The notes beneath the pieces were generated by a model that worked only from the letters and a program-made list of their open reading frames with translations, did no database searches and was not told the DNA's origin. DNA of 64,000 bases from Chondrosia reniformis (taxonomy: Eukaryota > Porifera > Demospongiae > Chondrillida > Chondrillidae): the NCBI GenBank assembly GCA_947172415.1, contig OX359190.1, positions 558,001-622,000 of the forward strand, written 5' to 3'. This document shows, one piece after another, positions 1 to 64,000 of the stretch (its first letter is position 1; the number at the start of each line of letters is the position of its first letter). Position numbers and translations under genes: made by a program.

Positions 1-3000
1 AGATGTGTCCAGGTAGGCCTACTATATAAGGTTTTTCGCTTCTATTTATATGAAGTTTTGTCCAAAGAAAACGGTTGTGGTTGGGGCTTTTTTTATATAT
101 TTCTCGTTATTTCCAGATCGTTGAACTGTTTCAAGCAAGTTTAAAGACATAGGGAGTATTTGTGGTTCATCTGAAAACTGCGGAAAGCGGAAATTATCCT
201 GTAAGTGTCTTGATGGGCTGAGGAGAACGACTTTTCTGATCCCAATTATTTTCGAGAAATCGTCAATTTATTCCACTCTAATTCTAGATCAGTAAATGGT
301 TCCAAGCAATTTTACACACATACGCAGTATTTCCAATACATTTCAAAACTGTGGCAAATCGGTAAAAGCCTGTATGTGTCTTGGTGGAGGGAGGAGAGCG
401 ACTTTTCATGATACAGAAAACTGGATATAGTGCGAGGACCGATATTTATCGCCTTGACGATATTAATGTTTATGATCGATATTGCAACTGACCCGGCTGT
501 ATGAATTACTCTAAGTCTAATTCCAAACTTACGTTTTAACGTATATAAATATATTCCAATTTCTAGATATATGTTAAATAATGTTTTTAAAGGAAACTGT
601 AACTCCAAAAATATTTTAAATTATTCTTTCTAAACGTAAATGTATTGTGAGAGAGAGGGAAAAGATGAACATACATTATAAACTTCAAAAACGTTTTAAA
701 AATGTTTCATACATGCCTGTGAATGCTGACTTCACGTATTAGTCTCATATGTTAGTGATTGATAGAGTTACAGCAATAAATGTACATTAAATTCTTCTAT
801 ACAAAGTTAATGTACGTATGGTGAGAGATAGGGCAAATTTAAAGTTGCATCAAAATTTAAAAAACACATTGGATATACTCCATAGGTGACTGTGAAAGCT
901 GACACAAAGTCCCAGCTTCATATAAGTCAATTTGATAGAGTTACAGCCCTCAATGTACATTAAATTCTTGTATACAAAATTAATGTATGGTGAGAGATAG
1001 GGCAAATTTAAAGTTGCATCAAAATTTAAAAAACACATTGGATATACTCCATAGGTGACTGTGAAAGCTGACACAAAGTCCCAGCTTCATATATGTCAAT
1101 TTGGTAGAGTTACAGCCCTCAATGTACAATAAATTCTTGTATACCAAGTTAATGTATGGTGAGAGATAAGGCAAATTTTAAGTTTCATCAAAATTTCAAA
1201 AACACGTTAGATATACTCCCTAGGTGACTGTGAATGCTGACATAAAGTCCCAGCTTCATTTATGTCAATTTGATAGAGTTACAGCCCACAATGTTCATTA
1301 AATTCTTGTATACAAAATTAATGTATGGTGAGAGATAGGGCAAATTTAAAATTTCACCAAAATTTCAAAAACACATTGGATATACTCCCTAGGTGACTGT
1401 GAAAGCTGACACAAAGTGCCAGCTTCATATAAGTCAATTTGGTAGAGTTACAGCCCTCAATGTACATTAAATTCTTGTATACAAAATTAATGTATGGTGA
1501 GAGATAAGGCAAATTTAAAGTTGCATCAAAATTTCAAAAACACATTAGATATACTCCCTAGGTGACTGTGAATGCTGACACAAAGTCCCAGCTTCATATA
1601 TGTCAATTTGATAGAGTTACAGCCCTCAATGTACAATAAATTCTTATATACAAAGTTAATGTATGGTGAGAGATAAGGCAAATTTTAAGTTTCATCAAAA
1701 TTTCAAAAACACATTAGATATACTCCCTAGGTGACTGTGAAAGCTGACACAAAGTCCCAGCTTCATATAAGTCAATTTGGTAGAGTTACAGCCCTCAATG
1801 TACATTAAATTCTTGTATACAAAATTAATGTATGGTGAGAGATAGGGCAAGTTTAAAGTGTCATCAAAATTTCAAAAACACATTGGATATACTCCATAGG
1901 TGACTGTGAAAGCTGACACAAAGTCCCAGCTTCATATAAGTCAATTTGATAGAGTTACAGCCCTCAATGTACAATAAATTCTTATATACAAAGTTAATGT
2001 ATGGTGAGAGATAAGGCAAATTTTAAGTTTCATCAAAATTTCAAAAACACATTAGATATACTCCCTAGGTGACTGTGAAAGCTGACACAAAGTCCCAGCT
2101 TCATATAAGTCAATTTGGTAGAGTTACAGCCCTCAATGTACATTAAATTCTTGTATACAAAATTAATGTATGGTGAGAGATAGGGCAAATTTAAAGTTGC
2201 ATCAAAATTTAAAAAACACATTGAATATACTCCATAGGTGACTGTGAAAGCTGACACAAAGTCCCAGCTTCATATATGTCAATTTGGTAGAGTTACAGCC
2301 CTCAATGTACAATAAATTCTTGTATACAATTTTTTTAAAGTTAATGTATGGTGAGAGATATGGCAAATTTTAAGTTGCATCAAAATTTCAAAAACACATT
2401 GGACATACTCCATAGGTGACTGTCAATGCTGACACAAAGTCACAGCTTCATATCTTTCCATTTGATAGAGTTACAGAACTATAATTTTAAGTACTATTTT
2501 GTACTATATAGAGATAATTGCGTAATATTATATATGGCCGACCGTTAGAAGGTGTATGTAACGATAAAATTCGATACTATATCTGAAAATCTAGAAGACT
2601 TTCTAAATTTTATTATACATTGGAAAATGCACTGTGTAGCACTTGATTGTTATTGAAGCACTATCTATCCATATTTAATATATGGATCTGGTTAAAGTGA
2701 AATTTTGTCAATCGACGGCCAACGAAACTGCAAAGAAAAAAAGTTGGACCATACCGAACGCTACCATCCACGACGCTCAGAGGCCGGGATCGGTGGTAAC
2801 GCTCTGCCGAGTTGAGCTTTGGGTGTCACTTGCGTGAGAAGAACCAGTTCTTCTCGATATGGCCGACTCATATGGATCCTAAGATATCAGATGCCAATCC
2901 CACATTACGTGGAACCCCCCCGAAATCCGGATTATTGGTGAGCACGTCTCTATGGCACCAACCGATTAGGAGACAGCTTCAGAGTCTAAGCGCTACCAAC

Positions 3001-3026
3001 CTCTATGGGAACCGCAACCACCATAG
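1..3026 (+). repeat. Satellite unit A (about 11 monomers)
   Basis: Unit starting AGATGTGTCCAGG. Position 120-121 reads CGTTGAAC, the variant shared only with the unit at 11595. A diverged monomer lies at about 636-805, regular monomers at 805-2490, and the GC-richer block at about 2700-3026. The true start of the unit may lie left of the window. Confidence 0.88.
2736..2830 (-). other. tRNA-like Pol III cassette in each satellite unit
   Basis: Read on the minus strand, AAGCTCAACTCGGCAGAGCG (2800-2819) resembles a tRNA D arm and A box: GCTC/GAGC can pair as a 4-bp stem around a GG-containing loop. About 50 bases downstream, GCGTTCGG (2754-2761) is a weak B-box match, and a run of seven T (2736-2742) follows, as in a Pol III terminator. 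The same arrangement recurs near 8972-9058, 11312-11398, 14334-14420 and 19036-19122. Anticodon, T and acceptor stems do not fold convincingly, so this is at best a tRNA-derived relic or a SINE-like head. Confidence 0.32.
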
Positions 3027-6000
3027 AGATGTGTCCAGGTAGGCCTACTATATAAGGTTTTTCGCTTCTATTTATATGAAGTTTTGTCCAAAGAAAACGG
3101 TTGTGGTTGGGGCTTTTTTTATATATTTCTCGTTATTTCCAGATCGATGAACTGTTTCAAGCAAGTTTAAAGACATAGGGAGTATTTGTGGTTCATCTGA
3201 AAACTGCGGAAAGCGGAAATTATCCTGTAAGTGTCTTGATGGGCCGAGGAGAACGACTTTTCTGATCCCAATTATTTTCGAGAAATCGTCAATTTATTCC
3301 ACTCTAATTCTAGATCAGTAAATGGTTCCAAGCAATTTTACACACATACGCAGTATTTCCAATACATTTCAAAACTGTGGCAAATCGGTAAAAGCCTGTA
3401 TGTGTCTTGGTGGAGGGAGGAGAGCGACTTTTCATGATACAGAAAACTGGATATAGTGCGAGGACCGATATTTATCGCCTTGACGATATTAATGTTTATG
3501 ATCGATATTGCAACTGACCCGGCTGTATGAATTACTCTAAGTCTAATTCCAAACTTACGTTTTAACGTATATAAATATATTCCAATTTCTAGATATATGT
3601 TAAATAATGTTTTTAAAGGAAACTGTAACTCCAAAAATATTTTAAATTATTCTTTCTAAACGTAAATGTATTGTGAGAGAGAGGGAAAAGATGAACATAC
3701 ATTATAAACTTCAAAAACGTTTTACAAATGTTTCATACATGCCTGTGAATGCTGACTTCACGTATTAGTCTCATATGTTAGTGATTGATAGAGTTACAGC
3801 AATAAATGTACATTAAATTCTTCTATACAAAGTTAATGTATGGTGAGAGATAGGGCAAATTTAAAGTTGCATCAAAATTTAAAAAACACATTGGATATAC
3901 TCCATAGGTGACTGTGAAAGCTGACACAAAGTCCCAGCTTCATATAAGTCAATTTGATAGAGTTACAGCCCTCAATGTACATTAAATTCTTGTATACAAA
4001 ATTAATGTATGGTGAGAGATAGGGCAAATTAAAAGTTGCATCAAAATTTAAAAAACACATTGGATATACTCCATAGGTGACTGTGAAAGCTGACACAAAG
4101 TCCCAGCTTCATATATGTCAATTTGGTAGAGTTACAGCCCTCAATGTACAATAAATTCTTGTATACCAAGTTAATGTATGGTGAGAGTTAAGGCAAATTT
4201 TAAGTTTCATCAAAATTTCAAAAACACGTTAGATATACTCCCTAGGTGACTGTGAATGCTGACATAAAGTCCCAGCTTCATTTATGTCAATTTGATAGAG
4301 TTACAGCCCACAATGTTCATTAAATTCTTGTATACAAAATTAATGTATGGTGAGAGATAGGGCAAATTTAAAATTTCACCAAAATTTCAAAAACACATTG
4401 GATATACTCCCTAGGTGACTGTGAAAGCTGACACAAAGTCCCAGCTTCATATAAGTCAATTTGGTAGAGTTACAGCCCTCAATGTACATTAAATTCTTGT
4501 ATACAAAATTAATGTATGGTGAGAGATAGGGCAAATTTAAAGTTGCATCAAAATTTAAAAAACACATTGGATATACTCCATAGATGACTGTGAAAGCTGA
4601 CACAAAGTCCCAGCTTCATATATGTCAATTTGGTAGAGTTACAGCCCTCAATGTACATTAAATTCTTGTATACAAAATTAATGTATGGTGAGAGATAAGG
4701 CAAATTTAAAGTTGCATCAAAATTTCAAAAACACATTAGATATACTCCCTAGGTGACTGTGAATGCTGACACAAAGTCCCAGCTTCATATATGTCAATTT
4801 GATAGAGTTACAGCCCTCAATGTACAATAAATTCTTATATACAAAGTTAATGTATGGTGAGAGATAAGGCAAATTTTAAGTTTCATCAAAATTTCAAAAA
4901 CACATTAGATATACTCCCTAGGTGACTGTGAAAGCTGACACAAAGTCCCAGCTTCATATAAGTCAATTTGGTAGAGTTACAGCCCTCAATGTACATTAAA
5001 TTCTTGTATACAAAATTAATGTATGGTGAGAGATAGGGCAAATTTAAAGTTGCATCAAAATTTCAAAAACACGTTAGATATACTCCCTAGGTGACTGTCA
5101 AAGCTGACACAAAGTCCCAGCTTCATATATGCCAATTTGGTAGAGTTACAGCCCTCAATGTACAATAAATTCTTATATACAAAGTTAATGTATGGTGAGA
5201 GATAAGGCAAATTTTAAGTTGCATCAAAATTTCAAAAACACATTGGATATACTCCATAGGTGACTGTGAAAGCTAACACAAAGTCCCAACTTCATATAAG
5301 TCAATTTGGTAGAGTTACAGCCCTCAATGTACATTAAATTCTTGTATACAAAATTAATGTATGGTGAGAGATAGGGCAAATTTAAAGTTGCATCAAAATT
5401 TAAAAAACACATTGGATATACTCCATAGGTGACTGTGAAAGCTGACACAAAGTCCCAGCTTCATATAAGTCAATTTGGTAGAGTTACAGCCCTCAATGTA
5501 CATTAAATTCTTGTATACAAAATTAATGTATGTTAAGAGATAGGGCAAATTTAAAGCTGCATCAAAATTTAAAAAACACATTGGATATACTCCATAGGTG
5601 ACTGTGAAAGCTGACACAAAGTCCCAGCTTCATATATGTCAATTTGATAGAGTTACAGCCCTCAATGTACAATAAATTCTTATATACAAAGTAAATGTAT
5701 AGTGAGAGATAAGGCAAATTTTAAGTTTCATCAAAATTTCAAAAACACATTAGATATACTCCCTAGGTAACTGTGAATGCTGACACAAAGTCCCAGCTTC
5801 ATATATGTCAATTTGATAGAGTTACAGCCCTCCATGTACAATAAATTCTTGTATACAAAATTAATGTATGGTGAGAGATAGGGCAAATTTTTAGTTGCAT
5901 CAAAATTTCAAAAACACATTGGATATACTCCATATGTGACTGTGAAAGCTGACACAAAGTCCCAGCTTCATATAAGTTAATTTGGTACAGTTACATCCCT

Positions 6001-9000
6001 CAATGTACATTAAATTCTTGTATACAAAATTAATGTATGGTGAGAGATAAGGCAAATTTAAAATTTCATCAAAATTTCAAAAACACATTGGATATACTCC
6101 CTAGGTGACTGTGAAAGCTGACACAAAGTCCCAGCTTCATATATGTCAATTTGGTAGAGTTACAGCCCTCAATGTACAATAAATTCTTGTATACAAAGTT
6201 TATGTATGGTGAGAGATAAGGCAAATTTTAAGTTTCATCAATATTTCAAAAACACATTAGATATACTCCCTAGGTGACTGTGAATGCTGACATAAAGTCC
6301 CAGCTTCATATATGTCAATTTGGTAGAGTTACAGCCCTCAATGTTCATTAAATTCTTGTATACAAAATTAATGTATGGTGAGAGATAGGGCAAATTTTTA
6401 GTTCCATCAAAATTTCAAAAACGCATTGGATATACTCCATAGGTGACTGTGAAAGCTGACACAAAGTCCCAGCTTCATATAAGTCAATTTGGTAGAGTTA
6501 CAGCCCTCAATGTACATTAAATTCTTGTATACAAAATTAATGTATGGTGAGAGATAAGGCAAATTTAAAATTTCATCAAAATTTCAAAAACACATTGGAT
6601 ATACTCCATAGGTGACTGTGAAAGCTGACACAAAGTCCCAGCTTCATATATGTCAATTTGATAGAGTTACAGCCCTCAATGTACAATAAATTCTTATATA
6701 CAAAGTAAATGTATAGTGAGAGATAAGGCAAATTTTAAGTTTCATCAAAATTTCAAAAACACATTAGATATACTCCCTAGGTGACTGTGAATGCTGACAC
6801 AAAGTCCCAGCTTCATATATGTCAATTTGATAGAGTTACAGCCCTCAATGTACAATAAATTCTTGTATACAAAATTAATGTATTGTGAGAGATAGGGCAA
6901 ATTTTTAGTTGCATCAAAATTTCAAAAACACATTAGATATACTCCATATGTGACTGTGAAAGCTGACACAAAGTCCCAGCTTCATATAAGTCAATTTGGT
7001 AGAGTTACATCCCTCAATGTACATTAAATTCTTGTATACAAAATTAATGTAAGGTGAGAGATAAGGCAAATTTAAAATTTCATCAAAATTTCAAAAACAC
7101 ATTGGATATACTCCCTAGGTGACTGTGAAAGCTGACACAAAGTCCCAGCTTCATATATGTCAATTTGGTAGAGTTACAGCCCTCAATGTACAATAAATTC
7201 TTGTATACAAAGTTTATGTATGGTGAGAGATAAGGCAAATTTTAAGTTTCATCAAAATTTCAAAAACACATTAGATATACTCCCTAGGTGACTGTGAATG
7301 CTGACTTAAAGTCCCAGCTTCATATATGTCAATTTGGTAGAGTTACAGCCCTCAATGTTCATTAAATTCTTGTATACAAAATTTATTGTGAGAGATAGGG
7401 CAAATTTTTAGTTGCATCAAAATTTCAAAAACGCATTGGATATATTCCAAAGGTGACTGTGAAAGCTGACACAAAGTCCCAGCTTCATATAAGTCAATTT
7501 GGTAGAGTTACAGCCCTCAATGTACATTAAATTCTTGTATACAAAATTAATGTATGGTGAGAGATAAGGCAAATTTAAAATTTCATCAAAATTCAAGAAC
7601 ACATTGGATATACTCCATAGGTGACTGTGAAAGCTGACACAAAGTCCCAGCTTCATATATGTCAATTTGGTAGAGTTACAGCCCTCAATGTACAATAAAT
7701 TCTTGTATACAAAATTAATGTATGGTGAGAGATAAGGCAAATTTTAAGTTGCATCAAAATTTCAAAAACATGTTAGATATACTCCCTAGGTGACTGTGAA
7801 TGCTGACATAAAGTCCCAGCTTCATATAAGTCAATTTGGTAGAGTTACAGCCCCCAATGTACATTAAATTCTTGTATACAAAATTAATGTATGGTGAGAG
7901 ATAAGGCAAATTAAAAATTTCATCAAAATTTCAAAAACACATTGGATATACTCCCTAGGTGACTGTGAATGCTGATACAAAGTTCCAGCTTCATATATGT
8001 CAATTTGGTAGAGTTACAGCCCTCAATGTTCAATAAATTCTTGTATACAGAGTTAATGTATGGTGAGAGATAAGGCAAATTTTAAGTTTCATCAAAATTT
8101 CAAAAACACATTAGATATACTCCCTAGGTGACTGTGAATGCTGACATAAAGTCCCAGCTTCATATATGTCAATTTGGTAGAGTTACAGCCCTCAATGTAC
8201 AATAAATTCTTGTATACAAAATTAATGTATGGTGAGAGATAGGGTAAATTTTCAGTTGCATCAAAATTTCAAAAACACATTGGATATACTCCATAGGTGA
8301 CTGTGAAAGCTGACACAAAGTCCCAGCTTCATATAAGTCAATTTGGTAGAGTTACAGCCCTCAATGTACATTAAATTCTTGTATACAAAATTAATGTAAG
8401 GTGAGAGATAAGGCAAATTTAAAATTTCATCAAAATTTCAAAAACACATTGGATATACTCCATAGGTGACTGTGAAAGCTGACACAAAGTCCCAGCTTCA
8501 TATATGTCAATTTGGTAGAGTTACAGCCCTCAATGTACAATAAATTCTTGTATACAATTTTTTTAAAGTTAATGTATGGTGAGAGATATGGCAAATTTTA
8601 AGTTGCATCAAAATTTCAAAAACACATTGGACATACTCCATAGGTGACTGTGAATGCTGACACAAAGTCACAGCTTCATATCTTTCCATTTGATAGAGTT
8701 ACAGAACTATAATTTTAAGTACTATTTTGTACTATATAGAGATAATTGCGTAATATTATATATGGCCGACCGTTAGAAGGTGTATGTAACGATAAAATTC
8801 GATACTATATCTGAAAATCTAGAAGACTTTCTAAATTTTATTATACATTGGAAAATGCAATGTGTAGCACTTGATTGTTATTGAAGCACTATCTATCCAT
8901 ATTTAATATATGGATCTGGTTAAAGTGAAATTTTGTCAATCGACGGCCAACGAAACTGCAAAGAAAAAAAGTTGGACCATACCGAACGCTACCATCCACG

Positions 9001-9254
9001 ACGCTCAGAGGCCGGGATCGGTGGTAACGCTCTGCCGAGTTGAGCTTTGGGTGTCACTTGCGTGAGAAGAACCAGTTCTTCTCGATATGGCCGACTCATA
9101 TGAATCCTAAGATATCAGATGCCAATCCCACATTACGTGGAACCCCCCCGAAATCCGGATTATTGGTGAGCACGTCTCTATGGCACCAACCGATTAGGAG
9201 ACAGCTTCAGAGTCTAAGCGCTACCAACCTCTATGGGAACCGCAACCACCATAG
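3027..9254 (+). repeat. Satellite unit B (about 30 monomers)
   Basis: Longest unit. It shares the CGATGAAC variant in its 5' segment, and a monomer reading AAATTAAAAGTTGC near 4025, with the unit at 14617. That pairs it with B'. It carries about nine more monomers than B'. Confidence 0.88.
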
Positions 9255-11594
9255 AGATGTGTCCAGGTAGGCCTACTATATAAGGTTTTTCGCTTCTATT
9301 TATATGAAGTTTTGTCCAAAGAAAACGGTTGTGGTTGGGGCTTTTTTTATATATTTCTCGTTATTTCCAGATCGGTGAACTCTTTCAAGCAAGTTTAAAG
9401 ACATAGGGAGTATTTGTGGTTCATCTGAAAACTGCGGAAAGCGGAAATTATCCTGTAAGTGTCTTGATGGGCCGAGGAGAACGACTTTTCTGATCCCAAT
9501 TATTTTCGAGAAATCGTCAATTTATTCCACTCTAATTCTAGATCAGTAAATGGTTCCAAGCAATTTTACACACATACGCAGTATTTCCAATACATTTCAA
9601 AACTGTGGCAAATGGGTAAAAGCCTGTATGTGTCTTGGTGGAGGGAGGAGAGCGACTTTTCATGATACAGAAAACTGGATATAGTGCGAGGACCGATATT
9701 TATCGCCTTGACGATATTAATGTTTATGATCGATATTGCAACTGACCCGGCTGTATGAATTACTCTAAGTCTAATTCCAAACTTACGTTTTAGCGTATAT
9801 AAATATATTCTAATTTCTAGATATATGTTAAATAATGTTTTTAAAGGAAACTGTAACTCCAAAAATATTTTAAATTATTCTTTCTAAACGTAAATGTATT
9901 GTGAGAGAGAGGGAAAAGATGAACATACATTATAAACTTCAAAAACGTTTTACAAATGTTTCATACATGCCTGTGAATGCTGACTTCACGTATTAGTCTC
10001 ATATGTTAGTGATTGATAGAGTTACAGCAATAAATGTACATTAAATTCTTGTATACAAAATTAATGTATGGTGAGAGATAGGGCAAATTTAAAGTTGCAT
10101 CTAAATTTCAAAAACACGTTAGATATACTCCCTAGGTGACTGTCAAAGCTGACACAAAGTCCCAGCTTCATATATGTCAATTTGGTAGAGTTACAGCCCT
10201 CAATGTACAATAAATTCTTGTATACAAAGTTAATGTATGGTGAGAGATAGGGCAAATTTTAAGTTGCATCAAAATTTCAAAAACACATTGGATATACTCC
10301 ATAGGTGACTATGAAAGCTGACACAAAGTCTCAGCTTCATATAAGTCAATTTGGTAGAGTTACAGCCCTCAATGTACATTAAATTCTTGTATACAAAATT
10401 AATGTATGGTGAGAGATAGGGCAAATTTAAAGTTGCATCAAAATTTAAAAAACACATTGGATATACTCCATAGGTGACTATGAAAGCTGACACAAAGTCC
10501 CAGCTTCATATAAGTCAATTTGGTAGAGTTACAGCCCTCAATGTACATTAAATTCTTGTATACAAAATTAATGTATGGTGAGAGATAGGCAAATTTAAAG
10601 TTTCATCAAAATTTCAAAAACACATTAGATATACTCCCTAGGTGACTGTGAAAGCTGACACAATGTCCCAGCTTCATATAAGTCAATTTGGTAGAGTTAA
10701 AGCCCTCAATGTACATTAAATTCTTGTATACAAAATCAATGTATGGTGAGAGATAGGGCAAATTTAAAGTTGCATCAAAATTTAAAAAACACATTGGATA
10801 TACTCCATAGGTGACTGTGAAAGCTGACACAAAGTCCCAGCTTCATATATGTCAATTTGATAGAGTTACAGCCCTCAATGTACAATAAATTCTTATATAC
10901 AAAGTTAATGTATGGTGAGAGATAAGGCAAATTTTAAGTTGCATCAAAATTTCAAAAACACATTGGACATACTCCATAGGTGACTGTGAATGCTGACACA
11001 AAGTCACAGCTTCATATCTTTCCATTTGATAGAGTTACAGAACTATAATTTTAAGTACTATTTTGTACTATATAGAGATAATTGCGTAATATTATATATG
11101 GCCGACCGTTAGAAGGTGTATGTAACGATAAAATAAATTCGATACTATATCTGAAAATCTAGAAGACTTTCTAAATTTTATTATACATTGGAAAATGCAC
11201 TGTGTAGGACTTGATTGTTATTGAAGCACTATCTATCCATATTTAATATATGGATCTGGTTAAAGTGAAATTTTGTCAATCGACGGCCAACGAAACTGCA
11301 AAGAAAAAAAGTTGGACCATACCGAACGCTACCATCCACGACGCTCAGAGGCCGGGATCGGTGGTAACGCTCTGCCGAGTTGAGCTTTGGGTGTCACTTG
11401 CGTGAGAAGAACCAGTTCTTCTCGATATGGCCGACTCATATGAATCCTAAGATATCAGATGCCAATCCCACATTACGTGGAACCCCCCCGAAATCCGGAT
11501 TATTGGTGAGCACGTCTCTATGGCACCAACCGATTAGGAGACAGCTTCAGAGTCTAAGCGCTACCAACCTCTATGGGAACCGCAACCACCATAG
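9255..11594 (+). repeat. Satellite unit C (about 7 monomers)
   Basis: Shortest complete unit. The 5' segment has the CGGTGAAC variant and GGCAAATGGGTAAAAG, both shared with the partial unit at 19319. Confidence 0.88.
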
Positions 11595-14500
11595 AGATGT
11601 GTCCAGGTAGGCCTACTATATAAGGTTTTTCGCTTCTATTTATATGAAGTTTTGTCCAAAGAAAACGGTTGTGGTTGGGGCTTTTTTTATATATTTCTCG
11701 TTATTTCCAGATCGTTGAACTGTTTCAAGCAAGTTTAAAGACATAGGGAGTATTTGTGGTTCATCTGAAAACTGCGGAAAGCGGAAATTATCCTGTAAGT
11801 GTCTTGATGGGCCGAGGAGAACGACTTTTCTGATCCCAATTATTTTCGAGAAATCGTCAATTTATTCCACTCTAATTCTAGATCAGTAAATGGTTCCAAG
11901 CAATTTTACACACATACGCAGTATTTCCAATACATTTCAAAACTGTGGCAAATCGGTAAAAGCCTGTATGTGTCTTGGTGGAGGGAGGAGAGCGACTTTT
12001 CATGATACAGAAAACTGGATATAGTGCGAGGACCGATATTTATCGCCTTGACGATATTAATGTTTATGATCGATATTGCAACTGACCCGGCTGTATGAAT
12101 TACTCTAAGTCTAATTCCAAACTTACGTTTTAACGTATATAAATATATTCCAATTTCTAGATATATGTTAAATAATGTTTTTAAAGGAAACTGTAACTCC
12201 AAAAATATTTTAAATTATTCTTTCTAAACGTAAATGTATTGTGAGAGAGAGGGAAAAGATGAACATACATTATAAACTTCAAAAACGTTTTAAAAATGTT
12301 TCATACATGCCTGTGAATGCTGACTTCACGTATTAGTCTCATATGTTAGTGATTGATAGAGTTACAGCAATAAATGTACATTAAATTCTTCTATACAAAG
12401 TTAATGTATGGTGAGAGATAGGGCAAATTTAAAGTTGCATCAAAATTTAAAAAACACATTGGATATACTCCATAGGTGACTGTGAAAGCTGACACAAAGT
12501 CCCAGCTTCATATAAGTCAATTTGATAGAGTTACAGCCCTCAATGTACATTAAATTCTTGTATACAAAATTAATGTATGGTGAGAGATAGGGCAAATTTA
12601 AAGTTGCATCAAAATTTAAAAAACACATTGGATATACTCCATAGGTGACTGTGAAAGCTGACACAAAGTCCCAGCTTCATATATGTCAATTTGGTAGAGT
12701 TACAGCCCTCAATGTACAATAAATTCTTGTATACCAAGTTAATGTATGGTGAGAGATAAGGCAAATTTTAAGTTTCATCAAAATTTCAAAAACACGTTAG
12801 ATATACTCCCTAGGTGACTGTGAATGCTGACATAAAGTCCCAGCTTCATTTATGTCAATTTGATAGAGTTACAGCCCACAATGTTCATTAAATTCTTGTA
12901 TACAAAATTAATGTATGGTGAGAGATAGGGCAAATTTAAAATTTCACCAAAATTTCAAAAACACATTGGATATACTCCCTAGGTGACTGTGAAAGCTGAC
13001 ACAAAGTGCCAGCTTCATATAAGTCAATTTGGTAGAGTTACAGCCCTCAATGTACATTAAATTCTTGTATACAAAATTAATGTATGGTGAGAGATAAGGC
13101 AAATTTAAAGTTGCATCAAAATTTCAAAAACACATTAGATATACTCCCTAGGTGACTGTGAATGCTGACACAAAGTCCCAGCTTCATATATGTCAATTTG
13201 ATAGAGTTACAGCCCTCAATGTACAATAAATTCTTATATACAAAGTTAATGTATGGTGAGAGATAAGGCAAATTTTAAGTTTCATCAAAATTTCAAAAAC
13301 ACATTAGATATACTCCCTAGGTGACTGTGAAAGCTGACACAAAGTCCCAGCTTCATATAAGTCAATTTGGTAGAGTTACAGCCCTCAATGTACATTAAAT
13401 TCTTGTATACAAAATTAATGTATGGTGAGAGATAGGGCAAGTTTAAAGTGTCATCAAAATTTCAAAAACACATTGGATATACTCCATAGGTGACTGTGAA
13501 AGCTGACACAAAGTCCCAGCTTCATATAAGTCAATTTGATAGAGTTACAGCCCTCAATGTACAATAAATTCTTATATACAAAGTTAATGTATGGTGAGAG
13601 ATAAGGCAAATTTTAAGTTTCATCAAAATTTCAAAAACACATTAGATATACTCCCTAGGTGACTGTGAAAGCTGACACAAAGTCCCAGCTTCATATAAGT
13701 CAATTTGGTAGAGTTACAGCCCTCAATGTACATTAAATTCTTGTATACAAAATTAATGTATGGTGAGAGATAGGGCAAATTTAAAGTTGCATCAAAATTT
13801 AAAAAACACATTGGATATACTCCATAGGTGACTGTGAAAGCTGACACAAAGTCCCAGCTTCATATATGTCAATTTGGTAGAGTTACAGCCCTCAATGTAC
13901 AATAAATTCTTGTATACAATTTTTTTAAAGTTAATGTATGGTGAGAGATATGGCAAATTTTAAGTTGCATCAAAATTTCAAAAACACATTGGACATACTC
14001 CATAGGTGACTGTCAATGCTGACACAAAGTCACAGCTTCATATCTTTCCATTTGATAGAGTTACAGAACTATAATTTTAAGTACTATTTTGTACTATATA
14101 GAGATAATTGCGTAATATTATATATGGCCGACCGTTAGAAGGTGTATGTAACGATAAAATTCGATACTATATCTGAAAATCTAGAAGACTTTCTAAATTT
14201 TATTATACATTGGAAAATGCACTGTGTAGCACTTGATTGTTATTGAAGCACTATCTATCCATATTTAATATATGGATCTGGTTAAAGTGAAATTTTGTCA
14301 ATCGACGGCCAACGAAACTGCAAAGAAAAAAAGTTGGACCATACCGAACGCTACCATCCACGACGCTCAGAGGCCGGGATCGGTGGTAACGCTCTGCCGA
14401 GTTGAGCTTTGGGTGTCACTTGCGTGAGAAGAACCAGTTCTTCTCGATATGGCCGACTCATATGAATCCTAAGATATCAGATGCCAATCCCACATTACGT

Positions 14501-14616
14501 GGAACCCCCCCGAAATCCGGATTATTGGTGAGCACGTCTCTATGGCACCAACCGATTAGGAGACAGCTTCAGAGTCTAAGCGCTACCAACCTCTATGGGA
14601 ACCGCAACCACCATAG
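11595..14616 (+). repeat. Satellite unit A' (copy of A)
   Basis: Nearly identical to unit A over its whole length (3022 against 3026 bp), including the same ordered series of monomer variants. It begins the second A-B-C block. Confidence 0.88.
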
Positions 14617-17600
14617 AGATGTGTCCAGGTAGGCCTACTATATAAGGTTTTTCGCTTCTATTTATATGAAGTTTTGTCCAAAGAAAACGGTTGTGGTTGG
14701 GGCTTTTTTTATATATTTCTCGTTATTTCCAGATCGATGAACTGTTTCAAGCAAGTTTAAAGACATAGGGAGTATTTGTGGTTCATCTGAAAACTGCGGA
14801 AAGCGGAAATTATCCTGTAAGTGTCTTGATGGGCCGAGGAGAACGACTTTTCTGATCCCAATTATTTTCGAGAAATCGTCAATTTATTCCACTCTAATTC
14901 TAGATCAGTAAATGGTTCCAAGCAATTTTACACACATACGCAGTATTTCCAATACATTTCAAAACTGTGGCAAATCGGTAAAAGCCTGTATGTGTCTTGG
15001 TGGAGGGAGGAGAGCGACTTTTCATGATACAGAAAACTGGATATAGTGCGAGGACCGATATTTATCGCCTTGACGATATTAATGTTTATGATCGATATTG
15101 CAACTGACCCGGCTGTATGAATTACTCTAAGTCTAATTCCAAACTTACGTTTTAACGTATATAAATATATTCCAATTTCTAGATATATGTTAAATAATGT
15201 TTTTAAAGGAAACTGTAACTCCAAAAATATTTTAAATTATTCTTTCTAAACGTAAATGTATTGTGAGAGAGAGGGAAAAGATGAACATACATTATAAACT
15301 TCAAAAACGTTTTACAAATGTTTCATACATGCCTGTGAATGCTGACTTCACGTATTAGTCTCATATGTTAGTGATTGATAGAGTTACAGCAATAAATGTA
15401 CATTAAATTCTTCTATACAAAGTTAATGTATGGTGAGAGATAGGGCAAATTTAAAGTTGCATCAAAATTTAAAAAACACATTGGATATACTCCATAGGTG
15501 ACTGTGAAAGCTGACACAAAGTCCCAGCTTCATATAAGTCAATTTGATAGAGTTACAGCCCTCAATGTACATTAAATTCTTGTATACAAAATTAATGTAT
15601 GGTGAGAGATAGGGCAAATTAAAAGTTGCATCAAAATTTAAAAAACACATTGGATATACTCCATAGGTGACTGTGAAAGCTGACACAAAGTCCCAGCTTC
15701 ATATATGTCAATTTGGTAGAGTTACAGCCCTCAATGTACAATAAATTCTTGTATACCAAGTTAATGTATGGTGAGAGATAAGGCAAATTTTAAGTTTCAT
15801 CAAAATTTCAAAAACACGTTAGATATACTCCCTAGGTGACTGTGAATGCTGACATAAAGTCCCAGCTTCATTTATGTCAATTTGATAGAGTTACAGCCCA
15901 CAATGTTCATTAAATTCTTGTATACAAAATTAATGTATGGTGAGAGATAGGGCAAATTTAAAATTTCACCAAAATTTCAAAAACACATTGGATATACTCC
16001 CTAGGTGACTGTGAAAGCTGACACAAAGTGCCAGCTTCATATAAGTCAATTTGGTAGAGTTACAGCCCTCAATGTACATTAAATTCTTGTATACAAAATT
16101 AATGTATGGTGAGAGATAGGGCAAATTTAAAGTTGCATCAAAATTTAAAAAACACATTGGATATACTCCATAGATGACTGTGAAAGCTGACACAAAGTCC
16201 CAGCTTCATATATGTCAATTTGGTAGAGTTACAGCCCTCAATGTACATTAAATTCTTGTATACAAAATTAATGTATGGTGAGAGATAAGGCAAATTTAAA
16301 GTTGCATCAAAATTTCAAAAACACATTAGATATACTCCCTAGGTGACTGTGAATGCTGACACAAAGTCCCAGCTTCATATATGTCAATTTGATAGAGTTA
16401 CAGCCCTCAATGTACAATAAATTCTTATATACAAAGTTAATGTATGGTGAGAGATAAGGCAAATTTTAAGTTTCATCAAAATTTCAAAAACACATTAGAT
16501 ATACTCCCTAGGTGACTGTGAAAGCTGACACAAAGTCCCAGCTTCATATAAGTCAATTTGGTAGAGTTACAGCCCTCAATGTACATTAAATTCTTGTATA
16601 CAAAATTAATGTATGGTGAGAGATAGGGCAAATTTAAAGTTGCATCAAAATTTCAAAAACACGTTAGATATACTCCCTAGGTGACTGTCAAAGCTGACAC
16701 AAAGTCCCAGCTTCATATATGCCAATTTGGTAGAGTTACAGCCCTCAATGTACAATAAATTCTTATATACAAAGTTAATGTATGGTGAGAGATAAGGCAA
16801 ATTTTAAGTTGCATCAAAATTTCAAAAACACATTGGATATACTCCATAGGTGACTGTGAAAGCTAACACAAAGTCCCAACTTCATATAAGTCAATTTGGT
16901 AGAGTTACAGCCCTCAATGTACATTAAATTCTTGTATACAAAATTAATGTATGGTGAGAGATAGGGCAAATTTAAAGTTGCATCAAAATTTAAAAAACAC
17001 ATTGGATATACTCCATAGGTGACTGTGAAAGCTGACACAAAGTCCCAGCTTCATATAAGTCAATTTGGTAGAGTTACAGCCCTCAATGTACATTAAATTC
17101 TTGTATACAAAATTAATGTATGGTGAGAGATAAGGCAAATTTTAAGTTTCATCAAAATTTAAAAAACACATTAGATATACTCCCTAGGTGACTGTGAATG
17201 CTGACACAAAGTCCCAGCTTCATATATGTCAATTTGATAGAGTTACAGCCCTCAATGTACAATAAATTCTTATATACAAAGTTAATGTATGGTGAGAGAT
17301 AAGGCAAATTTTAAGTTTCATTAAATTTCAAAAACACATTAGATATACTCCCTAGGTGACTGTGAAAGCTGACACAAAGTCCCAGCTTCATATATGTCAA
17401 TTTGATAGAGTTACAGCCCTCAATGTACAATAAATTCTTATATACAAAGTTAATGTATGGTGAGAGATAAGGCAAATTTTAAGTTTCATCAAAATTTCAA
17501 AAACACATTAGATATACTCCCTAGGTGACTGGGAATGCTGACACAAAGTCCCAGCTTCATATATGTCAATTTGATAGAGTTACAGCCCTTAATGTACAAT

Positions 17601-19318
17601 AAATTCTTGAATACAAAATTAATGTATGGTGTGAGATAGGGCAAATTTTCAGTTTCATCAAAATTTCAAAAACACATTGGATATACTCCATAGGTGACTG
17701 TGAAAGCTGACACAAAGTCCCAGCTTCATATATGTCAATTTGATAGAGTTACAGCCCTCAATGTACAATAAATTCTTATATACAAAGTTAATGTATGGTG
17801 AGAGATAAGGCAAATTTAAAGTTGCATCAAAATTTAAAAAACATATTGGATATACTCCATAGGTGACTGTGAAAGCTGACACAAAGTCCCAGCTTCATAT
17901 ATGTCAATTTGACAGAGTTACAGCCCTCAATGTACAATAAATTCTTATATACAAAATTAATGTATGGTGAGAGATAAGGCAAATTTTAAGTTTCATCAAA
18001 ATTTCAAAAACACATTAGATATACTCCCTAGGTGACTGTGAATGCTGACACAAAGTCCCAGCTTCATATATGTCAATTTGGTAGAGTTACAGCCCTCAAT
18101 GTACAATAAATTCTTGTATACAAAATTAATGTATGATGAGAGATAGGGCAAATTTTCAGTTTCATCAAAAATTCAAAAACACATTGGATATACTCCATAG
18201 GTGACTGTGAAAGCTGACACAAAGTCCCAGCTTCATATATGTCAATTTGATAGAGTTACAGCCCTCAATGTACAATAAATTCTTATATACAAAGTTAATG
18301 TATGGTGAGAAATAAGGCAAATTTTAAGTTTCATCAAAATTTCAAAAACACATTAGATATACTCCCTAGGTGACTGTGAATGCTGACATAAAGTCCCAGC
18401 TTCATATATGTCAATTTGGTAGAGTTACAGCCCTCAATGTACAATAAATTCTTGTATACAAAGTTAATGTATGGTGAGAGATAAGGCAAATTTTAAGTTT
18501 CATCAAAATTTCAAAAACACATTGGATATACTCCATAGGTGACTGTGAAAGCTGACACAAAGTCCCAGCTTCATATATGTCAATTTGGTAGAGTTACAGC
18601 CCTCAATGTACAATAAATTCTTGTATACAAAGTTAATGTATGGTTAGAGATATGGCAAATTTTAAGTTTCATCAAAATTTCAAAAACACATTGGACATAC
18701 TCCATAGGTGACTGTGAATGCTGACACAAAGTCACAGCTTCATATCTTTCCATTTGATAGAGTTACAGAACTATAATTTTAAGTACTATTTTGTACTATA
18801 TAGAGATAATTGCGTAATATTATATATGGCCGACCGTTAGAAGGTGTATGTAACGATAAAATTCGATACTATATCTGAAAATCTAGAAGACTTTCTAAAT
18901 TTTATTATACATTGGAAAATGCACTGTGTAGCACTTGATTGTTATTGAAGCACTATCTATCCATATTTAATATATGGATCTGGTTAAAGTGAAATTTTGT
19001 CAATCGACGGCCAATGAAACTGCAAAGAAAAAAAGTTGGACCATACCGAACGCTACCATCCACGACGCTCAGAGGCCGGGATCGGTGGTAACGCTCTGCC
19101 GAGTTGAGCTTTGGGTGTCACTTGCGTGAGAAGAACCAGTTCTTCTCGATATGGCCGACTCATATGAATCCTAAGATATCAGATGCCAATCCCACATTAC
19201 GTGGAACCCCCCCGAAATCCGGATTATTGGTGAGCACGTCTCTATGGCACCAACCGATTAGGAGACAGCTTCAGAGTCTAAGCGCTACCAACCTCTATGG
19301 GAACCGCAACCACCATAG
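14617..19318 (+). repeat. Satellite unit B' (about 21 monomers)
   Basis: Follows unit B monomer by monomer for about 2.4 kb and then diverges in monomer order. It is 1526 bp shorter than B, about nine monomers, as expected from unequal exchange within the array. Confidence 0.87.
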
Positions 19319-20350
19319 AGATGTGTCCAGGTAGGCCTACTATATAAGGTTTTTCGCTTCTATTTATATGAAGTTTTGTCCAAAGAAAACGGTTGTGGTT
19401 GGGGCTTTTTTTATATATTTCTCGTTATTTCCAGATCGGTGAACTGTTTCAAGCAAGTTTAAAGACATAGGGAGTATTTGTGGTTCATCTGAAAACTGCG
19501 GAAAGCGGAAATTATCCTGTAAGTGTCTTGATGGGCCGAGGAGAACGACTTTTCTGATCCCAATTATTTTCGAGAAATCGTCAATTTATTCCACTCTAAT
19601 TCTAGATCAGTAAATGGTTCCAAGCAATTTTACACACATACGCAGTATTTCCAATACATTTCAAAACTGTGGCAAATGGGTAAAAGCCTGTTATGTGTCT
19701 TGGTGGAGGGAGGAGAGCGACTTTTCATGATACAGAAAACTGGATATAGTGCGAGGACCGATATTTATCGCCTTGACGATATTAATGTTTATGATCGATA
19801 TTGCAACTGACCCGGCTGTATGAATTACTCTAAGTCTAATTCCAAACTTACGTTTTAGCGTATATAAATAAATTCTAATTTCTAGATATATGTTAAATAA
19901 TGTTTTTAAAGGAAACTGTAACTCCAAAGATGTTTTAAATTATTCTTTCTAAACGTAAATGTATTGTGAGAGAGAGGGAAAAGATGAACATACATTATAA
20001 ACCTTAAAAAACATTTTGCAATACATGCCTGTGATAGCTGACATCACGTATTAGTCTCATATGTTAGTGATTGATAGAGTTACAGCAATAAATGTACATT
20101 AAATTCTTGAATACAAAGTTAATGAATGGTGAGAGATAGGGCAAATTTTTAGTTTCATTAAAATTCCAAAAACACATTGGACATACTCCATAGGTGTCTG
20201 TGAATGTGACTTTGTGTCAGCATTTACAGACACCTATTGAGTATGTCCAATGAGATTTTTCGCATGTCTGTGAATGCTGACACCAAGTAATAGCCTCATA
20301 GCTTTCAATTTGAGGAAGTTGCAGCCCCAAATGTACATAAACTGCTAATA
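19319..20350 (+). repeat. Satellite unit C', decayed array edge
   Basis: Begins like unit C. From about 19690 it gathers small indels and substitutions, holds only one or two monomers, then inverts (see the hairpin at 20175) and fades into unrelated DNA by about 20350. Decay at the edge is normal for satellites, where homogenisation is weakest. Confidence 0.8.
20175..20252. repeat. Inverted monomer pair forming a hairpin at the array edge
   Basis: CATTGGACATACTCCATAGG on the left arm is answered by an inverted copy ending GAGTATGTCCAATG. The arms are about 32 bp with few mismatches, around a loop of about 14 bp. It is a satellite monomer facing its own inverted copy, and it marks the end of the ordered array. 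Confidence 0.85.
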
Positions 20351-20367
20351 TACGAAGTTAATTTATA

Positions 20368-20574
20368 GTGCAAAAGAGGCATGAAAGTAGATTGCAGGCT
20401 TGTGAAATGATGTGTTTGCGAAGAATAGAGGGTGTGTCGAGGATAGATAGAGTTAGAAATGAGGACATTCGTAATATAAGTCTCTGGGACAAGTGGCGGT
20501 GGTGGCAAGGTGAAGGACAGGCAGATGAGGTGGAGGAGAAGCTAGATGGTGGTAGACTCGTAAAACAAGTGTAA
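20368..20574 (+). mobile_element. LINE fragment, C-terminal end of reverse-transcriptase ORF
   Basis: The 68-residue open frame reads RLQACEMMCLRRIEGVSRID and then RVRNEDIRN. This fits the pattern common to the C-terminal tails of RTE- and Jockey-like LINE polyproteins (LEAFEMWCLRR..SW.D.V.NE.V). No upstream reverse-transcriptase or endonuclease segment is present, so this is a dead 5'-truncated relic. The exact clade cannot be told. Confidence 0.55.
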
Positions 20575-20695
20575 TAGACTCTGCTATACCATCCCCTTCA
20601 TAGAACATATTACTGTTATTTGACATATATATTTTATTATAATATATATATATATTAGCAGCTGCCTCATAGGAGACTAAAGCCTGGCTGAATAA

Positions 20696-20917
20696 TACCG
20701 TATATCGGGAATTGAATGCGTGTGTCAAAAGAATGCGAATTGCGAGTTTTGACTGTATGCGCAATCTTTTGACACGTATTGATTTGACACCTCATAATTT
20801 CGTATATATACACGTCCCGTACACCTAAGCTTTATCTCGCATTCTTTAACCATAATGTTTACTTAAACCCGTAATTCACAATCTTTAACTCTCGCATTCA
20901 TATACCGATATACGGTA
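20696..20917. mobile_element. TA-flanked MITE, copy 1
   Basis: Terminal inverted repeats TACCGTATATCGG and CCGATATACGGTA bound a 222-bp non-coding element, with further inverted similarity inside (GAATGCG/CGCATTC). TA at both ends fits a Tc1/mariner-type target duplication. A second copy lies at 41125-41344. Confidence 0.85.
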
Positions 20918-21041
20918 ATAATTTATGGTGTGAAATAGGCAAATCCAAAAACTCATTGAACATCCTTTAAGTATAATAAAAGTGAACTATACAGATCATA
21001 TATTTCAGGTATATGTTGAGTATGTTGTGTTCTGTAGTTGG

Positions 21042-24251
<3,210 letters not shown>

Positions 24252-24588
24252 ATTCGCAGAGCTCGTAGTCTTTCAGGCACTTCACGATCGCCTGCGGGTT
24301 ACTACACTGTCGGATTGCTGTACCTACTGGTCAAGTACTGGTGAGATGTGTGGTAGCAAGCATACAGCACCAGGCTCCAGGCTATCGCAACCAAACTATA
24401 GAAAAACTACAAAAATAGAAAATGATTTAAAAAGTAAACAAAAAGTAATTGCAATACAAATTTACCAAACAAATTATTCTTTGAACTGTTCTTTTTGATA
24501 ATCTCATTCAGACGCCATCTTGGGAATATAACGTCTGTATTTCCGTATAAATTCAATATAAAATAATACATCACCAGAGAGTATAGAA
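24252..24588. promoter_or_regulatory. Shared bidirectional promoter region
   Basis: Only 337 bp separate the RNF113 start codon (minus) from the start codon of the next gene (plus). There is no clear TATA box for either direction. CAGACGCCATCTTGGGA near 24510 contains a YY1-like CCATCTTGG. Head-to-head housekeeping genes commonly share such a promoter; sharing here is inferred from position. Confidence 0.6.
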
Positions 24589-26369
24589 ATGGGTAACAGT
24601 GCTACCAGTGCTTCAAGTCGGGTACAAGGAGATTCTCTCCCTCCCTTCCTTACTGGAGATGGGAAGGGAAGCAGAGAACAGAACGAACACCCTCCACTCA
24701 TGAGCCGCCACACGCTCTCGTCGATGAGTTTCCACGACCATCACTCCTCGTCCCAACACTCCCTCCCTGGCAGCAGCGGTAGGCACAGACAGCGAGGAAT
24801 CAACCGCTCTATGAGCGAAAGGGAGAGACGCACGCAACCGAAAAACGAAAGTCCTGTACAATCGACCAGTGTGGATATTATGAGCAAGGACTCGGTCGAG
24901 GCGCACATTGTACACAAGCACCCGCCAGTGAATGAACGGTCCGTGGAGCTCGGGAGCACTGTGATAGTACAGTTTGATAAATCTCTCAAGGTTGTCAAAG
25001 ATGAGGACTTGATAACGGTTAGAGATTAATAATTGAAATTTTATATGGAGCAAACTATGTTAACTGATAAGGATTAATATAAACATTATTATTAATACAA
25101 ACAATCCCAAACAATGTCCTCATGGCCCAAAACTGAGAGTTCATTGGCTCTCTGGATGGCAACGGAGATCCTCTGAACCAAACACTTGTGAGCTCTAGAG
25201 TCACCAGTAGTCCTCATCAACCTGTGACTAATACTCTTATTCTTATTCTTATACTTATTCTTCTCATTTTAGTATTATTAAAGTGCCCATGCATATATAT
25301 ACAGTTAATATGTTTGTTAATTACAGAAGAAATTAACATGCGATACATTAATTATTTGCTACAAATTCACATTCACATTCAAATGGCAGAATGTGTATTA
25401 TGTGAGATGTACTTTTGTTAACTTGATGTTTTTCCAAATAGCAGTGAAATCTTTAGCGACTGCAGTGATTGTTGTGCAATAAAATGGATTGATTGCATCA
25501 CACTAGTAGTCACATGACCTCTACTGTCATTTGGTTCTTTTCTGTTTCAGCTGACATGTACTGATGGGACAACTCCGGTTGTGGTAAAGGGACGTGTCAT
25601 CCATAATGCTACCACAAACCGCTCGGAATTTATTCCTCTCCGCCCTCTGAAGCCACAGCAGTGCTATGAAGTCAAAGTGACTGGTCGAGCTGTTACCACA
25701 GATACATGTACTTTTTCCAGCAATATATCGAGTTATCGATGGAAGTTTCAAACTGGTTCACCAGTTGTGAAAACCATTAATGTCAAGATCAAGGGAGAAG
25801 ATGAAATGGTATGCTATCATGTAACTGTAACTGTCATGTGATAATCACATGACTGAATTGTCTTTATAATTTGTGACAAAGAGTGAGTTGTGGATGGGGT
25901 ACACTTATTTTAGCCTATAAATGTAATTGTCACATGTATGTCAGGTGATTGTCACACGTATGTCAGGTGACTGTCACACGTATGTCAGGTGATTGTCACA
26001 CGTATGTCAGGTGACTCTCACATGAAAAATCTAAGATACCATTTCCCTACATGCTATATGCCTATTCTGTAAAAGAGCCTATAGGGGAACTAAACCTGAA
26101 GTGACATGTATGTCAAGTGACTGTCACACGTATGTCAGGTGATTGTTACTTTTGTTACATAGATTAAATTTACTATGAACGAACACGTGTACCAGGATGT
26201 CTACAACTCCCTAGTGGATTGGGCTGCCAGAAAAATTGGTATCTCTGGGGAGTTCCTCAAAGACATGTGTACAGTAGACTCTAATGGATTTCAGGTGGTG
26301 ATCAGCAACGATCGAGATCTTCTCAATGTTCAGGACAATCAAGTGGTCATTGTCGATGTTAAGGACTGA
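24589..26369 (+). CDS. Unnamed protein: myristoyl N-terminus, Ig-like (SbsA-type) fold, ubiquitin/PB1-like tail
   Basis: Three exons: 24589-25017, 25551-25808 and 26163-26369, joined in phase 0, 297 residues. The N-terminus MGNSATSAS fits an N-myristoylation signal and leads a low-complexity Ser/His/Arg region to about residue 120. Residues 122-190 (GSTVIVQFDKSLKVV, then IPLRPLKPQQCYEVKVTG) resemble the Big_5/SbsA Ig-like fold, with its FsksL and FxPxxPLxPxxxYxVxV pattern. The last 80 residues (KTINVKIKGEDEM, then DRDLLNVQDNQVVIVDV) look like a PB1- or ubiquitin-like beta-grasp. Exon 1's donor (GGTTAGAG) is weak, and reading through it stops after three codons, which gives a possible short isoform. 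Function unknown; probably membrane-tethered. Confidence 0.72.
25935..26140. repeat. 22-bp minisatellite interrupted by a dispersed repeat
   Basis: GTATGTCAGGTGATTGTCAC recurs every 22 bp (25936, 25958 and on). The array is split at 26023-26098 by a copy of the dispersed repeat (AAAATCTAAGATACCATTTC to ACTAAACCTGAAG), after which the 22-bp units resume. The insertion is therefore younger than the minisatellite. It lies in intron 2 of the 24589 gene. Confidence 0.88.
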
Positions 26370-26693
26370 GTGCACTTGCAGGACTTTACAAACACAACTT
26401 GTCTGTTAATGCAAGTGAAAGCAATTCATTGTGTTACAAGCGTCTCTACAACTTTTCCCCAAATTCTAGACAATTCCGCTTACAGTCATTTCATGAGAAC
26501 TATATTTAACTCTTTATAATAATGTTTTCAATGCAGTAAAATCTATTGAATTGCAAATCATTAAAATCACTGTACAATGTGTGAATACAATTCAAATCAA
26601 AATGTAGTTTCAGTGAATATACAATACAAATATAGTTACAATGTACATTAAATTACAGAATATACAAGTTTACATTACAGGGAGTTCAACAAG

Positions 26694-27671
26694 TTATTGA
26701 TGGAAAGAATTATTGAACAATGGACCTGTCTGGGTTTGGCGCTCCAGAGCAATACATCTATTTTTCCAAATTTGCAATTCTCTCTTAATCCTCTCCTTCT
26801 CCAATGTCATGTTGCTCAGTTGACTCTTGAGATGTTTAACCTCATCGCCGAGGGTGCAAATTGTCGTCATCTTTCGCTCACGACAGGTGCGAGCTGCCTG
26901 CTTATTCTTTCCCCGTTTGCGTATTTCCTTTGCTCTTCTCAATACATCATCAGAAATGCTATTTTGTTTGGCAATAATTTTGAGCTTTGTAAAAGGAATC
27001 TCAATCAGCTCGTCTTCTGTCAGACCAGGAATGATTGATTCGTTGAGCACTGTATGATTGCTAGCAGTAGCAGTTGCTTCAGAAGTGGAACTGGAGGGGA
27101 GGGAGACATTGACTCCGCCTCTCGGCCCACTGCCTAGTGGAATGTGGTTCACTGGAACATTTGGATCACAATTTGGAACAGGTAGGTAGTTATTGGCAGT
27201 GGATGGTTCTACTCTTACAGAAGGTGGGCTACAAATGGGACTGGTAAGAATGTTATCAAATACAGATCTTCCCAGATGATCAATATTCAAATCCTTCAAA
27301 AGTTCGCCACACCAATCGCTAGAACTTCCGGTGGATGAGGAGACAAAGTTCGCATCTGCTGAAGTGAATTCATTGGCGGTAGAAACAGTTCCTAGTACAG
27401 CCAAATCTCCATTCGAAACAGGCTGGTCAAAGAAGCCTGGAAAATCTCCATAGCCGTGGTCTATATCATCAGGTTGACACGCCTTTTTAGAGGCCTCGGG
27501 AACCTGGTCGCCATTGGCGTTGGGAAGACCAGCGTTATCATCGCTATCACAGAATCCCTCGTCTACATCTTCCATCCCTATTCCAAAGAAACATTTATTG
27601 TCAGAATCAGAGGTTTCAGAAACCCAGTCTTCGAAAGGATTAAGTCCTGATCCGTGAACGGGAAAGTCCAT
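26694..27671 (-). CDS. CNC-type bZIP transcription factor (NFE2/NRF-like), intronless
   Basis: A single 325-residue frame from ATG at 27671. Residues about 1-130 are acidic and Ser/Asn-rich (EDWVSETSDSDN, DIDHGYGDFPGFFDQ), as in activation domains. From about residue 213, LTEDELIEIPFTKLK and ISDDVLRRAKEIRKR form a CNC-like helix. It runs into the basic region RGKNKQAARTCRERKM (about 253-268), which carries the bZIP signature N-x2-AA-x2-CR, and then a leucine-zipper heptad region to about residue 312. CNC bZIPs bind antioxidant-response type sites with small Maf partners. The NRF2 ETGE/DLG KEAP1-binding motifs are not evident, although ETSDSD lies near the N-terminus. The lack of introns suggests either an ancestral state or retroposition. 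Confidence 0.88.
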   Translation of the reverse strand: MDFPVHGSGLNPFEDWVSETSDSDNKCFFGIGMEDVDEGFCDSDDNAGLPNANGDQVPEASKKACQPDDIDHGYGDFPGFFDQPVSNGDLAVLGTVSTANEFTSADANFVSSSTGSSSDWCGELLKDLNIDHLGRSVFDNILTSPICSPPSVRVEPSTANNYLPVPNCDPNVPVNHIPLGSGPRGGVNVSLPSSSTSEATATASNHTVLNESIIPGLTEDELIEIPFTKLKIIAKQNSISDDVLRRAKEIRKRGKNKQAARTCRERKMTTICTLGDEVKHLKSQLSNMTLEKERIKRELQIWKNRCIALERQTQTGPLFNNSFHQ

Positions 27672-28713
27672 GTTTTCTCTTCGTTTCTATTTATTGCTTA
27701 ATTCTTAATTTCCAATCTTTCAATCTCCGTGTCTCAGTTATGATTCCAGTCGCCTTTTATATGAAGATATTTATTTTTAGTAACCAGCTACTATTCTAAG
27801 AATATGACGACATTGACGTAATATAGGTTTACTATTTTTATAAGCAGGAACGCCCTGAGATCTAGGGTGGTTTCGTTACCGTAATCAAATAAGGAATGGA
27901 ATGTACGCAGTTTCGACACCCACGCAAAGGGTTTAATTAAGGAGCAATCTTTTGTACTAAAAGGATAAGAAAAACATTTTCCCAAATGCCTTGAATCAAG
28001 TGAAGCAGATTTCAAAATACAAAGCGTTCATGCTCATGTTAATAATTACGTAGTTAATTTTATACTCCATAATCCATTGATAATAATAATGAAACTGTAC
28101 CAACTCCATGATGGTTGTGTGTGTTTATAGTCAACTAGCTGGATAAATATAGATCACTGTTAGCCTGTTCAGTAATGAATTTCTCTAAGCTTTTGAGGTC
28201 GAGTTTATTTCTTTGTTAGTCAATGTGCTGTCATCCATCAAATGCTGAGGACAGCAACTTGTATATATTGCATCATTAATCATTAGCATATATTCCAGTG
28301 TATTATATCAAAAAAGACAAAGATTCCCAGAGTCACTAATCAAGGGTGGAATTCCCAGAAACAGTTGTCTGGCCCAGTGAAGAAGAAGATGAAAAAGAAG
28401 TCTCCTATATCCTCATATTAAGCCACCAGGTTTAGTTCTTTAGGCATAGCATTTAGGAAAATGGTGTATTAGGTATTAGATTATTCATGTGATCCTATAG
28501 CTAACTTGTATAATGTATCTTAAGCATTGCTGTATACATTTGTGTCTATGTAGTATTCACTGGACACATAAAACTGTTCAATGGATCACATGCACAAGTT
28601 CATGTATAAAATGATTAATAGCGGTTGCTAACTGTAAATAACTGCTTACAAAAATTTTATACCGTCTCATTTTTGTTTTGCAAAATAGGTCACGTGCCAA
28701 TCACATGATTAAA
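27672..28713. other. Intergenic region between the bZIP gene and UTP23
   Basis: AT-rich, with no credible open frame. It should hold the bZIP promoter at its left end and the UTP23 promoter at its right end. The one recognisable feature is a dispersed repeat at 28312-28500 (GGTGGAATTCCCAGAAACAG), in the same direction as the first copy at 21909. Confidence 0.7.
28312..28500. repeat. Dispersed short repeat copy
   Basis: Shares AGACAAAGATTCCCAGAG, CAGAAACAGTTGTCTGGCCC and a GGCATAGCATTTAGGAAAAT block with the copy at 21909-22135. An internal part is deleted. Confidence 0.72.
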
Positions 28714-29460
28714 ATGAAGATCAGGCGTTACAAGCATGCGAGAAGAGTATTGAGTCTCTTTAGAAACTCTTTTGGATTCCACGAGCCCTATCAAGTACTG
28801 GTCGACGGGACCTTCTGTCAAGCCGCTCTGGCGGGAAAGATCCAGTTGAAGGAACAACTGCCAAAGTATTTAGGAGGATCCATTCAACTGGTTACCACTG
28901 GCTGCATCGTCAAGGAGACGGAAGAGTTGGGAGCGGAACTTAGAGGAGCTAATCTTATCTTGAAGCGATTCTCGCAAAGAAATTGCGGTCACAAAAGAGA
29001 GCGAAAGAGCGCGGTAGACTGTCTTCTCTCTCTGATTGGCGAAAGTAATGAACATCGTTACATATTGGCAACACAGGACGAGGACTTGCAGGCAAGTGCG
29101 AGCGTCATCCCCGGAGTACCTCTCCTTCATATTATAAGAAATACTATTGTGCTAAAGAATCCATCGGAAGACACTAAAGAGAAAGCGGTGGAGATTGTAC
29201 GCCAGCAGACAGATTTGACTCCTCACGAGACTGCAGTGTTGGAGGAACTGGACAGCAAGCTGCTCCGAGAGGAAGTGAAGAGGAGAAAGAGGAAGAGACC
29301 AGGCGGCCCTAATCCACTGTCTGTCAAGAAGAGGAAGAAGAGATTAGAGGCACCCGTTTTGGGTAGCACTAGGAATATCAGAAGGAACAGGAAGAGGAGA
29401 GAGAGAGTGAGACTGAAGAGATGTGCTCTCAGTCTTAAAGTTACCAAGTTGACTGAATAA
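28714..29460 (+). CDS. UTP23: UTP23, small-subunit processome PIN-domain-like protein
   Basis: Single exon, 248 residues from the ATG at 28714. MKIRRYKHARRVL matches the usual UTP23 start (MKI.R.KHA), so this codon is preferred to the in-frame ATG at 28705. The YQVLVDGTFCQAAL block, QLKEQLPKYLGG, the zinc-site region RNCGHKRERKSAVDCLLSL, ATQDEDLQ and PGVPLLHI follow in family order. The C-terminal third is strongly basic (KRRKRKRPGGPNPLSVKKRK), as in nucleolar factors. UTP23 acts in 18S rRNA maturation and in release of the U17/snR30 snoRNA. Broken pieces of this gene appear five more times to the right, near CARD exons. Confidence 0.94.
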   Translation: MKIRRYKHARRVLSLFRNSFGFHEPYQVLVDGTFCQAALAGKIQLKEQLPKYLGGSIQLVTTGCIVKETEELGAELRGANLILKRFSQRNCGHKRERKSAVDCLLSLIGESNEHRYILATQDEDLQASASVIPGVPLLHIIRNTIVLKNPSEDTKEKAVEIVRQQTDLTPHETAVLEELDSKLLREEVKRRKRKRPGGPNPLSVKKRKKRLEAPVLGSTRNIRRNRKRRERVRLKRCALSLKVTKLTE

Positions 29461-30325
29461 CTTGTTTTTAACACATTCTTTACTTAAAATTCCAATGCAT
29501 CTATGTATGATAATCAATTGTATTTTAATGAATAATGAAATATGACCTCCCTCCTGCGTGCTATTTTCAAAATCACTGAACGGATAAACTGTGAATCACA
29601 TTTATATGGCCTAAACATGTAATTAATTAAAGAATATCTAATATTATAGGACAATTATACTTCTACTATAAATTATTGTTTAGCAATATTAATTGCACAA
29701 TTCTCCTTGCCAAAAACATACAATGTACTCGGATCCTACAATATATATATATTCATAATTGTTTCCACATACGTAAGGATTTTGTAACTTATGCATCAAT
29801 CCAAACAACAAAAGGTTCATCCTTTAGTAAGAGAAATATTGTATTTGTATCTGTGGACCATGTTTATGATGTTAATACATCTCCCAACTGTCCCAATCAG
29901 ACAACCAGCTTGACCTATGTGAATGGAGATAAACTCTATGACACCTGACAGCGCCTGTATCCTAGTGCCATTTTTAATATAGACTTGACACCTTTCAATG
30001 ATTCACCAAAATTGAGCAGTTCCTTCAATAATTGTAAAATTATAAGGTATAGTGTCACTTAAAGTTAAAAAGGCTGATGTAATAAAGTGCCTCACGCATA
30101 GTCAATGTTGCACAAGAGATAACAATTGAGTCTTAAAATTAAATCCCCCCACATATTAAGTAATAAAGAATTTCTCTTAATTGCCAGCTGATGAATCTTG
30201 GGGATAAGCTCTGGGTTTCTGATGTTGTCAAGGAGTAGCTATAGGTGCATAAAAATAATAACTTAATGATATTATACATTATTATATCCAATTCATACAA
30301 AGTATTCTTATCTTTACCAGAAAAA

Positions 30326-30475
30326 AATCCACTGTCTGTCAAGAAGAGGAAGAAGAGATTAGAGGCACCTGTTTTGGGTAGCACTAGGAATGTCAGAAGA
30401 AACAGGAAGAGGAGAGAGAGAGAGAGACTAAAGAGATGTGCTCTCAGTCTTAAAGTTGCCAAGCTGACTGAATAA
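30326..30475 (+). pseudogene. UTP23 fragment 1 (C-terminal 49 codons)
   Basis: Repeats the last part of UTP23 from NPLSVKKRKKRLEAP to the stop, with a few substitutions (RNVRRNRKRRERERL). It has no PIN-like portion. It lies about 860 bp after the intact gene and 480 bp before the first CARD start codon, and is probably the seed of the UTP23-tail/CARD flank unit found further right. Confidence 0.9.
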
Positions 30476-30956
30476 CTTGTTTTTAACACATTCTTTAGTC
30501 CTTTTTACATTGGTATTTTAGAAATCATGAAACTCGTACGTAATATAGCGTAACCATTTTGCTAACCCTCGTGCACGTGTGAAGCTGGGAGGGCGTTGCC
30601 AATCCTCTTCGTCCATTCTCCAAACTTATAACTAGTAAATTCGAGTCTTAAAGAAGATTCTGTACCAATATCGTAAGCAAAAAGAAAACTCTAGTATTCG
30701 GAGCCCTTGGAGAGTCAGAGGAAGAGAGGTGATTTATACGATTGACGCTTGTTCGTGTCTTATTGCACAAGCCCGTGCCACTAGATGTGTGTGTATATAA
30801 CTCTTAAAGTGAAATGACCAGCAAACTGCTACTGAATGAGCTCAATATCACTAACATTTGACCAGTTGAATGTGCATTTCTCACTTTTAATTGACATGAT
30901 TTACAATTTTGATACTTCCATACTATACCTTACTTAATTGAACTTTTTATACAGCA
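30476..30956 (+). promoter_or_regulatory. Duplicated 5' flank of the CARD genes, copy 1
   Basis: The block runs from AATAACTTGTTTTTAACACA, through GAAATCATGAAACTCG, GTCCATTCTCCAAACTTATA and CGGAGCCCTTGGAGAGTCAG, to an acceptor-like ATACAG just before CAATGG. The same series recurs at 44087-44607, 57834-59102 (interrupted), 60271-60808 and, truncated, 63163-63425. Conservation and position suggest promoter plus 5' UTR, with a 5'-UTR intron ending two bases before the start codon. Confidence 0.65.
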
Positions 30957-33900
30957 ATGGAAAAAAGCCCAGATGAAGTCTTTGAGTTTTTGGATAAGCT
31001 CAAGGAGAGTGATTTACAACATTGCAATGTAAAGAAAGTAGCATCTAAACTAGAAAGAGATAAAGTTATAGATAGAGATCAAAAACAACAAATAGACAAG
31101 TGCCAAAGTAATGCCAGTGCAAATGAGTTGCTTTATAAGTTTCTTTGTGATGATCCAGCACCAGAAACACTTAAAGGTGCTGCTGAGGTACTTAAGAGTG
31201 CTCCTGGGACTACTAACATGAACAAGAGGTGTGCTAAGGCCATTGAAGCATTTCTATTCGGAATTGATCCTGCTCGGTTATTGGAATTTGAAGGTGTGTG
31301 TATGAATAGTGTTATGAAATGTGAAATAATTTGCTGTCTCTACAGAGACTATAAAAAGCTAAATTTGGTAGACTACAGCTTTTTAATATACAGAATGGTT
31401 TGAGAAGGGCAGTCCTGATCCTCAAGATACTGCCAAACAAGATACAGTATGTCAGGGACCCAGTTAATTGTTTACATACGTAGGTACTCAGTAAAACACC
31501 TCTGGCATTTGAATTTCCAAGAATCCCCAGACACCCTCAATCCAGGGTTATAAGTATTCTCAGAATACTTACTATGTAATCACAAAGTGACCCGATTTCC
31601 TAAGAAATATGTATATATACGTATGTGTCAGTATGGGACAACCAATGATCACTGCAGTGGAAGGTGTGTGTATATATGAGTGGTGAAGTAATGTATCTCT
31701 ACAATTTGGACCGTTCTTATTATATCAAACATACAGATTGTAAAGATAAAACCTGCATGGCTATTCCAGTTACCACGGAGACTTAATGTAAATTTATTTT
31801 CAATATGCTTTAAAGAAAATGGCCACTTACCAAGCACACTATATACAATTTTGATGCTTTTCTGCTCTATGCATTATATGATTATTATCTCAAGTTTATC
31901 TTCTTCTATATATATGTCAATAGAAAAAAGACCAGATGAAGTCATTGAGTTTTTAGATCAGCTCAAGAAGGATAATTTGCAATATTGCAATGTAAAGAAA
32001 GTAGCATCTAAACTAGAAAGAGATAAAGTTATAGATAAAGATCAAAAACAACAAATAGACAAGTGCCAAGGTAATGCCAGTGCAAATGAGTTGCTTTATA
32101 AGTTTCTTTGTGATGATCCAGCACCAGAAACACTCAAAGGTGCTGCTAAGGTACTTAAGAATGCTCATGGGACTACTAACATGAACAAGAAGTGTGCCAA
32201 GATCATTGAAGACTTTCTAGGAATTGATCCTGCTCAATCATTGGAAGGTGTGTGTATGAATAGTGTTATGAAGTGTGAAATAATTTGCTGTCTCTACAGA
32301 GACTATAAAAAGCTAAATTTGGTAGACTACAGCTTAATTTCCCAAAAGTCTAGGGGGGGGGGGGGGGGCAAAATCAATTCTAGGGGAAATCCCCCTCCCC
32401 CCTCTATGCTGCACTGAATAGTATGTCTCTTCCACTATAGAACCTCCTTCTGACCAACTTGCTGGAGCAGTTGCTACCAAAGGTCAGAGTACATCAGCAG
32501 CAGTAACTGCTTTGGGTCGACCAGACTGGAGAAAGTTATTTGAAGCTTTTGATGAGATTGAAAGTCTCGAGTCACATGAAATTAAAGAAACTTACAGAAA
32601 GACTATGACCAAGTTGTGCATTCTTTTGGACAAGATCACACCAAAGGAATTACGAGCCATCCTTGCTAGTTTACAAGCTGGGAAATGGCAATTGGGAATT
32701 AGCTTGGATGATATTCCTGATACAAAAGAGAAATTGGAAAAGTATATTTTCCACTGGACCACTCCACTAGATGTTCGCATGATTGAGTATACGGAGGAAG
32801 CTATTGAAGATAAGGAAAAGAAGAAGAAACTAGTAGAAGCTCTAGAGAATCATAGAGATGAGCTGAAATCATTTTCAGAAAAGAGCCTTGAATGTTTAAA
32901 GGAGCAGAGAGTGAAACTTGCAAAAGGTACAAATGTAAGCCACATTGTTGTGGAGGTTGCCCTGAAGCCAGAAGAATACCTCCTCAGGGAGTTACTCAGA
33001 CTACAAAAATACCTGGAAAAGAATCTTCGAATTAATCCGCTTTTGTTTAAAGGATTCATTAGCAGCAGTATCTTGCTGATCTTTCAGATCTTGTCTTCAT
33101 CAGCCGTTCTTCTTGCTCCCTCACTACTCTCCCACCTCTCTGCCTTGAGAGATGACTACAGTGTGACAAAGATCCTGGTACAAGACCATTTTGCTGTGGA
33201 TGTATCGGAAGGGAATCTCTATCCACTTCTAACAGTTTCCGAAGTGCAGTCTAAGGTTAGTAGAATTGGGAGACTACATCTGTATCTGTTTTATTGACAG
33301 AATATGGGGGTATCACTAAGGCACAATGAGCTAATGAATGGAACCAGAGTCTCTCCTTAGCAGTACTTGTAGTTAACCCTTGTTGTAATAGTAGTAATCT
33401 CTACATGTAATTCAGTATAGACCTTGAATAAGCCTGCATGTGTGGCTAGGTTCATCAATCATGATTTAGATTCAAACTATCACTAGCCAAAAGGAACAGA
33501 TTTACATCCAACGTTTCGTGAAATTAATATTGGACATCTATGTGAAACTGCATGTACAAATGGTTAGAAGTAATTCCTGTTTATCTGTTGATTTTATATG
33601 CCAGATAGACTTTATGTGTAAGATGTTCTTATTTGTATAGATGGAGACTGCATTAATTAAAGAAAAGAGGATAAGTTGAAAATTAAGGATTATTTTTTCT
33701 TCTGTATGTATAGTTGAGCGTGGCTGGTAAAGTGGAATTTGATGGAGACCAGCTCCTTCTCTATAAAGACCAGTCTACCTGTACTGGAGGTGAGTAACAT
33801 ACCAATAATACATTTGCTGATATGTCAGGCTTGTATGCAGGGGGATTCCCCTGTTTGTCTAGGAGTTCTGTCCTGAGCAGCAACTTATTATTATACCAGT

Positions 33901-35439
33901 AGCCTTAGCTGCTAGCTAGCATGAGATAGAGGTCCTCCTTGTGCAATATCATAATCATTTGACCAGTTGAATGTGCATTTCTCACATTTGCTGTCTCTAC
34001 AGAGACTATAAAAAGCTAAATTTGGTAGTTTACAGCTTTTTAATATACTTTAGTAATTCAGTTGGGACATTACAGCCTGTATCCAATGTATTTGTTTCAG
34101 TTTGTTATTATAGGCACACTTACATATATATTAAACTATATGTATTATGATACTTGGGGGGTGGGCAAAATGAAAAAATCAAAATTTAGGGCAGAGGGGC
34201 AATGTTATATACATAATATTAAGCTGTATACAAAAGTCTAGGGGGACAAAATCAATTCTAGGGGGAATCCCCCTGCCCCCCTCTATGCTGCCCTGAATAG
34301 TTACTGATAGTATGTCTCTTCCACTATAGAACCTCCTTCTGACCAATCGGCTGTAGCAGTTGCTACCAAAGGTCAGAGTACATCAGCAGCAGTAACTGCT
34401 TTGGGTCGACCAGATAAGGGGAAGTTAAGTGAAGCTTTTAACCAGATTGCAAGTCTGGAGTCACATGAAATTAGAGAAATGCACAGAAAAATTATGATCC
34501 AATTGTCCAATCTTTTGAATGAGATCACACAAAAAGAAATTCAATGTATCCATTCTAGTTTGCAGTCTGGATGTCAATGGCAATTGGGAATTAGTTTAGA
34601 TATTCCTGATACAAAAAAAGAATTGCAGACATTTATTGCAGACTGGACCACTCCACTAGATGTTCGCATGATTGAGTATGTGGAAGAAGCTATCGAAGAT
34701 AAAAGGAAGAAGAAGAAACTGGTAGAAGCTCTGAAGAAACAAAAAAAAGAGCTGAAATCATTTTCAGAAAAGAGCCTTAAATATTTAAAGGAGCAGGGAG
34801 TCAAACTTGTGAATCGAAAACACTTTACTTCCCTGAAGCCAGAAGAATACCAGGGAGTGGAACTTGCAAAAGGTACTAATTAAAACTACATTGTTTCTGT
34901 AATTATACTGGGCATCTACATCTTCTCATGATCTCACTATATATCTTTGAGTTGAAATAAACTCCAAAGACATCATCTGTTAATCATTAACAATTTCCAG
35001 AACAGATTCTCTTCATTTTATAAAAGGATGATTATCTGTATCTTGTCACAGTAATTCTGGAAAATCTTAATGATTAACAATTTCCAATAAAATATATATT
35101 TCCGAACCTGATTTAAGAAGCACATTATGTATTAAAAATGAGTCATTGAAGTGCTAAGCAAATAAGATAGGAATTAAAGGAAGCACAATTCTTATATTAT
35201 GAAGGTAAATGACAAGCACTAGTGTATTGAGTTTCTTGTTCAGACAAAATTACTTGAACATTAGTGGCTTAAGAATTACCTGTAATTAGTTGTCTTTTAA
35301 TTGATTAATTAAATTACATAATATCAGCTCTTGACTGTTTTACCCAAATCTGTTTTAATAACTGTTGACAGGTAAGGTCTCCCTCAATCCAGAAGAATAC
35401 CTCCTCAGTGAATTACTCAAACTAAAATTTGATCCATAG
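30957..35439 (+). CDS. CARD-CARD-X domain gene, lacking a Roc-COR exon (locus 1)
   Basis: Proposed exons: 30957-31293 (ATG, CARD), 31924-32247 (CARD), 32441-33255 (linker plus X domain and a C-terminal extension), 33714-33789 (LSVAGKVEFDGDQLLLYK), 34330-34872 (second X domain) and 35372-35439 (LNPEEYLLSELLKLKFDP, stop). Phases 1, 1, 0, 1, 1 agree; the product is 720 residues. The CARDs (for example DEVFEFLDKLKESDLQ, then CQSNASANELLYKFL and PAPETLKGAAEVLK) are helical death-fold modules. The X domain carries TTPLDVRMIEYTEEAIED and KKKKLVEALENHRDELKS. The last donor (GGTACTAA) is poor, so the 3' end is uncertain. Exon 33714 also joins in frame to 37788, so this could instead be the 5' half of the ROCO gene to the right (1725 residues in all). 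Confidence 0.62.
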
Positions 35440-36370
35440 CCGTTCCAGGATTAACGCCTTAAGAGATGATTACAGGATAAGACCTTAAGAGATGATTACA
35501 GGATAAGACCTTAAGAGATGATTACAGGATAAGACCTTAAGAGATGATTACAGGATAAGACCTTAAGAGATGATTACAGGATAAGACCTTAAGAGATGAT
35601 TACAGTATACAGGATACTGGACCATTTTGCTGTGGACGTGTTGGAAAGGGAACACACTATTCACTTTTAACTGACTTCCTGCAGTGCAGTCTAAGGTTAG
35701 TAGAATTGAGAGACTGGGGTGTGTTCAATGGACATATTTAAAGCTGTGATTATATTGATCAGAATTTAAGTACAAATATAGATAAACCTATATAGATAGT
35801 TTCTCCTAAATGTCGGACACCACATGTATTATATCTTTATATCTTACTACAAATATAGGGGCCACTGGAGCTACATGTGCACTTATATGGAGCTCCCCTT
35901 CTAATTAAGGACGAGGAAGACTTTGCTAGCATGACATCGCTAAATATAGGCAGAGACTATGAGTATAAAGATGTGTATTACAAAATATATAGGCCACGTG
36001 AATTATTTGTTACTTTACATACATATGGATATACAATTACACGTACATAATGATCATATACATTTAACAAGTGACTGATTGGTAGGTATACCCTCAAAAT
36101 AGAATTAATTATAATAAAAAAACATTCAAAAAATGAAGTTAGAAGTAGGGATGGCAGTGCCTGTAACAGTGATAAACACATCTGCAAAAAGTAACAAAGG
36201 ATCTGGAGTAGCTATGTAAAGTAGAATCGCAAATAATGTCAAAATGAATGTTTCTTTACTTTCAAGTTCACTTTCCCTAGTCAGCCATCTTGGTGGGAAG
36301 GCAGGGTTGACACCTGTGACGTCATAAGACCTTTTACACGTGAAAATCCAGTTACTCCAGTTTTTTAGTT
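35225..36370 (+). repeat. 1.1-kb tandem duplication, left copy
   Basis: Begins TATTGAGTTTCTTGTT, includes an X-domain 3' remnant (35372-35439), the 26-bp array, an AT-rich stretch, and a promoter-like end with CCATCTTGG (36285-36293) and TGACGTCA (36317-36324). The right copy follows directly. Confidence 0.85.
35457..35610. repeat. 26-bp tandem repeat
   Basis: CCTTAAGAGATGATTACAGG begins a 26-bp unit present about six times (35461, 35487 and on). The sister segment at 36600 has only one unit, so the expansion is recent. The unit derives from X-exon C-terminal sequence (LRDDYS). Confidence 0.92.
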
Positions 36371-37303
36371 TATTGAGTTTCTTGTTTGAACAAAATTACT
36401 TGAACATTAGTGGCTTAACAATTACCTGTAATTAGTTGTCTTCTAATTGATTAATTAAATTACATAATATCAGCTCTTGACTGTTTTACCCAAATCTGTT
36501 TTAATAACTGTTGACAGGTAAGGTCTCCCTCAATCCAGAAGAATACCTCCTCAGTGAATTACTCAAACTAAAATTTGATCCATAGCCGTTCCAGGATTAA
36601 CGCCTTAAGAGATGATTACAGTATACAGGATACTGGACCATTTTGCTGTGGACATGCTGGAAGGGGAACACATCACTCACTTTTAACTGATTTCCGGCAG
36701 TGCAGTCTGAGGTTAGTAGAATTGGGAGACTGGGGTGTGTTTTCATTGGACATATTTAAAACTGTGATTATACTAATCAGAATTCAAGTACAAATAGATC
36801 AACCTTTGCTGCTAGGTGTATATGATTGTTCTTTCCTATTTCTAACCATTTCATTTGTGAAGTTTCTCCTAAATGTTGGACACCACATCCCCTTTTAATT
36901 AAGGACGAGGAAGACTTTGCTAGCATGACATCACTAAATATAGGCAGAGACTATGAAGTATAAAGTTGTGTATTACAAAATATATAGGCCACGTGAATTA
37001 TTTGTTAGTTTACATACATATGGATATACAATTACACGCACATATTGATCATATACATTTACTAACAAGTGACTTATTGGTAGGTATACCCTCAAAATAT
37101 AATAAAAAAACATTCAAAAAATGAAGTTAGAAGGATGGCAGTGCTAATGTTAAGTGGAATCGCAAATAATGTCAAAATGAATGTTTCTTTACTTTCAAGT
37201 TCACTTTCCTTAGTCAGCCATCTTGGTTGGAAGGCAGGGTTGACACCTGTGACGTCATACGTACGTTTTACACGTGGAAATCCAGTTACTCCAGTTTTTT
37301 AGT
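36371..37303 (+). repeat. 1.1-kb tandem duplication, right copy
   Basis: Same order as the left copy: X-domain remnant at 36518-36585, one 26-bp unit, the same AT-rich stretch, CCATCTTGG at 37218-37226 and TGACGTCA at 37250-37257. It is shorter by five repeat units and some small deletions. The 37304-37787 stretch after it holds no convincing exon. Confidence 0.85.
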
Positions 37304-37787
37304 CAGATGAACGGCCAAGAATCGGAAGTTAGAGGTCGACAGAAGATCTACCAAAATTGTACGTTATCTTTGAAACAGCACTTAAACAAGTATTTTTATT
37401 AGCGAAATAACGTCTCAGTCCTGAGTCGAAAACAGAACCGAGAACTCATGTGTATGTAAAAATGGCGTCCGAAAGCCTCCCCAATTTGGTAGCTACAATT
37501 GATATATTTTGTGTAAGGCGCATTTAAATGTAGCATATTCCCTGGTTCGGACAAATTAATGACGATTTAGAACGACGTTTGTTGGTTTATGAGACGAGAT
37601 GACTTTAATAGGATAATGTGAGAAGGTGCGGGCGGCCATGTTCAGCCATGCAGTACTCAGAGAGTACGACTCCCTAATAATGCCTAAATTAAGATATTTT
37701 ATATACGTATGTGGTATACATACGTATACAGGAACTAAGATCTTGACAGTTAAATAAGTTACTGATAATGTGTCTCTTCCACTATAG

Positions 37788-40700
37788 ACCATCCTCCTGA
37801 CCAACAGTCTCTAGAAACTGCTACAAGGGGTCAGAGTACATCAGCACCAGTGACTGCTCTGAGTCGAACAGATGAGAAGAAGCTATTTGAAGCTTTTAAG
37901 CAGATTAATAATTTGGAGTCGCATGAAATTGGAGAAACTTACAGAAAAATTATGATCCAGTTGTCCAATCTTTTGAATGAGATCACACCAAAAGAATTGC
38001 AATGTATCCGTTCTAGTTTGCAATCTGGATGTGAATGGCAATTGGGAATTAGTTTAGATATTCCTAATACAACTAAAGAATTGCGGACATTTATTGCAGA
38101 CTGGACCACTCCACTAGATGTTCGCATAATTGAGTATGTGGAAGAAGCTATTGAAGATAAGGAAAAGAAGAAGAAACTGGTAGAAGCTCTAAAGAAACAC
38201 AGAGATGAGCTGAAATCATTTTCAGAAAAGAGCCTTAAATATTTAAAGGAGCAGGGAGTCAAACTTGTGAATCGAAAACACTTTACTTCCCTGAAGCCAG
38301 AAGAATACCTCCTTTGGGAGTTATTCAGATTGCAAAAGTACCTGCAAATCGATCCATGTTTGTTTGAAGGATTCATTGTCAAGGTTAGTAGATTAGGCTG
38401 TGATTATACTCATCCGATAATTACAAATGTGGTGTATTGTACAGTGAATCCTTGGTTATCTGAACCCAATCGGGCAAATGCGATTTTGTTGGGATAAGTG
38501 AAAGTGAAGTATTTTGGCGATTCTATAACATATATTTACGTATCTGCAATCGTGTGTGAAAAGTGTTAATGGCAACTGCAAAATGTTGAACGTACGTACA
38601 TTAAACCTGTGAAAAACTAATTACATAATCCATGGGTCATCTGGGTAATTTCATGGTCCATATAATTGAGGATCCGAATAATCTAGGTTCAGATAACCGA
38701 GGGTTTACTGTACATGTATATCAATTATCACATATCAGCAATGTTGCAATTTATTACTAACAACTCTACTAATACAGTACATGGTGTTAGCTATATTAGA
38801 AATACAATTTTCTCCTTCTACAGGTTCCAAAGAGGTATGGCAAAGCCATAGAAAGACATGGTTCAGTTGAAGTGAACATTAGCCGTGTAATCCTCACAGG
38901 AGGCTCACGTGTTGGTAAAACCTCACTGAAGCACTACCTGCTCCACAACACAGTAAGAGAAGACAAAACTAGCACTGGAGTGCTGGAAGCTCCTGAAGTG
39001 GCCACCATTGCTGGGGAGCAAGCTATAAGGACAGGATTTGAGGAGGAAGGTCAGGGGCAGGAAGAGGAGTTTGATTTCATTAAATGTTTGGCAGTTGGTT
39101 CTTCCTGGAAAGTTTTAACAGATGAAAAGCTAGGGCAGCTTATTTCAAAGATTAAAATGGAGGAAAGGGAGATCTTTCCGGGCGGCACTCTAGAGACCCC
39201 ATCTGCCCCTCTTCCACAGGCTACATCTGATGATACCACTTTAGCTGGTGATATTGCCAAGACAACCGAGATAGCCAGTGAGACGACCAAGCTACCAACC
39301 GACACCTCCATAACCCCTCCTCTTCCAAGCCATGATACCACTGAGGCTTTAGCAGTACAAGACCCACTGGAGCTGCTAGTACAAGCCAGGGACAGCTTCC
39401 TGCAGAAGCACAATCTCTCCACTGAAGCAGAATTTGATGAAAAGGAGTGCACGTTCATTTACCTCCTGGACACAGGAGGTCTGCCCTCCTTCCAGAATGT
39501 CCTTCCACTCCTACTGGACTCTCCCTGCAACTTTCTGCACGTCTTTAAAGCTTCAGAGAGGTTGACAGATCCGTATATCAATGCTTACTGTCAAGATGGA
39601 ATCACTGAAGTGGAGAGAGCCAACAGCCGTTCAACCTGGGAATTGATGAAGGAGTCCATTACAGCTGCCTACACAATGTCAATGAAGAGCAAGCGGCAGT
39701 TGGAAGCATTTGATGTTGCCACTGAGCCCCAACTTCGCATTTTCCTTGTTGGCACTCACCTTTCCCATCTTCCAGAAGATCCTGAAGTTAAGAGAGCTCT
39801 ACTGGACCTCAACAAGAAGGTTCTAGAAGAAATGGACAACAAGCCATATGCCAGCAACAGGGTATTCCCCCCAAAAGAGGTTGCCTACAAAGGTGCTGGT
39901 AGCTACTTTGTTGTGGACAGTCAGCTACAGGGAGACAGCAACCTGAAGGAACACACTCGTAAAGCAATCAATGCTCTTCGCTCTCTACTTTCAGATCCCA
40001 AGAATCAATTAACATTGAAAGTCCCCAAAGTTTGGTTCTGCCTGCAAGTAATCACATCTAGCGTGAAAAAGAAGATGTGGAAGTTCACAGAAATGAAAGA
40101 ATTCTGCATCCGATGCCAATTTATCCAAGCTGTAGATGCTGATGGACAGCTCCTTGCACTGCTGAAGCTGTTTCATTGCCTTGGGTTCTATGTGTACTTT
40201 GATCTGAGTGAGTACAAAGAGCAGTGGATCTGTACAGATGCAACCTTTCTGTACAAGGAAATGTCCAAAGTGCTATCGGTCCAATATGGCCCAAGTGAAT
40301 CTTCAAGTCCAGAGCTACGCAAATTCATTAAAAAAGGCATGATTTCTGAGGCTCTTTCTGAGGCCTTGTTCCAACAGCTAGGCATTGATGCTGACATCCC
40401 AACAAGATGGCTCCTGGAGGTCCTAGTAAATGTCGGTATTGCATTCAAAATGAGAGAAAAGGAGACACACTACTTCATTCCAGCAGTCCTTCCTGAGAGG
40501 CAGATCCGCCTACCTAAAGCATCTGCGGCCACTTTGGGATTCACTTTCTCATTCCATTCTGACGAATATCAGAGGTACAGCTGTGTACCGACTGGTCTAT
40601 TCCACAGACTGGCTGTGGATATTGCAAGTGGCAGACAGGCACTCAAGGAGGAGGAAGTGAGCCCAGTCCAGCTGAGGGGAAAGCAGTGGAGGTACTACCA

Positions 40701-43238
40701 CATGCAGTCTGACAGTAGACGGTTCATTTTCACACAAGAAGATGCCCACATTGCTCTTTCCCAAAAGGAAGACCTCATTCAACTCCAACTGTTGGTTCCT
40801 GAGCACTTTCCAATGCTAGGTCTGTCCTTGTCTGAGCTCTGCAGGCACATCAGAAGGGAGATGTATGAGCGCATTTGTTACGTGAGTGAGGTAGTATTTG
40901 GTGCAGAGTTTCTTGAAGAGAAAGCCACTTTAGAGGATGGGGTCATTTGCAGTCACCAGGATTGTGAGGGATCTAGTTTGCATCTTCTGCGATTTGAAGG
41001 TGGCAACCAGAGAACAGGTCTGTGTACCAGACTGAACAAGATGACTGGACTATCTCCAAGAGAGTCTGTTTGGGTTGCTAAGGAACAGGACAGCAACACC
41101 AATGTAAGTTTGCATAATATTATATACCGTATATCAGGAATTGAATGCGTGTGTCAAAAGAATGTGAATCGCGAGTTTTGACTGTATGCTGTATGCGCAA
41201 TCTTTTGACACGTAATTATTGATTTGATTTGTAATTTTGTATACACATCGCTGTACACCTATAAGCATTCTTTTGACCACAATGTTTACTTAAACCCGTG
41301 ATTCACAATCTTTTACTCTCGCATTCATATCCGAATATAGGGTATTCAACAAAATAGACCTTATCAGAAATGTAGCAATTATTGACTGTATATTTTACAT
41401 TTTAATCTTGCTGCTACTGACGCTATATAATATTTTATTATTGTTATTCTTTCAACAGTAATATTTTAATTACAGTGAATCCTCGATTATCCGAACCTCG
41501 ATTATCCGGATCCTCGATTATCCGGATCACAAAATTACCTTGCACGTGACACGTGGATTACGCAATTATGATACCAACGTATGCGAATGTGACACGTTTC
41601 AGTCACGCTAATGTTTTTTGCTCGATCGAGGATGGCAGAGTCTACTAGCGCTGCGAAACCTAAGCGAAAGAGAACAGTTTTAAGTATTGAATCTATACGT
41701 GTTTTGTTGGCGTGCTTGATCGTCCAAAGAAATCGTTCTACTGTTCTACATATTTGATTATATTTCACTTATCCGAACTTTTCACTTATCCGAACAAAAT
41801 TTTTGTGCCATTTGACCAATGGGGTTCGGATAACCGAGGATTCACTGTATATTTATTGATTTTTATCTTCTTCTGTATAGTTGAGTGTGGCTGGTAAAGT
41901 GGAATTTGATGGAGACCAGTTCCTTCTCTATAAAGATGGTGAGTGCATATTCACTAACACAGCTGTTGTGCAGCATTTTCAGTTTATTGCATAATGATTT
42001 ATATGTCTTCATGTGTTCATATGTAGATGCCAGTTGTGAATGGAGAAAGGTAATACAACTCCATCATAGGGTCTACCTGCGAGAGAATCTCTGTATCAGA
42101 GAAATTGCCAACCAGCTCTTGCAAGGAATGGATGGAACACAGCTAATTACATATGGCATTTATCAGAGGATCAATCATGCTGTAACCAAGAAAGATGCAA
42201 ATGAAATCTTCTTGGAACACTTGAGAAGTAAAACACTTTCAGATTTTGATATTTTCTGCAAGATCCTCCGACAAACCTCAAGAGACTATGAGGTACATGA
42301 AGAAGTGGCTGACAGGCTGGAAGGGGACACCAGAATATGGGTAGGTCCTTACACTTCAGAATATGGGTAGGTCCTTACACTTCAGAATATGGTAGGTCCT
42401 TACACTTCAGAATATGGGTAGGTCCTTACACTTCAGAATATGGGTAGGTCCTTACATACTTTAGAATATGGCACACATACTTTCCTCTTTATGATGTTTG
42501 TCGGTGATTACTTGTGGTTTGATTATCACTTTGATCTCACATGTGTGCTGTTATGTGTCTTCCTATACCTATTCTCTATTTATCATTTGACTGCATTAGG
42601 GAGATCAGCCTTTGAGATCAAGAAATTCAAGTGAGTTTTAAACAGATATATACGTACGTATAGGTTGCTATATAACAGATGTACAAAGTAATGTGTTCAA
42701 TTTATTGTACCTGTAACGTTTACATTGTCACCATTTTGTACGATTCATAGGATCCTGTGAACCAGACAAATCAAAACAAGCCATGGACACCAACCTACCA
42801 ATGCCAGTTACACCAGTTGGTAAGGAGAAATGCAATTTACTTTACTTTGTTTGTGGATGCGGCAAAAACTCACAGTCTCACATTCTTTAGACACACACAT
42901 TCAAATTTTGTATTCTGTACAGTATTACATTTGGTATGTATTATATACATGTATCTGTAGCTGAGGACAGCTTACAACAGAGAGTGACTCTTTGCCAACT
43001 TCAAGATGTAGCTGATTCTGAAGCTGTCAACAAGTGGAAACCAGTGTGCAGACGTTTAGGAGTGAGAAGGGACATCATTGTAGAGGCAGAAAAAGCTAGT
43101 TCAAACGATCGATCAGAAGCCTTTGTCATAGCCTTGGAGTTATGGCATGACGAACAAGGAGATAAAGCTACAGTTTCTGTCCTTGTTGAAGCACTGGAGA
43201 AGAGTGGATTTAATGAAGTGGCCAAATCACTCAAATAG
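37788..43238 (+). CDS. X-Roc-COR-CARD-Death protein (ROCO gene 1)
   Basis: Exons: 37788-38383 (linker and X domain), 38824-41103 (Roc-COR, 760 codons), 41881-41938 (LSVAGKVEF), 42027-42340 (CARD), 42600-42630, 42751-42819 and 42961-43238 (Death domain, stop). All phases agree. The Roc part has the P-loop GGSRVGKTS, a DTGG switch-II motif and FLVGTHLS in place of NKxD, with a Thr/Pro-rich insert before switch II. The COR part includes LKLFHCLGFYVYFDLSEY and CTDATFLYKEMSKVL. The CARD (KVIQLHHRVYLREN) and Death domain (VNKWKPVCRRLGVRRDIIVE) suggest a cytosolic death-fold signalling scaffold gated by a GTPase. DTGG is followed by Leu where the sister gene has Gln. The first exon needs a phase-1 exon upstream; the exons at 30957-33789 fit, so the gene may start at 30957. 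Confidence 0.85.
38442..38710. mobile_element. pogo/Tigger-type MITE in the X-to-ROCO intron of gene 1
   Basis: CAGTGAATCCTTGGTTATC at one end and GATAACCGAGGGTTTACTG at the other, flanked by TA on both sides: the terminal repeat and target site of pogo-like DNA transposons. Non-coding. An equivalent element sits in the same intron of ROCO gene 2 (47903-48328). Confidence 0.85.
41125..41344. mobile_element. TA-flanked MITE, copy 2, in a ROCO gene 1 intron
   Basis: Same family as 20696-20917, with ends TACCGTATATCAGG and ATATAGGGTA and the same interior (GAATGCGTGTGTCAAAAGAA). The matching intron of ROCO gene 2 (50753-50930) reads straight through this point, so the insertion followed the gene duplication. 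Confidence 0.87.
41473..41847 (+). mobile_element. Internally deleted pogo/Tigger DNA transposon
   Basis: Terminal repeats CAGTGAATCCTCGATTATCC and GGATAACCGAGGATTCACTG with TA flanks. Inside, an ATG at 41632 opens MAESTSAAKPKRKRTVLSIE, which resembles the N-terminus of Tigger-like transposases just before the CENP-B-type helix-turn-helix. The DDE domain is absent. The CTCGATTATCCGGAT motif is triplicated at the left end. Missing from the matching ROCO gene 2 intron. Confidence 0.85.
42341..42470 (+). repeat. 26-bp tandem repeat of the exon-intron boundary
   Basis: GTAGGTCCTTACACTTCAGA followed by ATATGG is repeated about five times, beginning at the 5' splice site of the CARD exon (TATGG|GTAGGTCC). 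Each unit recreates the exon's last bases and the donor. Confidence 0.9.
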
Positions 43239-43784
43239 TACGTGTTAGGCTAATATTAATACAGCTCCTATATAGATAGAAGGTTGACATTACAGTACCA
43301 ATAAATACAATACAATACAACTGGTATCTTTTACTAATCTCTTTTGATATGACTATTTAGTAGATAATTAACGTGCAACCACTTAAATTACTTATTTCTT
43401 CTTATGCACATTGTCCAGACCTACATATATATACATATATATATGTATTTCAATACTTAATTCATTTGTTTTATAGGGTTACATACAGTGAAATGGATCT
43501 CAACATTGATCTTATTAACATCCCTCTTCCTAGATCCACTGTGCACATGTATACTTCATAAACCATTTTTGTATTATTACTGTCATCAGTAAAATCAATC
43601 TAGTTTTAGTATGTAATTTGCTGTTTAACATTTTGAATAAGAAAGAATACTCTATATGTTTGCTGTATGTCAAAGCTGAGTAATCTTTATATATATATCT
43701 ACTCTGTTGGTATACGTCATTAGATGTAGTTTTACTGTTTTCCTTTCCTTATTTGAGATTAGCTGTTTTGATCAGATATACATA
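43239..43784. other. Downstream region of ROCO gene 1
   Basis: AT-rich sequence presumed to hold the 3' UTR. An acceptor-like TTTTATAG at 43479 precedes a short frame (MDLNIDLINIPLP), but joining it to the Death exon meets a stop at the junction, so I do not call an exon. Confidence 0.55.
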
Positions 43785-43906
43785 CAGGTTTCCTATGTAG
43801 ATATAGGTGTAGCTAGGGTATAGTGCATTCTATAGCTATTTGTTTAAGAAATGTACAAAACAACTTCAAACTCTCCTCTGTACCAACATTCAGCAAGTGC
43901 TTTAAG
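43785..43906 (-). pseudogene. Inverted CARD-exon fragment A
   Basis: On the minus strand it reads FLKHLLNVGTEESLKLFC, matching the last part of the terminal CARD exon at 51165 (FLKHLLNAGTEESLKLLC). It abuts UTP23 fragment 2 at about 43907. The same inverted sequence recurs at 59850-60120. Confidence 0.82.
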
Positions 43907-44086
43907 AATTCCACGAGCCCTATCAAGTATTTGTCGACGGGACCTTCTGTCAAGCCGCTCTGGCGGGAAAGATCCAGTTGAAGGAGCAACTGCCAAAGTA
44001 TTTCGGATGTGCTCAGGAAGAGGAGAGAGAGAGAGAGACTGAAGAGATGTGCTCTCAGTCTTAAAGTTACCAAGTTGACTGAATAA
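43907..44086 (+). pseudogene. UTP23 fragment 2 (two pieces joined)
   Basis: About 100 bp match UTP23 from FHEPYQVLVDGTF to QLPKYF. The sequence then jumps directly to the extreme C-terminal part (KRRERER, LKRCALSL) and its stop. The middle of UTP23 is deleted. The next copy on the right (60121-60270) keeps the same join after AAGTATTTCGGATGTGCTC. Confidence 0.88.
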
Positions 44087-44607
44087 CTTGTTTTAACACA
44101 TTCTTTAGTCATTTTTACATTGGTATTTTAGAAATCATGAAACTCGCACGTAATATAGCGCAACCATTTTACTAACCCTCGTGCACGTATATGAAGCTGG
44201 ACCCGAAGGGCGTATACTAAACTGGGAGGGCGTATACGTAGGAAAGTTGCCAATCCTCTTCGTCCATTCTCCAAACTTATAACTAGTAAATTCGAGTCTT
44301 AAAGAAGATTGAAATCTGTACCAATATCGTAAGCAAATAGAAAACTCTAGTATTCAGAGCCCTTGGAGAGTCAGAGGAAGAGAGGTGATTTATACGATTG
44401 ACGCTTGTTCGTGTATACCTTATTGCACAAGCCTGTGCCACAGTTTGTATATAACTCTTAAAGTGATATGCTCTATGATCAGCAAGCTGAATGACTTCAA
44501 TATCAGAATCATTTGACCAGTTGAATGTGCATCTCTCACTTTTAATTACAATTTTGATACTTCCATACTATACCTTACTTAATGTTGAACTGTATTTGTA
44601 TATAGCA
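44087..44607 (+). promoter_or_regulatory. Duplicated 5' flank of the CARD genes, copy 2
   Basis: Same ordered block as 30476-30956, with an extra GGAGGGCGTATAC repeat near 44220-44240. It leads to TATATAG and CAATGG at the CARD start codon. Confidence 0.65.
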
Positions 44608-47600
44608 ATGGAAAGAAGTCCAGATGAGATCATTGAGTTTTTGGATAAGCTCAAGGAGAGTCACTTGAAGTTTTGCAATGTAAAGCGTTTATCACATGGG
44701 CTAGAAAGAGAGAAAGTTATAAATGCAGCTCAGAAACAGCGATTAGAGAATTGCCAAACTAAAGATGAAGCAATACAGTTGTTTCATCAGTTTCTTCATA
44801 ATGATCCAGCACCAGAAACACTCAAAGGTGCTGCTGAGGTACTTAAGAATGCTCCTGAGACTACTAACGTGAACAAGAGGTGTGCTAAGGCCATTGAAGC
44901 ATTTCTAGGAATTGATCCTGCTCAATCATTGGAAGGTGTGTGTATGAAATGGAAAATAATTTGCTGTCTCTACAGGGACTAATGAGACTATAAAAGCTAA
45001 ATTTGGTAGTCTACAGCTTTTTCATATACTTTTAGTAATTCAGTTGGGACATGACAGCCTGTATTCAATACATTTGTTTCAGTTCGTTATAGACACACTT
45101 ACATATATATTATTATATATCATATGGAATGATATTTGGGGGCCGGGAGGACAAAATGAAAATTTTCAAAATTCAGGGTGGGGGGGGCGGGCAATATTAA
45201 GCTACATATTTATTTCCCAAAAGTCTAGGGGGGTTAAATTAATCCTGGGGGGAATCCCTTCTGCCCCCTGAGGGCCTCTATGCAGCCCTGAATATATTTA
45301 CTGATAGTATGTCTCTTACACTATAGAACCTCCTCCTCCTTACCAACCTCCTCCTGCTGTAGCAGTTATTACCAGAGGTCAGAGTAGTATCTTTTGAAAT
45401 GATCATCTTTCGACTTTTAGAGCGTCTAAAGACGCAGTTTTCTTGTTTCTTCTTGCTGTCAAACATTTCAACCCTGAGATTCAACGATTGAATGTGAAAT
45501 AACATTATTAATTAATTACTTGTGGTTTTATGTGACATATAAAAGAGTCTCAGATTAGACAGTTTTTGATCAGCTCTCTTATTGAGGTTTAATAGTTGCT
45601 GTTATTATTAAAAGTTGTACAAGTGTCTGCACCCGTTTGTGACCGATCTCGCTCACGTTTGTCCTTCTTTGTAACGCTACGTTTGGTTTTCACTTACCTT
45701 GGATTGCTGAACGACAGGGCTGGTGTACATATATATGAGTGGTGTTATTATTGTGAACAGGCCCGTACACATGGGGTGTTCATTGGGTGTGTATAAAACC
45801 CCTCCAGGATCTGTGGTGCTTAAAATTGTACGGGCCTGGTGAAGTAATATATCTCTACAATTTGGACCGTTCTTATTATATCAAACATACAGATTGTAAA
45901 GATAAAACCTACATGGCTATTCCAGTTGCCACGGAGACTTAATGTAAATTTATTTTCATTATGCTTTAAACAAAATGGCCACTTACCAAGCACACTATAT
46001 ACAATTTTAATACTTTTCTGCACTATGCATTATGATTATTATCTCATGTTTATCTTCTTCTATATATATCAATAGAAAAAAGACCAGATGATATCATTGA
46101 GTTTTTGGATGAGCTCAAGAAGAATGATTTGCAATATTGCCATGTAAAGAAAGTATCATCTAAACTAGAAAGAGAGAAAGTGATAGATAAAGCTCAGAAA
46201 CAACAAATAGACAAGTGCCAAAGTAATGCTGAAGCAAATGAGTTGTTTCATCAGTTTCTTTGTGAAGATCCAGCACCAGAAACACTCAAAGGTGCTGCTG
46301 AGGTACTTAAGAATGCTCCTGAGACTACTAACATGAACAAGAGGTGTGCTAAGGTCATTGAAGACTTTGTAGGAATTGAGCCTGATCGGTCATTGGAAGG
46401 TGTGTGTATGAATAGTGTTAGTGTAAAATAATTTGCTCTCTCTAAGAAGAATGAGTCAATGAACTTTTATTTGTATACATTATTCCATGCATATACATGA
46501 GTGTTTAGGGACATTCCCTTTACTTCTGTCATTCCTCAGCAGCTGGTCCATCAGAGACACACCCTCCCTCAGCACCTGGAAAGAATTGGAAAGAAACGAT
46601 ACAATCCAAACACTGGCTCTACCTGTTGGCCAACCTCACTGTCGACAAGATAGTGGATCACCTCTACCAGGGAGTGGATGGAAAGTCACTGGTTACTGAA
46701 GAGGTGTATGATGATATTGAGAATGCAAAGAGCCAAAAGGAAGCAAACAAGATCTTTTTAAAGCACTTGCTGAATGCTGCTACAGTGGAGAGCTTGTATC
46801 TGTTTGGTAAAGTACTCCATCAGACATCAGATGAATATCCGATTCATGAAGAGATTCTTGAGAAACTGAAAGTGGATTTCACTGGAGTATTTTTGGGAAT
46901 GAAGCAGTCAGGTGAGTATATATGTACACTATTTTGAAGTGTGAAGTAATATCCTGATGATTTTTCATGAATTGAATGATATTTGGGGCCATGGTGGGGA
47001 AATATTTTTTTTATTTAGGGCGGGGGGCAATGTTTTATACATATTAAGCTGTATACGTATTTTCCCAAAAGTCTAGGGGGGTGGGTAAAATCAATTCTAG
47101 GGGGATCCCCCGCCCCCCTCTATGCTGCCCTGAATAGTTTCTGATAGGGTGTCTCTTCCACTATAGACCCTCCTCTTGACCAACAGTATGAAGAAACGTC
47201 TACAAGGGGTCAGAGTACATCAGAAGCAGAGACTGCTCTGGATCAAACAGATGAGAGGAAGCTATTTGAAGCTTTTGACCAGATTGATAGTCATGTGGAG
47301 TCACATGAAATTAGAGAAACTTACAGAAAAGTTATGATGGAGTTGTCCATTCTTTTGGACAAGATCACACCAGAGGAATTACGAGCCATCTGTGTTAGTT
47401 TGCAAGCTGGGCGATGGGAATTGGAAATTACATATAGCTTGGATGATATTCCTAATACAACTAAAGAATTGCAGAGATTTCTTGTAATCTGGACCACTCC
47501 ACTAGATGTTCGCATGATTAAATATGTGGAAGAAGCTATTGAAGATAAAGAGAAGAAGAAGAAACTGGTAAAAGCTCTAAAGAAACATAAAGAAGAACTG

Positions 47601-50600
47601 AAATCATTTTCAGAAAAGAGTCTTGAATATTTAAAGGAGAAGGGAGTGAAACTTGTGAATCCAGAACACTTTGCTTCCCTGAAGCCAGAAGAATACCTCC
47701 TCAGGGAGTTACTCAGATTGCAAGAGTACCTGCAAATCGATCCGTATTTGTTTAAAGGCTTATTGAAGGTTAGTAGAAGGGTCCAATGTTAGTAAGATTA
47801 TTTGATAATTAGTGACTAAGGCTGTGATTATAGTAATTGGAATTAATAATACTTACAAATGTGGTGTGTGGTACAAATGGATTTGCCTTTTGCCGTGTTG
47901 TACAGTGAATACTTGGTTATCTGAACCTCAATTCTCAATTGCATTGGGTAAATACTGTAAAACCTTAATATTAGCTTTAGCGTTTTGTAAATACTTGCTC
48001 CACACTACTGTGCATGTGTAATAATAAACATTTTAGAGACCATAAATGTTATAGAGAATGATATTGCATCACTAATTTCGCTATCATTAATAGCACACTA
48101 ATATTATGTACCACAACAATTTTATTGGGATAAGTGAAAGGTTCGTAATGTTAAGTAATTTGGATGGTGATTCTATGACATATATTTATCTGCAAAAATG
48201 TGTTTAATCCTAAATTCCTAAATGTCTGCATTCTGTTTTAATGTTAAACTAATTGAACGTCCGTTAACGGTAATTTTGTGGTCCATATAATCGTGGATCC
48301 AAATGTTCGGATAACCAAGGATTCACTTTACATGTATATCAGTTATCAGCAATGATGCAATCTACTTTTAACATATCTACTAGTACAGTAATTGGCGAAT
48401 AACATGAAATCAAACAATATATTGTATTAGCATAAATTATCTATACTACCGATTATGGTAGCTAATTATAGTATACTAACAACTCTACTAATACAGTACA
48501 TGGTGTTAGCTATATTAGAAATACAATTTTCTCCTTCTACAGGAACCAAAGTGGTACATTGAAGCCATAGAAGGACATGGTTCAGTTGAAGTGAACATTA
48601 GCCGTGCAATCTTCACAGGAGGCTCACGTGTTGGTAAAACCTCACTGAAGCACTACCTGCTCCACAACACAGTAAGAGAAGACAAAACTAGCACTGGAGT
48701 GCTGGAAGCTCCTGAAGTGGCCATCATTGCACAAGGCATTGCCATTGGGTCTTCTTGGGAAGTTTTAACAGATGAAAAGCTAGGGCAGCATATTTCAAAG
48801 GTTAAAATTGAGAAAAGGGAGGTCTTTCCAGGCAGCACTCTAGAGACCCCATCTGCCTCTCTTCCACAGGCTACATCTGATGATACCACTTTAGTTGGTG
48901 ATATTGCCAAGACAACTGAGATAGCCAGTGAGACAACCAAGCTACCAACCGACACCTCCATAACCCCTCCTCCTCCTAACCATGATACCACTGAGGCTTT
49001 AGCAGTACAAGACCCACTGGAGCTGCTAGAGCAAGCCAGGGACAGCTTCCTGCAGAAATACAATCTCTCCACTGAAGCAGAATTTGATGAGAAGCAGTGC
49101 ACGTTCATTTACCTCCTGGACACAGGAGGCCAGCCCTCCTTTCAGAATGTCCTTCCACTTCTACTGGACTTTCCCTGCAACTTCTTGCACGTCTTTAAAG
49201 CTTCAGAGAGGTTGACAGATCCGTACATCAATGCCTACTGTCAAGATGGAATCACTGAGGTGGAGAGCTCCAACAGCCGTTCAACCTGGGAATTGATGAA
49301 GGAGTCCATTACAGCTGCCTACACAATGTCAATGAAAAGCAAGCGGCAGTTGGAAGCATTCGATGTTGCCACTGAGCCCCAATTGCGCATTTTCCTTGTT
49401 GGCACTCACCTTTCCCTTCTTCCTGAAGATCCTGAAGCTAAGAGAGCTCTACTGGACCACAACGAGAAGGTTCTAGAAGAAATGGACAACAAGCCATATG
49501 ACAGCAACAGGGTTTCCCCCCAGAAGAGGCTGCCTACAAAGGTGCTGGTAGCTACTTTGTAGTGGACAGTCAGCTACAGGGAGACAGCAAACTGAAGGAG
49601 CACACTCGTAAAGCTGTAAATGTTCTTCGTTCTCTACTTTCAGATGCCAAGAATCGATTAACACTGAAAGTCCCCAAAGTTTGGTTCTGCCTGCAACTAA
49701 TCACATCTAGCGTAGAAAAGAAGATGTGGAAGTTCACAGAACTGAAAAAGTTCTGCATCCAATGCAACTACATCCAAGCTGTAGATGCTGATGGACAGCT
49801 CCTTGAAATGCTGAACCTCTTTCACAGTCTTGGGTTCTATGTGTACTTTGACCTGAGTGAGTACAAAGAGCAGTGGATCTGTACAGATGCAACCTTTCTG
49901 TACAAGGAAATGTCCAAAGTGCTATCGGTCCAGTATGTGCGAAGTGAATCTCCAAGTCCAGAGCTACGCAAATTCATTGAAAAAGGCGTGATTTTTGAAG
50001 CTGTTTCTGAGGCCTTGTTTCAGCAGCTAGGCATTGATGGTGACATTCCAACAAGATGGCTCCTGGAGGTCCTAGTAAATGTCGGTATTGCAGCCAAAGT
50101 TAGGGGAAAGGAGATGCACTACTTCATTCCAGCAGTCCTTCCTGAGAGGCAGATCCACCTACCTGAAGCATCTGTGGCCACTTTGGGATTCACTTTCTCA
50201 TTCCATTCAAGTGAATATCAGAGGTACAGCAGTGTACCGACTGGTCTATTCCACAGACTGGCTGTGGATATTGCAAGTGGCAGACAGGTTTTAAACGACG
50301 AGGAAGTAAGGCCATTACAGTTGAGACGAAAGCAGTGGAGGTACTGCCACAAGCAGTCTGACAGTAGACAGTTCATTTTCACACAAGAAGATGCCCACAT
50401 TGCTCTTTCCCAAAAGGAAGACCTCATTCAACTTCAACTGTTGGTTCCTGAGGACTTTCCAGACACAGAGCCATCCTTGTCTGAGCTCTGCAAGCACATC
50501 AGAGAAGAGATGTACAAGCGCATTTGTTACGTGAGTGAGGTAGTATTTGGTGCAGAGTTTCTTGAAGAGAAAGCCACTTTAGAGGACGGGGTCATTTGTA

Positions 50601-51484
50601 GTCACCAGAATTGTGAGGGCTCCAGTTTGCATCTTCTGCGATTTGAAAATGACAACCAGAGAAAGGGTCTGTGTACCAGACTAAACAAGATGAAGTCATT
50701 ATCTCCAAGAGAGTCTGTTTGGGTTGCTAAGGAACAGGACAGCAACACCAATGTAAGTTTGCATAATATTATGTATTTAACAAAATAGACCTTATCACGA
50801 ATGTAACAATTATTGACTGTATATTTTACATTCTAATCTTGCTGCTACTGACTCAATTTAATATGTTATTATTGTTATTATTTGGACACAAGTAATTTAT
50901 TGATTTTCATATCTTCTTCTGTATACGTAGTTGAGTGTGGCTGGTAAAGTGGAATTTGATGGAGACCAGTTCCTTCTCTATAAAGACCAGTCTACCTGTA
51001 CTGGAGGATCTGAAGTTGTTAGACAGCCAACACCATCTGCCAACTCGGGAGAGTGTGATGGTGAGTGCATATTCACTGTACCACTAAAATGTGAACCAGA
51101 TTATGTTAGTTAACTGCCTCATGATTATGTAATGATTTTTTATGTTATTGCATGTATTGTATAGATGTTCCCGACAATTGGAAAGAAATGATACAATCCA
51201 ACTGGATCTACCTGTTGGACAAGCTCACTGTTGACAAGATAGTGGATCACCTCTACCAGGGAGTGGATAGAAAGCCACTAGTTACTGAAGAGGTGTATGA
51301 TGAGATTGAGAATGCAAAGAGCAAAAAGGAAGCAAACAAGATCTTCTTAAAGCACTTGCTGAATGCTGGTACAGAGGAGAGTTTGAAGCTCCTTTGTACA
51401 GTTCTTCAACAAACATCTGGTGACTATCACATTCATAAAGAGATTCTTGAGAAACTGAAAGTGGATTTCAAATTTGGAATGTAA
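44608..51484 (+). CDS. CARD-CARD-CARD-X-Roc-COR-CARD protein (ROCO gene 2)
   Basis: Exons: 44608-44935 (ATG, CARD), 46076-46399 (CARD), 46540-46911 (second CARD type, NLTVDKIVDHLYQGVDGK), 47167-47768 (X domain), 48543-50752 (Roc-COR), 50931-51060 (LSVAGKVEF plus linker) and 51165-51484 (CARD, stop). All junction phases agree. The P-loop GGSRVGKTS and DTGGQPS are intact. The Roc-COR exon lacks about 23 codons found in gene 1 after the P-loop and is one base short near 49514 (GTTTCCCCCC against GTATTCCCCCC). The frame therefore shifts in the middle of the exon: either a real recent lesion or a sequencing error in a C run. It ends with a CARD rather than a Death domain. Upstream lie the same flank block and UTP23 piece seen at other CARD genes. 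Confidence 0.82.
45327..45397 (+). other. Orphan linker exon, truncated X-domain entry
   Basis: After the acceptor CTATAG it reads EPPPPYQPPPAVAV, then ITRGQSSIF and a stop. The start matches the X-domain linker (EPPSDQ..AVATKGQST), but the X domain itself is replaced by the arm sequence found in the palindrome at 61747. Joining it to the first CARD would give a short CARD-only protein. Confidence 0.6.
45388..45483. repeat. Single arm of the palindromic element at 61747
   Basis: ATCTTTTGAAATGATCATC through GTCAAACATTTCAACCCTGA matches the left arm of the inverted repeat at 61747-61941. The second arm is absent here. Confidence 0.8.
47903..48328. mobile_element. pogo/Tigger-type MITE in the X-to-ROCO intron of gene 2
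   Basis: CAGTGAATACTTGGTTATC and GATAACCAAGGATTCACTT ends with TA flanks. Same intron and same direction as 38442-38710, so it was present before the two ROCO genes duplicated. It is longer here by about 160 bp. Confidence 0.83.
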
Positions 51485-51899
51485 CTTTCAAGTTGATCTA
51501 TATCTTGTAAATTTGGAGCTATTTAGTCATTTAGTTTAATTTTTATTTGTTGATTTATAATGTCCTTTGTAAATTTGCAAGTTCATATAAGCAGTGTATT
51601 ATACACACTAATTACCCTTTATCAGTTTAAGGCCTTGATGTAACACTTGTGTTATCACTTATCTATAGTGGCGAAAATACATTTAAAAAATTTGTATATA
51701 TGGTGGCTAAAAAAGATGTCTCACGATCAATGTAGTTTAGAACATAAAATGGATAAGTGCGACCACTGGTCCGTTGTCAATCATTGATTAGAGGAAGCTG
51801 GGTACGAAGATCAAACCAGTTGACCCAAAAATATTCACAGACATTGCTACTGATGTTAACCAGATACATTATGTCAGTTAATTATAACTGACTCATGAT

Positions 51900-52085
51900 G
51901 TAAGGAGATTGGGAAGGCAAAGAACGTATAAAGGAGGCAAACGCGATCTTCCTTTCTCCAGCCACCTGTTGACCACTGGTACAGTGGAGAGCTTGAATTT
52001 GTTTGGTAAAGTACTCCAGCAGGCATCAGATGACTATCCGATTCATGAAGAATTTCTGGAGAAACTGAAAGAGGATTTCACCATC
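51900..52085 (+). pseudogene. Degenerate CARD-exon remnant
   Basis: Frame pieces read TVESLNLFGKVLQQASDDYP and IHEEFLEKLKEDF, matching the end of the second CARD type (VESLYLFGKVLHQTSDEYP at 46790). The first half is scrambled. It lies 400 bp after ROCO gene 2. Confidence 0.75.
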
Positions 52086-52383
52086 TTACGTATTTTTCCA
52101 TTTATAGACTTTTGTAACTTAACAACTCTTTAGTATTTTGTATTTTGTACATTACATTTACCTACCTACGTATGTGTATTATTTGTAAATTTAAAACTCT
52201 CAAAGTGGAACAATCAGTTAATTTTAATTCATACTTATAATAAAAACATTTAAAATGAAGTTAGAAGTAGGAATGGCCAGTGTTGTAACAATGTACATGT
52301 CAAAACACGTATGTACTAGCTGGATTAATAATCCTTGTAGATTTAGGTTGTAAGGTATACTGTTTGGTAGGTTTTGTATATAC

Positions 52384-52795
52384 TGTGTCAATCATTCTTA
52401 CATAATAAGGTGCAATCATATTATGAAATAATAATGAAAGATATATAGCCACACAGAAGTGGCTTATGAAATTATCCAAACAAAACTATACTGTATTCTC
52501 TTATACATATTATATAGCTGTATATATAAGTACTGGCCATGGATTACTAAGGTATACTGTATATATACTGTGTCAATTATTCTTACATAATAAGGTGCAA
52601 TCATATTATGAAATAATAATGAAAGATATATAGCCACACAGAAGTGGCTTATGAAATTATCCAAACAAAACTATACTGTATTCTCTTATACATATTATAT
52701 AGCTGTATATATAAGTACTGGCCATGGATTACTGAGGTATACTGTATATATACTGTGTCAATTATTCTTACATAATAAGGTGCAATCATATTTCA
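52384..52795. repeat. 185-bp tandem duplication (2.2 copies)
   Basis: TGTGTCAATCATTCTTACAT starts at 52384 and recurs at 52569 and 52754 with almost no change. AT-rich and non-coding. It lies in the gap between ROCO gene 2 and the collagen 3' end; nothing else was recognised in that gap. Confidence 0.92.
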
Positions 52796-52946
52796 ATTAA
52801 AGGTATTATGTGTTAGTACAACAAACTGTGTCTAGAGAGGATTCACTGACATGAACTGCGCAAGCATGAGTTTGTATATATTGTGTTCAACTTGAAAAGC
52901 AGGAATATTATAAATGTTATACTTGATGGCTCATATTGTTAGTGTT

Positions 52947-55900
52947 CTAATAGAAGCACGCCCTATTCACAGTCAAACTGGCACTGCTCTGTGCACTATG
53001 GAAGACATGGACTGGCAGAGATGAGGCCATTCTGGTCTCATAATAGCAGGTGTTCTAAAAGGAATGGAAGCAAAGTCAAATTAAAAGAAGATTTGAATCC
53101 ACATAATGTCTTAATATACGAGTTAACATATACACACAACTGAAATCCATTAATATATTACTGAGATATAAAGGTCCTATTGCTGATTAAGACCTATACG
53201 GGTTGAAATGTTCTATTCCAAAGATCTAACGCTATTGCTCAATAATCTTTATATCTCATCATGATCGCAACAAATAATCTCCCTATCACTTTATTGATAT
53301 TACTGTATAGTTGATACATACAGCTGATATAAGAGGTTTAACTAGTTGTAAGGTTGCCTGGTTACAGACCTTAATAGAATGAGTACAACCAATTCATGTA
53401 TAAATTGATAGCTATAGTAAGGTGTACTAAAAGAGCCAACTTGTGAATACATAGAATTGTCAACAAATTCATCAGTAAAATCTCTTTATTCTCAGAAATC
53501 TATCTGCATGTACTGATATTTCAATGTTGCGGTCATAAATGCCATTTCAATTTTAATATACTCACTACAAAAACACATTTTAAAAAATTAGACATCATCA
53601 ATGTCATCTGATATTTCCTACATATTTCGGTATACACTATACCAGGTTGCTTTGTATTTAAATTACTATTGGTTTCCTTGCATTGGTAAACATTAAATGT
53701 ATAATATGTACACAAATACTATTAAACTATATCTCTACTCGGTGCTATTTTAAAGCTATTTTGTAAATAATGTCTTTCCTGACAGTATAATATATTTATT
53801 TATTGTACTACATAAAGATTGAGCTTAATAGTACTCCAATATAATGTGTTGCTCATGTATGTATACTTACTCCATTGCATACGTCTCTGAGGTGGGCCAC
53901 GGTTTCATCATTAAACGTAACTCTCACACTTTCTGTCATATCCCAACCTTCAGGTAAAGTCCAGTGTTGGAATGCTCCTTCAGAAACGGAGGCTAATGCC
54001 CAAAATTGGCTTTCATCTGTAACTTGATAAGTTGTGCTGAATCCGTTGTGTTGGGGGAACTAAATAGAGAAATCCACATGAAATCCTACTCATACGAGTG
54101 ATTAAAACACCATTTTCCACATAATAATAACTATTACCTCCATTCACTACAGTAAAGGGCCTATTGGGAATTATAGTGGGAGTCTTGGATGAGGATACAG
54201 GAATCTTCCCTTTGGTCTTCTGCTCCCCCTAGTCACCCCTTATTTGTATCCTTGTATGTGCAGGCATGGACAAAAAGAGATAATGGGAGGCTCACATATT
54301 CTGTCTGTAATGGAGAAACACAGGTGGCAACGACTTCCTGTTTCTTCATAGTATCTGCTCTCCAGCAGAACACTTGGGTGCATGGCATCCCTCTTTGATC
54401 CATCATTTGGATCCATCCAGTATACCCTTATATACAGACAGGAGGTATACATGTACACCATTTAATACACGTATGGATCAAGATATATACATTGGACAGG
54501 TATACAATTAATAATACATATATTTGTCACTTGCAAGGTTTAAATACATTTTTCCACATGTATACAGTTTTCCTATACCAGTTTGTACATACTTTGGAGG
54601 CGTATGGAAGTGAAGAGTATGAAATGAGACAAAACAATCCAACTACCCAGCTAACTTAAAACTCTTGTAAGCTTGATAGAAGAGGAGGGCTTGAATAGAA
54701 CCATGATTTGTACACAGTAACAAGATATGCTTACCCAATGGAATAGGAAGAAAAGTTACAATTGCATCATCATTCAAAACCTTATATACCTTCCCAAAGA
54801 ACTGAGTCTAGGAAGTTGGTGTTTCAGTCTGTTATATTTGCATATGCTTCCTTAGCCTCGTGGTGTGATTATTGGGGAAATATTTCACCACTTTGCACTA
54901 TATACAATCACACTATCAGTGAGAACATCCCATCACATTTTAACATATCGCATTTGTCTGTAAAGGAGTCGGATCACACAACCAGTACGTACAACACTTC
55001 GTTAGAGAGGCTCACCATCTCTTGTATTGGGATAGTTGAGGAAGAGCTCTTTGCAGGTGGTGCAAGGTAGATCTTGTGTTCCATTGCAGAGTTGCTCCAC
55101 CTCAAAGAAGACCAAGTCTGCTGATGAAGTGTCAGGCAGAGTGTCTTCTCCACCTTGACCGCCTCCGTATGGGTGGATCTTGTTTGGCTGGATCAATGCC
55201 CGGCAACCAAGACAGACACCAGCTGAACCAGGTAGACCAGGGCTACCTGCATCACCGGTATCTCCCTTGTCTCCATCACGACCAGCTGGTCCACGCTGGC
55301 CATGGATACCTATCAAACCCTAAAGAGGAACTTGCCATGGTAACATGATTGGTAGCAAATAAAATGGCATCTTTAATGCTTACAGGTGTACCACTGTCTC
55401 CAGGTGGACCAGATGGACCTGGTGGTCCAGGAGGACCTCTTGCACCAGTGTCTCCTGGTCTGCCTTGAGGACCTGGTGAGCCAATGGTTCCTTGGTTACC
55501 TGGGATACCATCTGGACCTCTTTGGCCTCTGAATCCTGGATCACCCTTTGCACCCCTAGAACCACATGCTCCACGAATACCATCAATTCCACAGTTGCCA
55601 CGGTCACCCTTCTGACCTCTTGCTCCACTTGGTCCGGATGAACCACCAGCTCCGGGTTCTCCATCAGCTCCACGTTCACCAGGACCACCAGTTGGACCAA
55701 TAGGGCCCTAGCAATGGAGGTACACCGTATGATACATATGATAGGCACAGCATACTACACTGGTTGGCCATGTAGCTCAACAACTATACATTTGGTGCAG
55801 GTTTTAAAAAAGGGCTTACATTTGGACCAGGAGGACCTGCTCTACCCTGGGGCCCAGGATTTCCAACCATACCCTAAAATTCACACAAAAATATATAATA

Positions 55901-57833
55901 CGAGCTACATCACATCTATCACATAAAAATCACGTGACAGTCACATGTTGCCATAATAACTCACACCAGGACCCTTGTCTCCATTTCTTCCATTATATCC
56001 ATCATTCCCATCTGGACCCTTTAAGAAGAAATAAAGTTTTATAATTCAAGGATTCTGTTTGTTTGTCCTAAACCTTCAGTTTGCACACGATCAATCTAAA
56101 ACTGTCCTTTAGGGGCATCTGTGGAGTGTCATAAGACCTTTGGTGCTTTTTAAGCCCTCCATTGTTAGTTCAACTGTTCTTTAAACCGAATGAAGTGTGT
56201 GAGATAAGGAGCCTGCCTGTGGGGCGGACTTCTCAGCTCACTTTAGCAACTCATGAGATCAAAAACAGTAAATACAGGTCGTACGTATAATAAACATAAC
56301 ATGATGCACACAGGGAATGGTGGACTGTGTTGTTAGTGCAATGGATTGGGCAACATAGGTGGTGAGAAATAACTTACAGGAGATCCTTTTAGGCCAGTAA
56401 CTCCAGTCAGACCTTGTTCACCCATTTCACCCTAAGAATATCACAGCAAACAGTATATATATATATAATAATATTATATAATCATTAGTTTAGAAAAGTA
56501 ACTGTTAATCTTCTAAAGGTACTACATCGTCATATTCCTTGCCATACAAACATGTTTCATTAATCATCTAATATCTGCATACAATCAAAGTATAGTGTAT
56601 GCAATTTATTAGGTGATCAACTATTATTTGCAAGACTTACAGTCTCTCCAGTGGGCCCTTGGTCACCACGGTCACCATCACGACCGGAAGCACCACGAGC
56701 ACCCTGCAGGCCTCTTCCTCCATCACCACCTCTCAGGCCTTGTGTACCAGGTGAACCGGGAACACCTTTCTCACCAGGTCCACCCGGTACACCATCATCA
56801 CCAGGATCACCAACTCCCCCATCATTTCCTCTGTCTCCCCTACCTCCTGTTGGACCCTACAGGACAGTAAACACACACATTGAGACTTCTAAAGGCCACT
56901 TTCACATTTCAACAACTATAGCTATGTATGTATATACCTGTCTTCCATTGCTTCCACCTGGACCAGGGTCACCACGAGGTCCAGACCCACCGTTGACTCC
57001 ATCCCTTCCTGGACTACCATCAGGACCCTGAGGTCCATCTTCACCCTATAATCATTGGTAGCATGTGGATGAATGGATGAACAATTGGTCAGCCAGTGTA
57101 CAGTAAGTAGATCAACTCACAGCATCACCTGGCAATCCGAGACTTCCAGCTGGACCACTGCTACCTATCCCTCCCTAAAGTCGATATCAAATAATTATTT
57201 TAAAATGGAGGAGACAAATCCTTTTAGATTAAAAGTGTTATCATTTGACCTCTAAAGTGTCTATTAGTACCATTAGTATATATACGTACATTAGTGGAGT
57301 CCACAGTTAGTGTATAGAGGTATACTTACATTACTACCTGGGAAGCCATCAGCGCCACGGAAGCCTATCGTACCCATTGGACCCATGTCACCTTTTCCTC
57401 CTTTTTCTCCTTTGGGACCAGGACCTCCGTCTGTTCCATTTACACCCGTATCACCCATTACTCCAGGCATACCAGGGTCACCCTCACCCCCCTATACAGT
57501 AAAAGGGAAACAGCCTCTAGTTGATGACAATTAATAATTGAGTCAAAAGAGAAATTTTTTGTTACATATATTACAGAGTGTGCAACACTGTACAAGTCAT
57601 CAAATACTGTCAAATGATCAGCAATACATTCCACACATATACTTACAGCAGGTCCTTGTGGGCCAGGGAGACCAATATTTCCTGCTATGCCCACACCTCC
57701 AGCATTACCTGGATCTCCAACATCTCCTGGCTCACCACGCATCCCCTGAGTACCCTTAAGTCCCATTAGACCATCAGTACCATTAGGGCCTTGGGCTCCT
57801 CTTGGTCCTGCATCTCCACGCCCTCCTCTTACC
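52947..57833 (-). CDS. Fibrillar collagen, 3' half with C-propeptide (5' part missing)
   Basis: Exons from the 5' side: 57647-57833 (partial), 57330-57491, 57121-57174, 56938-57045, 56641-56856, 56378-56431, 55965-56018, 55820-55873, 55384-55707, 55016-55319, 54296-54426, 53871-54059 and 52947-53054 (stop). Exons 2-9 are exactly 162, 54, 108, 216, 54, 54, 54 and 324 bp, start with a Gly codon and encode unbroken Gly-X-Y. The C-propeptide has EVEQLCNGTQDLPCTTCKEL, MPCTQVFCW and a terminal NRACFY, matching the COLFI cysteine pattern and its ..CFL ending. About 647 residues are present; a full fibrillar chain has about 1000 helix residues. About 60 residues expected between the last two exons are absent or in an exon I missed. 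The first exon is cut by a CARD-type flank. Confidence 0.88.
54098..54245. repeat. Dispersed short repeat in a collagen intron
   Basis: Contains ACACCATTTTCCACATAATA, GGGCCTATTGGGAATTATAG and GGATGAGGATACAGGAATC, the same order as the repeat at 22160-22290. Diverged. Confidence 0.65.
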
Positions 57834-59102
57834 CTTAAGCTGACTGAATAACTTGTTTTTAACACATTCTTTAGTCCTTTTTACATTGGTATTTTTGAAA
57901 TCATGAAACTCGCACGTAATATAGCGCAACCATTTGCACGTGCACGTATGAAGCTGGACCCGGAGGGCGTATACTAAACTAGTTGGGAGGGCGTATACGT
58001 AGGAGAGTTGCCAATCCTCTTCGCCCATTCTTCAAACTTATAACTAGTAAATTCGAGTCTTAAAGAAGATTCTGTACCAATATCGTAAGCAAAAAGAAAA
58101 CTCTAGTATTCGGAGCCCTTGGAGAGTCAGAGGAAGAGAGGTGATTTATACGATTGTTCGTGTACCTTAATCTGTCTTATTGCACAAGCCTGTGTCACAG
58201 ATGTGTTTGTATCAGAGAGTACGGGAGTACTCTCTATGTAGGGATGGTACCGGTTGTTTCGTTTTCCCTATACATTTGTATATGAGCGAAAATCCGAAAT
58301 AGGCTGAAAATCACCGAAAAAAGGCTATGTATAGTTAAAAATAGACCAGCCATGCTATAAACTGGCCTTTAAGGGAAGCCGCTTCAAGCGACCGTGTTCC
58401 GCTGGCAAATGAACGAACTTTGAAATTTCCCATTTTCGTTTTCTTCTTCATCTTCTTCATCTTCTTCGCCCGCTGTAACTAAAAACCGAAATAAGCCTTC
58501 GGACTACTTCTTAAGCGAAAATACTCTAAATATTCCGAGCTGTATTCTTTTGTAGAAGCGAGAGCGATAACGCTATTATTGAGCATGACGGTTTTCATGG
58601 CCCCAGAGTCAAGGCCTCAATAAATTCGCCATTTTAATGACGTCATACAGTCGAAGATTGCGAAACCAAAATGGGTTTAGAATTCCTAGCTTATACTCTA
58701 TAAAAAGTACAGAAACTAGAGAATAATAAAAATTTCCTACAATAATAGTGAAGATGTAGGGATGACACAAAAAGCACAGAAACAAGAAAAGGATGTTACA
58801 CAGTGAAGCATTAGCTATACATGAATCCTACAAGCAAGGGTATTGTATGATTCATGTATATATAGCTAATGCTTCACTGTGTAACATCCTTTTCTTGTTT
58901 CTGTGCTTTCTGTGCCATCCCTACATCTTCACTATTTTTGTAGAAATCTTTTATTGTTCTCTAGTAACTCTTAAAGTGATATGACCAGCAAACTGCTACT
59001 GAATCATTTGACCAGTTGAATGTGCATTTCTCACTTTTAATTACAATTTTGTTACTTCCTAACTATACCTTACTTAATGTTGAACTGTATTTGTATATAG
59101 CA
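57834..59102 (+). promoter_or_regulatory. Duplicated 5' flank of the CARD genes, copy 3, with an insertion
   Basis: Starts with the last codons of UTP23 (AAGCTGACTGAATAACTTG), which abut the collagen exon, and follows the common flank to about 58213. A block of about 750 bp (58214-58965) absent from the other copies then intervenes. The common flank resumes at AACTCTTAAAGTGATATG and runs to TATATAGCAATGG. Confidence 0.7.
58214..58965. mobile_element. Insertion ending in a 251-bp fold-back element
   Basis: Absent at the same point in the flanks at 30780, 44450 and 60660. Its right third (58715-58965) is a near-perfect inverted repeat with arms of about 117 bp (ACTAGAGAATAATAAAAATT to CTTTTATTGTTCTCTAGT) around a loop of about 15 bp. 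The left part has a small hairpin (AGAGAGTAC/AGTACTCTCT) and no coding sequence. Whether this is one composite element or two is unclear. Confidence 0.7.
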
Positions 59103-59433
59103 ATGGAAAGAAGTCCTGATGAGATCATTAAGTTTTTGGATAAGCTCAAGGAGAGTCACTTAAAGTATTGCAATGTAAAGAGTTTATCATATAGGCTAGA
59201 AGGAGAAGAAGTTATAAATGCAGCTCAGAAACAGCAATTAGAGAATTGCCAAAGTGTTGCTGAAAGAAATGACCTGTTTCATCAGTTTCTTCGTGGTAAT
59301 CCAGCACCGGAAACACTCAAAGGTGCTGCTAAGGTACTTAAGAATGCTCCTGGGACTACTAACATGAACAAGAGATGTGCCAAGATCATTGAAGACTTCC
59401 TGGATGGAATTGATCCTGCTCAATCATTGGAAG
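59103..59433 (+). CDS. CARD first exon, unit 4
   Basis: ATG just after the TATATAG acceptor; 110 codons plus one base, ending at the GAAG|GTGTGTG donor like every sister exon. The frame reads MERSPDEIIKFLDKLKESHL, then CQSVAERNDLFHQFL and PAPETLKGAAKVLKN. Reading through the donor adds 62 residues before a stop. No X-domain or ROCO exon follows before the next CARD unit, so in this window it is either an isolated first exon or a CARD-only gene. Confidence 0.72.
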
Positions 59434-59849
59434 GTGTGTGTATGAATAGTGTTATGAAATGTGAAATAATTTGCTGTCTCTACAGAGACTATAAAAAGCT
59501 AAATTTGGTAGTCTACAGCTTTTTCATATACTTTTAGTAATTCAGCTAGGACATGACAGCCTGTATCCAATGCATTTGATTCAGTTTGTTATAGGCACAT
59601 GTACATATATATTAAGCTATATTATTATATGTTTGGGTGCACCATTCCTACTATAGGTTAGTGCGCCCAAACACAGAAGTGTATGGTTAAGTTACTTAAA
59701 TTTCAGTATACATGCAACTTCTGTATGATTAGCCTTATCATATAATCAGTGTCTTGTTTCGATACTTTTTGCAGATGTATTAGTGAACACTGCTATTCCT
59801 ACTTCTAACATCATTTTTGTAAATGTTTTTATTTACTTTTAGATATACA

Positions 59850-60120
59850 TATATACAGGTTTCCTATGTAGATATAGGTGTAGCTAGGGTATAGTGCATT
59901 CTATAGCTATTTTTTTGAAGAACTGTACAAAAGAACTTCAAACTCTCCTCTGTACCAGCATTCAGCAAGTGCTTTAAGAAGATCTTGTTTGCTTCCTTTT
60001 TGCTCTTTGCATTCTCAATCTCATCACACACCTCTTCGGTAACCAGTGACTTTCCATCAAGACAAGATATGTGACCACCTCTACCAAGGAGTGGATGGAA
60101 GTTGAGTCCCTTAAGAAACA
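59850..60120 (-). pseudogene. Inverted CARD-exon fragment B
   Basis: Minus-strand frame DGKSLVTEEVCDEIENAKSK, then NKIFLKHLLNAGTEESLKFF. This is the 3' part of a second-type CARD exon plus its 3' flank, inverted with respect to the genes. It is followed at once by UTP23 fragment 3, the same arrangement as at 43785-44086. Confidence 0.85.
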
Positions 60121-60270
60121 CTCTTGGATTCCATGATACCTATCAAGTACTTGTCGACGGGACCTTAGCTTCTGTCAAGCCGCTTTAGCGGGAAAGATCC
60201 AATTGAAGGAACAACTGCCAAAGTATTTCGGATGTGCTCTCAGTCTAAAGTTGCCAAGCTGACTGAATAA
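60121..60270 (+). pseudogene. UTP23 fragment 3
   Basis: Matches UTP23 around YQVLVDGTF to QLPKYF with small changes, including an extra CTTAGC. It then joins the last codons (CALSL, AKLTE, stop) at the same point as fragment 2, with a further deletion. Confidence 0.85.
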
Positions 60271-60808
60271 CTTGTTTTTAACACATTCTTTAGGACTATA
60301 GTCGGTATTTTAGAAATCATGAAACTCGCACATAATATAGCGCAACCATTTTGCTAACCTCGTGCACGTGTGAAGCTGGACCCGGAGGGCGTATACTGAA
60401 CTAGTTGGGAGGGCGTATACTAAACTGGGAGGGCGTATACGTAGGACGTAGGAGAGTTGTCAATCCTCTTCGTCCATTCTCCAAACTAATAATTTAAATT
60501 CGTGTCTTAAAGAAGATTGAAATCTCTACCAATATCATAAACAAATAAAAAAACTCTAGTATATTCGGAGCCCTTGGAGAGTCAGAGGAAGAGAGGTGAT
60601 TTATACGATTGACGCTTGTTCGTGTACCTTATTGCACAAGCCCGTGTCACAGATGTGTGTGTATATATATAACTCTTAAAGTGATATGACCAGCAAACTG
60701 CTACTGAATGACTTCAATATCAGAATCATATGACCAGTTGAATATGCATTTCTCACTTTTAATTGACATGATTTAATACTTAATGTTGAACTGTATTTGT
60801 ATATAGCA
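60271..60808 (+). promoter_or_regulatory. Duplicated 5' flank of the CARD genes, copy 4
   Basis: Complete common flank without the insertion seen in copy 3. The GGGAGGGCGTATAC motif appears three times near 60380-60440. Ends TATATAGCAATGG. Confidence 0.65.
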
Positions 60809-61136
60809 ATGGAAAGAAGTTGTGATAAGATCATTGAGTTTTTGGATAAGCTCATGGAGAGTCACTTGACGTATTGCAATGTAAAGAGTTTATCATATAG
60901 GCTAGAAGGAGAACAAGTTATAAATGCAGCTCAGAAACAACAAATGAACCAGTGCCTAAGTAATGCTGAAGCAAATGAGTTGTTTCATCAGTTTCTTCGT
61001 GAAGATCCAGCACCAGAAACACTCAAAGGTGCTGCTAAGGTACTTGAGAATGCTCCTGGGACTACTAGCATGAACAGGAGATGTGCCACGGCCATTGATC
61101 ACTTTCTAGAAATTGATCCTGATCTGTTATTGGAAG
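60809..61136 (+). CDS. CARD first exon, unit 5
   Basis: ATG after TATATAG; 109 codons plus one base, ending at GAAG|GTGTGTG. MERSCDKIIEFLDKLMESHL, then CLSNAEANELFHQFLREDPA. Two linker exons follow at 61524 and 61676 in matching phase (EPPPYQ), but both stop early, so the visible products are CARD plus a short proline-rich tail. Confidence 0.72.
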
Positions 61137-61523
61137 GTGTGTGTATGAATAGTGTTATGAAATGTGAAATAATTTGCTGTCTCTACAGAGACTATAAAAA
61201 GCTAAATTTGGTAGTCTACAGCTTTTTCATATACTCTTAGTAATTCAGTTGGGACATGACAGCCTGTATCCAATGTATTTGTTTCAGTTTGTTATAGACA
61301 CACTTACATATATATTATATTATATCATATGGAGTGATATTTGGGGGACAAAATGAAAATTTTCAAAATTCAGGGTGGGGGGGGGGGGCAATATTAAGCT
61401 GTATATTTATTTCCCAAAAGTCTAGGGGGGCTAAATCAATCCTGAGGGGAATCCCTTCTGCCCCCTGAGGGCCTTTATGCAGCCCTGAATATATTTACTG
61501 ATAGTATGTCCCTTCCACTATAG

Positions 61524-61755
61524 AACCTCCTCCTTACCAATTGCAACCTCCTGCTGTAGCAGTTACTACCAGAGGTCAGAGTAGCATCTTAGGTGCATTA
61601 GGTGCATAGAGGCCCCCTGAGGGCCTCTATGCAGCCCTGAATATATTTACTGATAGTATGTCTCTTCCACTATAGAACCTCCTCCTTACCAATCTCCTCC
61701 TTACCAACCTTATGCTGTAGCAGTTACTACCAGAGGTCAGAGTAGTATCTTTTGA
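61524..61755 (+). other. Two orphan linker exons with early stops
   Basis: 61524-61609 reads EPPPYQLQPPAVAVTTRGQS and stops after LGALGA. 61676-61755 reads EPPPYQSPPYQPYAVAVTT and stops after SSIF, inside the palindrome arm. Both follow a CTATAG acceptor preceded by a copy of CTCTATGCAGCCCTGAATAT, so this is a local duplication of the linker exon with its intron end. Confidence 0.62.
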
Positions 61756-61941
61756 AAGGATCGTCTTTCGACTTTTAGAGCGTCTAAAGATGCAGTTTTC
61801 TTATTTCTTCTTGCTGTCAAACATTTCGACCCTGAGGGTCTTCTTCCTTGACTCAGGGTCGAAATGTCTGACAGCAAGAAGAAACAAGAAAACTGCGTCT
61901 TTAGACACTCTAAATGTCGAAAGATGATCCTTTCAAAAGAT
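61747..61941. repeat. Near-perfect palindrome, arms about 88 bp
   Basis: ATCTTTTGAAAGGATCGTC on the left answers GATGATCCTTTCAAAAGAT on the right, with a short central spacer around GGTCTTCTTCCTTGAC. The right arm opens a frame MSDSKKKQENCVFRHSKCRK. A single arm is present at 45388. Confidence 0.9.
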
Positions 61942-62359
61942 AAGTTCAATGCAGTTAGAAGGAATCCTTATTCTATTGTCATGTCTAACCCATATAACTA
62001 CAGCTCAACCACAGCAGGGCCACCCATCTGCTCAGGGACCAGTAGTAGACCAACAAGATAGCCCTGATGGCGAAGAAGATGATTTATCAATCAATTAACA
62101 ATCGATTTATTCTAGAAATTATAGGTGACAAAAAATGCTGTGTTCTTAACTTAAAGTGATAAGATGAAGTTTATAGTGGAAGCTAGGAAAGTATATACAA
62201 TAATTAATGCTATTAAAATTTAAGAATCAATCTATTCCAGAAATTATATACGTATATTACTTTTGAACTATATGCATGATTTATGACAGCATGCAGCAGA
62301 GCTGTCAAAACATATTGCATGCCAATGATTTTGCTGAGTAAAATTGAATTCCTACTAAG
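61942..62359. other. Non-coding stretch after the palindrome
   Basis: AT-rich. An open frame continues from the palindrome arm to about 62061 (NPYSIVMSNPYNYSSTTAG) without recognisable homology. Nothing else seen. Confidence 0.5.
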
Positions 62360-62480
62360 AATTGCAGACATTTGTTGTGCTCTGGACCACTCCACTAGAT
62401 GTTCGCATGATTAAGTATGTGGAAGATGCTATTGAAGATGAAGAGAGGACACTGGTAGAAGCTCTAGAGAAACGTGCATA
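62360..62480 (+). pseudogene. X-domain fragment
   Basis: Frame reads ELQTFVVLWTTPLDVRMIKY, then VEDAIEDEERTLVEALEKRA and a stop. It matches the core of the X domain (TTPLDVRMIEYVEEAIED). No linker or 3' part. It joins UTP23 fragment 4 directly. Confidence 0.88.
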
Positions 62481-63162
62481 AAAAAGCGGAGGAGATTGTA
62501 CGCCAGCAGACAGATTTGACTCCTCACGAGACTACAGTGTTGGAGGAACTGGACAGCAAGCTGCTTCGAGAGGAAGTGAAGAGGAGAAAGAGGAAGAGAC
62601 CAGGAGGCCCTAATCCACTGTCTGTCAAGAAGAGGAAGAAGAGATTAGAGGCACCCGTTTTGGGTAGCACTAAGAATGCAGGCCTGCCAACTCTCCCGGA
62701 TTTTCCGTGAGTCTCACGGTTTCAGTCGAAATCTCACTCTCTCACGGTGTAGGTACTCAAACTCACGGATTTTGGGTACTCAAGCAGCCACAGATTTTTT
62801 CTGCATGTTAAAAAGTGTAGTCTATCCCCATTCCGTGGATTAGCTGCGACTGTAAGTATGATGCAATCTCTAGATGACGTCAACCTTGCATATTGCACAA
62901 TATATGCAGGTTAAGTACAGGCACTTAGCCATATAAACATATACAAAATAATATACTTGCCTAAATTAATGGCAGCAGAAACGGACGTTTTGATGACAGA
63001 GGGAGGCAAGCCACTAACGTTTCCTATGGCCTACTGGGTCTCAAGGTTTTTGGAAAATTCAGGTTGGCAGGCCTGAGAATGTCAGAAGGAATAGGAAGAG
63101 AAGAGAGAGAGAGACTGAAGAGATGTGCTCTCAGTCTTAGAGTTGCCAAGCTGACTGAATAA
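62481..63162 (+). pseudogene. UTP23 fragment 4, split by a transposon
   Basis: 62481-62678 matches UTP23 from EIVRQQTDLTPHET to APVLGST. After the insertion at 62679-63075 the match resumes (NVRRN.., LKRCALSL) and ends at the UTP23 stop near 63162. It keeps more of the C-terminal third than fragments 2 and 3, so it arose by a separate or earlier duplication. Confidence 0.88.
62679..63075. mobile_element. 397-bp DNA transposon with CAGGCCTGCCAAC ends
   Basis: Terminal repeats CAGGCCTGCCAAC and GTTGGCAGGCCTG, flanked by a 6-bp direct repeat AGAATG (62673-62678 and 63076-63081). The interior is non-coding, with repeated TCTCACGG/ACTCACGGATTTTGGGTAC motifs. The superfamily is not certain; hAT would normally leave 8 bp. 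The intact UTP23 shows the empty site (ACTAGGAATATCAGAAGG). Confidence 0.86.
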
Positions 63163-63425
63163 CTTGTTTTTAACACATTCTTTAGTCCTTTTTACATTGG
63201 TATTTTAGAAATCATGAAACTCATAGCGCAGCCATTTTCCTCACCTCGCACGTGAGAAGTTGGGAAGGGAGATTTGTCAATTCTCTTCTCCACTGTGTAT
63301 GGCCATTCTCCAAGCTTTTAAATAATTTAAATTCTATCTTGAGAAGATTGAAATCTGTATCAATATCCACCAATCGAAAGCTCTAATTTCCGGTACCCAT
63401 GGAAGGTTAAAATTGTTTTTAAGTA
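63163..63425 (+). promoter_or_regulatory. Duplicated CARD-gene flank, copy 5, truncated
   Basis: Diverged and shortened version of the common flank (GAAATCATGAAACTC, CATTCTCCAAGCTTTTAAAT). It runs to about 63425 and then joins a CARD exon in the middle; the 5'-UTR intron and start codon are missing. Confidence 0.6.
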
Positions 63426-63685
63426 CACCAAGAAAGTATCATCTAAACTAAAAAGAGATAAAGTTATAGATAAAGCTCAGAAACAACAAATGGACAAGTA
63501 CCAAAGTATTGCTGATGCAAATGAGTTGTTTCATCAGTTTCTTTGTGAAGATCCAGCACCAGAAACACTCAAAGGTGCTGCTGAGGTTCTTAAGAATGCT
63601 TCTGAGACTACTAACATGAACAAGACATGTGCTGAGGCCATTGAAGACTTTCTGGCCGGAATTGATCCTGCTCAATCATTGGAAG
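63426..63685 (+). pseudogene. CARD exon, 5'-truncated, unit 6
   Basis: Begins at KKVSSKLKRDKVIDKAQKQQ, lacking about the first 25 codons, and continues YQSIADANELFHQFL and PAPETLKGAAEVLKNAS to the usual GAAG|GTGTGTG donor. No acceptor or ATG precedes it. The locus runs on past the window edge (CTAGGGGGG intron motif at 63987). Confidence 0.8.
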
Positions 63686-64000
63686 GTGTGTGTATGAATA
63701 GTGTTATGAAATGTGAAATAATTTGCTGTCTCTACAGAGACTATAGAAAAAGCTAAATTTGGTAGTCTACAGCTTTTTCGTATACTTCTAGTAATTCAGT
63801 TGGGACATGACAGCCTGTATCCAATGTATTTGATTCAGTTTGTTATAGGCACATGTACATATATATTAAGCTATGTATTATATCATATGGAGTGATATTT
63901 GGGGTAGGGACAAAAATGAAAAATTTATAAATTTAGGGCAGTGTTATATACATAATATTAAGCTGTATATTATTTTCCCAAAAGTCTAGGGGGGTGGGCA

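Follow-up and report, generated by a model that had tools for sequence, protein, structure and literature searches.

A CARD-CARD-X-Roc-COR-CARD-Death gene model in the sponge Chondrosia reniformis, found among mostly Kelch-linked Roc-COR loci

In a 64,000-nucleotide stretch of the Chondrosia reniformis genome (contig OX359190.1, positions 558,001 to 622,000 of the forward strand; hereafter the window), one gene model, gene A (30957-43238), carries death-fold domains on both sides of a Roc-COR switch in a single open frame. Its domain order is CARD, CARD, X, Roc-COR, COR end, CARD, two short exons and Death. Our leading reading, to which we give close to an even chance, is that gene A belongs to a large sponge ROCO repertoire as one of its rare members of adaptor type, relaying a CARD signal to death-domain partners. 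Gene A may in this way pass on immune or death signals.

In gene A, nine exons that have GT-AG borders and match in phase join into one frame of 1,428 aa that runs to a stop; this and all other features given by coordinates lie on the forward strand of the window. Exon 1 (30957..31293), assigned from its splice borders and the fold model of its family, encodes the N-terminal CARD N1 and runs from an ATG to a phase 1 end, and exon 2 (31924..32247, phase 1-1), which does not begin with an ATG, encodes the second CARD, N2. The X module of the model, X3 (37788..38383, phase 1-0), lacks roughly the final quarter of a full-length X and is followed by the Roc-COR exon (38824..41103; 760 codons, phase 0-0), a short exon with the COR end (41881..41938, phase 0-1), the C-terminal CARD exon (42027..42340, phase 1-0), two linker exons of 31 nt (42600..42630) and 69 nt (42751..42819), and the exon with the Death domain and stop (42961..43238), whose Pfam Death match is over the cut-off (E 1.6e-11). 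The C-terminal CARD matches Pfam under the cut-off both here (E 0.01) and in the neighbouring gene B (E 9.4e-5). The proposal of modular exons with fixed phases, as well as that of death folds flanking a ROCO switch, is thus borne out in the one open model of gene A. Scans of genes A and B, covering all exons but the short linker and COR-end ones, gave no match to NACHT or LRR, and in gene A none to a kinase; Rfam gave no match on 22000-64000. A 26-bp minisatellite duplicates the end and donor of the C-terminal CARD exon of gene A.

The N-terminal module resembles a six-helix CARD of the Apaf-1 kind by predicted fold. None of 21 members of this N-CARD family matches Pfam CARD at E 0.05, and the best PDB match of the family profile is a ribosomal protein (E 0.09), with CARD8 behind it (E 0.16 and 0.23). 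The structure predicted for N2 has six helices at a confident pLDDT of 90.4, and CARD chains make up 15 of its 20 best Foldseek matches in the PDB, with 2 more being designs on the Apaf-1 CARD (counted by eye). The top TM-score belongs to the Apaf-1 CARD 1cy5 (0.71/0.82, rmsd 1.9), at Foldseek E-values that are all 0.37 or worse, none being below 0.001. A phase-1 donor-like word follows the domain in 19 of 24 N-CARD copies examined genome-wide and is absent in 5, and such donors are present too in the NACHT-linked copies L026 and L028. In the window, tblastn places N-CARD matches at 30957, 31923, 44608, 46072, 59103, 60809 and 63427, and X matches near 32446, 34335, 37790 and 47172 with a fragment at 62347; this uneven repetition bears out the earlier claim that module number varies between copies.

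Roc is followed by COR-A within one exon of gene A, the ROCO arrangement, with Pfam matches at E 0.0033 for Roc (18.1 bits, cut-off 27) and E 1.1e-5 for COR-A (25.8 bits, cut-off 35.3; about 40027-40491). Both domains are likewise under the curated cut-offs in gene B and in all five other loci, and COR-A is missing from the matches at E 0.1 in two of those five. The P-loop GxxxxGK[ST] and the DTGG word (GGSRVGKT and DTGGL in gene A) are present in all eight Roc-COR sequences covering the region, and a G4-like word in five of them. At switch II, gene A has a Leu codon, CTG (39481..39483), where 49 of 50 sites found have CAG (Gln), a count made with a pattern taken from gene A that allowed up to three mismatches and so leaves more divergent copies uncounted. 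Leu in place of Gln suggests a switch that is poor in GTP hydrolysis, or it could be a mark of drift.

For the genome as a whole, the best 150 of 171 candidates for the COR piece were scored as Roc-COR matches, a few of them being pieces of one copy; since the family has at least some 150 such matches, the comparison with receptor repertoires in the preliminary description fits. We then considered 72 close Roc-CORs, which are the top 73 COR-piece matches minus one on C14; two of the 72 are partial copies, and partial copies of lower rank were excluded. A Kelch propeller lies within 8 kb upstream in 63 of the 72, and downstream there is a CARD in 71 and a Death domain in 12. CARD-X without Kelch precedes three, so that Kelch or CARD-X stands ahead of 66, and CARD-X together with Death is found at gene A only. 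Six have no Kelch and no X inside 8 kb: the two partial copies, and four whose Kelch lies 8.1-9.0 kb upstream (derived by hand). Within 8 kb of the 72, the opposite strand had no Kelch, and the median spacing is 3.5 kb from Kelch to COR and 1.4 kb from COR to CARD. Judging from this order and spacing, Kelch, Roc-COR and CARD would belong to one gene; the distances are those between exon matches and do not in themselves prove it. All counts are lower bounds, the scored matches being the best 150 of 324 for N-CARD, 59 of 210 for the whole Roc-COR exon, 136 of 215 for Kelch (137 matches) and 150 of 228 for the C-terminal CARD. For the last of these, 102 of the best 150 entered the census, 97 of them on C2, and its counts outside C2 would therefore be too low. 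The preliminary description had spoken of a gene family sharing the full layout of gene A; that layout was found at one locus, and the usual order of neighbours is Kelch, Roc-COR, CARD.

The same description had the ROCO switch used instead of NACHT, which we reject: the genome holds 101 NACHT matches, 36 of them with a member of the same N-CARD family upstream, and ROCO and NACHT are both expanded. Among the best 150 of 324 N-CARD matches, 40 have a NACHT within 6 kb downstream, and none has one upstream or on the opposite strand. Members of the N-CARD family are found downstream of other Roc-CORs too. Of the first reading as a whole, the flanking death folds, the modular exons and the likeness to a repertoire stand, and the family-wide layout and the substitution for NACHT do not.

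Besides X3, the span of gene A contains a full-length X, X1 (32441..33255, phase 1-0), with helices and a possible TRADD-N-like end. X1 is able to substitute for X3 but not to precede it: with X3 placed after X1 the reading frame is lost, and we therefore rejected a transcript joining the two. A further copy, X2 (34330..34883, start read from the sequence), ends in a stop and is a probable relic. As a known domain, X yielded nothing usable in Pfam with 11 members or in a profile search of the PDB, and its predicted structure was unusable (pLDDT 38). Weak Pfam matches, TcdA_TcdB among them, were discarded as chance, all being under the cut-off and at E 0.05 confined to 2 of the 11 members. One lead is the TRADD-N domain, an RRM-like fold with a uS motif between strands 2 and 3, since [GAS][SC] stands at the turn expected for TRADD-N in seven of nine full X sequences (by eye, with the strand order being our own assignment). 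A genome search with PF13820 (TRADD-N) at E 0.1 found nothing, its controls being equally silent, which makes it a weak test, and a profile of the C-terminal part of X gave no TRADD match in the PDB. Elsewhere in the genome, X is flanked by a CARD-like exon and a Kelch at L061, and by a CARD and a kinase at L060. One X, which shares 93% identity with X1 over its last 67 residues, leads into a Roc-COR that has just 32% identity with the one in gene A, and therefore modules swap.

Downstream of gene A, gene B (44608-51484) was considered as a second intact copy. It has two N-CARDs (44608..44934 and 46072..46398), an additional C-type CARD ahead of X (46587..46877), X itself (47167..47768, phase 1-0), a Roc-COR exon (48543..50752), a COR-end exon (50931..50987) and a C-terminal CARD that reaches a stop (51158..51484); the borders of X and Roc-COR were read from the sequence. 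Its Roc-COR exon, at 2,210 nt, is no multiple of three, matches in two frames by tblastn and is frameshifted near 49514-49541, and no Death exon was found downstream within the window. Intactness of gene B was accordingly rejected. A lone COR-end exon (33714..33770, 95% identity by tblastn, no Roc-COR match ahead of it) is a further relic, and together with the stop in X2 it indicates that the span of gene A also contains debris of partial duplication.

Selection estimates differ between modules. Roc-COR of gene A has a dN/dS of 0.28 against L080 (343 codons), gene A against L073 gives 0.75 (70 codons), and the 15 N-CARD pairs in the window range from 0.56 to 1.46; the N-CARD values and the L073 comparison are as expected of drifting copies. 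Six X pairs give 0.54 to 0.97, with clear diversifying selection absent. Two Kelch genes gave 0.83 for Kelch (279 codons) versus 0.49 for the start of Roc-COR (70 codons), a single pair that proves nothing.

Under our leading reading, the Kelch propeller of the usual ROCO order (Kelch, Roc-COR, CARD, sometimes Death) would be the sensor, the Roc-COR pair would act as a GTP-dependent switch and dimeriser, as in known ROCO biology, and partners would be recruited through the CARD or Death end, as CARDs are known to do. Gene A has a CARD-CARD-X unit in place of the Kelch exon, its CARD coming from the NACHT-associated family, and this front may take CARD input by contacting activated NLRs, or further ROCOs, in a homotypic manner. 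The Gln-to-Leu change probably holds its Roc-COR in the GTP form, dimerised, and its CARD and Death ends may hand the signal to death-domain partners. For gene A we infer the dimer switch, the homotypic recruitment and the immune or death output by analogy. A broader version, which we think unlikely, has a ROCO receptor repertoire that equals or exceeds the NACHT repertoire found, with swappable Kelch sensors and CARD or Death ends as outputs, the two systems being connected through a symmetric CARD exon that they have in common, and GTP-locked hubs of the gene A type (CARD-CARD-X-ROCO-CARD-Death) linking NLRs, Kelch-ROCOs and the death machinery.

It is somewhat unlikely, in our judgement, that gene A is instead a chimera formed by chance within a tandem array in flux, made of CARD-X leftovers beside a Roc-COR gene and drifting or dead. 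The broken X2, the lone COR end at 33714, the frameshifted gene B, N-CARD dN/dS values near 1 in many of the 15 pairs, the switch II Leu, the occurrence of the full layout at 1 of 72 loci and the minisatellite across the C-terminal CARD donor all fit such an origin. Yet the frame of gene A is unbroken and phased over 1,428 aa, the order CARD, X, Roc-COR recurs in six units along the array and Roc-COR in two divergent clades, and Roc-COR dN/dS against L080 is low.

Two other readings concern what the proteins do. CARD and Death domains have general roles in death signalling, and tandem, fast-changing families may suit self/non-self recognition as well, which would agree with a repertoire serving allorecognition or housekeeping cell death rather than antimicrobial defence; we regard this as decidedly unlikely, as the CARD family ahead of NACHT exons points to immune wiring, an observation that does not directly separate the two readings. 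That CARD-X-ROCO proteins are receptors themselves, with X sensing in place of Kelch, is very unlikely: X does occupy the Kelch position upstream of Roc-COR at 3 of 72 loci, but its placement at L061 and L060 is that of a linker or adaptor, and its dN/dS shows no clear sign of diversification.

DAPK1 is not known to have a CARD. It is like gene A in having Roc-COR followed by a Death domain and differs in the kinase ahead of Roc-COR (PMC6337361), the scanned gene A exons having no kinase. The novelty claimed for the layout against known ROCOs rests on human proteins, but in the passages cited here Trichoplax adhaerens is credited with at least 17 ROCO genes, in which CARD, death, LRR, TPR and AAA domains surround the core (Civiero et al. 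2014, PMC4104024). Those are likewise early-animal Roc-CORs with CARD and death domains; the sponge differs in its some 150 Roc-COR matches (best 150 of 171), mainly in the order Kelch, Roc-COR, CARD, and in a CARD family common to NACHT genes, the comparison covering domain content. A sea anemone kinase-death-TIR gene with Roc/COR has been reported (PMC5094078). Brown algae have expanded ROCOs, 9 to 47 genes, proposed as immune receptors and shaped by exon shuffling, of an LRR-ROC-COR form in which each LRR motif is its own exon; the cited passages describe no CARD or Kelch there (Teng et al. 2024, PMC11378527), and the scanned exons of genes A and B in turn have no such LRR. Proteins of the sponge Amphimedon with one to three Death-like domains, TRADD-N and a variable end (kinase, repeats, enzymes) share the plan of the Chondrosia CARD-(CARD-)X-variable proteins, and differ in that ROCO or Kelch ends are unlisted in the passages cited (Kaur et al. 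2021, PMC8195603); that X is TRADD-N is a lead. NLRs of the sponge Dysidea avara, CARD-NACHT-LRR and DEATH-NACHT-LRR, also have an N-terminal CARD ahead of the switch, which in gene A is a ROCO, with no NACHT in the scanned exons (PMC12909245). We found no paper on sponge ROCO repertoires in the open-access literature searched, which mostly leaves out subscription journals. CARD/death ROCOs and ROCO repertoires are thus already known from Trichoplax and brown algae, respectively; what looks new is the scale, the swapping of modules and the CARD exon common to ROCO and NACHT genes.

Searches for immune receptors in animals target mainly NACHT, TIR and LRR. They would miss a ROCO family with a Kelch or CARD-X front and a CARD or Death back, all the more because its Roc, COR and CARD are under the Pfam cut-offs. 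If our reading is true, an early animal employs a relative of the GTPases LRRK2 and DAPK1 as a receptor switch, and the CARD exon in common offers a direct route to testing a signalling link between NLRs and ROCOs. The Gln-to-Leu change yields one sharp biochemical prediction.

Beyond gene B, the next unit of the array begins within the window (59103..63684), with the N-CARDs at 59103, 60809 and 63427 and the X fragment at 62347, and the array continues past the window edge.

Gene A, on the forward strand of the window (30957–43238), was rebuilt from splice signals as nine exons: an N-CARD, the N-terminal CARD family (30957–31293), a second N-CARD (31924–32247), X3, a copy of the module X that lies between N-CARD and Roc-COR (37788–38383), Roc-COR (38824–41103), the COR end (41881–41938), the C-terminal CARD (42027–42340), two linkers (42600–42630 and 42751–42819) and Death (42961–43238). 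All exon borders are GT-AG, phases are compatible at every junction, and the joined exons form an open frame of 1,428 aa with a stop at its end. The frame is kept without the second CARD, and X1 can replace X3; together, X1 and X3 break it. Besides these exons, the span contains X1, the broken copy X2 and, at 33714, a COR-end exon standing alone. Using Pfam, Death was detected with an E-value of 1.6e-11, and support was weaker for COR-A (1.1e-5), Roc (0.0033) and the C-terminal CARD (0.01, and 9.4e-5 in the adjacent gene B, 44608–51484, forward strand); Roc contains both the P-loop and DTGG motifs. Minisatellites of 26 bp were found at 35457–35609 and 42331–42471, the latter made of about five repeats of the end of the CARD exon and its splice donor.

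The preliminary description had taken the N-terminal module for a CARD. None of 21 members of its family matched the Pfam CARD models, and a structure model built on seven window copies has six helices (pLDDT 90.4). Among its 20 best PDB matches, counted by eye, 15 were CARD chains, including Apaf-1, CARD8, NLRC4, caspase-1, RIP2 and RIG-I, and two were designs on the Apaf-1 CARD; the top TM-score was with 1cy5 (0.71/0.82, rmsd 1.9). The best E-value of these matches was 0.37, with none below 0.001, and a profile search against PDB sequences ranked a ribosomal protein first and CARD8 second (E 0.16). Because so many CARDs agree in fold, we read the module as a CARD despite the weak E-values, and the claim is thus borne out on fold.

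Searching the genome (117,379,552 bp, 15 contigs) with a 133-aa COR piece, and scoring the best 150 of 171 candidates, gave at least 150 COR matches, a few being pieces of one copy, with at least 79 on C2, the contig of which the window covers 558001–622000. Among the matches listed, about 70 had ≥80% identity, and the remainder mostly 34–69%. One close relative, whose flanks were examined, has a Kelch propeller in front and a CARD behind; a second also has Kelch, above a Pfam cut-off. Genome-wide searches for Kelch and for the CARD family behind Roc-COR were then used to census the neighbours of the 72 Roc-CORs most like that of gene A. Among the matches listed, Kelch was located within 8 kb upstream in 63, CARD within 4 kb downstream in 71 and Death within 8 kb downstream in 12, with median spacings of 3.5 kb (Kelch to COR) and 1.4 kb (COR to CARD). 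In the controls, there were no opposite-strand Kelch, two upstream CARDs and eight downstream Kelch, the last probably the next genes of arrays. These counts make Kelch, Roc-COR, CARD the usual order. CARD-X without Kelch was listed for three of the 72 and Kelch with X for one; six had neither (two partial copies, four with Kelch at 8.1–9.0 kb), and X and Death occurred together only in gene A. The Kelch, Roc-COR, CARD arrays lie mainly at C2 0.77–1.51, 1.80–1.84, 2.5–3.6 and 8.18–8.30 Mb. At C2:1871227–2182049 there are 23 Kelch matches, a few partial, with no Roc-COR within 12 kb downstream among the matches listed.

The N-CARD family has at least 150 matches (best 150 of 324 candidates scored) and is shared with NACHT genes. 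Among the matches listed, NACHT lay within 6 kb downstream in 40 of 150, and never upstream or on the opposite strand; Roc-COR lay within 6 kb upstream, with the CARD behind it, in 23 and within 8 kb downstream in 12. Conversely, 36 of 101 NACHT matches have this family upstream. A phase-1 donor-like word follows the domain in 19 of 24 copies examined, including the NACHT-linked L026 and L028 (L-numbers denote other stretches carrying family members); of the five lacking it, L027, L033 and L034 reach a stop instead (by eye), and L027 and L034 are located behind a Roc-COR. X also occurs in other settings: it follows a Death domain in L058, separates a CARD-like exon, recognised by alignment only, from Kelch in L061, and in L060 (C11:6517846–6521337) stands in the order CARD, X, protein kinase on one strand, a RIP-kinase-like plan. 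In a third array unit, starting at 59103 in the window, the last 67 residues of X are 93% identical to X1, and the Roc-COR that follows shares 32% identity with the gene A Roc-COR (33% by another alignment). Symmetric or compatible exon phases make such module swaps possible. At C2:1445880–1454300, CARD and X lie upstream of Kelch and Roc-COR on the same strand, possibly a CARD-X-Kelch-ROCO or else two neighbouring genes.

Read by eye, full X comprises a helical part followed by a C-terminal strand-helix-strand-strand-helix-strand, with [GAS][SC] at the C-terminal turn in seven of nine sequences. According to the parts of PMC8195603 available, TRADD-N has an RRM-like fold with a comparable motif, and in most of the 357 TRADD-N proteins that Amphimedon has in this clade, one to three Death-like domains precede TRADD-N, which is followed by a variable end. 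TRADD-N was matched in X neither by a genome search with PF13820, in which the controls were also silent, nor by a C-terminal profile against PDB. X3 and the X of gene B lack about the last quarter, so any TRADD-N-like domain would be incomplete in those genes.

Switch II reads DTGGQ in seven of the eight sequences covering the region, and DTGGL in gene A. Allowing up to three mismatches, the pattern occurs at 50 genomic sites; the codon is CAG (Gln) at 49 of them and CTG (Leu, 39481–39483) in gene A, and the reversed control pattern occurs nowhere. In Ras, changing Gln61 to Leu blocks GTP hydrolysis; the corresponding residue in LRRK2 we take to be Arg1398. If the Roc domains of this family use the Gln as Ras does, the gene A switch is predicted to stay GTP-bound, though the Leu may also be drift. 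For the gene A Roc-COR, dN/dS was 0.28 against L080 (343 codons), 0.57 against L076 (713 codons), 0.40 and 0.45 against gene B and 0.75 against L073 (70 codons only); it was 0.56–1.46 for window N-CARDs (15 pairs), 0.54–0.97 for X (six pairs) and 0.83 for Kelch (one pair). In this small sample, the pattern fits a kept core with fast-changing fronts, and also drift of spare exons.

Building on the anatomy, family structure and Leu of gene A, and on its CARD fold as a predicted model, Roc-COR would dimerise in a GTP-dependent manner as in other ROCOs, the CARDs would recruit partners by CARD-CARD contact, and the output may be signalling in cell death or immunity. A study of two other sponges lists Kelch-motif genes among those whose fold changes were negative following treatment with microbial molecules (PMC6208332, in part). 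CARD- and death-bearing ROCOs and candidate immune ROCO repertoires are already known: as far as the portions available of these papers describe, Trichoplax ROCOs also have CARD and death domains (PMC4104024), sea anemones combine Roc/COR with kinase, death and TIR (PMC5094078), Aplysia has TIR-ROCOs (PMC9334734) and brown algae have candidate immune repertoires (PMC11378527). The scale, the Kelch-Roc-COR-CARD order and the CARD family shared with NACHT are not described in the portions compared of the ROCO and sponge NLR literature, and the string 'roco' does not occur in the text of PMC12909245, on sponge NLRs.

Gene B has the order N-CARD, N-CARD, C-type CARD (the family behind Roc-COR), X, frameshifted Roc-COR, COR end and CARD, with no Death exon found within the window. 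Both genes belong to a stretch (C2:588–671 kb) of six same-strand Roc-COR matches, each preceded by CARD and X matches. A UTP23-like gene (Fcf1 and UTP23 sensor motif) was found at window 28642–29460, with a fragment at 62468–62710 and, by eye, a second copy about 40 kb further (L075:3946–4749); these copies are a segmental duplication carrying the CARD-X array. Retroelement-like frames (integrase-like and gag-like, by eye) adjoin the array at L076:4213–5330 and L077:1–339, and are a possible driver of its duplications. The flanking region contains, by eye, a bZIP-like frame (26694–27686) and collagen-like exons (55002–57880), both on the reverse strand, and five arrays of a 169-bp satellite occupy window 759–18768, with gaps of about 1.3 kb between them.
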